Positions 1-64,000 of a stretch of 64,000 nt of DNA are shown piece by piece. The position numbers and the translations under genes were made by a program. How positions within the stretch are numbered: the first letter of the stretch is position 1; each line of letters starts with the position of its first letter. The stretch comes from Paramacrobiotus metropolitanus. Lineage: Eukaryota; Tardigrada; Eutardigrada; Parachela; Macrobiotidae. The DNA is taken from NCBI RefSeq assembly GCF_019649055.1, contig NW_026570359.1, positions 1 through 64,000 on the forward strand. Reading direction: 5' to 3'. The notes under the pieces are model-generated. The model saw nothing but the letters and a program-made list of their open reading frames with translations. It was not told the origin of the DNA and searched no databases.

Positions 1-1
1 G

Positions 2-124
2 ATCTGCCCACAATGCTCGGATACCGAACGAAGCCTCGTAACGGAGCTGCAGATTCATAACGCCATCGAACAATACCTGGCGAAAGTACGGACGGCCCGA
101 TTGAACCAGTCCGAGGGATACTAA
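2..124 (+). pseudogene. pol fragment between protease and RT (partial)
   Basis: The reading frame opens at the window edge with a CPQC motif and ends at a TAA. It aligns by eye with 51,570-51,690 of the second element, which has CSEC at the same place followed by HNAIE and a similar run. The homologous reading resumes in another frame just after the stop (GGGATA..AAAG..CTATCCC is present in both). This copy therefore carries a one-base deletion near position 113. The CXXC pair may be half of a zinc-binding site. No function is assigned beyond being part of the pol polyprotein. Confidence 0.6.
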
Positions 125-332
125 AGTCTATCCCGTACCAGAGCATCGGCCTCGGTATACCAATCAAAGGTACCGAACCTGGTTTCGGCATTCGACACCT
201 CCTTGAAACCCGGACGATCGGCATAAGACTCGCACTCGATCGAGTCGGCGCAAGGACGGATGATCAGATCCGAGCCGCAAGGGAGGAATGCCAGGAGGTA
301 ATTAACCTAACCGAAGCCTTAGAGGAGAAATC

Positions 333-1433
333 ATGAGTGGGAAGAAGAGCGGATCGTACTCCACAATTTGCAGCATCAGCTCCCCATACCACGATACTGG
401 AAATTCAGTCCCACGGTGGGCCGACGCCTTATGTGGCACTTCCGGGACCCTTATCACTTCGGTACCCTGGACACTGCCTCTTTGGAGCCGATACGGCGAA
501 CACCGCATAATGGTCGTGCGGACTCCGAACCTCGATCGAGCGCACTGGCACCAGGCCGAAAGTAGGTTAGCGGGGCTGTGCACCCACAAAATGGGGCGCC
601 TGGCTAACACACGGGCACAAGCCCCAGACCAACAGTACATGGCCCTGGAATGCCCGATCTGCCATGACAATAATGGAGCGATCGTCCAAGCCCTCAGAAC
701 TCGGAACGAAGAAGTCTGGGAGCATGGTAGGCCACCATCACCCGGACCTCCCGAACCGGGAAGGTTGGTAGGACACGCTCAGAAGACCCCAATTAGGGTT
801 ACTGACGGTTTACTTGGACCATCCGCCGGAACAGGAGAGGAAGAAGCCGACGAATTGATTGGGACTCGGGAAGCCTCGGATGTACAGAGCACAAGTGACT
901 CACCGGACACAGACTCCGATAATGAGCCATCCGACCCTTCAGACAACAACTCGGATCGACATCGGCTTCGACCCTTCGGTTCTATGGGTGAATTGACACA
1001 CCCCGGACGAACCCCCAAAGGTGGATCGTCCGGCAACGAACCCTCAAAGGAAGCCCAGCAACCCCAGAACGGAGGCTTGGGCCAACAACGGGCTGAGTTA
1101 ACCGCAATTACGGTTTCTCACCCGGTTGACAGCCCAGTAACCTCGGCTACGTCCAGCGAAATGGGCCTGGAACAGGACCCTAACACCTCCGAAGCTGAAT
1201 CCTCGGAAGGCAGCCCCACGAACGACGTCCGTGTGGCGGGACAACGGGTATCTCAGACCGATGACGAACAGATTGCCCAACAGGCGACATTCGTCGGAGG
1301 TAACCCTGAACCGATAAAAACACAAGTCCTGACGGAGCCTCGGCTAAACCGAAGACAGCCTCGGTTCGACAGACTAAGTCCGAGAGCACCGTCTATAACC
1401 CATGGAAACGAGTACGGAGGCCGAAGCCAATAG
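333..1433 (+). pseudogene. pol spacer with CXXC motif and acidic Ser/Asp region
   Basis: This 366-codon frame lies between the expected protease and the RT. The first ~100 codons look out of frame: an overlapping frame at about 368-565 reads more like protein. The middle holds CPICHD (about residue 109) and a Ser/Asp-rich stretch with DVQSTSDSPDTDSDN. The second element has the same two features at 52,114-53,424 (CPLCGD, then DVQSSSDSPDTDSDN), so this long linker is a lineage character. Ordinary gypsy pol polyproteins have no such insertion. The frame ends at 1,433, while the downstream RT frame is already open from at least 1,322, which indicates one more frameshift. Confidence 0.6.
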
Positions 1434-1570
1434 CTACAGGCCCAACCGTTAACCGTCTTCAGCTCCATACCGAGGATAAGAGCGAGGATCGGCAACCCGT
1501 ATTCGTCGAGAATAAGTGCACTCTACCACCCTTCTCAACCTGTGCTGTACTGGTACGAACCCTCAAAAGC

Positions 1571-3076
1571 ATGGATCCTAAGCGGGATATCCATTTCGAA
1601 TCCTTCCGACGGAAGCATTCCGGAGTTCGGCCGATCGAAGACACGATGGAGATCCGACCAACCTGTGACACCGCATGGCTCAAGGTCCAGAATGCGACAG
1701 AGTACAACCAGGTACTCCGAAGGGGTGCGAAGATCGGATACATGCACTACAGCGACACTTACGGGTTTGAACCTGATAATGATGGGATCGAATGGGAGAT
1801 CCCGATGGGAGTAGCCCGAGTCTCGCAGCATGGAGACCGACCATTCAGCTTACCGAGGACGACACAATATGACGCCACTACGGTAAGGACCCAACAGAAG
1901 GTCCAACTACTCCCTAGGGCTATCGTCGAAGTTACGGTGACCCTCGACATAGAAGTCGACCCCGCTAAGAACAAGTACTTAATGTACCTCGGCTCGGAGG
2001 AAGCCTTAGCGGAAGGTATCGAGATGAAGGATGGTCCGACCCCACATGACGGGAAGAAGTTCACCATCCTCGTGGCAAATCACACCAATAAGGACATAAC
2101 CATCCGGAAAGGAACCCCAATGGGTCGAGTCGAACCGTACGAACATATGACGGACGACCGAAAGGCCCGGGTCCGACTTACCCAAGAAGGTGACGAAGAC
2201 CCGGCAACCGTTGAAGAACAGAAGAAAGCCATCAACTCCATGAAGCTCGGTGAGAACCTAACCGACGAGCAGCGACAAGTTCTACGAGACATCGCATGGG
2301 AGTATCGGCTTGTCTTCCCAACCTCAAAGCGACCCTACGGTGACGTCAAAGGAGTAACCCACGTCATCGATGTCCAAGGCGCAAAGCCTATAAAGATGAA
2401 TCCAACCAGAACCAGTTGGAAGGGTCGCGAGTTCATCTCCAAACACGTCCAAGAGATGCTGGACCAAGGAGTAATCGAACCCTCCGACGCAGCATGGAGC
2501 TTCCCCGTGGTCTTGGCAGCCAAGAAGAACCCGGATGGCTCCGTCGGAACCCGGTTCTGCATCAACTACATCAAGTTGAACGCAGTAACCAAGAAGAATA
2601 ACTACCCTCTTCCAAACCCGGACGAGCTACTGGATAAGTGCGCCGGGATGGAATATTACGGCAAGGTCGACTGCCAATCCGGTTTTTGGCAGATCCCAAT
2701 GGATGAAGCCTCGAAGGATATGACAACCTTCGTTACGCCAGAAGGCATGTACAGGTTCAACCGGATGCCGTTCGGAGTCTGTAATGGACCCGCAACCTTC
2801 CAGATGCATGTCGATAAGATAACCGCAAAAGCCCGCAAGAAAGGTGTTTTTGCGTACATCGATGACATCATTTTCTTCGGTCGGACCTTCGAAGAATTCA
2901 AAGAAGCCTTCCGAGCCACCCTGGACTGCCTACTAGAGGCCGGGTTCACCATTAAACCCTCGAAGTGCGAGGTTGGAACGGATAAGTTACCCTTCCTCGG
3001 ACATGTCCTCAGCAAAGCCGGAGTCCAGACCGATGACGAAAAGGTAGCGGCTATTGCGCAACACCAACCCCCATGA
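1571..3076 (+). pseudogene. pol: Reverse transcriptase, Ty3/gypsy type
   Basis: The RT copies element RNA into cDNA. The N-terminal part, starting before this ATG in the same frame, matches the second element (MDPKR.IHF, then QVLRRGAKIGYMHYSD). RT proper follows: THVID.., CINYIKLN, the DCQSGFWQI region with the first catalytic Asp, MPFGVCNGPATFQ, and the catalytic YIDD box at about 2,856. The catalytic residues are intact, unlike those of the second copy. The frame closes at a TGA (3,074-3,076). Translation continues sensibly past it (TERQLRSFLGLANYYKF), so this stop is a nonsense mutation and not the end of the protein. Confidence 0.9.
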
Positions 3077-3479
3077 ACAGAACGCCAATTGCGGTCGTTC
3101 CTCGGGTTGGCCAACTACTATAAATTCATCCGTATGCCAGCGGACATCGAAGATGTACGAACTCCTTCGGAAGACTAATTCCATCCGGACAGACTGGACG
3201 GACGACCATACAGCGGAGTTCAACGGCATTAAGGAGGCTTTAACTACAGCCCCGGTACTCGCAAAGTTCGACCCGACCAAGAAGACGGTAATCGAATGCG
3301 ATGCCAGTGGAGCCGGACTTGGCGCGGTGTTGTCACAAGATGGACACCCCGTAGCGTTTGCCAGCCGAGTTCTCCACGGAGCCGAAAAGAACTACGGAGT
3401 CACCGAATGGGAATGCCTAGCCGTAGTTTGGGCCGTCCAGAAGTTTAAACACTTCATTGACCATGGACCCTTCTGGTAG
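3077..3479 (+). pseudogene. pol: Ty3 RNase H, frameshifted
   Basis: RNase H removes the RNA strand of the RNA:DNA hybrid. After the premature TGA the RT connection reads FLGLANYYKF and then slips to another frame near 3,130. That frame holds the RNase H signature ECDASGAGLGAVLSQDG at about 3,295, then SRVLHGAEKNYGVTEWE and LAVVWAVQKFKHF. It ends at a TAG just after DHGPFW. The remaining TDHRALENL is in the next frame, which overlaps it. This stretch therefore contains one nonsense mutation and two frameshifts within 400 bases, so the copy cannot make an intact Pol. Confidence 0.85.
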
Positions 3480-6117
3480 AACGGATCACCGAGCCTTAGA
3501 GAACCTGATGCGCTGTGAGTCCAATAGACCCGGCATCAACCCCCGGTTAACTCGGTGGGCTTTGGCTCTGCAAGGTAAAGACATCACCATCGAGTACAAG
3601 CCCGGAGTTTTCTGCGATAATGCGGATGCTCTGTCTCGTTGGCCCCTTGAACGACCCGATGACAACGATCCCCATGAAGAATTGGATCAAGTGCCCAACT
3701 TTGAGGACTTCAAGGATGAGATCCGAATAAGGTCTCTCCGGGCACAACGACATGAAATGAAGGAAAAGAGCCGAAAACATCCGGACCTCATACTCGAGCC
3801 CGGAGGCTGGACGGATGAGGCTAAAGTAAGGTCTCTCCGAGTGGCAGCTGAATGGAGGCAGACCACAAGTATGCGTCGCCCCGTTCCGAAAGTAACCCCG
3901 CTGCCCGGATGTAAGGTCATTTCCGACTGGAACGACCTATCTACCGCGGATGTACGGATAATTAACGTAGTCGTACCGGACGACCCGGGCTCACAAGGCG
4001 AGTCGAGGGTCGGAACCGCAAAGGTACGGACTACTGAAGTCGATGGACCGGAGGCTCCGGGTTCACAAGGCGAACCCGAGGATGAAGAAAAACCGATGGA
4101 GTCCAACAAGGAGTTACGTAGATTGCAACTCCGGGACCCTCACCTCCGGAAGCTGATCGACGAACTTGAGAACCAAGACCAGCTTGACCATAAATCCAAG
4201 CTGCTGGAACATTACCAGATGAGCGGAGGCATACTGTACCGGCTGACCACCCACAACACTAAGTTGGAACGACGGTTTGTGGTCCCGCTCTTCATGCGAA
4301 AAGGCATCATCCGGACACTTCACGACGGAAAAACCGGTAACCACTTCGGCCGCGTGAAGACCCTGGAGGCAGCGAAGCTTCGGTACTACTGGGACCGGAT
4401 GCTATCCGACGTCCACGACTATGTGGATAACTGCCCCCGATGTACCTTGGTGAACAAGCCCCGGACTAAACCACCCGGTAAACTTCAGAAGATGGAAGTA
4501 GGTGAACCATGGTTCCGAATCTACGCGGACTTCAAAGGACCCCTACCTCGGACTGAGTCGAAAGGCTACCAGTACATCGCGGTCGTTACAGACCAGTTCA
4601 CCAAGTTCACCATAGCCCGAGCGACCAAGACTAACTCGGCAAAGGAGTTCGAGAAGTTCTTTGTGGAGGATGTCGTCCTAAAGTACGGCATGCCGACCCA
4701 CCTTCATACCGACCAAGGATCCCACTTTACGGCTAAGACTTTCGCCAAGGTGGCTAAGATCTTCGGAATTAAGCATACCTTCGGAACAGCCTACCACCCA
4801 GAGGGTCAAGGCCAAGTCGAACGTTCCATGCAGACGATTTGGGACGGCATCAGGAAGGAATGCGACGCTAAGGATGGTCACCGATGGCATCGGAACCTAC
4901 AGTACGTAGTGTGCGGAATTAACCGAGCGAAACATGCGACCACCGGGTTCTCACCCTACTATATGCTGTACGGACGTGAGATGACCATACCCCAGGACGT
5001 CATCACCGGAACCAATGCACCGGAACACTACACCGATAAGGAACACTATATCAAAAGGATGAAGGAACGGCTTCAGAGGGCTCACGACATCGCGAAGACG
5101 AACATCGATGAAGCCTTCGAAAAGGCCGCCGAGCTCTATAACAAGAGGAAATCGGTACCGGACTTCCAGAAGAGAGACCTCGTCCTGGTAGAGTATCCCA
5201 ATAAGGATCCTACCAGGAAGGAACGGTACGATGGAGTATGGACGGTACTCAACTATAAAGGACCCAACAACTTGTGGCTCCGCAACGTCGAAACCGGAAA
5301 GGAGGACGTCGTCGCCGTGGATAGATGTAAACATCATCCAAGCAACAAGCGTCGGCGGATCACCAGATCTTACGGCCAGAAGAAAGCCGAGGTAACCCCG
5401 GGTAACAGCCTTGCAACGGTGCCGTACCCCCATGAGGGTCAGCCCGCTCGCAATACCCGGGCCCGGAAGGCAAATCCAGCCGAAGAAAAGCCGAAGGAAT
5501 CGCCAAAAGAACCTCAGAAACCGGACTTAACGTCGGTTCAGGACCCCAATAAGGGTCCGTCCGACAAACTAAGTCCCGAGGAAACCCCCAAACCAAAAGC
5601 AAAACGTGGCCGACCGAGGAAGAAACCGCCGTCGGACTTCGAGACACCAGCTCTGCAGGAATTGCAGAAGCAGGCTGTGATAGAGGATGAACCCGAGGCT
5701 GTCCCGGAGAAGCCTAAGGACTCAGCCGGATCATCCGAGGCTACCCCGAAGAAGTCGGTGGACTTAGCCGCAAAACCCGAGGCTACCTCAACCAAGCCTA
5801 AGGAGCCCAAATCACCGAAGGAGAAGCCGGCAAAGGAGAAGAAACCGGTGAAGAAGCGACCCGACACACCGGTCCCGGCAGCATCAACCAGCACTGCGGT
5901 TGAACCCCCGGCTCCGAAGCGGAAGTACGGGACGGTCAAGAAGCCTAAGCTAACGGCTCAGGAGGTACTTGAAGAAGCTCAAGTGGCCGAAGATGAAGCA
6001 CACAAGGACATCCTCGATAGGATTGCTGAAGGACGGGCAGAACCGGTCAAACCGACCAAACCACTCAAAGAAGCCCAAAACAACAAAACCCACCACACCA
6101 CAAACATAGGGCCATAG
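3457..6117 (+). CDS. pol: RNase H C-terminus plus integrase with long Lys/Pro-rich tail
   Basis: This 886-codon frame opens with the end of RNase H (TDHRALENL). At about 4,318-4,450 is the HHCC integrase finger (HDGKTGNH, then CPRC). The DDE core follows: Asp in IYADFKGPL (about 4,530), Asp in HTDQGSHF (about 4,700) and Glu in EGQGQVERS (about 4,820). A GPY/F-like module (YKGPNNLWLRNVETG) lies near 5,250. The last ~240 residues are a low-complexity Pro/Lys/Glu tail with an AT-hook-like KRGRPRKKP. I see no clear chromodomain. The integrase part is uninterrupted and looks intact. It inserts cDNA into the genome, and the basic tail may bind chromatin (inference). Confidence 0.9.
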   Translation: MTMDPSGRTDHRALENLMRCESNRPGINPRLTRWALALQGKDITIEYKPGVFCDNADALSRWPLERPDDNDPHEELDQVPNFEDFKDEIRIRSLRAQRHEMKEKSRKHPDLILEPGGWTDEAKVRSLRVAAEWRQTTSMRRPVPKVTPLPGCKVISDWNDLSTADVRIINVVVPDDPGSQGESRVGTAKVRTTEVDGPEAPGSQGEPEDEEKPMESNKELRRLQLRDPHLRKLIDELENQDQLDHKSKLLEHYQMSGGILYRLTTHNTKLERRFVVPLFMRKGIIRTLHDGKTGNHFGRVKTLEAAKLRYYWDRMLSDVHDYVDNCPRCTLVNKPRTKPPGKLQKMEVGEPWFRIYADFKGPLPRTESKGYQYIAVVTDQFTKFTIARATKTNSAKEFEKFFVEDVVLKYGMPTHLHTDQGSHFTAKTFAKVAKIFGIKHTFGTAYHPEGQGQVERSMQTIWDGIRKECDAKDGHRWHRNLQYVVCGINRAKHATTGFSPYYMLYGREMTIPQDVITGTNAPEHYTDKEHYIKRMKERLQRAHDIAKTNIDEAFEKAAELYNKRKSVPDFQKRDLVLVEYPNKDPTRKERYDGVWTVLNYKGPNNLWLRNVETGKEDVVAVDRCKHHPSNKRRRITRSYGQKKAEVTPGNSLATVPYPHEGQPARNTRARKANPAEEKPKESPKEPQKPDLTSVQDPNKGPSDKLSPEETPKPKAKRGRPRKKPPSDFETPALQELQKQAVIEDEPEAVPEKPKDSAGSSEATPKKSVDLAAKPEATSTKPKEPKSPKEKPAKEKKPVKKRPDTPVPAASTSTAVEPPAPKRKYGTVKKPKLTAQEVLEEAQVAEDEAHKDILDRIAEGRAEPVKPTKPLKEAQNNKTHHTTNIGP
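5541..5558 (+). other. CAATAA-loop hairpin inside pol tail
   Basis: GGACCC and GGGTCC pair perfectly around a CAATAA loop. This is a six-base-loop relative of the 3' array. It lies in the low-complexity integrase tail, where the coding constraint is weak. Confidence 0.5.
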
Positions 6118-6283
6118 TTAACTTAGAATAAGTTAGGGCTTAGCTAGGACTTAGTTAAGAATGGACCTTTGGTGTCGGAATGGAACCTCTTCAGTTGTGC
6201 ATGGAATCTTCAGTTGAATTTATTTGGCCTAATCAGAATGCTAACGAGCCGTATCTCCTTTATCCTAATAGCCTCTTATCACG
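6118..6283 (+). other. AT-rich spacer between pol and giant ORF
   Basis: This gap of about 165 bases is visibly richer in A and T than the ORFs on either side. It has repeated TTAG/TTAAG strings just after the pol stop. A similar AT-rich gap precedes the zinc-motif ORF (15,860-15,898). The position suggests a place where a downstream ORF gains its own expression, by a promoter, splice acceptor or internal initiation. The sequence does not decide which. Confidence 0.45.
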
Positions 6284-9200
6284 ATGTCTGACCGACGACG
6301 AGACCCTCCATCGAGCGGATCGAACAGCAGCCGACGCGACAACCGACGACCCCAGCCGTACCCGCACGACCGATCGGGTTCACGGGCTGAAACGCGTTCG
6401 GCCACCCAAACTCCAATCCCACAGGTAACAAACCCGCATGCGAACATAGCGGCAGATTCTTTGGCAGGTTTAACGGTCGGGTCACGGATGGTCACTCAAC
6501 CCCGGACGATCCCCCTTCAGACCTTGCCACCGGGCACTATGCTCGACGAAACTGGACTTTTGGTGAATGTGAGCGCGGCCACCGGTCAGAACGCACCGGC
6601 AGCACCGATCGACCCAATAGGTCAGATCCGCCCGCCACTTCTACCGGGACCATACAACCCCGGACCAGTTATACCACCGATGGTACCTTACATCCCGATT
6701 ACGGTGACGAGCATCCAGCCGGCCCCAATAGGGCCGCTGATGACTCAAGCCGGGATGAATCCCATGCCGAACCAAATGTTCGCCGCGTTCCAGCAATGGT
6801 ACACTCAGATGGGTATGAACCAGCCACAAGGCGGCGTGGTCAACCCTCTGATGGGATACCCCTTGGTCACCGGACCCATTGGAGCCTCGCAGCAGCCGAC
6901 TTTACCGGCGGCGCCACGTCAGGATGGCACAAATATGCCTCCGGTGGTATCAGCGACGGCTCGACCGGAACGTCAACGGACACCATCCCCGTTCACTCGA
7001 TATTATGAGGACGGAACGAAGGCCTTCTCGGTCCATATGATGAAACGACCGAAGCCTTCGACACCATCGGCGGAGGCAACCCCGGCACAACCGACAGCCG
7101 GACCCTCAACAGCCGGACCTTCGACTTCCAGACCTTCGGCAGCCGCAATTACGGTTGAACCGATCTCAGCCGCATCTTCGGCCGGATCGCGAAGGCAGAT
7201 ACGACCCTCGGAAGAACTCACATTGGGTCTAATGGAAGCGGAAAGTGAATGGACCATCGTCCAGCGCAAGATAGAAGCTCTCAAGCTGAGCGATCCCGAC
7301 TTCGCGCAAGAACTGACCCGACTGAACTCGGAGATGAAAGAACTGGAACAATACATCCAGGATACTCGGGCCATACTTCGAGCCCGGAAGTCAACCTCCG
7401 AAACTCCAGCCTCGGAGAGAGGGCCAGCCTTAGCAACCGCAACTACGGGGGCTTCGGCTGGATCGACCAACCCTCCCTCTAATCCTTCCATGCTCGAAAT
7501 ATACGCGTTGTTCGGACAAGCTGGAGCCCTGATCGAACAGATGCAGGACCCAAGGCTGCAGCAATTTGAAGCCTCGGGGAACGAACCGCGACACCAATTA
7601 CGGGCATACATCCACATCCTGAACAGGGACGTTGAAGTATTCCGGAAGCTGGCGACACAAACCCCTTTTCAATCCCAGCTACTCCAGGGTCACTACCAGA
7701 ACCTGAACTCCCGGGTGAAGGAGGCTTCCGACTACTTCCAGACCTTAAAAGCTCGGGCGGCGGAGGCTCGAACGGAACCACCCCCGACACCCCCTGGAAG
7801 GGCGGATAATACGCCCGGACTGACGAACCGAGAAACGGAACGGGGGCCAGCCTTAGCAACCGCAACTACGGGGGCTTCGGCTGGATCGACTAACCCTCCT
7901 TCTCACCCTTCAATGGCCGAAGCATACGCATTGCTCGGACAAACCGAAGCTCTCGTTCAACGAATGAGAGGCCAGATACAAGCCGAAGGACTGGAAAATC
8001 TGGCATCCGACCGCACGTGGCTCAGCTCCTTGAGCCTCGGAGCCGAAATACTCCGGAAACTGCTGTCGCGAACCCCTTTACAATGGGATTTAATCCGCGA
8101 TCACTACTGGACCCTAATGGCCCTAACCGAGGAGGCTCGAGACGAACACCCTCTGGCACCCTCGAGAACGGTGGATAACGTGCCAAGACTGACGAGCCGA
8201 GGAAGAGAATGGGGATCAGCCGTCGCAACCACAACTATGGGGGCTTCGGCTGGAATAACAGCTTCGCGTCACCCACCAGCTTCCGCGCCACCGGAAACGT
8301 CGGATAACCGGGAAGCGAACCCGAATAGGGTACAGGTCTATGCCACCTTAAGGGAGGCAGATGACTTGTTGGTGCGTCTTAACCGTGAGCACCATGAAAC
8401 CCTGCCAACTGACCCTCGATATCTGGATCAGGAACTGGTCGTCAACCGTATTATCCACGATTCTTACCTTCTCCGACGGTCAATTGAAACTAACAATTCG
8501 ACCCCACAGCAAGTCCAGCAATTCCGGCAAGCGTTCCGGAACTTACGTAAGCTCGTCGACGATCATCAAAACTCAGCGTCACCGACCCCGCGCGACGTAG
8601 CCAAGTCAGACGCACTGGTAGCCATCCGTAAAACTCGGCAACAGGGACTCGTACTCCTAACGGAACTACGCCGACGCCAAGACCGATACCCTCTCGAATC
8701 GGAACAATGGGCAGAAGCTCAGGCCCTTATCATCGAGATCCAGTTGAAGCTCGGAGAAATCGAACGCTTCAGCCATGACAGAATTCCAGCAAGTGCCCGT
8801 GACCGATGGACCTTGGAGGGTGCGGTGGCATACGTGGAACAACAAATAGCGGCTTTCAATCTAACTGAGGAAGCCGGACCGGAAGGGCAACAACCAAATC
8901 CCGCAACCCGCCAGGCGTATGACCGAGCCAGGGACAAGATGGAGCTCTGGAAAAGAGTCAACCGAGCGAGGAGGCTCAGTGACAACATCATAACGATGCT
9001 TATAAGACGTCGTGAACAGGCATACGACCTTGGCGGAGGAGAATCCGCCCGACGAGTCTCGGCCCTTATTACTGAAGTTAATCGGGAGACAGCCGACACC
9101 ACAGGCTTCGTCTGGGAAGGGCTCCCAACAGGACCCTGGGAAACTCGCGAGCTCCTGAGACTTCTCTCTTCCATGGAGCGACGTGCCGACAATTACGGCA

Positions 9201-12200
9201 TAGTCCTCTCCGATGACCCGGCAAACCGGCCCGATGAGGCCGAGGCAAGACTTCAGAGATGGCAACAGATCAGAGGGATCCTCGAACAGGGCCACAAGCT
9301 ACGTAAGAGCTTCCAGCGACAAGCAAGCAGAATACCTAAAGAAGGCCCAGAGGAAACTATGGAACAATCAAGGGTGCGCAACCACCTTAACAATTTAACG
9401 CACAACCTACGTCACGTTGCCACGCTAACCGAAGCAGGGATCCCAACCACACCAGACGAGATACAGGACCTGGAGGCCTGTCTTAGGTACCTGCAGCGAC
9501 GTACTGCTGAAGAGGGGGACTTGGATACAGACGAATATTCCGAGTATACCCCAAACCACAGTCGAAGCCACAGCCGAGGGGAAGAACCAATAGTGATCCC
9601 CGGCTTTGGCCCACTCCCGAACGTGGTAGACCTGGACACCCCACCGATGGGAAGAAGTCCGTCGCCGATGTCAGAACCTCCGTCACCGATACCCTCACCG
9701 GACATAGAAATGTTCGACGACCCACCAGAAATGGACTTTGGTGTTACCACAACTACCGAAGAATTGCGGAGGGACTTAGCCGAAACGGAGCTAACAGCGG
9801 ACCTTCTGACCCAACGGATCGCCACGCTACAACCTGACGACGAAGCCACCCGACGGACCATCACCGAACAGCGTGACATGGCTCGGGGACATGCTGAGAA
9901 GCTCCGGAGGAAGCTTGAGGAAAGAAGCCACAAGGAGGCTCAACCTCGGACCTCCGGACCTCAACAGGCTAAACCAGCGGGACCTCCGCAACCTCGGACC
10001 CCCGGACCCTCAAGGGTCAACCCACCAGAGCCAATCCAACCTCAACCAGCCCCGACGGAGCAGGAAATCCAAACCATCCGTGATGACATAGCCCTCAACA
10101 AAGGCTATGCCCGGGACTTAGCGGCTCAGGCTAACCAGTTGGAGGATCGGACCCCGGCTCAGAAGAAGCTGAAGGAGCGGATCCAAGACCAGTACGTAAT
10201 GGCCATGATGGATGTGGAGAGCTTAAAAGCCGACCTAGAAGTGGCACTTGCAAAAAGGAAGCATGAGGAAGAGAGCCGCAAAACGGTTCCACCTCAGCCT
10301 CCGGCCACTCAGCCGACCCAAGCCTCGGCAAACCAGGCAACTCAGCCTCCGGCTACTCCGCCGACCCAAACCCCCGCGAATCTACCGCAGCAACCAGAAC
10401 GGCCGGTAGCGACCCAACAGGTTGCACCGACCCAACGTCTCTCACCCCGCTCAGTAGTGCGGGCGATGGAAAACATAGCGGACCCGGGAGTCCTGCCACC
10501 CGACGCTCAACCCTACATAGTCGAAGCTATGACTCGGGCAAATAACATCTTGACTGAGATGCGGACTCGCCGAGGTTTCTGCGACCGTCACAGCGCGGAA
10601 TTCTTCAAACTGGATGGAGATATCACCGGAGTTGAGAACCATACCCGGGCAACTCGGATACTCCTACACCCGGAGACTCCAAAGCATCAGTACAGCCAGG
10701 CTCAGCTACAATCATGCGTGCTTTGGCTATCGGGCTTCATCCGGGACTATGAAGAGGAGAAGCAGGCTAAAGAGCAGCGAGAGGCAGATCGAGCCTCCAG
10801 CGATCAGTCTCGGACTCGGCAGATCGAACCCCCAGAGCAGGGTACATCTGCCCAGTCAACCCGGAGACCGACCATCAAGCCACCCTTGACGGCTACTCCA
10901 CCGTCAGGAAATTGGCCACTAGCAGTACCTGGAATGGAGGAAACCATCCGACGGGCACTTCAGCGTGCCGAGGATGCCAGCCACGAAATGCATGCCCAAC
11001 TGCATGCTATGAACGCCTGGGACCCTAGGGTGGCAAGGCTCGATGTCGACACCAATACCTTGGATACGAGCCGAAAAACCATCGCCACCATACTAACCCT
11101 ATCAGCGAAGAGGTCTGCGGACACCGAGGAGACCCTAATCCAGGCGCTGCAAGACATAAAGCGGATCACCGAGGGTTACTACCGTAACAAGCGACGTGAG
11201 GCTGCAGAGCGAAAAGCCCAACAGGCTAAGGCATCTGCCAAACCAGCCACGCCGCCCGGTGAACCCATGGACGTTCCACCCCTAGAGGGTGAGGAATCGA
11301 ACCTTGAACCCACCACCACGGAACGGGAAGCTTATGCTCGGACACGGGACTTAACCCCGGAGCGACCGAGTACTAGTAAGGCACCGAGGCCAACAACATT
11401 GCCGGTACCCCCAATAGGCGGTTCGGCCCGGCCAAAACGAACGGAACAGGTGCTTGTCATCCGACGCCCGACGGAACAGTCAGATGACCCGGAGAGAACC
11501 CCAGATGGTAGGGCTATTCACCAGCCCGGAGGCCCAGACTCGCCTAAGTTCACGAGGAAGCCTCGGTCTAAGGATAGGGATGAGGACAAAGGCCCGAAAC
11601 GGAAGCTGTTCTCATCGCCACCAAGACAAGTCCGGACCCTCGAACAGGTCCGAGAGATTGTGATGCGGGAAACTGCTTCGGACCCATCGAAGCCCCGTCA
11701 GAAGGTACGACCGACGCCGGGTGGGAGCCACAAGACGGCCCCCCAGCCTCAGTTAGCACAGGCCATCCAACCGGCCTTAACCGCAACAGAACGGGAAGCC
11801 TTGGCTTACCACAATCAACTGGTGGATCAGATTAAGCAGGCTGAATTCTACCGGGTCATCCAAGAGGGTGAACTTACCGGTGGACAGCTGGAACATAAGA
11901 TGTCGTCAAGGGATCGGAACCGCATAACTCAGAAGATCTTGGACTTTGCGGCCGACAGAGACACTATCATACGGAGACTTATGGCCCTCCGGAGCAGCAT
12001 GCAGGTACTTCGTCAACAGAGGTTACCGAAGGTGGTTTTAGACTATGTCCAGTTGTTACGGAACCCGAGGATTAACCCGGCCGTATACATCCGTGAGCCA
12101 CCCCTGGAGGAAGGCCAAGTCAAAACCGACCTTATCCGTGAAACTGAACCTGACAACTCGGGAGGTAACGACGACCACCCTAACGTTTATGGTGCGGAGG

Positions 12201-13942
12201 ATAGTGAAGAGGAGCGACAGTGGCAACTAGCCCTGCTGGAAGATCTCTGGGTAACATCAAGGCTCTCGACGGAGCCCCGGTCAACGAGTGGACGAAGTAG
12301 GTCCCCGGTGAAACAGGTGTCCCCAACTAGGGCTCTGTCTCAACCGAACCGGTTACCCAGTATGACCCCCATCCAGCCTCCGCCACCGAGGTTTTCTCCA
12401 AAACGGACCCCTCGGCAAACCTCCCAAGAACGGATGGACACTTCGTCTCCGGCAAAACTGCAGATAGCGGCAAAAGAGCCGGGCAGCACAGCATCGATGT
12501 CAACCTCGGTGCCGGACATAGCCGCTGAAGTAACGGTTGAGAGTCAGGTACAACCGGCTGTGCAGCCCCAATTAGGGCCCGCGGTTAGTAACCAGACCGA
12601 CCGCCAGTACCATGATGACCCGGCCATGGACTCCATAAAGGACTTAACCATAACCGAAAGGGACGATTGCATCAATCGGGCCGCGAGCCCGGAGCGTAAC
12701 TATTACAATGCCCTCAAGAGTCGCCGCGACAACCTGCCCGATAATGACTCTAATGAGACCATCCGTGAGTACCATAACCTCACCGAACGGATGAAAGAGA
12801 TTGTGCAGCAGATGGGTGTTGACTATCGGAAAAAGCGAGCCACCGGCGAAATTCCGGCGCCGCACCCCATCGCACCATCCCCAATCAGCGGACAAACAGC
12901 CTCGAAGGCCACGGTACCCCAAAAGGCGTCCGTGGTCCCGTCAAAGAGGATGGTTGACCCTAAACGGCAGCCATCCGTGGAGATACAGGACGAGGAGATG
13001 CCTGCGTTCAGTGGTTCGGTGATCCACTCAGCTAACTCCACTACCGTACGGAAGAAGCGTGAGGCCAAGAAGTCGACCTCAAAGAAGGAGTCTCCGAACC
13101 GACTGCCTAAGAAACCTCGCGGCGGCGGAGACACCGATGTCTCGGACGTAGAAGGCCGTCGGAACAGGGCCGAAGAAGGGTCCGACCCGAGTTATCATCC
13201 TCGGATATCGAGCCAGAGTCAACATCAAGCCGACAGGAACCCGACAAGAATCGGGGGCCTAGGCCTGAGCTTAAACCTGGCCAAAGCGTCGAAAATTGGA
13301 TCGACGAAATCCGGAACTGGGCGAAGGAAGCCTCCAAAAGGGTACCGGAGTCAAGCAGGAGAAAAAGGAGCCACAGGGAGACCCTCCACTTCCTCATTTC
13401 TCCAGCGGATGGTTGATAACATCCAGCAAAGGGACCGCGACTTAGAACGCTCGGCATCCCCGGAGATTGAGATGGATGATACTCCGGTCAGGCGGAGGCT
13501 CAATGAATCGGACCAGCTGGAACCGGGCTCGGCCAAACATCTGGCCGAGGGTCCCCATGAAGAGATGTGGGACTACCATGCTGACACCGATGAGTCTGAC
13601 CTGCCAGCTCCGGATAACATCCGCAACAGGCTGCCAGACAGACAACCTGGAGAGCCGGAACCGACCTTCTCCAAGGTGATCTTTAGGAGAGACGTCCGGC
13701 GGATCATCACCACAGCTGACGCAGAACGCAGAGACGTCTACCAGGCCCTGGTGGAGCTCACCGAAGAATACCGGAGCAGGCCATTTCCTTACCGCACAAT
13801 TTATGCGGAAGATCGTCAGTTGGATCCAGGACGAATGCATGGCCTTTATACTCCACCGATCTTGGGACCGAATGGGCGAACTGGTACTCCCGAAACCACC
13901 GGCCAAGCTAAGCCAGAAAACACCGGAACAACGGATAGTTAG
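6284..13942 (+). CDS. Giant 2,552-residue retroelement ORF of unknown function
   Basis: A single open frame of 7.6 kb sits in the position where env occurs in errantiviruses. I see no signal peptide, membrane segments or fusion-protein features, so it is not a recognisable Env. The N-terminus is basic and Ser/Arg-rich, followed by a Pro/Met/Gln-rich stretch to about residue 230. From about residue 305 come long charged helical or coiled-coil-like segments separated by Pro/Thr/Ala linkers. Three related repeats begin at about 377, 518 and 640 (ERGPALATATTGASAGS core). A Pro/Ser/Asp patch (SPMSEPPSPIPSPDIEMFDD) lies near 1,130. The C-terminal third is basic and Ser-rich. A frame this long and open in a copy whose RT is broken suggests recent constraint. 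It could be a structural, RNP or nuclear-scaffold protein; this is inference only. Confidence 0.85.
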   Translation: MSDRRRDPPSSGSNSSRRDNRRPQPYPHDRSGSRAETRSATQTPIPQVTNPHANIAADSLAGLTVGSRMVTQPRTIPLQTLPPGTMLDETGLLVNVSAATGQNAPAAPIDPIGQIRPPLLPGPYNPGPVIPPMVPYIPITVTSIQPAPIGPLMTQAGMNPMPNQMFAAFQQWYTQMGMNQPQGGVVNPLMGYPLVTGPIGASQQPTLPAAPRQDGTNMPPVVSATARPERQRTPSPFTRYYEDGTKAFSVHMMKRPKPSTPSAEATPAQPTAGPSTAGPSTSRPSAAAITVEPISAASSAGSRRQIRPSEELTLGLMEAESEWTIVQRKIEALKLSDPDFAQELTRLNSEMKELEQYIQDTRAILRARKSTSETPASERGPALATATTGASAGSTNPPSNPSMLEIYALFGQAGALIEQMQDPRLQQFEASGNEPRHQLRAYIHILNRDVEVFRKLATQTPFQSQLLQGHYQNLNSRVKEASDYFQTLKARAAEARTEPPPTPPGRADNTPGLTNRETERGPALATATTGASAGSTNPPSHPSMAEAYALLGQTEALVQRMRGQIQAEGLENLASDRTWLSSLSLGAEILRKLLSRTPLQWDLIRDHYWTLMALTEEARDEHPLAPSRTVDNVPRLTSRGREWGSAVATTTMGASAGITASRHPPASAPPETSDNREANPNRVQVYATLREADDLLVRLNREHHETLPTDPRYLDQELVVNRIIHDSYLLRRSIETNNSTPQQVQQFRQAFRNLRKLVDDHQNSASPTPRDVAKSDALVAIRKTRQQGLVLLTELRRRQDRYPLESEQWAEAQALIIEIQLKLGEIERFSHDRIPASARDRWTLEGAVAYVEQQIAAFNLTEEAGPEGQQPNPATRQAYDRARDKMELWKRVNRARRLSDNIITMLIRRREQAYDLGGGESARRVSALITEVNRETADTTGFVWEGLPTGPWETRELLRLLSSMERRADNYGIVLSDDPANRPDEAEARLQRWQQIRGILEQGHKLRKSFQRQASRIPKEGPEETMEQSRVRNHLNNLTHNLRHVATLTEAGIPTTPDEIQDLEACLRYLQRRTAEEGDLDTDEYSEYTPNHSRSHSRGEEPIVIPGFGPLPNVVDLDTPPMGRSPSPMSEPPSPIPSPDIEMFDDPPEMDFGVTTTTEELRRDLAETELTADLLTQRIATLQPDDEATRRTITEQRDMARGHAEKLRRKLEERSHKEAQPRTSGPQQAKPAGPPQPRTPGPSRVNPPEPIQPQPAPTEQEIQTIRDDIALNKGYARDLAAQANQLEDRTPAQKKLKERIQDQYVMAMMDVESLKADLEVALAKRKHEEESRKTVPPQPPATQPTQASANQATQPPATPPTQTPANLPQQPERPVATQQVAPTQRLSPRSVVRAMENIADPGVLPPDAQPYIVEAMTRANNILTEMRTRRGFCDRHSAEFFKLDGDITGVENHTRATRILLHPETPKHQYSQAQLQSCVLWLSGFIRDYEEEKQAKEQREADRASSDQSRTRQIEPPEQGTSAQSTRRPTIKPPLTATPPSGNWPLAVPGMEETIRRALQRAEDASHEMHAQLHAMNAWDPRVARLDVDTNTLDTSRKTIATILTLSAKRSADTEETLIQALQDIKRITEGYYRNKRREAAERKAQQAKASAKPATPPGEPMDVPPLEGEESNLEPTTTEREAYARTRDLTPERPSTSKAPRPTTLPVPPIGGSARPKRTEQVLVIRRPTEQSDDPERTPDGRAIHQPGGPDSPKFTRKPRSKDRDEDKGPKRKLFSSPPRQVRTLEQVREIVMRETASDPSKPRQKVRPTPGGSHKTAPQPQLAQAIQPALTATEREALAYHNQLVDQIKQAEFYRVIQEGELTGGQLEHKMSSRDRNRITQKILDFAADRDTIIRRLMALRSSMQVLRQQRLPKVVLDYVQLLRNPRINPAVYIREPPLEEGQVKTDLIRETEPDNSGGNDDHPNVYGAEDSEEERQWQLALLEDLWVTSRLSTEPRSTSGRSRSPVKQVSPTRALSQPNRLPSMTPIQPPPPRFSPKRTPRQTSQERMDTSSPAKLQIAAKEPGSTASMSTSVPDIAAEVTVESQVQPAVQPQLGPAVSNQTDRQYHDDPAMDSIKDLTITERDDCINRAASPERNYYNALKSRRDNLPDNDSNETIREYHNLTERMKEIVQQMGVDYRKKRATGEIPAPHPIAPSPISGQTASKATVPQKASVVPSKRMVDPKRQPSVEIQDEEMPAFSGSVIHSANSTTVRKKREAKKSTSKKESPNRLPKKPRGGGDTDVSDVEGRRNRAEEGSDPSYHPRISSQSQHQADRNPTRIGGLGLSLNLAKASKIGSTKSGTGRRKPPKGYRSQAGEKGATGRPSTSSFLQRMVDNIQQRDRDLERSASPEIEMDDTPVRRRLNESDQLEPGSAKHLAEGPHEEMWDYHADTDESDLPAPDNIRNRLPDRQPGEPEPTFSKVIFRRDVRRIITTADAERRDVYQALVELTEEYRSRPFPYRTIYAEDRQLDPGRMHGLYTPPILGPNGRTGTPETTGQAKPENTGTTDS
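6720..6736 (+). other. CAATA-loop hairpin inside giant ORF
   Basis: CGGCCC / GGGCCG encloses CAATA with six perfect pairs. A four-pair relative (GACC/GGTC) lies 110 bases upstream at 6,611. Both are in the Pro/Met-rich N-terminal part of the giant ORF. Confidence 0.55.
7414..8300 (+). repeat. Three internal repeats within the giant ORF
   Basis: Three direct repeats start near 7,414, 7,838 and 8,203. Each begins with an Ala/Thr-rich linker (GPALATATTGASAGS in the first two, SAVATTTMGASAG in the third). Each continues into a helical segment with a shared pattern: EIYALFGQAGALIEQM, EAYALLGQTEALVQRM and QVYATLREADDLLVRL. The period is about 120-140 codons. The first two are nearly identical at DNA level over the linker, and the third is more diverged. 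The protein has therefore grown by in-frame duplication. Confidence 0.8.
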
Positions 13943-15536
13943 AGCCATCGGCTATTACAGGAACAAGAGGTACTACTCGCCTCCAGATTGCTCGGTTCCT
14001 CAACAAAATGTACACCTACGGCGACAAACCGAAAGGCGAGGCCGAGATCGAGGACATCATGAGAGTAAACTATCCTCCAGGCTATGGTTACGAAGGGGCT
14101 GCAGACTACTAACGCAGCAGCAGGTCCACTTCGGTACACCGTACCAAACTTCATCCCTGAAAAGAATCGGAGGGAACAGAAGCTTCGGATGTCGTACCTC
14201 CACACGAAGAAGTATGACCCGGAAGGAGCTGAGGTCCAGGTCAGACCAGAGGAAGACCCTGCACCCCAAGCCAGAGTGTGGCTGGAGCTGGCCAGATCAA
14301 CGCTTCCTCAGGTAGCAGATTCCCCAGGAACGACCAAGAGCCCCGGGCGATTTGCAAAGGTCTGTTTCAGCCGACCAAGACCCCGGCAGCAAACCTATTA
14401 GGCATTCGGCCCGGGATAGGAGAGGCAAATTCGTCAAAGACACGCAGTCGGCCTCCGGATCCCCATGGACTTGTCGACGCAGGCTGGAACCTCAACAAGG
14501 GGCCAGTCTGTGACTAAGACTAAGCGCAAGAACAAGGGAAGGACATCGCGAATGCTCCAGTCCTTGAGGAGGAAGAAGAACCTCCTCGAGGACGATGATG
14601 ATAAGGACGCCAAGTCAGAACAAGACTCTGACAAATCCGATGACTCGGATGGCGACGACGACGATAATGAAGATGTAAGGGCAGCCGCCAGCGGCACCCG
14701 AACATCAGAACCGGATGATGAGCCTGACAACCAGGAACAGCCTCCGGCAGACACCGGATGATCCGATGGAAGAAGCCGGATCAGAGGTACCTTCTCATCA
14801 ACAATTGCGAGCCTCTTCGACCAAAGGACCCCGAGTCCTCCGGCCGACCAGCTACTCATGAAGTGGCACGAAGATACAGCGCAAGTCCTGCCTCAGGAGA
14901 TCCCGTCGAAGCCCATCATCCGGCTTCCCCGGCCGAAACAGCCGGCAACCATGCGGGCATCTAAGCCGAAGCCTCGGATCTCCGACACCGACCCCGGATG
15001 GGTGCATGTTCACGCTGCACTCAAGTCGCTGTCATGGTCGGGCCCATATGCAACCCCGGAATTGGCTTACCAGCTGCTGAAGCATTGGCGCGTCGACAAG
15101 GACGGAAGCTGGTTCGACCTGCCTGGACAGGGTTAAGACCTACTGTCGGATGGCATATGAGACCGGTGCCATCCTCCGGGTGTATACTAAAACGGAACGG
15201 GCGTACTACGTCTTTCCGAGGAAGAACAAGACCCTGCACCGAAGACATATCTCGGATGGCGGGATGCAGTAATTGCCTGCGGACGGATCGACACCCGGAA
15301 GGATTAACTCGCTGGGAGATTTTGAACCACCTAATAGGTCGGTTCGAGTTCATCCTGATGTCCGCTTACCCTCAACTGGAGGACGCACGGTACCGACCGG
15401 TCCGACGAAAGAAAACCAACACTACCTGGCCGACGAGCTGGGTATGTCCTGGAGCAAGCCTGCCGACAGAAGGTCCTCGGATCGAGTGAACCTACAAGAC
15501 CCACGGGCAGCGTTTCTCCGTCTTCTATCTACCTGA
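13943..15536 (+). pseudogene. Decayed continuation of the giant ORF
   Basis: Protein-like reading continues after the giant ORF stop but jumps between frames. At 13,803-13,970 it is in frame 3 (SWIQDECMAFILHRSWDRM). At about 13,996-14,110 it is in frame 1 (FLNKMYTYGDKPKGEAEIED). Frame 2 runs at 14,084-14,401 (NFIPEKNRREQKLRMSYL), then 14,465-14,761 (very acidic) and 14,765-15,136 (WVHVHAALKSLSWSGPY). Frame 3 runs at 15,132-15,272 (VKTYCRMAYETGAILRVYT), followed by mixed frames to 15,536. Stops at 14,399, 14,759 and 15,270 interrupt otherwise continuous reading. The intact protein may have had about 3,000 residues or been two proteins. No domain is recognised. Confidence 0.55.
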
Positions 15537-15700
15537 GACTTCGGACAGCACCTGCCTAAGACGCGGGCAAGCTCGGCAAGCCCACCGAAGGCTCCCACAT
15601 CGGCTGAAACGGAAGCCCAGAAGCGGTTAGCCAGGCCAAGTCGACCAACCCGGCTGACCTGCCGAAGAAAGAGCTAAAACGGAAGTACACCACTGGAGTT

Positions 15701-15719
15701 TCTTGCCCAATAGGCGAGA
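15701..15719 (+). other. CAATA-loop hairpin, first of spacer trio
   Basis: TCTTGCC / GGCGAGA closes CAATA with seven pairs, one of them T/G. A copy with the same seven-pair stem follows 47 bases later. Confidence 0.65.
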
Positions 15720-15747
15720 CCTATAACCTCCGTAACAGGGATATTTC

Positions 15748-15766
15748 TCTTGCCCAATAGGCGAGA
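15748..15766 (+). other. CAATA-loop hairpin, second of spacer trio
   Basis: TCTTGCC / GGCGAGA around CAATA, seven pairs including one T/G wobble. The flanks differ from those of the copy at 15,701, so the stem and loop are what is shared. Confidence 0.65.
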
Positions 15767-15898
15767 AGAAAAAGGATCGGACAAGACCTGACCGTACCCG
15801 ACCGTTTAAGCTCACATCTAACCATAGAACGTTTAACCCAATAGGTTTACGTAATGACCCAAAAGGTTTAAAATAAAAATAACAACAAATTAAGTTAA

Positions 15899-18231
15899 GT
15901 GTTTCTGACCATAGCCGCCCAGCCCCGGACGGAACCTTATGACTCGGGTTGCCAAACGTGCCGAGCCAACAATAACTCACCCCGGACACGCCAACCCTGC
16001 GCGGACTGCCTGTTACGACATATGGACAGACAGGCCGGGGAGGACCGAGTCACACGACGGGACCAGGCTAACGCCCTGTATCTCCAAGTCGTTACCGGGA
16101 ACCTGAGTGCGTACACGTACTTGATTCACAACAGTAGAGTCCTTGACCAGCTGGAAGGCCGGGAGTTGCTCCATATGTGGGACTTGCAACGCTACCGCAG
16201 ACGTACCCACGAGCCCGGTTGGGATAACGCCCCACCAGTCCCGGATAATGCTCGACTGGTCCATGCCCGTGAACAACGACGGGAGCAGGAACGCGAAGAT
16301 GACCGCCGAGAGATAGAGGCGGCGGACCGGCGGATTGCCAAGGCTCAGCGTGAGCATGACAAACGGACACGCCCGAAGGAGGATAAGCTCCCACCTATGG
16401 GTGGCCGGCGACTCATTGGCCCGACTAACGGTGGAAACAATGGGTTCCCGGACGAGCCCTCCGCCCCTCATAATGTCTTTGCAGAAGTGTTGAATCCGGA
16501 TGGGACCGCAATATACCCAGCATTGGGAGTGCATTCTTTACTGCTCCCGCACTTACCGGGATGACGGTCACGCTACCGGACCCGACGGCCATCAATACAT
16601 GGCCCAAATCCTTCACCAGATGGAGGCTCAGCCGGCAATTCAGCGGAGCCAAGTGGAACAGCAATTGGTAGCCCCACAAGAAGGTGGCTTACCTCAGCAA
16701 ACGGGCAGCTTACCCTCGCAGCCCCCGACTCAGCCAGTAATCCGATCGGCAGAGCCATCGGTGACGGCAGCAGTGACCCCAACAGGGTCCCTCCGTCTAA
16801 CCGCAGAACAGAGTGTGTCGGACCTGACGCCCGGCGACTTACGCCATAGGATCGGAAGGATCTACGGCACAAGCTAGAGGCCCAAAATAGGCCCGCGACG
16901 GCGCAACCACCAGCTGATAAGACTTTGAAGGATCGGACTCGACCCTCCCCCGGCAAGCGATCCGGATCGGAGGATAACGGGCTCGTCGTGGACTCCAACA
17001 GTAAGTCCCGGCGTAACCTTACTCAGCCTGTGGCCCGACATCAGGCGGCTCGACACCCAGCCTTGCGACCACCCCCACCTTTGGAGCAACTGGATGAGTT
17101 GCCGGTGCCACAACGTCCACTACCTGACCCAGAACCAATAGTGCCGAGCCAGCATGACCCTCGGTACGACCACGCACGCCGACAGGGTATTGCAGTGGAG
17201 ATCCCACATCCGACAGAACGGACGAATTACATCATGGCAACCATGCAGTACCGGGAAGACCGACGAAATCAAGTCTGGCACCTGGTTAATGACCTTCGGA
17301 TCTTCCTCGACCATTCCGGATACCAACAGATGTTCGAACATCGGCAATGGTCCGAGGACTTTGAGATGAATGATCGGTTGGCCTATGGCATCGGATTCCC
17401 GTATTACCGGACGAACGGCTTGCCTAGTGCAACCGACCCAGCAACATTGGGACTGCCACTCGACCATCTTGACTGGTCTCAACTGAGCCAGCTCCCGGTG
17501 TATTCCTCGGAACGAGAGGTCACGGATCACACGGAATGGGTGGCGCAGTTCGTACTCACCGAGGCACAAGCGGCCATGGTGATCACTGCAGCCAGAGCGG
17601 CCCAGGGTTTGCCCGAATACCTTGGCAACACGGAACCCCCGAAGCCCGGGGAGACGCTCCGATGGCTTTCCAGACGGCTTTGCGGCTGATTTTCGCGGCT
17701 CGACTCGGCCACCATCACAGCCATTACACCCTGTACTGCGCGTACCGGAACAACAACATTCCGCCCCGACTTCGGACGGCGGTGGCCCAGTTGAGTACGC
17801 CGATGAGAGATACAGTGGTGGGACTATGGCTGCGCGACTTCCTGCTGACGGCAGAGCGATGGCATAAGGAATATCAGTACCACCCGGACGACGAAAAGGA
17901 TGTCGATGAGGCTTCGACCCTCTCGGAATGGTGCCGGACCCACCGCCACTTGCCACCCGGGTTCACATCACCACCGATGCCCGAAGGCAAGTCATCTTAC
18001 AGATACAACATGTGGCCTGGTTCATCATCCTCGGGCAGGAACCGCCGAAGACGCGAGGCCCGCCGAACTAAAGCCGAAAAGCCCGGACAGGAAGCCTCGG
18101 AACCGCAGTCAACCTGTACCCAGGAGGCTACATCCTCGAACCACCCAGGACGACGGGAACGGGATAAAGACGACGACTCGGAAGGCTCTCACTTCGGTGG
18201 TGGAGCCCCGGTCAACGTGGACTTAGAATAA
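15899..18231 (+). pseudogene. Zinc-motif ORF of unknown function, frameshifted
   Basis: Four overlapping open stretches in changing frames (15,899-16,564; 16,500-16,877; 16,925-17,689; 17,536-18,231) read as one protein of roughly 740 residues broken by about three frameshifts. The first stretch opens on GTG and has its first ATG near 16,020. Near the start is a CX2C-X12-CX2C pair (CQTC..CADC), likely a zinc site. It is followed by an Arg/Glu-rich helix, a Gln/Pro-rich linker and a more globular part (NQVWHLVNDLRIFLDHSGYQ; GHHHSHYTLYCAYR). The end is a basic and acidic tail. I do not recognise the family. Because it sits between the hairpin-bearing spacers, it is a candidate RNA-binding partner (inference). 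Confidence 0.6.
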
Positions 18232-18298
18232 AGAGAGACCGGTAGCTGGACCCCAATAGGGTTAGGCTAACCGTAAAACCGGTCACATGGACACGACG

Positions 18299-18317
18299 AC
18301 GTCTCCAATAGAGACGT
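18299..18317 (+). other. CAATA-loop hairpin with an A/T-containing upper stem
   Basis: ACGTCTC / GAGACGT gives seven perfect Watson-Crick pairs around CAATA. The usual CC/GG next to the loop is replaced by TC/GA, a two-sided change that keeps pairing. This is one of the clearest compensatory cases. Confidence 0.7.
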
Positions 18318-18345
18318 AAACCCCAGATGGAACCCCAGTCGGAAA

Positions 18346-18412
18346 AGCCGCAGATCGCCGGCTAACTAAACCGCAGATCGTCGGCTAACTAAACCGCAGA
18401 TCGCATTAACCA
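18346..18412 (+). repeat. Short tandem repeat around CCGCAGATCG
   Basis: Three tandem copies of a ~25-base unit begin AAACCGCAGATCG. Two of them continue CGGCTAACTA. The third continues into ATTAACCACGATC, and that version recurs at 20,594-20,628 (CGCAGATCGCGTATAACCAC). The array thus shares units with the rest of the 3' region. Confidence 0.65.
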
Positions 18413-19233
18413 CGATCAGCTACCTAAACCGAACCCTCAATAAGGGATGCGGTGGTAGACTTGACCTGTATCCTCCTTTCGATCCGGCAGATGCTCGATA
18501 CCTCACCGGACCCTAAAGCTCGGGGTATGAGCCCAACAGGCCTCCACCTGCAGAAGGATCCAGACCTCGGCAAATATAGGAACTCCCGTTCCTATATCTT
18601 ACATAGCCCAACCACTGCCGAACCATGGTCGGAACTCCCTTCGACCCGAGCAGATTGCTCGATATCTCACCGGACTCTAAAGGCCCCGGGGTACGAGGCC
18701 CAATAGGTCTCCACCTGTGGATGAACATTCTAAGTTCCGTCCCTCCGACGCGGGAAGCGATATTACCTACATCGCGGGAACGGAAATACCTCGGATCGAA
18801 ACACAGAGTCCGAAGAAAGGGACCTGACCGGACTTCACCTCATGAAAGGCTCAACAACTACCTTGTGAACCCAATAGGTTCCGAGGCAAGTGCCCCTAGG
18901 CCTGATGAACCTAGGCCTGGCAAGAGAAGGGTTTGGCCGACTGGGAACCTGACCACTCTGGCCAGGACCACCAAAATATGGATCTCACCACACCTTCCGG
19001 AAATGGACGGTTTGAAGCGAAGGCGAATACGGCACATGAACACATCGATAACTTCCCCGTGAACCCAATAGGTTCCAGGGAAGGTGCCCAATAGGCCGCC
19101 AGAAAGTCAGCGGAGCCTGATCCCCCACAGACGACTAAGGCAGAAACTTAGACCTCGTCGTCAGTAGAGAACAACCGAACCGGCAACCCTCGGACTACCG
19201 TAGTTCTGGAAGAGAAGCCTCCTAAACCACGCT

Positions 19234-19322
19234 AGTCTGGACCTTCGCACGAAAGGCGGTTTCTCCGCGCAGATCAGCATGACCTGCTGTTCTGCACGGA
19301 TAATCCACTCCGGCAGAAGACT
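19234..19322 (+). ncRNA. Structured module copy 1 (TCGCACGAAAGG / CCGGCAGAAG)
   Basis: The conserved 5' strand begins at 19,245 and the conserved 3' strand (CGGCAGAA) at 19,311, 66 bases later. Between them, TCCGCGCAGATCAGCA and TGCTGTTCTGCACGGA pair around a five-base loop with one G/T and one mismatch. The outer helix is weak here (AGTC/GACT). Confidence 0.55.
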
Positions 19323-19706
19323 CTGGAATCAACCTCAGATGGATCCTCGGATAGACCCGATAAGTACGAGTTCAACCTGGACCGTACCGGACGTCTCCCT
19401 GGTTTCCTGGATGAACCGGACGGAATGCTCCGTCTCGGGTGACAATGACAGGAGGCGAACCGAGCCAAGCAGCGAGGGATGCAACCGAACTAAAGGGTTA
19501 GCCGACCCCCGACGGTTAGCTGGCTCCAGCTGGATCAGCGACTCCGCCGACCTGCTATCCCCGAAGCTAAAAGGGAACATCATAGGCCGTGGTAGAAGCC
19601 CGACCCACCATTGACTCAGGGAGTAGACCCCAATAGGGATACCCCCGATGTCCAACCCTCCGACCCTCGGACTAGAAGGGTCAGACTCACTGAAAAACCC
19701 AGTTCA

Positions 19707-19799
19707 CCGGGATAACTCGCACGAATAGCGGCTGACCAGCGGCGAACGGGGTATAACACGGTTCGTCGTTGGCCAGCCCCTCCGGCAGAAGGATCCTGG
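19707..19799 (+). ncRNA. Structured module copy 2
   Basis: The outer helix is CCGGGAT / ATCCTGG. The conserved strands are TCGCACGAATAG (19,717) and CCGGCAGAAGG (CGGCAGAA at 19,783, spacing 66). The inner helix GGCTGACCAGCGGCGAAC pairs with GTTCGTCGTTGGCCAGCC, with three of the 18 positions non-Watson-Crick. Confidence 0.65.
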
Positions 19800-19827
19800 A
19801 GGCTGACCCCCGGATAAAATGGAACGT

Positions 19828-19928
19828 CATATCGGGAAGAATCGTACGAATAGCGACTTGGGCAAGCACAACTGCGCACGTACGCAACTGTCCTTGCTCA
19901 AGTCCCTCCGACAGAGGAACCCCGGATG
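19828..19928 (+). ncRNA. Structured module copy 3
   Basis: The conserved strands are TCGTACGAATAG (19,842) and CCGACAGAGG (CGACAGAG at 19,909, spacing 67). The inner helix is GACTTGGGCAAG with CTTGCTCAAGTC. The outer helix CAT.TCGGG pairs with CCCGGATG around one bulged A. A CAATA hairpin follows at 19,952. Confidence 0.65.
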
Positions 19929-20053
19929 CTCCGTTCCGTAACTTGGACTATAGAGCCCAATAGGCTCTCATGCACGGATCCTACTAGCCCGGACCTCGTT
20001 GACATAAGCAGCGAAACGCCCTATATCAGCAAGGCCCTGGTGACAGCCTCAAT

Positions 20054-20145
20054 ATCGGACCCTTCGCACGAAAGGAGGTTGTCCAGGGTTCCCAGCATGA
20101 TCTGCTGGGCACTCTGCTCAAACCCAGCCGGCAGAAGGACCCGGT
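20054..20145 (+). ncRNA. Structured module copy 4
   Basis: The conserved strands are TCGCACGAAAGG (20,064) and CCGGCAGAAGG (CGGCAGAA at 20,129, spacing 65). The inner helix includes CCCAGCA / TGCTGGG closing on TGATC. The outer ATCGG / CCGGT pairs. A CAATA hairpin follows at 20,175. Confidence 0.65.
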
Positions 20146-20488
20146 GGACATACAGTTCCATAACTCCAACCCTCGGAGCCCAATAGGCTCTTATCCTCAA
20201 CCGAATGCGGACCGTCTGATCAGCGATACTCCTGACCAAGCGATCCGCACGACTCAGCCGAGTACGGATCACGGCGACCGGGAAGAAATACACCTCGGTC
20301 GGTGGATCCGTATACCCTATTTCCGGAACTCAACTAAGAGGATTCCGCAAACATGGCGCTGAAATAGCACGATTTCAGCACCATGTTCGCCAACGACCCA
20401 TGGACACCCTGGAACTGGAGTAATAGCTGGCTGACTGACCGTCACTCGAAGTCAGCACGAGAGCCCAATAGGCCTCGGCAGCATAACT

Positions 20489-20585
20489 CCGGCGGAATCC
20501 ATCGTACGAAAAGCGACGGGACGGTGCTGCGCGGCGCGACCCGCTTCGCTCCACCGGCCTGTCCCTCCGGCAGAAGGACCCTCGG
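20489..20585 (+). ncRNA. Structured module copy 5
   Basis: The conserved strands are TCGTACGAAAAG (20,502) and CCGGCAGAAGG (CGGCAGAA at 20,568, spacing 66). The inner helix GACGGGACGGTG pairs with CACCGGCCTGTC at ten of twelve positions. The outer pairing is CCGG.GG..TCC with GGACC.TCGG. CAATA hairpins lie just before (20,463) and after (20,648). Confidence 0.6.
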
Positions 20586-21540
20586 AGAAAGCAAGCCATC
20601 GCAGATCGCGTATAACCACGATCTCTACCTTACCAAGGATGCCCAACGAGGCCCAATAGGCCTCCATTCCACACCGGAACGGTTGAAGTGGGACATTAGG
20701 GCACACTCACACCTTTACCTCAGCTCATGAAGCTGGTGGAAGGTGGGAGTGACCGGCATGACCATTTCACCGCGAATCGGACCGTGGTCACCGGAAGGAT
20801 GTACCAGGACGTTAGGGCACTCGTTAGTCCCCTGAAGAGCTATGATAGCCCGGCAGAGGATTGACGAGTCCGGCACGACTGCACGCCCAGAAGGAGGCTA
20901 CGGACGTCCATAACTACGCCAACAGGCCCAATAGGCCTTTAGCCCCAGCCTTATTCCGGCATCCCGGGTGTTTCTGCCTAAGTGGAAGCACGGGATCAGC
21001 CGAGGAACGGACCAGCATGGATTCCGTCTTTAAAACCCAGAGTGTCTACCCTGTGGCTCAGACCCAATTAGGTCTTATACAGCCGCTGCGGAGCCTCTTT
21101 TGCATGATTTCTGCTAGTCACCCGGTGGACATCTCCAGCATCAAGCGGACTCCCACCAGAGCATGTTGGGCCAGTCTCGTCACCGAGGCTCGGACCCTGT
21201 CCAGAGGCATCAACCCTCTCCATGTTACCCAATAGGTGACGGGAGACGTTAACAAGGGTTTTGCCCGGGCAGAATGCCTTAGGACCAGCCTTACCAGATG
21301 CTGACTACCTCACCACCGAAGCTACCCCGGACACAGAGGCTGCCCCGGGTAGGAACTTCATCTTACCGGTGCGACCCCTCGGTAGAGTTGCCCAATAGGC
21401 GACCTACACCGTCAATAAGGGTTTTTCCGGGAGGAAATGATCATCGGACCATCAGACCGTCAACTATTAACCGACCGAGGCCAATCGACCCTTGGACCCT
21501 CGGACCTTAACCTTCCAAGTCCGGAACCCACTATCTCTGA

Positions 21541-21557
21541 GTCACCCAATAGGTGAC
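21541..21557 (+). other. CAATA-loop hairpin with lower stem
   Basis: GTCACC / GGTGAC encloses CAATA. After GA on the 5' side and A on the 3' side the pairing resumes as TCTCT / GGAGA. The neighbours at 21,224 and 21,719 have GTTACC / GGTGAC, in which the C-G pair is a T/G wobble, with the same 2-by-1 internal loop. Confidence 0.7.
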
Positions 21558-22811
21558 AGGAGATATATTCGGGATTTCTGACCGGACAGAACACCCAGCA
21601 CATCGCGTAACCACGCTTTGCCATCACAGCCGAGGGTACATCGGGACTTTACCTCGAGTACCGAGGCTGCACCCATCGACCCATCGACCCTCCGAACCCC
21701 GGCGATCATCCTCTCCGAGTTACCCAATAGGTGACAGGAGACGAACATAGGATTTTCAGCCGGGCGGAACATCCTTGTACCCATTTGCTAGCGCAGCCGA
21801 GGGTATAACCCGGACTCTAACTCGAGTACCGAGGCTGCCAATTGGACTTAGACTCAGCAACCGAGGCTGAGCTTGGACTCTGATTTACAACCGGAGCTGA
21901 CCCTCGGTTACCGAGCTTACCATCGGACTTCAGAACCTGAAGCCAACCGGATAGGGGTCGGACTCCCGTACAGAGACCATACCAGCGACCATTCAACCCT
22001 ATGGAGACCAGGCATTAACCGGTCCTTGTTGCCCAATAGGCTACAGGACACACCTTTACGGTTTGCCCGGCTCGAACCTCGGATCACCGGATTTTCCTGG
22101 AGGATCCACCGATCAATAGACCCAATAGGTCTTATCCTGCACTCAGAGAGGGTACCTTACGGTATTCGCGAATGCGACAGTGCCTCTCCATCAACCTTAC
22201 CCGATGAACCTCGGCTGGACGTAAGTACGACTTGTCTTACCCGGCTAAGAAGGTTCAGATCAAACTTTTACCGGAGGATCCCGGTCGGAAAGTGTGTTTC
22301 ACGCCCGTTTCGCACCCGACACCGGAGATCCACACCCCATTACCCGAAGTCAATAGGGTCGAACCTTCGACCCTCGGTGAATTGAACCGGTACCATTGGG
22401 TATCCCGAGAACCGATGCCTCGGACCTAGATGACCGGACTTCCAGTGGACTGGAGCCCCCGTGAAGCGGACGAGCTCTAGTCGGAATAAGCACCCGGCCC
22501 AAAGCCCCGGACCAAAGACTTTGAGTTTACTAATCTCGAAATGATGTTCTCATTTTGTTGATCTTTTTTTTAACCTGCTCACCAGGAATTGTGATGTTAT
22601 TTTACTAGAGAGAGACAGATGGAATAATACTTCATTTTTTTTTACTTTTTTTTTCGCCGTTACGGACTCGACCAACAGATGCCTACACCGGTCCAACAAT
22701 ACCACCGACCGACCTTCGGATTTCGGCCGTGAGTTGTATCGCCACCACGGGTCCGGAGGAGAACGCGGCGCGAGATACCCCCATCATCGGATACTTCCGA
22801 GGCGCAGCCAC

Positions 22812-22828
22812 CGACCCCAATAGGGTCG
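22812..22828 (+). other. CAATA-loop hairpin in the LTR-like end
   Basis: CGACCC / GGGTCG encloses CAATA with six perfect pairs. A further CGCA / TGCG pairing lies outside an internal loop. It sits within the putative LTR, so if that call is right a copy should also be found in the 5' LTR. Confidence 0.65.
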
Positions 22829-23272
22829 TGTGCGGAGCGGGCCCTGAGCGGTATAGAGGCCGGTCCTTCGCAGGGGCTCGGACTCCGCCCAGAGGTATGT
22901 TGGGCTAGTCGCTATGGCAGCCTACGAGCAGGCAGCCAGCGACAGTCCCGCTTCCGGTGTGCTGACTCACACCGAGTCGCACTCGCTGTCGAGCGCTAGA
23001 TCGGCCTCGACTCAGGCAGCTTTCCGCCCAGCTCATGTCTCGGCCAATCATCGGCCTCGATGTAGGCGGAGCCACGCCCCACTTCTCCATCTCGGCCTAT
23101 CAGCGTTCGTTCGCTCGTGTTGGATCTGCCCAGTGTGCCGCATAGGCTTTTCCCATGCTTTGGCTCGATCTGCCGTTCACTTTGTTCACTAGCATTATCA
23201 TTCACTGTACTTTCACGATACTGCTCGCACCTCGAGCCTTTGTGTTTTGGTTCCTCACTTTATTGCTATCAC

Positions 23273-23278
23273 AATAAA
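23273..23278 (+). terminator. Polyadenylation signal AATAAA of the giant element
   Basis: AATAAA is followed within 30-50 bases by CTTTGTTCGCCTGCTGT-like T/G-rich sequence, the usual layout of an animal poly(A) site. Confidence 0.55.
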
Positions 23279-23901
23279 GCCTTCTCTCACTATCGTGAGC
23301 CTTTGTTCGCCTGCTGTCACAGTTTTACATTAAATATTAATTTTTTCTCTCCTTTCAAATTTTTAAACGGCGAAAATGCTAGCTCGAGTTGATACACGCT
23401 CATGCATCGTCATCGTAAAAAACTGAAAATAAGGTATCAGTCGCCGCACATTCCAGTCACCCATTGTGCGCGTTTGCTTGCGCACGTCCGTACGGTACGA
23501 GTATATTGCGAAGAAAATAGCGCTGGATATTTTCTGAAGTTATATTATATTATGTAATAATAATATAGCTTCTCAAGCTATGGATCCATGTCGTGTGATA
23601 TTGTAACTTGTAAGGTTGTAACTGAGGACAGACAGAAATTTAACTGATAATAGAGAGAAATGTAAGTTGTAAACTCAGGAGAGACAGAAACTGTAATATA
23701 GGATAGACAGAGATGCAGAGGCAGAGGAGGAGCATGTTATGTGAGCAGTGAAAGAATGCACTGAATGTCGTTGTCAGTTGATCCAAAGTTTCAGGCACCA
23801 GTTTTTCGTTTCTTTTATCCATGAAACTTCCAACCAACATCTCAGAAGATAGAAAAAAAAAATTTAGAAGCTTGTTGATTTCTGATAAGTGGTTGTTTGT
23901 G

Positions 23902-24030
23902 GCGAACCAAGAAAGTTATGCTTGTTTTGGCTTCTCGTAGACAAAGCATAGGGTGCAAGCAACGCCTCCATCGCACGGACCCATGCAATGTCTATGAGAA
24001 ACCGAAACAAACATAAATTTCTTGGTTCGC
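23902..24030. repeat. Imperfect 42-bp hairpin
   Basis: The arms 23,902-23,943 and 23,989-24,030 are complementary at all but about five positions. They start GCGAACCAAGAAA and end TTTCTTGGTTCGC. Two of the mismatches would be G/U in RNA. Part of the loop (AGCATAGGGT with ACCCATGC-like sequence) extends the pairing. It resembles a foldback MITE or a pre-miRNA-like transcript. Confidence 0.65.
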
Positions 24031-24725
24031 TATAAAAACCTACTCCCAAGATATCAAAAAAATTCTGAAATTTTGTTTTCTGTTCTGAAACATTGACTGG
24101 GAAGTTTCGTTAAGGAGACATAGAAAAACGAAAAACGGTGAAGATCAAGTGGCTGCCGCGACTTGGAATTTGCTAACCAGAGTAATACATGTATGCGCGT
24201 ACGCGACGTGGCTGCCGCAGACCAGCTCGCTCTAACCGAACAGCCATGCACTCAAGCAAACTTCCCAGTAAACAAATTCTACAACAAAATGTTTTTGCAG
24301 TTTGAGTTACTATGTAATCAAACCGTCCATTTTCTTCGCAAGTGTCCCGACGTTTACGAGGGTCGCCACGCTAGTGTTTTTTACAATGCGATGCCGCCGT
24401 TGCGGGACTTGGGACCGTATTAATAGAACCCTATTAAATAATATGGATAAACTTCTATAAATAGTATACACGGACAAAGCCTCTATAAATCTTGGTACGT
24501 GTTCCTTAAATGATTAGATTTCTCTTCGTTTTTGCATTCTTAATAATTGGTATGAAATCTGCCTCTAATCAGTAATTATGCTAAAGGCCCATTATGCATC
24601 ATTAGGCATCTGCATGTACGTATACTGTTTAATTATATGTATATACTGTATATATGGGCAGCATTTTATAAATATTATAAAGATATTTTTCACCTTCACA
24701 GACCTAGAGAGAAATCTACGTAGAT

Positions 24726-24763
24726 TTAATTTACAGATCAATGGCCTTGTATCTGTAAATTAA
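24726..24763. repeat. Perfect 13-bp inverted repeat
   Basis: TTAATTTACAGAT and ATCTGTAAATTAA are separated by 12 bases. Confidence 0.6.
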
Positions 24764-26278
24764 GCCATTCCCAATCCTGGTAAGCACAAACCGAAACGTC
24801 CGCTTTTATATGTAGTACTTACTGCTAAATTCTAGAACAACTGCATGTTTCGATATTCTAAACTTGTGATAAATGCAGAAATAAATTATTTCAAAAGCCC
24901 AAATACCTGGTATACCGGCGGTATGTTGAACGCATCTAATTAAATACAGTTCGATATACATAAAAATCTTACTTAACATAAATTATGTACCTAAGCTACA
25001 TGTATACTTATAAATGTACGCTGATGAATTTTGGCTCCACGTTAGTCGCAGTAGACGCACTGTTAACGAGACTGTTTCTAATCAGGAGAGAAAGGTCGCC
25101 AGTTTTCGTACATGCCTGCCAGTTCAAAAAATTAATTTTGACATGGATGACTCGACGGGATTTAAGCGCATGACTACGTAATGTCATATAAAACTGGCAA
25201 TACATGAAAACTGCATATGGCAATGCAGAACATACCCCGTAACGGTAAATCAAGAACGCGCTGTCCGAAGCGCCGTAATTTTGCAGCTGGCATCAACAGC
25301 ATAAATTTGTAATAAAATGCGGCTGCACTGTTCAGACGATTTCAAAATCTTTGCTTAAAAGACGCAATGACACAGCCTGATGCTCCCGGTTGTTATCCCA
25401 ATAAATTAAATAGTTCCATATGAGCTGTCGCCGATAATTATTTATATGGAAACGTATAACCAGTGAAACCAAGATTTAGTGGTGCAGCGCGGTATGAAGC
25501 TTGCAATCGACTGAAATATCAAGTTTTGAGTGAATTTGCGTCGCACTGACAACTTTTGCCACGCAATAGAACTGTATGGCGCATTCAGCCGTTGCGGCGC
25601 GACTCCGTGTGAAATCCTGATAAGAGACTTTTTTGATAAAGTAATAATCTCATATACGCGTCCGTGCGTGGGAGCCCAGATATTAACTGTTTAATGTCAA
25701 TTAACGTTTCGCGATCTCTGGACCAGTAGTTTGCCGTAATTGAGGTTGGTCCAGCGGAGGTGGTAACTGCAGCCCAATGTCCAACTTGGCACCGGAAACC
25801 AAGCTGGTCGGACTACCGCTTGTGAACCGTCCGCGACCAAACCCCTTTTATTGATAAACCCGATAAATGATAAGCGATAAACAGAATATGATACACATAG
25901 AAGGGTGTGGAGGGCGGGTTCCGCTTTTCGACGGCAAACTTTATACACATTTTTCGAAAACCAAAAATATACAAATACTGTTGTGCATGCCACGTCCACC
26001 GGAGTTTATGCATAGAAACGTAATAAACCTCCGATCACACGTTAACGACAGTTATGGCTGTACAATAGCTGCCATTGACCATATGATTAATGAACAGAAA
26101 TATGAAAAATAAAATAAACAAAGTCTGTTTTCAGCAGTTATCAGAAGCACAATAGACAGGTTAATTTTTTCTTTTGGCTGATCGCTGAACGCTGTTAAAA
26201 TTACAGTTGCGCAAAATTAAAAGCAAATGCGATGGTAGTTAAGTGTGCATCCGTCGCATCGCGCTTAGCGGATACCGA

Positions 26279-26294
26279 GCACGTACGTACGTGC
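26279..26294. repeat. 16-bp perfect palindrome
   Basis: GCACGTACGTACGTGC is its own reverse complement and has an alternating ACGT core. Confidence 0.6.
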
Positions 26295-26813
26295 ACCTCA
26301 ACTCAACCCGGATATGCAGTGCTTTGCTAAGCGCGCAGGCCTTACGGTAACTTCGCAAGTTATCGTCGTGGCTGAAGCGGTCTTGCGCTAAACGTCACGA
26401 ATTTGGGGAGGAGCCACAAATAACAGCAGTAAAACTTTAGAGCTAGTGAAAAATTAACCTCTATAATAACTCAAGTAAGAATTAACTGATCATATCTACG
26501 CACTTAACATACATCTAATACAAATGTTATTGGGTAATCGCCTTATTGCTACCATACCGTACCATTTTTTGCTGCTTGATGAGCAATGTTGGAAGCATGA
26601 AAAGCAGAGAAAACCACTATCTATTTATACCATATAATGTACAGATACTGACAAAAATGAGCTTTAGTCTTGTGCAGACGGGCCTGGCAAATTCCCTGTA
26701 CGACACTTGCGCGGCTGATATTTCAGAGTCAGATTTTACATAGGCGTATGTAGTGCTACAAGCCTTTTGCGCTCCTGTTGCGTTTTCTGGACCCATTGTA
26801 CCTGCTCACTTCA

Positions 26814-27090
26814 TACCAAAATGTAGAAAATTAATTTCTCTACAATTTGGTATTCAAAGTTTCTAAGAAAAGCTGAAGCAAGCGTTTCAAGGAGAGCTTT
26901 ACCAAAAAGATCCAAATCCCAAATCTTCTATTATATTGCCACCACCCTCGTTTGGCAGTACGATGCAGCAGAGCAAAACAAGCCTATTTTCTTCAAACGC
27001 ATTCTAAAATTGTTCCATCAGGTTAGACTTAACTCATTACATACCAGAATGTAGAGAAATTAATTCTCTACATTCTACTCTATCTCTGAC
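26814..27090. repeat. Pair of related short hairpins
   Basis: Two palindromic segments about 230 bases apart share the same arms: ATACCAAAATGTAGA with TCTACAATTTGGTAT near 26,815-26,862, and AGAATGTAGAGAA with TTCTCTACATTCT near 27,048-27,080. Both have ATTAAT-like centres and start with CATACCA. They are probably copies or ends of one small palindromic element. Confidence 0.55.
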
Positions 27091-27595
27091 AGTCATAAAC
27101 TCTTCGCAACGCGGTATAACAAACCAAAAATTAACTCCGCATTGAAGCCCATGCATTTAATGACTCTGAAATATTGTGTGCACATGTGCACTGCTGTGCC
27201 CGTATGCACAAGTCTGAACTTCATTGACATAAACGAAGTATTACAGTACATCAGCGGTGTTCTTTACATGCTGTAAGCATACTGTTACTGTAGGAGTTAA
27301 GCGTGTTTGGACGTTTATGGCGGACTCATCTAAACTTTTTGGAATTCTGGTTCACCCATAATTTTGCAACCGAATTGCGCGCGCAAACAAACTACGTAAG
27401 CAGGTCCTTTGGCTACAAAATAACATAAAGCAACGCAAAAGTGTCCGGGAGTGTGTGAGACCGAAAGTTCCCATGGTTGTACACGAATTTGGTGCTATGT
27501 ACCGGACCAAATCGCTGGCTGCCCGTCACAAATGTATACGGCAAGACACCACGCTCCAATGCACACTGCAACTTACCATGGTTAGAAGACTTAGA

Positions 27596-27654
27596 AGTAT
27601 TAAACTCGTCCGCTGCAGTTCTAAGTTAGAACTGCAGCGGACGAGTTTAATACT
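27596..27654. repeat. 59-bp near-perfect palindrome
   Basis: The 29-base arms 27,596-27,624 and 27,626-27,654 are perfectly complementary around one central G. The arms begin AGTATTAAACTCGTCC. No mismatches were seen. It would form a fully extruded cruciform or an almost loopless RNA hairpin. Confidence 0.85.
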
Positions 27655-27830
27655 AGTACTGGCCACAACAAAGTTACTGTTCAGTCTCCAGTCACGATGC
27701 AACTGCACATGTTATGGAATTTGCTTTGCAGGTGAAAGTCCAGTACGATGACCCCATTGACTGCGGAAAGCCTGCGGCGCCCGCGGTGCGTGCGTAAATG
27801 CTGTTAACCAGCCAACTAAAAGTCCACCAT

Positions 27831-27855
27831 AATCAATCAATCAATCAATCCAATC
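27831..27855. repeat. (AATC)n microsatellite
   Basis: About six tandem AATC units, with one interruption at the end. Confidence 0.8.
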
Positions 27856-28925
27856 TTTTCCATCAGAATCTACATCATTTCTGCTTCCCTTATGTTAAGT
27901 TGAACTTTCAGATTTTTGAACAAAAAATGACTTTATCCGTAAAATGGAAAACTAATCTATTATTCCAAATTGCATAAATGAACTGATTTTGTAATAAACA
28001 GCTTTTGTAAAAACTGCTCGCAGTATTCAGTTTTGCTGCTGTTGCAGCGGGGATTATGCACCTTTTTGTTACGACAAACACCTTTAATAAATGAAATGGC
28101 TGCTGTCGATTTCTAGCAAAAAAATTTCCGCGGACATATTGGACGCTTTTATGGGACGCTTTTTACGTTTACTTTTGTTAATTTGCTTTTGACACTTCAT
28201 ATCTCCATGTCGGTATAAAGTATATGAAAAAAAGCATTGACATTTAGCTAATTTATGTATTCTGCTGAAAGACGCAGTATATTGCGTAGATTAGTTCAAA
28301 AATTGATAAGCCATAAATCTTTTTCTGCGTCGTACAAATTCAAACCATTGTTACACTTAAAGATTGCACACAAAACACTTTCGTCCACAAACTTTTCCCC
28401 ATGCTGCGTATCGGCATAATCATAATAATTATCTTTAATAGTTATAACGGTAGACAACATTCGTTGAGTCTTCAATAACTTTTGAACGGCTCAACAGAAT
28501 TTGATGGTTTAAGAGTCAAAATGTAGACAACGGCAAAACGACGGTAATTTTGTTCGTTCATTTTTATCCAGGAAGAGTTTAAAAGACAAATTTAAACAGA
28601 ATGTGAGATAGGAAAGCAGAGAGAGATGCCTGCGCAAAAGCTGGAGGCAAAGCAAGAGAGAGTTTATCATACAGCACTGCAGAGAGAGTGTGGAAACGTA
28701 TCAGACAAAAGATGCTCTTCCTCATCTGTACAGAGTGCTTACGTAGTGCTCTGCCGGTCGGCTGCCATAGCACAAATTCCTGCTGTTCGGCTGCCTGAGT
28801 GCAGATTTCACGAAAATTCAGAAATTGCACAACTTTTGCAAAAAGTACGGTTAAAAAGAGTCATGCGCGTGCGGTTTGCCGTACCAGCGATGCCATGTGC
28901 AGGTTTTTTGAATAATCATTGTGAT

Positions 28926-29048
28926 GTACGCATCTGCCTATATTGGGTGATATATATTTATATAGGCAGATGCGTACTTTGTAAAAAAAGAAAATATTGG
29001 TGATATATTGGGCTGGGCGATATATAGATATAAATTTATATCTATATA
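28926..29048. repeat. Two adjacent inverted repeats
   Basis: GTACGCATCTGCCTATAT (28,926-28,943) pairs perfectly with 28,960-28,977. A 28-base perfect palindrome beginning TATATAGATATAAA lies at 29,021-29,048. TGATATAT strings recur between them. Confidence 0.7.
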
Positions 29049-29162
29049 CAAAAACATATTACACTTCTAGTGCAGGCAAAAACACTACATTAGATTTTCA
29101 CCTGTCAGATACACTAACTCTGACATAATATTGACGGTCAAGGGAAACATTACGTGGCTTAC

Positions 29163-31226
29163 ATCAGCAACAACAAATTCGACATGGTTCTTGTGTTTCG
29201 TAGCGATGCTGCTATGACCGGGAGAGGAATGGACATCCACGATGACGACGCGTGCTCCCTGATCGGCTAGCCGGGCGGCGCAAGCCTGTCCAATTCCCGA
29301 TGGACCTCCCGTTACCAGAGCGATGGCATCCTGCATTCGAAGAAGCATGTACAATACGCAAAGATTCAGTGATTTAAACTTGTACAATGCACGCAGAAAA
29401 CAGATAAGCGGAAATCATAAGCCGACTTTTGGTAGATTATATTTCTTACCAAAATGTTACGTAGAATTTACTGTTAGGAAGCCAGTCTCGATTATATATT
29501 GTTCATAAATAATATTAAACTGCTAACACGAAAAGTAAACATTAATAAACAATTCTTTCAAGACGTATTCATTTGCATTATCTATATATCTATATGCACG
29601 TCTTGCACAAGTTTTGACAGGATAGTACAGTAATATTGAGACAATGGATGGGCAGTGACTACCGGGTATGTTTTCGCACAGTCCATGCGAAACTCTTGGA
29701 AAAATGTATGCTTCGATAAGTTCGATTGGTTTACGTGCAATATTGCAAGTAAAGTTTTCATGTTTAGATTTAATTAACATCTGAATACGAAGACGTTTCT
29801 CCTTAAGGGGACCCCTAGCCGCAGTTGGGTGGGTCTGGGAAAACGGGATTACCATGGAAACGATGACCGGATATGTGTTATCCTTATTCTGACTGAGCGC
29901 AGAGAGGATTTAGCTATACAATGGTGTGGCGCGATCCTCTCTGGCCTGTGTCTAGACCGAGCTATTCACTAAACAAAGAAAAAACTTTGAAAGCAAAAGC
30001 TGAATGACAAAGTTTCTTTGTTTTTGACGTAACCCACATTGTTGTACGTGTTATCAGCTAGAAAGCTTATATACCGAAACATGCTAATAAAAAACTTCAA
30101 TATCTGATCAACAAAACGCAAAAAACACTTTTCAAAAACTTTTTTTTTCAGTTATTCGGAATGCAGGACGTAGAACAGCCGTGGTGTTTCGGTATATAAG
30201 CTTTCTGAAAAATAACTGATTTTATGATGTTGGCTGTGTTTCCATATCATGTTTGGTTCTCAAGTTTTAGATTTTCAAAGTCATGAATTTTGTGTTATTC
30301 AAAACTGCAACCAAAGAATGGGCTGTTCGGCAGACAGGCTGCTTATCGTGGCTGATCCGGCTGGCCATGCGCGCGCTTTTAGCACACAAAGAGGTCAGGC
30401 AGACCACTCAGGAGAGACAGAAACTCACTGTGCTCAGTCAACACTGGCTTGGACATACCATCTGACCGCCTGCCTGCCGCAGGTGTATGTGGCCATGGCC
30501 AGCCGGCTACAGCAATCAGTTTACTCGATGAGCGCTTACCCGGTCTTGGTTTTTAAACTGCAACTTAAAGGAAGTTTTACTAATTATGTTTTGCAATACA
30601 TCATCATAAAGATAAAAGATTCTCTACAAGGGCATATAAAACTTGGCAACTTTATGAAAGCGGCCAAATTAAAAACGCAGCGGCTAGTGGTCCCCTTAAA
30701 AGCAGCATCGTGTTTTACAAATCCTCGAGTGTTGTATGGTACAAAGCATTACCCTCTTCAAGTATTATGCAATTTCATAACCATGCTTGCTGACGAAGTG
30801 TAGAGGAAAGACCAATCTCATCATGTTATTTTTTACTAATCATCAAGGGAACAGCAACAGTTTTTCAGCATCCCGCATCTTAAGCATCGCCCAGAAAACT
30901 TGTTTTTTTTACCTTTACTGAAACATTGTCCAGTTGTATTAGTATAACAAAACGCTCATGCAGTTTTTGGTATCTTGGCGGGCGCTTCCATAAGCTGGAA
31001 ATGCGACAGGACTATATTATTATAAATTAGAATAATAATTCTGTAAATTGAGCACGTAGCGGTCCATGAATTCCAAGACTGCGAAAGAAGTTACTGACTG
31101 CAATAACTTAAAAATAGAATAAAAGCTAGATATGAAATAGCTAACAAGTTAGTACTCTAATCGCTTCAAACGTACCTGCATCGATGTGAACATTTTATGT
31201 CCGCGTTTTGCGGCTTCGTCCGTCAT
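29163..31226 (-). CDS. Short-chain dehydrogenase/reductase, first two exons
   Basis: Exon 1 (31,226-31,176) encodes 17 residues starting MTDEAAKRGHKMF and ends at CAG/GTACG. Exon 2 (29,330-29,163) starts after an AG and ends at GAT/GTAAGC, both in phase 0. Exon 2 carries the Rossmann NAD(P)-binding start of SDR enzymes: ALVTGGPSGIG (TGxxxGIG), then ARVVIVDVHS (end of the second strand with Asp) and HVEFVVAD. The order and spacing resemble 17-beta-hydroxysteroid dehydrogenase 10 and related SDRs, but the family is too large to name the substrate. About 190 C-terminal residues, including the catalytic Ser-Tyr-Lys part, are not found down to the giant element. Either a long intron follows or the gene is truncated. 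The intron is about 1.85 kb. Confidence 0.75.
30060..30206. repeat. Foldback element inside the SDR intron
   Basis: The 22-base arms 30,060-30,081 and 30,185-30,206 are exact inverse copies (AGAAAGCTTATATACCGAAA start). The total is 147 bases with an A/T-rich interior. It resembles a small MITE; no clear target duplication was identified. Confidence 0.6.
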
Positions 31227-31322
31227 GATTAGCGCTTCCGTTAACAGGCCTGCGCAGCTGTATTACCGTGTTGATTACCGTGTTGCGGATCCCCGGCAGA
31301 GGTAATAAAACAAGTCCCTCTA

Positions 31323-31739
31323 CTAAGGTGCCCACTCGCACTCCGTAAAACTGGCAAGAACGTACACCAACGGGCTTCTTGGATGTAATTCACTGGGCTT
31401 CTTTACCCGCTGTATAAGCTGCTTTGCAAACCCAAATACAGCGTTTCCGGTGCAGCATCGATCAATGTAAACCATAAGCAGAGACCGATCGATGTATCCA
31501 GACAGCGGCAGACGCAGCACCTTCAAATTTCGTCCAGGTGTGCCTGTCGGTTGAATGTACAAATACACACACATACTATAGACCCGCATCGAACCAGCGG
31601 AAAGCCGGTATACATTGATATCTAATGAGTCAGCAATTTTTGGCCGGATGCCGGTTGCTTTAGTTTCTTTTAGCGACGTTGGAGCTTTTTGTTGATTTTC
31701 CGTACTCACTAATGCGCACACTTTCCACACTACTTTCAA
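31323..31739 (-). CDS. Hypothetical protein, 138 residues
   Basis: This open frame has a higher GC content than its surroundings and lies just upstream of SDR exon 1 on the same strand. It starts MKVVWKVCALV and ends CEWAP. The middle part (MRVYSMCVYLYIQPTG, then GYIDRSLLMVYIDRCC) suggests beta strands and two or three cysteines. I see no signal peptide, no transmembrane helix of convincing length and no recognised domain. It could be an exon of an unrelated gene or a chance frame. Only length and composition support it. Confidence 0.4.
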   Translation of the reverse strand: MKVVWKVCALVSTENQQKAPTSLKETKATGIRPKIADSLDINVYRLSAGSMRVYSMCVYLYIQPTGTPGRNLKVLRLPLSGYIDRSLLMVYIDRCCTGNAVFGFAKQLIQRVKKPSELHPRSPLVYVLASFTECEWAP

Positions 31740-32255
31740 TTAGCGCACGTCATTCTAATGCTGCAGCTAATTTTAACATTCCGTAATAAGAATTATTAGT
31801 GTTTGCTTTTTGAATAAGTACGCATGTACGTTCCAGTTTTTGCGGATCCCGTGACAAGCAAAACACACTGCTATAGCACACAACGCACGAGTGTATTGTA
31901 CAGAGTACATGTAAAGTTTCGAGAGTTTTCTTGACGACATAATTAAGTAAGTCAACATTTTAGAGTGCAGGCCACAGAAAAACTGACGTTTCAAGGGCGC
32001 AGAATAAAACTCGTACTGTGCAATTGTAATTACTGTTACAGTATTTATACGACGCATATATTAAGCGGTCGTGATACTGACAAACACGACTGCAAACTTA
32101 AAAAGCTTTTCATTCGCACACAGCATGATCACAGTAAATGGCAGCCGAATTCACAAGACAGCTGTAATATTAAACAATAATAAGTAACTATTTAAATATT
32201 TCTTGTATATTATGTAACTTCATTAATTTAACTGCGTTGCTAAATTTGATTATAA

Positions 32256-32666
32256 ATGAACCTGGCATCTAGCGTAACCGCTGCAGCAGTTACCATTTGG
32301 TATGGACTTTCGGGATTAGCGGAATGTAGCCGGGATTTTGATGATCAGTTAGTGGAAGAATGCATCCTGCCGCCGTATATTCGCAATCAGTATTACAGCC
32401 GGGAAAACGGTCTGAATACGCTGACCGTTGTGGCGGCTTCGTCTTTCGAGCGGAAAACGGTGGTGTCCATTGCCAGTGCCATCGTTGACACGTCGGCGAT
32501 GGAAGACACGACCACCAGCGAAGTCTGCGTGAAAATGACCTGCAATCGGCCCAGCAAGGTCACACGTAAATGCCAGATACTGGCAGAAAACGGACAAACA
32601 GTTTACGACAGCGATATGTATCGCCTTCTGATAAAAGACACGTTAGTCATAAGATTTAACAATTAA
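32256..32666 (+). CDS. Putative secreted small protein, 136 residues
   Basis: The frame has clearly higher GC content than the AT-rich flanks. It begins with a hydrophobic segment typical of a signal peptide (MNLASSVTAAAVTIWYGLS, cleavage plausible around residue 21-24). The mature part is acidic then basic, has about five cysteines (near residues 24, 36, 91, 95 and 105) and a hydrophobic end (YRLLIKDTLVIRFNN). No family is recognised. A one-exon gene is assumed. It is divergent from the minus-strand ORF at 31.3-31.7 kb. Confidence 0.6.
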   Translation: MNLASSVTAAAVTIWYGLSGLAECSRDFDDQLVEECILPPYIRNQYYSRENGLNTLTVVAASSFERKTVVSIASAIVDTSAMEDTTTSEVCVKMTCNRPSKVTRKCQILAENGQTVYDSDMYRLLIKDTLVIRFNN

Positions 32667-33597
32667 TTTCATTAACAGATTTTTTTTGTTAACAATTGTA
32701 AATCTTGACGTACGTACAGTACAGAGTAAATAGTAGTGTTGGGTAGTAAAAGTCCTTGCCAATATACTTATTTTTACTATCTGCTTTTGAAAGTTTACTT
32801 ATTTTTACTTACTATTCAAAATTTTTCGGGACTTTTACTTACTTTTACTTACTGTTTCAATTTTTTCAAGGACATTTACTTACTAAATTAAAGTAAATAT
32901 ACTAAATAAATGTAATTTAGCACTGAAAATTTCGACTTGCGTTAGCTTCAGAGCGCAACAGAATACTGAAAATAGTGCAGATAAATTTTTTTGCATTAAT
33001 CCAGCTACACAGTAACACAGGTGGACACTGAAAAGTAAGTACTGCTGCTTTTGAGGGCGGCAGGCTGGCAGCCGACTACTGCGCACACTCACTTTACCTG
33101 CGAGTGGAGGGTTACCTACTCTGTAGTTTGTCCCCTTTCGATCGTGTAAATGTATCTTATTCTTGCGCAGTACCAAAGATTGCTTCCGGTGCCGTGAGCT
33201 GGCTATCCGAACCATTAACGTCCTGGAATTTCGTCAGAGTGCGTACAAATGAGCCCAATATTATCAAGCGCTATTAGGTATTTTAAATATTTAGTCAAAA
33301 TAAATTAATTATGCTCACAAAAATTCGCTAAGGTGCTTTAGAAATCTGCGTTACACCAAAAGCATTAATTAAGGTTATACTGCAAATTGCAGTCTGCAAT
33401 TAAATACAGGCAAAAGTTTTAGTGCATGTATCCCATTTTGGAAGATATTGTACCCGGGCATTTTCCTTAAAAAGGCTTTCGTATAAAAGTTATTTATATA
33501 GAACAATTGACTTAGACTTGTCCCATGCACTGGAGTACTTGTACTGGTAATTGCTTAATCTTTTGCAGTTGTCAAAAGCGTTCCTTTTACTTTTCTA
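32667..33597. other. Noncoding stretch with hAT-like end
   Basis: GTGTTGGGTAGTAAAAGT near 32,736, followed by repeated TTTACTTACT strings to about 32,900, resembles the end of common hAT-type MITEs. No opposite end was found. The rest shows no gene. CTTTTGCAG at about 33,560 is a possible splice acceptor for the gene that starts at 33,598. Confidence 0.45.
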
Positions 33598-34163
33598 ATG
33601 GCCGAGCAGGAGGCGAAGAGAAACGGTTGTGTAAAGCTTGATGAACCCAAGATTACGCGCGCTTCCATATACAGTATGCCAAATCTTTAATGAAGGCCAT
33701 TATGGAAGATTACGCGCGCTTCCACATATGCCAAATCTTTAATGAAGGCCATTATGGACCACGAAAACCTTGCCATTGCGTACAATCACAAGCAGAAGGG
33801 TGTCGGTCTGGCTAAGGTCCTGGGGAAAAACAACTGGCTCGCATTCTGGAGTAAGAATAAAGCCTACACAAATATACATAAATCATAATAAAAAAATTGT
33901 CATTGTACAGTAGAGCACTGCATATTTTAACGAGTGTGAAAATTTGGCTGATTTCGCATTTATCAAACTGTATATTCTGTTTATTTAACCGTGTGCCGCT
34001 TTTTATAGATCACGTGAAATTGCATCAGCGACGAATGATCAAAAAGGACCCGGCATCCCGATGGACTGAGACATTAGACGTGGAAAAGCTCCAGGGAAAG
34101 ATGCGGAAAAGCTATAGCGACCGCATTCGCACTTTTGCGGAAATGGAGAAGCTGTTTTCTTAA
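33598..34163 (+). pseudogene. Small two-exon gene disrupted by a tandem duplication
   Basis: Exon 1 runs from ATG 33,598 to 33,850 and exon 2 from 34,009 to 34,163. The 158-base intron has clean borders (CTGGA/GTAAG, TTTTATAG/AT). A direct repeat interrupts exon 1: copy 1 at 33,650-33,706 (57 bases) and copy 2 at 33,707-33,758 (52 bases). Copy 1 leads the upstream frame into a TAA, while copy 2 alone would be in frame with both sides. Without copy 1 the product would be 116 residues. If translation starts at ATG 33,742 instead, an 87-residue product remains open. Charged and helical C-terminus (DVEKLQGKMRKSY, RIRTFAEMEKLF); no family recognised. Confidence 0.6.
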
Positions 34164-34787
34164 GGTTTTAGACTTCGGGCTTTGGACACGTGTGTTTTAC
34201 AATATACAGCCGACTGCGACATTTCATTTATTTTAATTTCATGTATCATAATGTGCTGCGTGGTTTTATTTTGGCATTGCAGTGGAGCGGTTGTGTTCTT
34301 GTTTTGGAAGAGTGAATTTTTTTTTAACAGTGTACTTGTGTTCAGTATGCAGCGTTAATTTTGTTTCCGTTTAGGTTATTATTTGTCAATTGTTTCATTA
34401 TTGCTCTTGATTAACAAAATTCGAGCCAATTAGATTTGCGCTGATACCGTTGCAACGTCCAAAATTGTGTATAATAACATGATTCGCTACGTATACAGCA
34501 ACCGATAAATATAATTATATTCTAATGATTTCGCAGTAATTATTGGCAGTGACCTGATATACGAAACACACATTCCATCGTTAAAAAGTTCATTTTTGCA
34601 CCAGTACTTACAAAATATGTCCTAAAAAGCTAAAAGTTGTCGTTTAGCGGACAAATTTATGTCTTACAGGATAAAAACGTAACGATTTAAGGGGTATTGT
34701 CAATCACACGTATCACGTGTCACCAAACGTCCGAAAAAAATTGCTGAAAAAACTATCATTGACACAAAAACTTTTAATAGGGAAATA
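34164..34787. other. AT-rich DNA, nothing recognised
   Basis: No coding frame, RNA gene or clear repeat was seen between the small gene and the TIR element. Confidence 0.6.
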
Positions 34788-35502
34788 CAGGTCGATCGCA
34801 CCAAGTGTGGGCAGTTGAGTAAAATAATTTGAAAAAAATTCTGTAAACAATTTTGTTGTTTACTTTCATTTTAGTTAGTGCAAATTTTTATTGCGGATCC
34901 AGTGATGTCAAAGCTGAAATCCGTTGATGCGTCCGGAACGAGTAGGGCGGGGCTTTATAGCAGAGGGTAGGGGTCAGTTTTCTAATGATTACATCCGCCC
35001 CTCTCAAAATTCAGTATTTGATGTTTTTCTACAACCTTTTTGTAAACCATGGAGTGCCTTTAAAGGAATTCGTTAAGGGTTAGCAAAAGATTCTGGAGCG
35101 CACAGTGTCACCCATAGACTTATATGTCAGAAAAGCTACCATCCGAAGAATGTGGTTGCTTAGAGCGCGGATCGCGTTGGGCCATACGTTATTGATTCAA
35201 AGGAAGTGAGAAGAGGACCACTAGAAAACCACATTATTCTTTATTCTCACGCATCCAAAATTTTTAAAAAAATTATTGACTGGACATGAAAATATCCTAT
35301 TAAGCAATGCGAGTTTTGGAGAAATTTTGAAAGTAAAAATTCTGCTCCCGCTCGTTGCGTATTAACTTCTACCGCAGAAATATGACTAAAAAAGTTTCTC
35401 TAGAACAAGAACTATCATAAAAAAATATGAAAACGATTTTGTCGTTCAACCGTAGCAAAGGGGAATATTTTGTTACTGCCCACACTTGGTGCGACCGACC
35501 TG
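34788..35502. mobile_element. 715-bp TIR element, Tc1/mariner-like MITE
   Basis: The left end CAGGTCGATCGCACCAAGTG and the inverted right end differ at one of about 28 positions. TA flanks both sides (34,786-34,787 and 35,503-35,504), as expected for a Tc1/mariner target duplication. No transposase frame is present inside, so the element is non-autonomous. Similar ends occur at 37.29 and 42.43 kb. Confidence 0.75.
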
Positions 35503-35534
35503 TAAATAAATAAACTGAGTGCTGCACATAAATA

Positions 35535-35790
35535 CTTCGCTTTTTCTCCTGTTCCGGTCACTTTGAGTGTAGGGTTTCATATTCCAGTCACCAGGTAGTT
35601 AAATTTCCTGACAAAACAAAAGTTCACAGAGATATTATTAATAACACCAATAACAGAAACTCTGAATCGGGTGAGACGCAGAACACTGCGCCTTTCCTTC
35701 AACAAATGGAATTTAATGGGGGTGTTTCTGAAAGGTGGTCACCACGGTCGTGGTCGTGGTTGTTGTGGGCGTGGTCGTGGGGGTTTTTTT
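35535..35790 (+). repeat. Left arm of a 7.7-kb inverted repeat
   Basis: Two blocks, 35,535-35,600 (CACTTTGAGTGTA and flanks) and 35,727-35,787 (AAAGGTGGTCACCACGGTCG then GTGGTC-rich), recur inverted at 43,130-43,193 and 42,930-43,000. They keep almost equal spacing (127 and 130 bases). The intervening part has diverged. Confidence 0.65.
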
Positions 35791-37290
35791 TATTGTTTTT
35801 AGAGTTCTCAATTAATGTACTTATTACTTAGCTGCCTGGAGAGATAAAATAGTAAAACATAAAACTATGTAGCGCCACCTACCTGGATGTAAAGCAGCGG
35901 TATCTAGTTCTACACGGTACAGGTAGTCATACGAATAGCGATATAAGCTGGAATAAAACCCGGCATTCTTCAAACATGAAAATGTTTATATCTATGTTTA
36001 TTTACTGGGCTCAAACCAGTCTACCCGAACCGTTTTCCAGTACTGCTGCCGTCACCCGGCTGGAGTTTACGTTATAACGAAGCATGATGCTTATTTAACT
36101 CGCCTGATTTAACCGCATGTAGGTGACGGCAGCACTCAAGCAGTGCCGTGAATTGGTTTCCAATGGTTTCCCCCTATAAAGATTTATTAATCGCTACGTC
36201 TTTATTCAAATCAAATTAGCTCCTAATTCGATACTTAATTTTCGAAGTGATTTTCATTTTTAAAAAAATACTTTATCAAATGCACTTCGCCAAAAGTGGT
36301 TGCGATGGTTTTGATGGATTCAAAAAGCATTTTTAATTTATTAGTTCTAGAAAGTTCTTTTATTAGTTCTAGAAAGGTCACTAATAAAAGCTTTCTCTTT
36401 GCAGTACAGATAATTAATGTGCTTTGCTTCCTCTTTTGGAATATTTGAATATACTTTATTTTGGAATGCAGATTCCTACAATTTTTAAAAATTGTAGAGC
36501 CTTTCGGTATAGGTGTATATTTAGCGTAACGGGGTCAATACCTCTCTAATTAGTATTTCTACGTCTTCAGATCATACGACAAGACATATTTCTACGAAAC
36601 AAACGACATACAGTATTTCCACACTCCAAGTTGCTTAATTCAATTATTATTTACTGTTACCCTTTGACTGTCGCAGCCCTGCCGAACCAATTTGGAGCAG
36701 TCACAAAATCCTATGCATTTACCAATTGTAACAGACTATGGCGAGGAGCTCACGATGCGTCTTTATTAGACAATAAAGGCTGACAAAGCTGCGTAATAGC
36801 AGGAAGAAAGAACAAAGGCACGTGTGGCCAAATAGCAAAAGTGTACTAAACAGGGTTCTTGAGCGTCTCGTTGGCGAGTAAGTAGTGAATGAATCCTGGC
36901 GGCAAGCACGTGCGTTGATGCAGGCCAAGACGTGAATCAGCTGTGTGATGCGCAGACTGGACTCTACCCAACGCGAGCGTATGAACGCTGAGTAGTACTG
37001 CGAGAGAGGGACAATTGAGCAAGTATGCTCAGTGTGTGCGCACGCGGTATATCCACTTCAGTGGATGAGTGCAGTACAGCGTCACACGTACGTACAAGAG
37101 AGAGGCAATATGGCATGTAAGTGAGTGCAAGTACGCTCCATGTTGTGCCGTACGCACCACGCACAGGCTCATGTGCCTGACACAATAAGGCCCAAAATTT
37201 CAGAATTGAAAATGATTTTCAGAAAACAAATATCTTTTCCGAAAAGTTTTCTTAAAACGGCATTGCTATTATCATGATGTCTAAACCCTA
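35791..37290. other. AT-rich DNA, no gene recognised
   Basis: Minus-strand frames near 36,719-37,185 are short and show no domain, signal or splice support. The stretch contains short direct and inverted A/T-rich repeats only. Confidence 0.5.
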
Positions 37291-37577
37291 CTGCACGGTG
37301 GTCGCCCCAATTGTGGACAGTTGCATAAAATAAATGAGGATTTATTTCTGCAAATAGTTTTGATATTTTCCCTTTCATTTTTTTTGTGTAACCTTTCACT
37401 GGAAACTGAACGGAAATGAATAGGAATCGTTTAACGTGTCTGCAAGGGGCGCGGTAAGCATAAAAAGAGAGGGGCAGCGGATATTTTAAGGGGTTTATAA
37501 CTGCCCCTCAAAATATTCAGGAAGTTTTTTTGTACGACATCTTAACTATTAAGACAGAGCTGTCTGTGCGTAACGCT

Positions 37578-38155
37578 CCCGCCTCCAAATCGCTCTCATT
37601 GTTCAGAACCGAAACACTTACTAAACGAAGTGAACCTACTGAACAAACTTACAAACTATAGTGAACCTTCTGAACACACTTGCTAAACAAAATGAACCAG
37701 CTGAACCCGACCTAATCCTTAGTGAACCTACTGAACCCACCTAAAACTTCAGTGAACCGACTGAACCCAACTAAAACCTTAGTGAACCAACTGAACCCAA
37801 TCAAAACCAACCTTGGTGAACCTTAATGAACCAAAACCTTAGTGAACCAGCTGAACCCAACCTAATCCGTAGTGAACCGACAGAACCCAACTAAAACTTT
37901 ATTGAACCAGCTGAACCCAACCTAATCCTCAATGCACCAACTGAACCTAAACCAATCCTTAAATGGACTAACTGAACCCAACTGAATCTTCAGTACACCA
38001 GCTGAACCCAACCTGAACGTCAAAGAAGAATCAAACGAACCCCACCAAATATCAGTAAACCGACTAAACCCAACCTATAACATTACTGATCCAAATGAAC
38101 CTCCTAACCTTAGAAAACTGACTGAGTCCAATCAAAACCTTAATTAATCTACTGA
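37578..38155 (+). repeat. Minisatellite family A, first array
   Basis: Degenerate ~30-base units built on AGTGAACC.ACTGAACCCAAC followed by an A/C-rich half (CAAAACCTT). The array is headed by a ~30-base cassette containing CGCCTCCAAATCGCTCTCAT. Confidence 0.75.
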
Positions 38156-38159
38156 AGTT

Positions 38160-39640
38160 AGTGAAGTTATCACGCGGAAGTAAGCGAAGTATTGTTACAA
38201 GTAACAACGCGAAAGTAAGCGGCGTTACGTAACAACCAGAGAATAAACAGCGTTGCGTTATATCTTTCGAAAGTACTGCGTAACGTGAACACGAAAGATT
38301 CAGCAGCGTAACCTAAGAACAAGACAGGAGGACGCAAAACGTAAGCTCACGAGAGGAAGCTGCGTAAGGTAATCACGTGTGAGTAAGTGGCCCAACGTAC
38401 CCACGCTAAATTAAGCAGCGTAACGTTGCCACGCTAGAGTAACCGCAATAACGTTACCACGCGAGAGTAAGCAACCAAACATTTTTACGCGAAAGTACGT
38501 GCAGTAACGTTACCATTCGAGATACAATATGCAGCAGAACGTAAGCACGAGCGGCGAAACAAAAGCACGCGAGAGTAAGCTGCGTAACGTAATTTCGGAA
38601 GAGAAATTAGCGTTACATTACCACACCAGAGTAATCGAAATAAAGTTACCACACCAGAGTGAGCAGCGTTACGTTACCACGCAAGATTTAGCAGCGTAAC
38701 GTTACCAGGCGGGAGTAGCCGCGCGTAACATAAGTATACGAGACGAGGTAGCGCAAGATAAGCACGCGAGAGGAAGCAGCGTATTGGTACCACGCAAGAT
38801 TAGGCTGCGCAACGTTACCACGAGAAAGTGAACAGCACCGCTTCACCACGTGAAAGTTAGCGCCGTGACGTTTCTAAGCTAAAATAAGAGCCGAAGCGCT
38901 AATGTGCGAAAGCAAGCAGCGTAACGCTACCAAGTGAGGGTAAACTGCTTGACGTGACCGTGCGAGAGTAAGCAGCGTACGTTACTACGTGAAAGTGAAC
39001 TGGCCAGTTTGAGCGCGCGCGAGTAAGCGAGAAAACGTAACACGAGAGAGCAAGCAGCGTAACGTGGCCATTTGAGAGTAGGCGAAGTAACGATACCACG
39101 GGAGAGTAAGCGGCGTAACATGACCAGACGGAAGTAAGCAAATGTGACGTCACACGAGAGGCAAAACGGTGTAACGCAAGCACGAGAATAACCGGCTAAA
39201 TTAAAGATAGCGAGAGTATACAGAATAACGTAAACACTCGAGAGTAAGCGCCAAAGCGTTACCACTTTAAAGTAAACGCCGTAACGTTAGCATGCTAGAA
39301 CATGCGGCTTAACGAAATCGAGCGAACTTAAACAGCACAACATTATCAAGCAAGAGTATGCGTGCACATTAACTGCGCGAGAGCACGCAACGTAACGGTA
39401 CTACGCGAAAGTAGTCGGCGTAATGTAAGCACAAGAGAGCAAGCGAAGTATCGTATTGACCTGGGAGTGAGCGGCGTAATGAAAAGACGCGAAAATTTGC
39501 ATCACAACGTTACGGGAAGACAGTAAGCAGCATAACGTAACCAAGCCAGACGAAGAAGCATAACGATAGACACGCAAAAGTTAACAGCGTAGCGCCGTAA
39601 CGAAACCAAGTGAAAGTAAACCGTGTAATGTAACCATGCA
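38160..39640 (+). repeat. Minisatellite family B, first array
   Basis: Degenerate ~28-base units contain GTTACCACGCGAGAGTAAGC followed by AGCGTAAC. The array ends near the string TCGTTGCTAGT at about 39,663. Minus-strand open frames here are repeat artefacts. Confidence 0.75.
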
Positions 39641-39703
39641 ATCGCTGATAGCGCAACGCATGCTTCGTTGCTAGTCTAATCTATTAAGCGGCGGATTATG
39701 GAA

Positions 39704-40850
39704 CGCGACCGCCTCCAAATCGCTCTCATTGGTCAAAACCAAAATACTTACTGAACGAAGTGAACCTACTGAACAAACTCATAAACTATAGTGAACCTGC
39801 TGAACACAATTAATAAACAAAATGAACCGGCTGAACCCAACCAAAACCTTAGTGAACCAACTGAACCCAACCAAAAAGTTAGTGAACCCACTCAACCAAA
39901 CTAAAATCTTTCTGAACCAGCCGAACCGAACCGTGAACCGACTGAATTCAACCTAATTCTTACTGAACTGACTGAACCCAACCAAAAAGTTACTGAACCC
40001 ACTGAACCAACTAAAGTCTTTCTGATCTAGCCGAACCGAACCGTGAACCGACTGAATCCAACCTAATCTTTACTGAACCGACTGAACCCGACTGAACGCA
40101 CCAAAACCTTACTGAACCAACTGAACCCACCCGAAAAGCGGCTGATGGTGGAATGCGACCGCCTCCAAATCGCTCTCATTGGTCAGAACCAAAACACAGA
40201 ACATACTAAACAAAGTGAACCTACTGAACATTTTTACTAAACAAGCTGAATCCGCTGAACACCATTCTTAAACAAAAGTTAACCTGCTGAGCACACTTAC
40301 TAAACAAACACAAGATACTGTACCAGCTTATTAAGCTAACTAAATTTACTGAACAAACTGAACTCGCTGAAGCAACTTACTGAAACACACACAATACACT
40401 GAACCTACTGAGTTTGTTGAACGCTCTTATTAAATGTAGTGAACCTGCTGAACACACTTACTATACTGACCAGTTTACTTAAACCAACTAACCAGTTTAC
40501 TAAACTGCATAACCTAACTAAACAAACTAAACTCACCGAACAGGATGAATCAGTTGAACTAACTTATTAAACAAGGTGAACCTATTAAACTGGCTGATTT
40601 AATTTAATGAATCTGCTAAACACACTAAACGATTTAAAATTACTAAACGAAATTAACTGAACTTGCTAAAAAAATGCAGATACAAAAGTCACAAAATGAA
40701 CTTACTGAACTAAAAAAATGCTATAATGGATATAACTTACTAAACACGGTGCATTTATCGAAATACAGTAACTGAATCAACATTGTGAACCTGCTCAATA
40801 AACTTACAAAGCGAATTAAAGGTGGAATCAGATAGTAAACGGGTGGGTCT
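39704..40850 (+). repeat. Minisatellite family A, second array
   Basis: The heading cassette (CGCCTCCAAATCGCTCTCAT) recurs at about 39,711 and again at about 40,161, each followed by GAACC/ACTGAAC-type units that become shorter and more degenerate. Confidence 0.75.
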
Positions 40851-40859
40851 CAAAAAGTA

Positions 40860-41935
40860 ACCCCAAGAAAGTAAACGGCGTAATGTAATCACGAAAGAGT
40901 AAGCGGCGTAACTTGAGCACACGAGTAAGCAACGCAACGTAACCACAAGAAAATAAGCGGCGCAAAGTAAGCACAAGAGAGTGAACGGCATAGCGTAGCC
41001 GCAAGAGAGTAAGCGGCGTAGCGAAAGCAGACGAGAGTAAGCGGGGCAAAGTTCATGTAACCACAAGAGATCGACCGGCGCAGCGAAAGCACGCGAGAGT
41101 ACGCGGCATAACAAAAGCGCACGAGTAAGCGGCGCAAAGTAACCACAAGAAAGTGAGCGGGGTAACGTAACCACAAGAGAGTTAGCAGCACAAAGTAACC
41201 ACAAGAGAGTGAGCGGGGGGAAGTACTTAACCATAAGAGAGTAGGGGGCGCAACGTGAGCACAGGCAATTAAGCGATGTATAGTAACCACAAGAGAGTGA
41301 GCAGCACAAAGTAACCACAAGAAATTGAGCGGCGTAATGTAACCACAAAAGGGAGAGTGGCGTAACGTAACCACGAGAGAGTAAGCGGCGTAACGTAACC
41401 CCACGAGAGTAAGCGGCGCAGAGTAACACAAGAAAGTGAGCGGCGTAACGTAACCACAAGAGAGTTGGCGCAAAGTAACCACAAAAGAGTAAGCGGTCCA
41501 AAGTAACCACAAGAGAGTCAGCGGCGCAAAGTACAGTGAAACCTGGTTACTAAATACACCTCCGGTTAAAGCAAAACCGTATGTGTTATCCAGGTGTATG
41601 TTGTATACAGAGCTATGTTACAGTCTATGGGACGCGCCAGTTAAACTTTCCGCGTATGTAATTTCCAGGTGTATGTATTTACCGGTGTATGCAAAAGGCA
41701 GGTTTCACTGTAACCACAAGAGAAAGAGCGGCGTAACGTAAGCACAAGAGAGTAAGCAGCGCAAAGTATCCAGAAGAGAGTAAGAGGCGTAACGAGAGCA
41801 AGCGAGAATTAGCGGCGTAACGTAACCAAGCGAGACTAAAAGATTTACGCAATCGCGCGAAAGTTAGCTGCGCAACGTTACCACGCGACAGTAAGGAACC
41901 ACACAAGAGTAAAGGCGGCACCGCAACCTTCGGTG
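40860..41935 (+). repeat. Minisatellite family B, second array
   Basis: 28-base units contain GTAACCACAAGAGAGTAAGC followed by GGCGTAAC. They are interrupted by a MITE at 41,534-41,710 and again end near TCGTTGCTAGT (about 41,962). The unit differs consistently from the first B array (CACAAGAG versus CACGCGAG). Confidence 0.75.
41534..41710. mobile_element. 177-bp Tc1/mariner-like MITE inserted in array B
   Basis: CAGTGAAACCTG and its inverse CAGGTTTCACTG form the ends, flanked by TA on both sides. Removing the element and one TA joins GCGCAAAGTA to ACCACAAGAG, exactly the repeat unit present elsewhere in the array. The insertion site is therefore verified within the window. Confidence 0.9.
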
Positions 41936-41939
41936 GATG

Positions 41940-41960
41940 CCGCGGCGCTACGCGCCGCGG
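41940..41960. repeat. GC-rich hairpin at the end of array B
   Basis: CCGCGGCG and CGCCGCGG pair perfectly around CTACG. Confidence 0.6.
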
Positions 41961-42435
41961 TCGTTGCTAGTTTTAAATTACTGAGTGACCCCAAAGGTGT
42001 TCTTGCGCTGTGCCTAAGCGAGAGAATCCTGTGCATGCGTTTTCTTGGTAAGTTCGAAAAAAATATCGCCTATTAACCTATATGTTTAAGAAGGCATATT
42101 TGTATTTGAAAGGAAGCTTGAAAAGCACAATGAAAAAACTACCGTACCGCTTATCAGTTATCTGACGTTGAAAGTTTTTCTAAATAATATTTAATAAACA
42201 CATGATTATTTTGTATTAAACAGCGCGTTTTTTGGAAAAATCGGAAGTTAAACTTTGATTCCCGACAATTTCCCATTACCTGCCCCTCAAGATTTTGCAG
42301 TAAAACTCTATTAAAAAAGTTGTCATATACCAAGGGCTATCTTGCAAAAATAATATAAAAATTGAAGACGTCAGTGGTACTGTGGTAGTGGTTGAAAAAT
42401 TTTTGTCATTGCCCAAACTTGGCGCAACCACCCCG

Positions 42436-42934
42436 TACTATCATCTACTTTTGACTGCTTCTCCTAAATTCGCCGTCTCCTACGGGCATAAATACATGTA
42501 CTATCAGGCCGTGACTCCTAAAAATAAATTTCTAGAAATACATTATACATACTCGCAAATACTATTTGATAGAGGAAAAAAATCAGCTCACGTATTAGCC
42601 ATTTCATAATGGGTAAGACTGTTTTTTTCTGTTATAACCATCAGTAAATTTAGTGCTGCGAAATATTCCTTAAGATGTGCTAGCACAAAATAAAAATACC
42701 GCCTACCAGCGCATAGCAATCTTTTCGAAAGCCGTTTGCGTAAGCGTTGCAGCTTGTGCAATAAGTCAAAGTCAAAAGCAAAACTATAAAATACTAAAAC
42801 TATTTAATTTATTGACAGTTCCCTATGAATTGCCCAAGGAATAATTATATACTGAACATTGAATCGGAGACTTTCGACCACGATCGCCCACAACCACATT
42901 AGCCCACACTCGACCACTGATGACCACGACCACA
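42436..42934. other. Noncoding, nothing recognised
   Basis: Between the inner TIR and the right inverted arm I see no gene. A GACCAC-rich simple sequence starts near 42,876. Confidence 0.5.
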
Positions 42935-43193
42935 ACCCCCCACGACCACGCCCACAGCGACCACGACCACGACCGTGGTGACCACCTTTTAGAAACATTT
43001 ATTTAATGAACCCCTGAAAATTGTGAGGGTGGGTTGGGCTTGCTCAGCGAACTGCACATTTAACGGGTAGCTAAAGACAGTACGATCAGGAGCTATTCAT
43101 GTAGTGCGCCACATGTGCGGTCGCACCAGCGACCGGTGACCGGAACATGAAACCATACACTCAAAGTGACCGAAATATGAGAAAAAGCGAAGC
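42935..43193 (-). repeat. Right arm of a 7.7-kb inverted repeat
   Basis: Inverse counterpart of 35,535-35,790. It includes the CGACCACGACCACGACCGTG run and GTGACCGGAAC..ACTCAAAGTGACC. The two arms bracket the minisatellite block. Confidence 0.65.
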
Positions 43194-43395
43194 ATGGATG
43201 ACATGCAAAATTTTATTTTTATTGAGGCACGCCTTATAGTGACCATATCAGACGAAAATTATTTTAAGGTACGACGATCAGATACAACCTTCCACAAAAC
43301 TGACAATTACTGAATTTTGAGCCCAGTCCCGACTATGTGCCCTGTTCGGAAGTGAATGGTCAATAAAGTAAAACTAGGGCGTGCAGAGCACGAAC

Positions 43396-43603
43396 CAGAC
43401 CTGGGCAGTTATGGAAAATGCACCCACCGTTACAGTTAGGAGCGAGTTACGCAACTATAGACAATATATACAAATTTTGGGCGAGTTACGTTAGAGTTAA
43501 GTTTTCTGGGTAGCGAGTTACGCTACAGAGTTACGTTAAAACTCTATAACTCGCAAATAACTCGCGTTAAGTTATAGAGTTAAGTTATAACTGCCCAGGT
43601 CTG
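43396..43603. mobile_element. 208-bp hAT MITE
   Basis: The ends are CAGACCTGGGCAGTTAT and its inverse. An 8-bp target duplication GCACGAAC lies at 43,388-43,395 and 43,604-43,611. Length, CAG ends and 8-bp duplication fit the hAT superfamily. The interior contains GCGAGTTACG repeats and no frame. Confidence 0.9.
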
Positions 43604-43611
43604 GCACGAAC

Positions 43612-45000
43612 AGTCTAATTAAAAAACTGATCGATTTACTACTCTAATTGCGCGCAGCAAATACAGAGCAACTTATAACTGCAGAGCTCTGTACTTAAAC
43701 CATAGAGAGAAAAAATTCGCTGCTGTCATATATCATTTGATAATCAATAATAACAAACATATCATGCAAATAATTTGTGCGTAAGAGCATTAGTACGTTT
43801 CTTTTTGCCCTTACAACAGACAAACAAAGCGTTGTCTTGGCGGGTTGCATACATTTTCGTCTCAAGAAAAACATTACTGTATACTATGTGGCAAAACTGT
43901 GGTAATTTCTGTCAACGAACTGAGGAACCGTCCACAGCCGTAGGTATATCAGATGGGCAAATTTTGTATTTTTCACTAGCACTAGTCCGTACCTTACCAG
44001 GGCACATTTTCCGGGTTCAAAATCAGAAAAATTCCATATTTTGCAGAAACGAAGGATACTATCGTAGTATCATTAAAACATAATTTCATCTGCGGACACT
44101 CAAAGGGCGTGGCCAAACAAAATTAATTATTTCGTAACACTGCGTTCTAATGCAAAGCACTAGCGCAATACTTTTGCAGCTGTTTTTAGATTAACTTGCA
44201 GACCTAGACCAAAACTGCGAGGAATAAATAAACTGTTGATACTCAGGTCTGAATGCAAAATTAATTGCTTGCAAATACTATAGATTTTTGTAACTAGTTT
44301 TAAGGATTGAAGGATCATGATTTAACCAGCCAGTCGATCGACAATTTGTTTCTGCGGGTACAAAAGCAAAAAAATGGTTTCGACAAGGGCCGTAGTGAGG
44401 TCCGAGCGATGAGGGGTGCGCAACGGTAAAAAAATGGCTCCTCACTCCCAAACAATTGCGCCCGTAAACTCATCCCGGTCAGTTGTGTATATAGTAAACA
44501 ATGCTCTCAACCAGGGAGGGGTCGGTGCGCCGCCCACCCGTTCTTAGCCCCCTCGCTACGGCCGTGGTTACGACTGTAGCGTTTTCGCCATTGCGTCTGC
44601 TGTCGAAATCATTAACATCCGTATGCTAATGCAAAATAGCGGAAGTTTAGCAATGTAAGTATTTGACAAACAGTTGCAGCACGGAGAAACGCCGCACAGA
44701 TATTAGAACTTTTCCGGTCGGCGGCGGCCGGTGGAGGCAGTCGTAAAGATTAACTAACTCTCAGTATAAAAAATACAATAAAAGATGAGATAGCCAACGT
44801 CTTCGGTGGCGGTAAAATGGTGGTTTTAGTATTTCTTCTTAAAAAGTAATGCCAATAGCCAAATGATGTGAAAGGTTACGAGAAAATGCTCAAAATGGCC
44901 GTGGCAGACGGTAATGCCTGGAGGCTACAACGATGGTGTAAGAGACCGCTCACTCGAGGCGGGAGACACCTCTTGTGGCTTGCTCTGTCGCCCGCACGCT
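43612..45000. other. Noncoding stretch with one foldback
   Basis: GGCCGTAGTGAGG (44,388-44,400) and CCTCGCTACGGCC (44,551-44,563) form a 13-base inverted repeat with one mismatch, spanning 176 bases. No gene was recognised. Short open frames here lack support. Confidence 0.5.
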
Positions 45001-45026
45001 TATGGCCACGCCATTCGTGCCGCTCA

Positions 45027-45051
45027 TATACGCTGATAACGTCAGCGTATA
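45027..45051. repeat. Inverted repeat with CRE-like centre
   Basis: TATACGCTGA and TCAGCGTATA pair around TAACG, giving TAACGTCA at the centre. TGACCAATCAGAG follows at 45,065. Confidence 0.5.
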
Positions 45052-45448
45052 CTTTGTCTACGCTGACCAATCAGAGTTCGCTATGCACTTTGGAGGTGTG
45101 GCCCAGCGCTTACGAGCGATCCCATGCTTTGCGGTACCAGCTGTGATTCAGCTGCAGCACGCCGCGGCATTATCACGATTACACCGAGTTCGCTGGCAGC
45201 CACTTTTTCCACAGCTTTTCCGCATTGGTTTTTGTTGGTTGCTTTATTGATTCTCAGTAAAGGAGGTATTTGCTCCCATTTTGCTCTTTGCTTCTGTGTC
45301 ATATCTGACATGGTAGCAGATGCGTTCGGTTTTCCTTCCACGAACCTCTGAATCCCCAGTGGAGGCATATTTTCGGTCGAAGGAATAACACGGCAACTAT
45401 AAGTAGTTCCGTGCCTTGCGACATTTCCTGCATCATACGGGCTTCACT

Positions 45449-45504
45449 GGAAGCCTGCTACGCGTCGGATTAATTATGGGCGTCGGAAGCCTGCTACGCG
45501 TCGG
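45449..45504 (+). repeat. 20-bp direct repeat
   Basis: GGAAGCCTGCTACGCGTCGG occurs at 45,449 and again at 45,485, just upstream of a TATAAG at 45,514. Confidence 0.7.
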
Positions 45505-45922
45505 GTCGTCGCCTATAAGTAGGCGCCCCGCAGCTTTGGCTCCCCGCGCAAAAACTGCGTTCGGTACGTCGCTGACCTATCCATTGCGCCCTATCGGGTA
45601 CGCTGCGGCCCTCACGGTTGAAGAGGGTGAAGTGGACGACGGAGCAGCACTGTCTGGACGATAAACCGACCGGTAAGACCTGCTGTGACGCGTAGGTTTT
45701 CGTAGAACCCGAAAAGTTTTGCGAACCTTCAACTTCAAAAATTAATAACGTTTGAACCTTTCATCCGATCAGCATAAAAATTGCTTTTTCGGGAAGAGCG
45801 TAAAAAGTAGTCCTAGAACCGACTGTTTTTACTTTCGTAAAATTATTTACCGAATTTTTACGGATTTTTTGGCGTAAAAACACCGCCATTTTGTCCAGCC
45901 AGAATTTTCGCGAAAAGTCGCT

Positions 45923-45996
45923 TGACGTCAGTGTGGTTTATTTCCTTTAAAAATTGACCAATCAGAACACGTGAGAAACTTCCCCATGCTATAAGG
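45923..45996 (+). promoter_or_regulatory. Promoter-like CRE, CCAAT and TATA cluster upstream of gag
   Basis: TGACGTCA (45,923-45,930), CCAAT within TTGACCAATCAGA (45,958-45,962) and TATAAGG (45,990-45,996) occur in the order and spacing of an RNA polymerase II promoter. The Gag ATG lies about 250 bases downstream. Whether this is the U3 of a 5' LTR cannot be tested, because the 3' LTR is lost. Confidence 0.5.
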
Positions 45997-46244
45997 CTCG
46001 TAATGAGTCATATTGTTTTTTAAATTTTGCTCACGGCACGCTACTCGTGACGTAGAGCTAATCGCAAGACCACTAAGTACGTGACTTCACACTGGTCAGT
46101 AACGTAACATAGGACCATAGGAAACTAACGCTAAACCTGAGCTCTGGCGCACCTGACCAGCATCGACCCGCGATCCAGACCAGAGCCAACGTTCGGGTCC
46201 TGACCCAAAGACCAAGACCAAAGATTTTTTTAAGTCCCAGTACC

Positions 46245-47206
46245 ATGGGCCAGATTGAAAGCGCCTTGGCCAAGGTGATGCCATACACCAGCCATGAACA
46301 GCTCAAACGGAGACTGTTCAGTTCTATGGACGGGCGCAAGACCAACGACTACACCAAGCCTTTAGGTAAAAACTACTCTAAGCGCGGTGCGGCGGGGCGA
46401 TACACATTTCGCGCCGCCGGTCAGGCTGATTCCGACCCGGACCAGCCAAACTCGACCGGCTTAACGAATTCGGTCGATTCTAAGGAAAGGCGGGACAAAC
46501 AAATCCTGCCACCCGACTTGGACACAAGTGGGGAAAGCCTCGACGCCACCATGGACGACACATTCCTGGAAGCGCGCGAGGCGCTGTCCGCGGCCAACTC
46601 GCCGAAGGACAGCCAACCTAGTGCTGATAACTCGGTCCAGGCCACTTTGTACCTCTAGACTTGGCGCACCAACCGGCCATACCTGGTCCGGGCCAAGTCC
46701 AACTTGAGGCGCCAACGGTGGCCACAAGTGAGGATAAGACACGCCATACTGGACCCGGTGCCGATAACTAGGTCCGAGCCAACCTTGTCACCCAGGGCCC
46801 GACAGTAAGTTGGACCAAACCTGGTCCGGACCGGGCCCAGCCTGAGGCACCAACAGTGACCAAAGGTGGGGACAAGGCGCAGGATCAAGGCCAAAAGCCT
46901 GGTCCTAAGGCACATGACCAGGGCCAACCGCTCATGCGTCAGTCGCCAATCATGTTCGAAGCCAATGGCTCGAACCAATTAACGCCGTCACCAACCAATG
47001 ACGCCATCGGCGCGCCAGGCCGGTCCAAATCGGACCCGGACCTTCCACCATTGGCCCTGGGACATTTGGGCAGGACCACAGCAGGCATTGACTTGAACCA
47101 GTCTGCCTTCGACATAAGCCGCGTCACATTCAGCCCAGACAAGCTGCAACCCCGCCGGAGGAAATCGAAGAAGTCGAAACCCTCAGGACCAGAGTGCGGG
47201 ACCTGA
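46245..47206 (+). pseudogene. gag: Gag N-terminal region starting MGQ
   Basis: The frame 46,245-46,658 starts MGQIES, which fits an N-myristoylation signal (Gly2, Ser6), as in many retroviral Gags. It is basic then acidic and ends at a TAG. Reading resumes in the next frame, with one TAG near 46,768, through a Pro/Gly/Lys-rich linker (46,856-47,206). It then shifts again near 47,150 into the coiled-coil region. No matrix fold can be recognised by eye. Confidence 0.6.
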
Positions 47207-48417
47207 CCAAGCAGCTTGTTGCCGCAAATGTCGTGGCCCTATCAGCAGAGGAACACATGAACGACATGATCGAGAAGTACAAGACCCTCGCATTCAAATC
47301 GGATGCAGAGGCAAAACGTGCCTTGGCCCTACAGGCCCAGGCCCAACTTGAGTTGACCAAACTCAAGCTGGCCGCGTGTCCTGACGCTGAGCGAGAACAG
47401 CTGAACAAGGGCATACATTGCCTAGAAGTGGCGGTGGCGGGGCTGGAATTTATATTCGCCTCAACGAGGACCGAGCTGACCCAGGCCAAGAATGGCGTGA
47501 TGCAGGCCAGGGCCACTATTGACCAAACCGATGAGGAGACGGACCGTCTCCAGAACGAAAACGACCGCCTAACCGACGATCTGGCCAACCTGCAGGACGA
47601 GACCAACGCCCTGCGCAATGGCTACAACATGCTGCAACAGAACTACCAAACCTTGTTGCAAGCAACCCAACCTGGAGGACAGTGGGACCAAACGGCACGC
47701 CACTTGGAAGTACAAAATGTGCAACTCAAGCAGCAGAGTGCTGCTCTTCAGGACCAGCTCCGGACCGAGTCAACGGCTCGGGCCCAAATGGCGGAAAACA
47801 GCGCCATTGGACAGCAAAACTTTGTTCAATTGAAGCAGGCCTTCGCCCAAGCCAAACTGGTGATCCAAGGCCAACATGAACGGATCATCAACCTGGAGGC
47901 CAACAACGCCAGCCTGGTTAAAGACTACCAGGCGGCCACTCAACGAATCACCCAACTTAACGAGGACCTAGAAAGGCTAAGCACGGAGAACGCCTGCTTA
48001 GATGCGGAAAAATCTCATCTCGAGAATTTACATTCCGAGATGTCCGCAGAACCACCCTCATTCCATACCTTTCAGGACTCGGATACACAGCGTCGACAAG
48101 CCAAAGTCGACGAGGCGCTGCGGCAGGACCAACGGTTATACCAGCAGCCAGTGTATCACCAGCAGCGTTACCACGCTAACGTACTCCAAACGGAACCATC
48201 AACGGGACAACCGCATCGTGGGCCAATCATACCGGCGCCCTCGAGTCCCGTGAACCAGAGATCATCAACGGCGACACCAACGGTGCCGCCACAACCGGTC
48301 CCGACAACTACCTCAGTCACTATGGGTCCAACGACCGTAGTGACGCCAGCCACACAGACGCAACCGTCTGTGCCAACATGGCCATTCAGCTTTGGCCCGA
48401 ACCAGCCGACGTCTTAG
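47194..48417 (+). pseudogene. gag: Gag coiled-coil region
   Basis: This 407-codon frame is dominated by heptad-like helices rich in Leu, Glu, Gln, Asn and Ala (TDDLANLQDETNALRNGY, then QLNEDLERLSTENACLDAEK). A Pro/Thr/Gln-rich tail follows. Several hundred residues of coiled coil are unusual for a gypsy Gag. The frame stops at a TAG (48,415-48,417). Reading continues in the same frame without shift to 49,548, so this is a nonsense mutation or a leaky stop. Confidence 0.65.
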
Positions 48418-48555
48418 AACCAGATACCGAGCCACGGATTCTTCGGGTCAAGCTCACTTTATCCGAACCTGAACCCCAACCCGAGCTCATACTTTGGCTC
48501 GGGCCAGGCTCCAACCAGCGGCGCGGATCCAAACCGGACCAACCCGCCGAGCCCA

Positions 48556-49548
48556 ATGTTCGCGTTCGGACAGATGGGAGGCCAAAGTGGCACACCAACG
48601 GTGCAAATGCCACCCATAGGCCAACTTAGCCTAACTGGCCCTCCTATCTCAACGGCAGCCCCAACGGGCCAAGCCCAGCCACAACAGGGCCAAGGTGTGC
48701 CCCCGGGCCAGCCCCAGGGCCAGAGTGTCCCTCACCCACCCGGCGCCGGGCCAACGGCCGCGGCACCACCCGGACCGGAGCCAAACCAGGGCCAGAATGC
48801 GCCCACATTGGCCCAATTACCTAACAAAACATACGGATGGATGGCGTCCAACGGAGCCATTCAATATATCCCCGGCCCAGCGTCAAAGACACTGCAGCCG
48901 CCACCACAAGTGTTGGTACTGCAGATAACGCCTGCACCTTCGCCAAGGGCCAGTCCACCACTCAATAATCTGGAGGCCATCGACCGCTACGCGAAAGCCA
49001 CTGCAAAGGCCAACAACCGTACCGCCATGCCACCCTTTGACGGCGACAAAACCATGGTCAAGGGATGGATTGCACAGGTTAGAAGGATCTGTAAGCAGTC
49101 CTCCGACTTAAATAAGCCGGACCCTGACTTCATGAGCCGAATCTACGGCGCCTTGACCAAACCGGTCAAAGAGTGGTACATGGGCCAGAGCAACCGCGAA
49201 GAAGGCGATGGCTACACGGTCGAAGAATGGCTCCAGAAGTTCCCGGAGCGATATGGCGACGACAACCAGCAAGCCAACGCCCTGGGCGAAATTACGAACC
49301 GTTTCTACTGGCACGGTTCGGAAACACTAGAACAATATTACGATTCAATCCTGACTCTCCAGGCCCGCGCCAACTTGGACGACACCATGACTCTGCACTT
49401 CTTAAAAATCAACGTGCACGAGCCCGAACTGCGCCGCGCTTTGGACATTAGACTGCCGAAGTCCCCGACAGAATTTCGGGACTACATCCGGCAGTTCGCG
49501 TCAGGAAAACCCAGTACGACGGGAAGGCGGGCCAAGAATACCCGGTAA
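48556..49548 (+). pseudogene. gag: Gag capsid (retrotransposon gag domain)
   Basis: After a Pro/Gln/Gly-rich lead (to about residue 150), the part from PPFDGDKTMVKGWIAQV through IYGALTKPVKEWYMGQ, EWLQKFPERYGD and LEQYYDSILTLQ fits the retrotrans_gag capsid domain of Ty3/gypsy elements, which assembles the particle shell. The frame ends by a frameshift near 49,505. The following frame holds the linker to the nucleocapsid-like part. Confidence 0.8.
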
Positions 49549-49628
49549 TACGGGCGGCCATACCCACGCCACAAGCCCAAGTCGTACCTCGCCAGCCAAC
49601 ACCGCCGACTTACTATCCCCCACACCAG

Positions 49629-50381
49629 ATGATCTCACCACAACCACAGGTGAATCCATCATACGCCGCTATCGCGGCTATGAACCTCAACTCCCCCCAA
49701 CGGGGGACCACACCGCCTAACGGTGGTGGTGGTGGCTATGGCCAGGCCCCGAGCCAGGGTAACTTTGGCTATGGCCAGGGGAATAGCGGCGGAACACCAA
49801 GAGGCGGATACTCTGGTGGCCAGAACGCCAGCTTCAGCGGAAAGCGAGGCGGCAACTACAATGGCCCCAGACGCAACAACCAGAGGCAAGGAGGCAGCGG
49901 AGGTCAAACCGACCAAAGCTAAGCACAAAACTCCGCAGAGGCTCGCAAGTCGGACGATATGTACATCGACCGCATCGAACGAATTTTCGAAAGGTTGGCA
50001 AGGGACAAAGCCATTACTTGCAACTTCTGTCTCTGGAAAAACCACAAGACCAATCCCAACCGGAATTGGGTCCTGGATTGGCGCGAGCGGTATATGAAGG
50101 GATACCCGACAGGGGCACAAAATCCCAACCGCTTCGGCCTGGTGCCACCCAGACAAACCCGACCACAACGTGGTAGTGGGGGGAACGGCACCCGTAGGCA
50201 GTCCACCGGCTCAGGAAGCGGGTCCGGTGGCGGAAACCGGCAAAACGGCGGACCACGCGGATTTCAAACACCCGCGACCGAACGGACCGCCTTACCGCCG
50301 CTGACCGACCAGCAGTTGCACCCAGCCAACAACATTGGCGGCGGCTCTAACCGGGCCAGTCCAACTGCGGGAAACGCTTAA
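49629..50381 (+). pseudogene. gag: Gag nucleocapsid-like Gly/Arg-rich region
   Basis: Gly/Asn/Arg-rich sequence (GGGGGYGQAP, KRGGNYNGPRRNNQRQGG) is followed, after an in-frame TAA at about 49,920, by an ATG at 49,959. The next segment reads IFERLARDKAITCNFCLWKN, with a CX2C..H partial zinc motif, then another Ser/Gly/Arg-rich tail. RGG-like segments and the partial knuckle suggest binding of genomic RNA. The usual CCHC knuckle is absent. Confidence 0.6.
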
Positions 50382-51187
50382 GGCCAGGGAGTAACGGCAA
50401 CTCACCTGACCTATTACCGGAGCCCAAACCGCCGGATATAACTAACCCCCTTGTTCAATTAACCCAAGCTGCTAGCAGTGCAGCGGATCCGGAACCGGAC
50501 GCCCAGAGGCCCGCCGGCGGATTCAGGTTTAGCGCCCAACCGGCGATTAAACCACATGGCCCTAGAGGTGCGATCATGCCAGGACGCGTAGAAGTCGCGC
50601 CTGGATTGTTTGGCCCTAGAGTTGAGGCCAAACCGACAGTCGTCCAGCTGGCGACCAAGTAGTTTTTCGGAGCCGGGACTATTGTCCAGGCCAACCGATC
50701 ACGTGGGAAAGCGAGACGTCGCACCACGAACATGACGTACCCCAGATCGGCGTCAGAATCATCCTCATCCGACAGTGCACCGGAGGGATGGTCCGTACAA
50801 AATACGGTCAGCGAGGTTGATCCACCAGAGGAGTGGACAGCCGAACCTCTCGAGGCGTCAAGTCCCCGGACATGCTGGCCCCAGACCGGTGGACGACCCC
50901 TCGGATCCGCACCAACAGCGCGGACCATTAACAACTCACGGACTCGCCCAAATCAAAAGCAGATGTTCTCGACCATAAGGGAAGCAGGGACATTGCCACG
51001 GCAAGAGTCCGTCCAACAGAAGCTCCTAACACCCATGGACGCTTCTATTGATCCAGGACCAGTGTCGCTAACCCCCATTATACCGGTGATGCGGGAAGTG
51101 ACAGTTGGTCTTGACGAGAACTGGAAACCGAAGACCGTTTGAGCCTGAACACACTCGGTCCAAATTGGACCAGTCCACACGCTCGCC
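50382..51187 (+). pseudogene. pol: Gag-Pol linker / start of Pol
   Basis: Frame 2 reads on from about 50,370 with a TAG near 50,660. It includes a Ser/Glu/Asp-rich part (50,732-51,142) and two TGA codons just before the protease. It is low complexity and has no recognised domain. Confidence 0.5.
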
Positions 51188-51526
51188 ATGCTGGACACTG
51201 GAGCGGAGACTTCCCTCATCACCCAGCAATTCTGCACCGCCAATGGCATCAAAATGGAGCCATTAGGACGGAACACCAAAATCCTTAATGTCGGCAGTCA
51301 AACCACCTTTGTGGTCTCCCATTGCTGCACCGTAACGGTGACACTGCATGGATATAAAAGCCACCACACGTTCTTCGTCCAACCTAAGACCACGGACGTG
51401 CAAGTCATACTTGGATGTGATTACCTTCACTCCAAGTTCACGTTCATCCTGAAGCCAAACAAAGAAATCTTTTGGGACGCGGTAAAGTCAATCCCGATAC
51501 CAGAAGAACCGGGACCCGAGAACTAA
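51188..51526 (+). pseudogene. pol: Retroviral-type aspartic protease
   Basis: The frame starts inside the domain. MLDTGAETSLI carries the catalytic DTGA. A flap-like GSQTTFVVSH region and the ILGCDYL motif follow, in the order of retropepsins that cleave Gag-Pol. The 112 codons end at a TAA, after which the same frame continues, so the stop is internal to Pol. Confidence 0.85.
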
Positions 51527-53424
51527 GTGAGGATAAATCGGCTTCGCGAACCGGCTGTCCAAGCTTTTACCTGTTCGGAATGCCTGGACACCATCGATAG
51601 CCTCGTCTGGAAACTGCGCGTCCATAATGCCATAGAGCGCTACATGAACCAATTTCGCTCTGGCATACTCAAGCCAAATCACGGGATAGTAAAGACTATC
51701 CCGATACCAGAGGCACCGGCCCAACGGCCGGCGCCCGACAGAGAAATTAAGGAGAACCTGGTCCAGCGATACAAGACATGGTTCATTGGAGTACGAAGCT
51801 TCCTCCAGTACCGCGCTGACCGACTTCTTGCCCTAGAAGAGGGCTGGCTTGAAGAAAAAGGCGTGTCACTAACGTGGCCGCAAATAGCCGCTGAATATGG
51901 ACCGTTTGCCCAAGAAATGGACAAACTACTCGAAGAGGGATCATTATGGGAGGACGGACGTCTAGCCCTGTTGTGGGAATAGAAAGAGTACCACATGGAA
52001 ATGCCGAAGGCACTCCAACGGATGTACCCTGACCTCTTCGATGAAATCATAAAACTTCATAAGCGTATGGCCAACACCCTGGCGTCACCGTCAGCATATG
52101 GCCGAAATACGACTTGTCCGTGACCAACGTCAGGACCATACCGGAACCATTACCAGAAGCTGCACCGCACATAGCGACAAGAGTGCGCTTCAATTATGGC
52201 CCACACCCGGAACAGGGAGGCCATAGGAAGGACACCAGCCAAACGCAGGACTCTTCAACGGAGGAAGTCCAACTGACTTGTCCTCTATGTGGAGACGGCG
52301 TTGAAGCGATAATACGAGCCATACAGACCCGTGCTGCTCAGCGGTGGACAGGAGGCCGACCAGCCTCACCACTCCCTAACGGGGACCGTCCAACCACACC
52401 GGTTGACTCAGAGGAACCTGAGAGGCAAGAAGTCGAAACCGAGTCGCCAGAGAACCGAGAAGCGGATCTCTCGACTACACCGGCACCAACGGTGACCGGC
52501 GGCTCGCTAACCTCTAACGAGGACAAAGGCGAGCCAAAGCCAGAGCAGGACGACAAACCCAAGTCTACCGACTCGGACGTCCAAAGCTCGAGCGACTCAC
52601 CGGACACTGACTCCGACAACCAATCATCGGAGGAGTCCAGTGATGATGAAGACGACCCAACCATTCGCCAACTTCGGGCCGAAGCACCCACCATTCGCCG
52701 AACCAGACTACAACGGCGAATGGAAGGCCTTAAAGAAGAAAAAGAAGTTGTCTTCGTCCATAAGCGGTACACCATACCAGCCTACTCATCCTGCTGGGTT
52801 AAGGTCCGCACATACAGAACTATGGATCCAAAGCGTCCGATCCACTTTAACTCGTTACGACGACCACACCGCCAACTCCTACCGGTCGAGGCGGAGGTAG
52901 AAACACGTCAGGACGAGTACGCGTGGATCCAGATCCAAAATAAGTCTTTACGCGACCAAGTCCTCCGTAAAGGTGCAAGAATCGGCCATATGTATTATAG
53001 CGATATATATGAGCCAGACATCAGAGAGGACGGCGTGGATTGGTCCATACCAAACGCCAGCGCCTTACCATGGCCAAAGGAGGCGGGACACAATCCTAAG
53101 AGACAACGCACCATAACTGACTACGCAAAGGTCCGGGCAACTGTAAAAGTGGAGCTCCCACCGGAGTCTATCACACCGGTCCAAGTCAGCATCAACTCCG
53201 CCGTTGACCCAAGGCAGAAACTCATGTATCTTGGAAACCAGGACACCAAACGGAGTCTGGCCATGCTCGACGGACCAGTCCAGCATGACGGCAGAAATTT
53301 CACCATATTGGTCTCGAACTACTCGAAAGAAACCCATATACTCCGCAAAGGAGTGGACATGGGCCGAGTAGAGCCATATGAAGAGGCCACGGACGAAGAA
53401 TTCGCCCAGATCAAATCCCTCTAA
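51527..53424 (+). pseudogene. pol: Pol spacer with CXXC motifs and acidic region
   Basis: 51,527-51,982 carries FTCSECLDT and a helical segment. 52,114-53,424 (436 codons) carries CPLCGDGVEAI, a Ser/Asp/Glu-rich patch (SSSDSPDTDSDN) and then a folded-looking part (VKVRTYRTMDPKRPIHFNSL, ILRKGVDMGRVEPY) that leads into RT. The same order is found at 333-1,900 in the giant element, so this ~600-residue insert between protease and RT is typical of the lineage. Confidence 0.7.
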
Positions 53425-54220
53425 ACCGGAGAGGAAGATCCAGAAGTGGAAAGCGAAATCCGCGCCCACATCGCCAACGCACATTTTGGCGACCACCTGA
53501 CCGAGGAGCAAACTGCTCTACTCCGTCAGGATTTATAAGAACTCAGGGCCCTATTCCCCACGTCCAAAAAGCCTTACGGTGACGTTAAGGAAGTGACCCA
53601 CGTCATAGAAGTTGGCGACGCTGCACCGATCAAGATGAACCCAACCCGAACAAGTTGGAAGGGACGCGAGTTCATTAATAAGCACGTCCAGGAAATGCTG
53701 GACCAAGGCGTGATCGAACCGTCCATGGCAGCGTGGAGTTTCCCAGTGGTCCTCGCTTCGAAGAAAAACGGCGACGAAACCATGGGCACCCGATTCTGCA
53801 TAAACTACATAAAGCTGAACTCGGTGACCAAGAAGAACAATTATCCATTGCCCAATCCAGATGAACTTCTGGACCAGTGTGCAGGCAACGCCTACTACGG
53901 CAAGGTAGATTGTCAGTCCGGATTCTGGCAAATCCCTATGGACCCAGCGTCCATGGACTACACTACCTTTGTTACTCCAGATGGGAACTCAGGGCCATAT
54001 TACCGGTTCAAACGAATGTACCGGTTCAAACGAATGTACCGGTTCAAACGGTTCAATGTACCAGTTCAAACGAATGCCGTTTGGCGTCTGCAATGGGCCA
54101 GCCACATTCCAAACGACAATGGACAAGATTATGGCGCCAGCACGCAAGAAAGGTGGCGTCTTCGCATACTTCGACAACGTGATATTCTTCGGCAAAACCT
54201 TCGACGAATTCAGGCAAGCG
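53425..54220 (+). pseudogene. pol: Reverse transcriptase, truncated and catalytically dead
   Basis: The frame continues from the spacer through TAA codons at 53,422 and about 53,536. The fingers and palm are readable (TRTSWKGREFI, CINYIKLNSV, DCQSGFWQIPMD). Near 54,003-54,076 an 18-base unit (TACCGGTTCAAACGAATG) is tandemly repeated with an extra four bases, shifting the frame. The catalytic box is YFDN, with Asn in place of the second Asp. Homology ends at FDEFRQA (about 54,220), where polymerase B sequence begins. Confidence 0.85.
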
Positions 54221-54233
54221 TCACTTTAATTGA

Positions 54234-56394
54234 CCTGAAAACTGGGATAAAGTACTACCGTGGCCCGAACCGGAAATGTACGTTTTTGACGGTCTGAAAA
54301 AGAAAGATAAAGAGGAATTTCTGAAGTGGCACGCTGAAGCAAAAGCCGCTGCGGGTGGGCAGTTCGACTTCCGTGCGGAAATCATGGCCAATTGCTCGAA
54401 TGACGTCACCGTGCTCCGGCGTTGTGCCCTGAAGTTCGTTGATGATTTTGTCGCTCTGACTAATCTAAACCCGCTGGATAGTATCACCATGTCATCTGCC
54501 TGCAACCGTTACTACCGTACCTTTCATTTGGAACCTGAGAAACTAGCTGTATTGTCCTCCCATGGACCTCACCGGAACCGACGAACCAGTGTTCAAGCAA
54601 CTCAGTGGTTGGAAATGTTGAACCGTGACTTGGGTGGGCGTATTCAGCATGGTCGGAATGGCAAGGAAGTGCACATTGGCCCGTATTACGTGGACGGCTA
54701 TGATGCCGGTCCTCGTACAGTGTACGAATATAACGGTTGTTTATTCCACGGACATCCCGAATGTACCGAAGAAGAAGATCGGTCCCCTTTCTCTCGTAAA
54801 AAGATGAGTGAAGTGTACGAGGAATACTTGGACCGTGTACGCTACCTGGAAGATGAGAAGTATACAGTAGTTACCAAGTGGGAGTGTGAATGGAAAAGGG
54901 AGCGTAAGGATACGGACATCGCTACTTTTTTGTCTGGTCAAAACCTCCGCGAGCCACTGAATCCCCGGGACGCCTTTAAAGGTGGTCGTACTAATGCCAG
55001 TCGCCTGTACTACGCAGTGAAGCCGGGGGAAATGATTATGCACTTCGACGTTGTCAGCCTGTACCCTTTTGTCAACAAGACCAAGACGTACCCTATAGGC
55101 CACCCAACAATTATCTTGTCGGATTTCAAGGACGTGAAGGATTACTATGGTATGGTGTCGTGCAAGGTACTACCGCCACCGCAACGCTTGTATCCTGTTC
55201 TTCCTGCAACCATCGACAAGAAATTGGTGTTTGCGCTTTGCCGTTGGTGTGCGGACACTAAAAACAACGACTATTGCCAGCATAGCGACGCTGACCGCTG
55301 CCTCGAGGGGGTATGGACCACACCGGAGCACCACGCCATCGACCGGGGTTACATCGTGCAGGAAGTGCACGAGGTATGGCATTGGGACATCTTAGAAGCC
55401 GGTGTTTATGCTGCGTACATCAACAAGTTCCTGAAAATCAAGATGGAGGCGAGCGGGTGGCCGAGCTGGTGTAAGACACAGCAGCAGAAGGATGACTTCA
55501 TTTGCCTGGTCAAAGAACGTGAGGGGATCGACTTTGATCCGGAAGCCATGATCTACGATGCTGGACGCCGTAATGTGGCTAAGAACTGTCTGAACTATTT
55601 GTGGGGCAAGCAAGGACAGCGGGATGATATGACTATGACCAAGTTCGTCTACATGGCTAAGGATTACTTGGACATGATCCGCTCCAAGACCGTGGAAATT
55701 CATGATGTGTTTGCCATCAACGAGGACTGCCTCATGGTGACCTACTCCAAGGGAGAAGACTACAATGAAGGTAGTAACGCCACGAACGTCGCCCTCGCAG
55801 CGTTCACTACTGCCAATGCACGCCTCATCCTCCTGGACATGATAGAGAGACTGGGTGACCGGCTGATGTACTATGATACAGATTCCGTTGTATTCCTCAC
55901 CCGCCCTGGGGACTGGGTGCCGGAAATCGGTAGTATCCTAGGCGACTGGGACAACCAACTGCACGTCGGCGAGAGTCACATTGTGAAGTTCGTGTCGTGC
56001 GGCCCCAAGGTGTACAGCTACGAGACTGACACCGGCCGGATCGAGCTGAAGGTACGTAAACGTACAGTAATTATGTATGTACAGTATATATAATATTTAT
56101 TGCTCTTAGGCAAAAGGTCTTACCCAAAACGAGTACACGGAAGATATTTTGGGTTTTAATGAAATCACCAAGTCCTTCGCCCGGACCGGACAGACCTTGG
56201 ACTTCGACCAACTGAAGCGCCTGTTGGACGGGACAGACTCCCATGTTCAAATTATTTATCCTGAATTCATCAAGCGGAACGGCAAAACACAAGAAATTAA
56301 AACCGTTTGTTTGTTTAAGAAGTTGAGAATGGTGTATGACAAGCGTATGTTGCTTCCAGACTTCACAACGCTACCTTTTGGTACTAAGCAATAA
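54234..56394 (+). CDS. Protein-primed DNA polymerase B, Polinton type, N-truncated
   Basis: Exon 1 is open from 54,234 (first ATG 54,276) to 56,051. A 58-base intron (GTACGT..CTCTTAG) is followed by exon 2 at 56,110-56,394. Near the start DFRAEIMANCSNDVTVL is the Exo III-like motif of the proofreading domain; Exo I and II are missing. Then come VYEYNGCLFHGHPEC, PRDAFKGGRTNA, motif A HFDVVSLYP (about 55,040), the motif B region RRNVAKNCLNYLWG (about 55,570) and motif C YYDTDSV (about 55,870). This is the polymerase family of Polintons/Mavericks and related mobile elements. It is about 700 residues against roughly 1,000 or more for complete relatives. No other Polinton gene is nearby. The motifs are intact, so it may be a spliced host-resident remnant. 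Confidence 0.85.
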
Positions 56395-57711
56395 ACAAAT
56401 TGCTTGATTCACATACACCTTTTATTATTGGAGTATCAAGTTACCAACCGCGAACTGCTTTAATGTTTCTTACTGTTTAATCCGCATGCTTTATCTATAG
56501 AAATAAACATCTTTTCTGTTAACAGCTGTTGTTTCGAAAAGAGGCTAAAACAGCCCAATCCTTTCAACTCACTAGCAAGAAACTTCGTGTTCATGTTGGT
56601 GTGGTTGTGAGTATTGAACAACACGGCCTATAATATTGTCGTCTTGGTAAGCTGTTTTTCAGAAAACATTTTGTATTGGACACTTAGGCGAAACTTTTCG
56701 GTTCCACTGGAAAACTGCTGGGGAAGGTTTGCTGGTTGTTATTTAGATAACAAACAATGTAATTACCGTGAATAATTGGCCTGATTCAATGATGCACGGG
56801 TTTGGTCTCGACCTAGTCTGGCCTTAAGAGGCGGAAGCCAGCCAATCACAGCAGCCTGCTACTCTAGCGGTCCTGTCTCGGTCTCAGTCTTGGATTAAAA
56901 GGCGGAGCCGGCCCGGTTCGGTCTCGGTTCGGTTCAGACCGTTCGGTTCGGCTCTGACCGTTCGGTTCGGCTCTGACCAATCAGAGTAAGGGGCGTGTCT
57001 GACCAATCAGAGAAGGGGGCGCGTTTGACCAATCAGGAAGGGGGCGTGTCTGACCAATCACGTGTCCCTGCCGGACCTATTGCCTTACTACTAATGTATT
57101 CCAGCAATGGGGCCGGATATGCCAGGCAGATGACTTTTGCGTGGTCATATTTAACAACTTTTTCCACGTGCTATTAGTGAATATTTTACTTATCAATAAT
57201 TATTATTTCGATCACTTTCACAGCAAATAAAAATAACATACCAAGATCTGTTTGGCTAGCGCTCTATAAATCAAAAAGCGGCGCTGCTTGTCATTCTTTC
57301 CAACAGACGCAGCTTTGGTGATGAAACAAGTGGGTTTTAATAATATACATACACTGGCAGCCGCTGCACTACAATCTGCATACAGTGCTCGTACTGCCGA
57401 GCATACCACAATGTCTTCGGCATATTGCCGGTGAACAACCATTCAGCCGGCACTGCGTATATATACAGTTAGCTATGGACTTTTATTACAACTAATTATA
57501 CGAGTATATACTGTATGCAGAATATACTATATATTTCCGCATACCCATCCATACGCATAGCGCTATCGACTGTGGGTGCACACATATTTATGTTTTTATG
57601 AAGTTAAATCCAGATTATGTAAAATGCAGTGCTGATTTGTAATAAATATGATTACAACTGCAGAGTTGTGCTATACAAGTATGACAAAAATATTATTAGT
57701 GTTGTACTTAC
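56395..57711. other. Intergenic region with CCAAT array
   Basis: No gene recognised. It contains the CCAAT repeats listed separately and, at 57,460-57,640, AT-rich DNA. The missing later exons of the minus-strand Mutator gene were not found here. Confidence 0.5.
56842..57065 (+). promoter_or_regulatory. Array of CCAAT boxes in ~26-bp repeats
   Basis: CCAAT occurs at 56,842 and then regularly at 56,977, 57,003, 57,029 and 57,054, each as TGACCAATCA with GGGGGCGTGTC-like spacers. A GTTCGGTTCGGCTCTGACC repeat precedes them. Such spacing fits NF-Y and GC-box arrays. TGACCAATCAGAG is also present in the LTR-like region at 45,065. Confidence 0.5.
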
Positions 57712-58532
57712 TGTAACTGATACTGCGGAACAGACCTCCCGAAAGCACGCTGTAATCCAATGCCTTCCATAGTTCCGGAACTTGCTGCGTGATTCACAAA
57801 ACATTTGTGATCCGTTATTGAATCCAAATTGCCGTTTTTGTTTGGGCAATCTTTGTGTTCACATTTTACGGTGCAAACTTCCGTATCCAACACTTTCCGC
57901 GTTATGCTTGATAAAACGGTGGCTACGCCGTGCGTCGATTTAGCACCAGCAGTCATCCACGAGCAGTCAATAGAAACATTTGTTTTGCCGATTTCCCCTT
58001 CCCGTAAGCCGTGGTGTTGCCGCACTTCCATGGCTGCCCTGTGTTTGCTTTCATCGGCAATGACTTCTGAACACGCTTGTACTGAATTGCAGATTCGATT
58101 ATATGCTCCCCCGGACAGTGGACACAGGCCAATTGCTGATAAAAATCCACTTAGCCGCTTATGTTTCATATCAAACAGAAGACCGGCAGTGACCACAGAG
58201 ACATTACAATCACGCAGGGGACTTTTATAATAATCACTTCGCACTAACTTAGACGAGTATAATTCCCGCGAATGATTACCACACGAAATTTTGAGTTTAA
58301 AAGATAGTCCAGATTTAGAAACAATCGATAGTCGGCTTTGACGTTTGCAGACATCGGCACCATTTTTCGTATGAGCAACATGGTTACAATCACCTTCAAG
58401 TAAATCTCTCAATAAATCACTGTCAAACAGAATGTTTTTAGGAAAAGCACGAGAATTGCCAATCTTCGTCGTATTGCGTTGTTTTCCTTTGGTGAAATTT
58501 CGAACTTTTTCATGACTTCTAATGCGAGGCAT
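57712..58532 (-). CDS. Mutator-type transposase domain protein, first exon
   Basis: The exon starts at ATG 58,532 (MPRIRSHEKVRN) and ends at TTACA/GTAAGT, so coding should continue downstream. The middle region (HKRLSGFLSAIGLCPLSGG) and the C-terminal part (VSIDCSWMTAGAKSTHGVAT, then KCFVNHAASSGTMEGIGLQR) match the order of the metazoan Mutator transposase domain: VDGTW-like, a Cys cluster CEHKDC and the (S)SGxME motif. In full proteins a DGD/K motif and a catalytic end follow; these exons were not found between 56.4 and 57.7 kb. The gene is divergent from the MULE/SWIM gene. It is a transposase remnant or a truncated domesticated copy. Confidence 0.75.
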
Positions 58533-59848
58533 ATTGTAAATTTATATGCTAACGGTCACCATGGTTAGAGTGATACTGTTAAACTGCTCTGCAATCTGCA
58601 TCATACTCTTGCTGATGAAACGCTTCAGCAATTTGTTACACGTGTGAAGATTGTTCCCATGATTGTTATTGATCAGCTGGCACTGACAGTGGTCATCTGT
58701 GTAAATAACAAAGCCATAAAATGTGGTAGTGTACCTGTGCCGACTGATTATTCCCTAACCTTATGATAATCACTGCTCGGCACTCTTCAGTCTGACAATA
58801 CGATTGCGCCAAGTGGCCATCGTCCACACAAGCAGCGCGCGCGGTGTAAATCAGCCCAAAGCCGAACCGATACCGCCGGCTACTAAACAGCGGCAGCTGT
58901 TACTGAACAAAGAAACAACTGCATCAAGGCAGGTTTAATTCAGTTTTCTTTCACCGACCGGTTGTTGAAAAAAATTCACTGTTTTAAGTGGAGACGGCCG
59001 ATTGTTATTTCCGATACGCCATCCTGTAGCTTACGTGTTACTGTATCAATGGTAATTGTTTTCAAAAATCGTTACGGAGTACCCCAAGCACGCCATTTCG
59101 CCTTAACTCCAAAAACTATCAAAGGAGCCTGGTCTGAGCTCCCTTATGATTAGCGGAGCTGGCGTGGTTACGTGACCGTGTTATATGCCTGCTTCTTGGC
59201 TTGTATTAGCCTATTGGCTTTGCTTGGGAACGTCTTTTGATGAGATGTTCTGCTAATCTGCTAATTGATCGCATGGCTCCGCAGCTATTGTCTTTGCTTA
59301 GTCTATGCTGACCCGGATTCAACCTTTTCTTGCCCGAAGTGGCTATGCGCAGGCGGCTCATACAGCGGTCTTATACTCTTTATACTCCGTATTCCATAGC
59401 AACAAATCGAATGAAGTATCAGCCTTTTGTACTACCGGGTATTACTCTGACAATGAGTATGCGCCGTACGTATTACCGTGAGTGGACTATAAGAACATAC
59501 GTAAATTTTTTTTTTACCTTCCCTGAAATTTATGTGGCCCCTGGGGGTCGGGAGGTTCTTTAACAAGTAAAAAAAGTGTACATGCTTTTAAAATAGAGGA
59601 GTAAGGAAAATTTAGAGCAACAGAACATAATAAAGAATGTTTGCTACGTGTGTAATCAAGGTTTTCTTCTGTACGAAAAAGGACAACTGCGACACTATAA
59701 CTGACGCTTTGAATCGAAGTTTTAACCAACATTTATGGCTTTTCGTTTCTACGCAACCGTACGTTTGCTTTTTAATCACTGATTTGTTTTGCTATTATTT
59801 TTAACTTTATTTGTTTTCTGTTCCCAAGATAACGACAATTGTTTTACA
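58533..59848. other. Region between divergent Mutator and MULE/SWIM genes
   Basis: No coding frame with support. CCTATTGG-type palindromic bits near 59,210 and a long T run near 59,505 are seen. A possible acceptor (TTCCCAAG/AT, 59,829) suggests a 5'-UTR intron for the plus-strand gene. Confidence 0.45.
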
Positions 59849-62800
59849 ATGATGAAAGAAGGCGATCTTTTTGACAACTACGATGATGAATTGCGTGCTT
59901 TGAAGAAATACGAAGCAGAAACTTTCCAACTTTTTGTTGTTGCTAGTGGTCATTCTAAACTTTCGCCTGATGACCCTTTGCACGAATCGCTTAAATACTC
60001 TTCCATGAAGCTGGTTTGCAAACATGCTGGGAATTATCGCGGCCATAGAAAAGAATCTGTGGTGTCGACCAGAAAAACACAGGCAACGTTTAAAACAGGA
60101 TGTAATGCTTATGTGAAATTCAAGTTGTTTGGGGATAAAGTTACGGTTTTAAAGCTTCCTGGTGTGAACGACCATAATCACGCGGTTGAAAAGTCGCTAT
60201 ATCATTTCTATCCAGAGAACCGAAATCTAAGCGATGCGGAGAAAATTGATGTCGATTATTTGGTACAGTGCAACGTTCAGAGGTCTACAATATGCAAGTC
60301 TGTTAACGAAAAACGGCGATCTTCGGGTGCTTGCGGGCAAGCTATAACAAAGGATATTCATAATTACGTGCACTCTACGAATTCTCGTTTGCGAAATGGA
60401 ATAACACATGGAGAAAATCTCAAAGCTTACTTGCAAGAGTTGGTGAATCTGAACCCCGAAACTGACATTCGTCTGGTAAAACAGAAAGACGAATCAGGAA
60501 ATAACATGTTGCAGATGCTGTACATTCAGACTGCTGAGATGAAAAAGTTACTGTTTGATCACACCGAAACTATTTTCATGGATAGCACCTACAGAATCAA
60601 CTGCGAACATTATTGCCTTTACAGGTGAGCAATAGTAGGCAAAATTAATAACGTCAATTAATTTAATTGATTTTTTTTCTTGGCAATTCGCACCTTTTAA
60701 TATCTTTCACTAGTTGTTACTCACTTTCCTACCACCTTTTGATCGCTGTCTTATCTGGTACACCAACCTTTACCCTCTTCAAAACCTCATTAAATTTTCT
60801 GGCGAACGAAAGAGCTGTCATCACGGCCAGCGAAAGAGCTGTCACCGTCGTTTTCGCGGTTTTTAAAGGCTCTCGTGAAGCTGTTAGCCGTGCGTATTTC
60901 TTTGCCGGTGCATTTTTGATGTCCGCAGCTGTAGCAGCTTCGATGGGCGACACCCGTGGGCTGGCGAGTGGTTTCCGACGCATACTTCGCGGTACACAAC
61001 AGTAATTTAGTGTTTGCGAAGAAATGATAGCAGCACCCAGGGTATTCGATGACCCCTCTAGCTACTGTTACGGCTTTAAAATAAAGGTTTTTTAAAACCT
61101 ACGGCTGATTCTTAAAAACTGTGCTAGTTACCACTGTCAAATTGTAATCCGTCTGGGATTGTGTATTACTGCACTGCGATTGTATTGCTTTGCCGCGGTA
61201 CTAGTACTCGCAGTCCAAGGCTGCATTGCAATGGTAAATCGTACTAAGGAAAGTGGCCCAGTATTAAAATGGTGCCCAATTCGTGCACATGCACGAAAAC
61301 TTTCCCCTTTGCGCACTGTCGAACACATTTTGGTTTTATTTTATGGCATTCTACAGGCAGCTGATCTACATGGATTGGCGTGAAAACCGTTTGTGCGCGT
61401 AACATCCGGTTCTGGACTTACGCCATTAAGGAAAGTTAAAAAAAATTAAATGCATTCAGCCGACCAAATGTCTCATTGTAGTCCGATCTTCTTCAAATTT
61501 CGCTCATAAACGCTCGCATGTATTAAGATTATTTTCACACCAAAGTGATCAAACTATAGTAACACCGCTTTTTCAATTTTAAAAATATAATCAAAATTTT
61601 TTTAATTCATTTAAATTTTGAAAAAAGTAAAAAAATGGGCTTGGGAATGCGCGAAAGTAAATCTTTTTATGCAAGTACACGAATTTAGTACCATGTGCAG
61701 GCTTGATTTCCTTCAAATTCTAACGCACAACTAGCACCACGATCTTACAGCAAAAGAACGTGCGCTGTATAACAATGTGTAAAAGATCGTGCGCTGTATA
61801 ACGGTACTGGCGACGATCAAAGGCACAACGTGCAACAAGAGCGCGTTAAGGATTTTTAAATAAAACTTGATAATGGAGTTTCCGTCTGGCTTGCGAAATC
61901 GTGTGCCTAGTCTACGAGTAAAACAAAGCTACAAACAGGAGGAACTATCAGTAAGTATTCGAGTGATAAAGGAGCACAAAGTATTGATACAAAAGCACGT
62001 AATAGACACGTACTGTATGGCTAAGGAATATGCCATCATAGTATGGCATATTCCTTTACCTGCACCTACAAATTACAATCGGTGAACAAAGTTTGATTTC
62101 TGAATAAAAATTAATTAAAAGCCGTCATTTTTAGTAATAAATTATTTTATTTTAGCGTGGTGGTTGAGGACGCAAACGGATTCGGTCAGCCTGTCCTTTT
62201 AGCGTTTCTGGCAAACGAAAAACGCCAGACTCTAGTGTCGATGTTCGAACTACTGATACAGACGAACCGGGACGCAGTTCAACAAATTCGATGCATATTC
62301 ATTGATAAGGATTTTACTCAGATTGGCGTCCTGAAAGATTTATTTCCGACGTCAGATCTGCTGCTGTGCTGCTTTCACGCCTTGAAGTCATTTAAAGCGA
62401 AAATAGCTTCAGAAGCCCTGCCTGTAGCTACGAAGACCGACATACTGCATCAGTTTAAACGTGTAATGTATGCATACGATGATGAGGCGCTAGCAGTGGA
62501 AGAAGAGAATCTGAAAACCAAACTGACCCAGAAATTAGCGCAATATTATTCGAAAAACTGGGAAAACTCAAAACAGTTTTGGGCGCACGCGTATCGAAAG
62601 CACTTGCCTACACGAGGGAACCGCACCATAAACAGGATAGAACGTTGGTTTCTCATGGTAAAAAGTGCTTTCCGTTATTCTGGAAGAGCGGTTTGGACGC
62701 GATATCATTTAAAAGAGTGCGTGGAAATTATAATTGGTGTTACACTACAGAAGTGGAGCATTGCGTCGTACAACGAGTACGTAAACGCCTCAAAGCGACT

Positions 62801-63545
62801 CATAATTCACGACTTTCCAATTAGTGAATATGCGGAAGCTGTTGGTCGAGATCTTACAAAGATTGCTGCAAAAGTCGTGGAGAAGCAGTTCAGCATGTAT
62901 CTGGTAGAAACATATTCCGTAGAAACTGGGGGGCCTAGTGAGTGGATAGTTAAAGTTGAAGGGACGCCATGCAGAGAATACGAAATTCAAAAGGCGGACA
63001 TCAGTTTTTGCTGCACTTGCTTCATTAATTGCGCATTTGGATTGCCTTGCCGGCATATATTCAGCGTGCGTGGCATGTTGAAAAAACCATTGTTCTCAAT
63101 GGACGATGTGATCGCAAAATGGCGACGAGCAGTGACCAGTGCGGACACCACCGATTTGCATCCAGATGTTCTGAAGGCTGCTCTTCAAGGAAAGACGGAT
63201 GGATTTCTTATGGACACTGAACAGCTCAGTCCCGAACGCCCAGCGCACAGCACCTTGGGTCAACGATATAAGGCATCGAAAGATGTTTGCAAAAGAATTG
63301 CTTCCGTTGCTGCAGGCTTTGGAGGTGCACAATTTGGATGTATCCTCAGCTACTTTAATAAACTTGAACAGGAACTACTTTGCAGTCGCTTGCCAGAAAT
63401 ACAGGGTACGGGTAATATTGTTGCGGAAGTGAACGATCGAAAGCGACTCCTATTACGCAAAGAGCAAGTGCGTCAACCAAAAGGTCGACCCAGCGAAGGA
63501 TGCCGGCATAAGCGTTTCAAGCGGACAGCAAAAACAACTGATTAA
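59849..63545 (+). CDS. MULE transposase-like protein with SWIM zinc finger
   Basis: Exon 1 is 59,849-60,624 (ending TTACAG/GTGAGC) and exon 2 is 62,156-63,545 (after TTTTAG). They join in frame as Leu-Tyr-Ser, giving about 720 residues. The N-terminal ~130 residues resemble FAR1/FLYWCH-like DNA-binding domains (LVCKHAGNYRGHRKES, KTGCNAYVKFK, DHNHAVEK). The MULE core follows: IFMDSTYRIN (Asp), CIFIDKDFTQIGVL (Asp), LLCCFHALKSF and RTINRIERWF (Glu). At about 63,009-63,064 is a SWIM finger (CTC..PCRH). The end is basic. The catalytic positions look intact. The start at MMKEGDLFDNYDDE was chosen because a splice acceptor sits just before it. It could be a live transposase or a domesticated ZSWIM-like protein. 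Confidence 0.8.
60625..62155. other. Intron of the MULE/SWIM gene
   Basis: A 1.5-kb intron. Frames on both strands at 60,667-61,005 are open but show no domain; AAAGAGCTGTCA is repeated there. A perfect 14-base hairpin (AAGGAATATGCCAT / ATGGCATATTCCTT) lies at 62,023-62,056, and GATCGTGCGCTGTATAAC is partly duplicated near 61,750-61,805. Confidence 0.6.
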
Positions 63546-64000
63546 TTATTAACAACGAAGAAAAGTCCGTATTAATTTTGTCTGCTGTTAGTTTTTCAAG
63601 GCAGATGTATTCATTTGGCACTCGAAAGTAAAATATGAATATATTATGCATTCACATTTGCTTATTTTTTCAATCAAAGAGCAAAAAAAGTACTTCATAC
63701 TTCAAGACCACATACTTCTAGACCTTTGCTCACATAATATAAAAGTGTGCCCGTACATAATTTCTTAAAGATACAGCTAGTTCGAAATTTGCGCTTGAAA
63801 CGATGGCCACGTTATTACGTCTATCACATTCCTTAACTTCGCTCCGCAGTTGACATGTCCCTTCCTGCAAAGACCGTTTTCGAGTCGCCTTCCACCAGGC
63901 ATTTACGTTTATTGTCATTTAAATATCTGGCGTGCACCAAGCCACCAGCCAAGCAAATTCAACTTCCGTGCTTAAACAGTGCGTGGCGCGCGGTAGTATG
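63546..64000. other. AT-rich 3' flank, nothing recognised
   Basis: No supported gene. The short minus-strand frame at 63,730-63,918 has no domain or splice support. Confidence 0.5.

Follow-up and report, generated by a model that had tools for sequence, protein, structure and literature searches.

Introduction

In MS2 one of the hairpins is located at the start of a gene, and the lambdoid phages combine a short hairpin with a phage-specific loop (boxB) and a phage-specific peptide that reads it (N). In the Rev/RRE system, a protein encoded by the element itself binds structured RNA for export. A review of RNA-virus packaging signals, in the sections drawn on here, describes numerous stem-loops that have a recognition motif in common, and names MS2, picornaviruses and the hepatitis B pregenomic RNA (PMC6281560). 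Among LTR elements, the accessory protein CERV of the nematode element Cer1 is needed for export of unspliced genomic RNA and has a possible C4 zinc finger; the same account, in the portion used here, mentions Rev/RRE-type export and contains no hairpin array, its single use of the word 'hairpin' referring to a protein fold (PMC10309623). In the enteroviruses, loop variants of oriL domain d and the RNA-binding residues of 3C were compared between species, and the excerpted text concludes that the loop and the protein evolve independently (PMC5633025). We found no dispersed recognition hairpins in an LTR element described in the open-access literature.

Our study reports on a window of 64,000 nucleotides from the genome of the tardigrade Paramacrobiotus metropolitanus, which contains a giant LTR retroelement with two dozen separate hairpins. 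The array differs from the RRE, which is one structured region bound by a multimerising protein, and from N-boxB, with its few sites and its role in bacterial antitermination. It also differs from enterovirus oriL domain d, which is one site in the part of the study considered (PMC5633025). As in the packaging signals of RNA viruses, to the extent covered by the excerpted review (PMC6281560), the array consists of several stem-loops on the sense strand that have a loop motif in common and are free in sequence elsewhere; here, however, the carrier is a retroelement, the hairpins gather mainly in the 3' non-coding region and a single spacer, families of the one host differ in loop class, and the protein partner is a candidate only. 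The ORF3 of the element resembles CERV in being an accessory protein with a C4 zinc-type motif, a likeness in the motif only, and it is a separate downstream ORF, whereas CERV shares exons with gag (PMC10309623, as excerpted). What is new here is the family-by-family divergence of the loop in one genome, in what looks like an RNA tag-and-reader system.

Results

The contig begins within the element, and positions 1..23321 (plus strand) hold roughly the 3' three quarters of a giant Ty3/gypsy-like LTR element (family f1), with reverse transcriptase, integrase and LTR; the missing 5' part is present in another f1 copy, L039. The reverse transcriptase part of pol (1310..3076, plus strand; PF00078, E 6.2e-28) is followed on the same strand by the integrase part (3427..6117; PF17921, PF00665), the order typical of Ty3/gypsy-like LTR retroelements. 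Further downstream on the plus strand are a giant ORF of 2556 aa (6272..13942), which had no match at E 1e-3 in a protein search and has relatives in the sister families only, and the 3' LTR of 424 bp (22898..23321; TGTTGG...TCACA, AATAAA at 23273). Several extra matches to the 3' LTR query segment cover the LTR alone and are positioned at the 5' side of copies; paired LTRs are present in the sister copy C50, which spans 31.7 kb between the outer LTR ends with the reverse transcriptase between them, and a 5' LTR is found also in L039 (597-1019). Read by eye, the Gag of L039 (ORF 3913-7257) carries a CCHC knuckle, CGHCLWGNHNQASC, and RGG repeats, and no tRNA primer binding site is obvious downstream of the 5' LTR of this copy. 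The 3' region of f1 also contains other repeated modules.

The original prediction counted about 24 plus-strand copies of the 9-mer CCCAATAGG, against about 0.24 expected, and no reverse-complement copies. There are exactly 24, all on the plus strand, and none on the minus strand of the whole window; the strong excess is confirmed, with an expectation of 0.57 (mean of 100 dinucleotide shuffles, largest 2) in place of 0.24, which assumed equal base frequencies. Twenty-one of the copies lie within 15701-22828, and the other three (6613, 6724 and 11410) inside the giant ORF. As it had also stated, the zinc-motif ORF (15899-16564) contains no CCCAATAGG, nor does it contain any CAATA or CAATTA hairpin; the eight stems that it quoted are all present.

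All 24 sites were picked by the 9-mer alone and pairs 3-6 of the stem lie outside it, which makes the stem test unbiased. For these pairs, 79 of the 96 cells are canonical, as compared with 44.2 in shuffled controls (sd 5.0, maximum 63 in 20000). The covariation score at the 24 sites is 0.618 against 0.177 shuffled, with none of 500 shuffles as high, and falls to 0.05-0.26 when the stem register is slid; the sites comprise 21 distinct 6-bp arm pairs. In partition-function calculations with about 125 nt of context, a mean pairing probability above 0.5 over the four innermost pairs was reached at 21 of 25 CAATAGG sites, the four without the fold being 11412, 19089, 19631 and 22351 (the last not a CCCAATAGG), and by none of the control pentamers ATAAC (0/29), AATCA (0/12) and AACAT (0/28). 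Counting stems of at least 5, the f1 element has 22 CAATA or CAATTA hairpins on the plus strand and none on the minus strand (shuffle mean 0.09, maximum 3 in 500). No Rfam family matches the window at the gathering threshold.

Hairpins of f1 occur in the leader, gag, the giant ORF, the spacer and the 3' region; the window contains 26 with CAATA or CAATTA loops, 17 of them in the 4.7-kb 3' non-coding region and three in the pre-ORF3 spacer, and all those located below are on the plus strand. CAATTA hairpins are found in the gag-pol part (785..800 and 1100..1115) and the giant ORF (7140..7157 and 12565..12578), the latter also holding two CAATA hairpins (6611..6623 and 6720..6736). The CAATA hairpins of the spacer have stems of 7 (15701..15719, pairing probability 0.97, and 15748..15766) and 4 (15835..15847). 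The 3' non-coding CAATA series begins at 18249..18263 and continues with 18299..18317 (ACGTCTC/GAGACGT, with a closing C-G pair and without CC/GG), 18434..18446 (CCCT/AGGG), 18695..18711, and 18867..18881 and 19061..19075, which have a 55-nt module in common. For the sites that follow, a stem of at least 4 is retained in most aligned copies that bear the loop: 19952..19968 (AGAGCC/GGCTCT, 6/6), 20175..20191 (18/19), 20648..20664 (GAGGCC/GGCCTC, 20/21), 20924..20938 (16/17), 21060..21075 (a six-base CAATTA loop, 19/21, CAATA in one), 21223..21241 (23/26), 21387..21403 (26/26), 21541..21557 (14/16), 21719..21735 (26/29), 22028..22044 (23/28), 22118..22132 (26/26) and 22812..22828 (CGACCC/GGGTCG, about 70 nt upstream of the 3' LTR, 26/26). 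The stem at 21541..21557 varies between copies (GTTACC/GGTAAC, GTCACC/GGTGAC, GTTATC/GATAAC), and that at 22028..22044, interrupted in the window copy (P 0.74), is GTTGCC/GGCGAC or GTTACC/GGTGAC in others. Some f1 hairpins derive from module duplication, the sites with longer common modules being families D12 and D17.

Covariation above a phylogenetic null, whose absence the original prediction had named as refuting it, was not found: across 30 f1 copies none of 77 stem pairs is significant, and the summed statistic of 207.9 lies inside the null (mean 185.6, maximum 274.7). We judge this to reflect a lack of power and not a refutation, because the set contains 2.1 substitutions per column, most of them on terminal branches. 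Canonical pairing is retained across the same copies at 0.821, against 0.641 under the null (maximum 0.698). Internal-branch substitutions per column, subject to an ascertainment caveat, amount to 0.179 in the loop, 0.417 in the stem and 0.846 elsewhere. Wobbles (G.T:A.C) stand at 144:15 over the 30 copies, where the same sites are counted repeatedly, and at 12:6 in the window copy.

In the stretches examined, related families of this genome have loops of their own, namely CAC[A/G]NAA in f2, ACAAA in f3, ACANA in f4 and, in f5, probably UACC, which was recognised post hoc, mainly in one copy, and rests on one 5.6-kb stretch. In these stretches f2, f3, f4 and f5 have no CAATA or CAATTA hairpin with a stem of at least 5, and f1 has one ACANA-type hairpin of this stem length. 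The core ACANA is common to f2, f3 and f4, and there are therefore three loop classes and not five unrelated ones. Stems of at least 5 enclose CACAGAA at 7/11 and 7/12 sites in f2 (corrected p 8e-10 and 2e-9), ACAAA at 7/20 and 5/20 in f3, and ACATA at 4/15 and ACAAA at 4/22 in the f4 copy L056. The pairing of f4 ACANA sites (16/83 and 24/76) shows a modest contrast with the reversed control (6/48 and 4/53), and each f4 copy has one minus-strand hairpin of the f4 loop type. With stems of at least 4, TACC in f5 is paired at 9/28 plus-strand and 0/11 minus-strand sites (shuffle mean 0.25, maximum 3 in 2000). The window includes the 5' part of an f5 copy (44937..54300, plus strand; 5' LTR about 44937-45310, gag 47092-49548, and reverse transcriptase); this stretch has no CAATA, CAATTA or ACANA hairpin with a stem of at least 4, one of the CAC[AG]NAA type, and three TACC hairpins where 0.43 would be expected (P 0.01), TACC not being the top loop there.

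At eight homologous f2-f4 sites both loop and stem differ. Of 75 pair comparisons over nine such sites, 30 showed a change on both sides and 4 on a single side, 33 were the same and 8 were unpaired in one member; the f3 and f4 loops are identical at site 435, and at column 1640 f3 retains the stem with a loop, AACGAAA, that falls outside the f3 type. Before ORF3 there are three hairpins in f1, two each in f2 and f5, one in f3 plus one with an interrupted stem, and two loop sites in f4 whose stems are interrupted. Wobbles outside f1 stand at 11:5 in f2, 3:11 in f3 and 9:17 in f4; the sense strand is thus favoured in f1 and f2 and not in f3 and f4, and the acting strand is indicated in the first two only. 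Minus-strand pairing is slightly better in f3 (TTTGT 9/20 and 9/20, against 7 and 5 for ACAAA).

ORF3 is broken in the window, since its three plus-strand pieces form a single open frame in many sister copies: piece 1 (15899..16564) has an N-terminal CX2C-X13-CX2C zinc-type motif, piece 2 (16850..17689) is the conserved middle, and the C-terminal piece 3 (17473..18231) has a basic patch and then an acidic tail. In many open copies of f2-f4 the protein is about 713-732 aa long, and it is longer in f1. Its motif is Cys4 in one aligned copy each of f1-f4 and Cys3His (CX2H) in f5, the CX2H codon pattern occurring 64 times in the genome against once for a control; this one contrast (C4 versus C3H) is the whole of the link between ORF3 and loop class. 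The predicted structure of piece 1 is of low confidence (mean pLDDT 56.5). ORF3 appears to be the most likely candidate reader, with Gag as its rival.

Discussion

Within a family, the hairpins have a constant loop on a short stem of free sequence. Those of f1 are confined to the RNA-sense strand, and most of them occupy the 3' non-coding region, the spacer just ahead of ORF3 and the vicinity of the 3' LTR; the sister families retain the design, and at several places the exact site, with other loops. A family of constant loop and variable stem, as originally proposed, is backed by the site test, the one-strand occurrence, the rate data and the recurrence in related families. The original interpretation is partly supported: the evidence backs the reading as recognition hairpins, covariation within f1 does not rise above the phylogenetic null, and packaging, translation, export and localisation are candidate roles only.

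We favour, at about an even chance, a model in which the hairpins act in cis within the genomic RNA as recognition tags for an element-encoded reader, most likely ORF3. The loop would be read by a protein that the element itself encodes, because one host protein common to all families would keep the loop fixed; differing loops at homologous sites are predicted by an element-encoded reader and not by one shared host reader. Bound via its N-terminal Cys4 motif at many places along the RNA, ORF3 would label its own family's unspliced genomic RNA for export, packaging or both; it might also control its own translation through the spacer hairpins. More tentatively, and in our estimate somewhat against the balance of probability, the families may share an array of sites as an RNA address code, the loops being replaced together when the element-encoded reader changes, such that a Cys4 ORF3 would pair with CAAYA or ACANA loops and a Cys3His ORF3 with UACC loops. 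Each family would then handle its own genomic RNA only, and this would show how elements 25-32 kb long recognise RNA of their own. The related elements of one animal genome would be matched sets of loop and reader, a natural series of RNA-protein recognition pairs in which change could be tested directly where one side has two dozen copies.

The reader may instead be Gag, whose nucleocapsid (one CCHC knuckle and an RGG-rich stretch) would bind the loops, many weak sites nucleating particle assembly. We regard this as possible but doubtful. The f1 sister-copy Gag does carry CGHCLWGNHNQASC and RGG repeats, and Gag differs between families (the capsid part of f1 and f5 is 48% identical). Multiple packaging signals look like dispersed stem-loops with a common recognition motif, but with 20 of the 26 window hairpins located either in a single spacer or in the 3' non-coding region, the array is less dispersed than in that model, as the excerpted review presents it (PMC6281560). 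A host RNA-binding protein as reader of the loops (for stability, localisation or silencing), the families having drifted to different host readers, seems rather improbable: the loops differ at homologous sites in one genome, so a separate reader would be needed for each loop class. In its favour is the clustering in the 3' non-coding region, where host regulatory hairpins typically cluster.

An architectural role, with loops docked into receptors or in kissing contact with other loops inside a large 3' RNA fold, is likewise improbable. In each family, loops and receptors could evolve together, the f1 3' region has other repeated modules, and complements of ACAAA are present in f3 (9 and 7 minus-strand matches); however, TATTG, the complement of the f1 loop, is absent between 17193 and 23260, and minus-strand matches to CAC[AG][GT]AA in the f2 stretches number just 0 (L050), 1 (L051) and 2 (L048). 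A signal in DNA, whether for integration, for recombination or for the synthesis of cDNA, is still harder to credit, as is a hairpin formed by the minus-strand cDNA. Stems pair on both strands, the f3 minus strand is slightly better paired, and f3 and f4 wobbles lean to minus, but those of f1 and f2 favour the plus sense, the loop is constant on one strand, and the hairpins are enriched in non-coding segments. Finally, duplication of one hairpin-bearing module, together with chance, would fit the longer modules common to some sites (D12 and D17), yet we consider such an artefact extremely improbable, as it is contradicted by the one-strand excess, the unbiased stem test and the covariation score, by the 21 distinct arm pairs over 24 sites, and by the recurrence of the design in other families with other loops.

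Constant-loop hairpins of the f1 element

The hairpin-bearing unit described here belongs to LTR elements. The window starts inside a giant Ty3/gypsy-like element, family f1, in which RT and integrase were detected; the integrase ORF matches three annotated P. metropolitanus proteins at 84-92%. Downstream of the integrase come a 2556-aa giant ORF (6272-13942) and the ORF3 region, followed by 4.7 kb of 3' non-coding sequence and an LTR of 424 bp. A 3' LTR start near 22590 was ruled out, the 5' LTR copies giving 22898-23321, and a sister copy on contig C50 measures 31.7 kb between its outer LTR ends. After the 5' LTR of the copy on contig C4 (stretch L039, 1020-1060) no obvious tRNA-complementary primer site was seen by eye. 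The giant ORF contains internal repeats; its first 2500 residues have no homologue at E 1e-3 among 5.8 billion proteins, and relatives of this ORF were found in sister families only.

The original prediction, of about 24 copies of CCCAATAGG confined to the plus strand, is borne out: 24 were counted in the window, 24/24 on plus. This 9-mer is the core of a hairpin, with a CAATA loop between the two sides of its stem. When sites were selected by the 9-mer alone and only bases outside it were scored, pairs 3-6 were canonical in 79 of 96 cells, as against 44.2 (sd 5.0) with the 3' arms shuffled among sites, and 20000 such shuffles never gave more than 63. The covariation score among window sites was 0.618, against 0.177 when shuffled and 0.05-0.26 with the register slid. 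Pair 6 is canonical in 16/24 sites, weakly above chance (P 0.012), and pair 7 in 7/24, which is not above chance; the constant unit is thus a stem of about six. Among hairpin loops of 4-9 bases in window 1-23321, CAATA ranks first (18/48 with a stem of at least 5, corrected p 4e-27), the six-base loop CAATTA is likewise enriched (4/7, p 5e-5) and CAACA is a minor form (4/48). Genome-wide, the 9-mer has 606 + 754 occurrences, compared with 362 + 348 for the reversed control.

The f1 part of the window holds 26 CAATA/CAATTA hairpins with a stem of at least 4. Clustering in non-coding sequence, as predicted, is evident: the 3' non-coding region (18232-22897) accounts for 17 and the spacer before ORF3 for three; four others lie in the giant ORF and two in gag-pol. 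The further claim that the ORF with the zinc motif has none agrees with the count of 0 CAATA/CAATTA hairpins in ORF3; two hairpins with the minor loop CAACA lie within 15899-18231. The coding parts of f1 in window 1-23321 often use CAATTA or CAACA, perhaps because of codon limits, and the non-coding part mostly CAATA. In the 5' part of the C4 copy, hairpins with a stem of at least 4 occur in L039 upstream of the first long frame (2184, 2243), inside it (2561, 2609), in gag (5180, 5249, 7169) and at 7673 (CAATTA) and 8222. Repeated modules (family D12), spaced 154-178 nt, make up the f1 3' region at window 21215-21769. Each combines a single CAATA hairpin with other sequence common to the modules, and additional structured elements may be present here. 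Kissing loops are unlikely in f1, no loop complement having been found within its 3' region, and neither known RNA families nor tRNA genes were found across the window.

Conservation among f1 copies

Thirty copies of the f1 3' region (L009-L038; matches 76-100% identical) were aligned. At most hairpin sites, presence of the loop in a copy goes with presence of the stem, and some sites show two-sided stem changes between copies, as at 21547 (GTTACC/GGTAAC, GTCACC/GGTGAC, GTTATC/GATAAC) and 22034 (GTTGCC/GGCGAC or GTTACC/GGTGAC). At site 20466, by contrast, the stem is below 4 in 18 of the 19 copies having the loop, and stemless CAATA recurs across copies at 22114, 22351, 22697 and 23272. The prediction that stems covary was assessed at the 11 sites with a stem of at least 4 in at least 12 copies, remaining sites being excluded, against a home-made R-scape-like null in which substitutions placed on a tree by parsimony were reassigned along branches. 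Covariation did not rise above this null (0/77 pairs significant, summed statistic within the null); what stands is the retention of canonical pairing, at 0.821 compared with 0.641 in the null (maximum 0.698). Change per column on internal branches, which presumably represent the period of f1 activity, was 0.179 in loops, 0.417 in stems and 0.846 elsewhere, and on terminal branches 0.839, 1.008 and 1.310; the loop and stem figures are biased downward because sites were chosen for loop and stem in at least 12 copies. A wobble strand test gave a mixed outcome across families.

Sister families carry the same design with other loops

The f1 hairpin design recurs in sister families of the same genome with family-specific loops. 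Of 1562 candidates from an RT search, 74 were scored, and these yielded many relatives with amino-acid identities of 63-69%; 3' stretches of 9.9 kb each were taken from six of these relatives (L050-L053, L055, L056), together with L048/L049. L054 and L057, mostly outside elements by base composition, were set aside; L057 has one CAATA hairpin, at the LTR-proximal site. L048 ends within the giant ORF region and has no enriched loop on its own. CAATA/CAATTA hairpins with a stem of at least 5 are absent from the f2-f4 3' stretches. The loop is CAC[A/G]NAA, mostly CACAGAA and CACATAA, in f2 (L050, L051), ACAAA in f3 (L052, L053) and ACANA in f4 (L055, L056). With L055 cut at 8090, own-loop hairpins with a stem of at least 5 number 13 + 11 in f2, 7 + 5 in f3 and 9 + 12 in f4 on the plus strand, against shuffle means of 0.04-0.37, and 0, 0; 0, 0; and 1, 1 on the minus strand; the two copies of each family are not independent, being ~94% (f2), ~90% (f3) and ~83% (f4) identical. 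Both f3 copies have one CAC[A/G]NAA-type hairpin each, and a single ACA[CGT]A hairpin occurs in f1. Partition-function pairing exceeded 0.5 in 14/23 and 13/22 cases in f2 (permuted or reversed control 1/4), 11/17 and 12/20 in f3 (controls 0/36 over four counts) and 16/83 and 24/76 in f4 (controls 6/48 and 4/53).

An alignment of f2, f3 and f4, with L055 again cut at 8090 and L056 taken from 6151 on, yielded 26 clusters of hairpins, many being specific to one family. Eight homologous places have a hairpin with a stem of at least 4 in at least two families; column 2986 is a ninth, where the hairpin is present in f2 and the loops proper to f3 and f4 stand on a stem broken by A.C. Family f2 is represented at 8 of the 9 places and there shows its own loop where f3 or f4 show theirs; ACAAA is common to f3 and f4 at column 435, and at column 1640 f3 retains the stem with a different loop, AACGAAA. 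The 75 pair comparisons at these nine places comprise 30 with both sides changed, 4 with one side changed, 33 the same and 8 unpaired in one member, the both-sided share being inflated by the choice of places with hairpins and the comparisons among three families not being independent.

Family f5 is represented by a fragment at window 44937-54300, whose RT is 55% and 73% identical to that of f1 in two matched pieces, and by a copy on contig C29 of 24.8 kb between outer LTR ends. No CAATA or ACANA hairpin with a stem of at least 4 occurs in the two f5 stretches examined; the window stretch has one CAC[AG]NAA-type hairpin. The idea that f5 lacks a constant loop was dropped once two TACC hairpins (L059 1266, 1305) were seen directly upstream of the start of its zinc-bearing ORF3. 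In that stretch, C29:1251900-1257470, TACC tetraloops have a stem of at least 4 in 9/28 cases on plus and 0/11 on minus (shuffle mean 0.25, maximum 3 in 2000), TACC having been picked post hoc from this same stretch; two further TACC hairpins lie near its end, before the 3' LTR. In the window stretch, independent of that choice, 3 were counted where 0.43 were expected (P 0.01), with 0/17 on minus, and the top loop there is a different one. TACC is probably the f5 loop. The place before ORF3 has three hairpins in f1, two in f2, two in f5, one plus an interrupted stem in f3, and two interrupted stems in f4.

Candidate readers and a model for the hairpins

All of these families live in one host, yet their loops differ, and so a single host protein reading every family is unlikely. 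The candidates for an element-encoded reader are Gag, with its CCHC and RGG motifs, and ORF3. Many f2-f4 copies have ORF3 as a single open frame of ~713-732 aa, some others being longer or broken, and in the 47-51% group, which includes f1, it is 758-897 aa in 9 of 12 among the matches listed. In the window copy (15899-18231) ORF3 falls into three pieces that lie in separate frames; set against the one open frame of many sister copies, this indicates that it is broken here. One aligned copy each from f1, f2, f3 and f4 has CX2C-X13-CX2C in ORF3; in the f5 copy the spacer is longer and CX2H is present. Only a single contrast pairs a zinc-motif change with a different loop class. The FPCAYH codon pattern occurs 64 times in the genome versus once for the control; of the first 13 occurrences listed, ORF3 matches contain 12. 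Piece 2 has no homologue at E 1e-3 among 5.8 billion proteins, and no Pfam match was found for any of the three pieces. A single-sequence structure prediction for piece 1 was of low confidence and was not used. A basic stretch is a further candidate RNA-binding part of ORF3.

In its working the f1 hairpin set resembles dispersed recognition stem-loops, with packaging and export as possible roles. We propose that a family-specific protein would bind the loops in many copies and so cover the 3' region of the unspliced RNA, and that RNA covered in this way could be marked for export or packaging. The spacer hairpins could give ORF3 control over its own translation, for which the hairpin-based translational control of the MS2 operator offers a model. 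ORF3 may be compared, by analogy, with CERV of Cer1, likewise an accessory protein and one with a possible zinc finger of C4 type. Unspliced genomic RNA depends on CERV for its export, and the invariant cysteines of CERV are important for the protein to concentrate at genomic RNA in the nucleus (PMC10309623). Among the open-access papers that literature searches listed, none described hairpins of this kind in an LTR element.

Other contents of the window

Two inverted-repeat pairs at 35527-43200, of 64 and 66 nt and 94% and 86% complementary, flank ~7.1-7.5 kb with 28- and 30-base tandem arrays, which show an A excess at 38-42 kb; the region resembles a satellite-filled element with terminal inverted repeats. 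Downstream of the truncated f5 RT lies a type B DNA polymerase fragment (54234-56093, PF03175), preceded by an 18-base tandem repeat (54001-54076), and an ORF at 62115-63545 resembles MULE/ZSWIM-type transposases.
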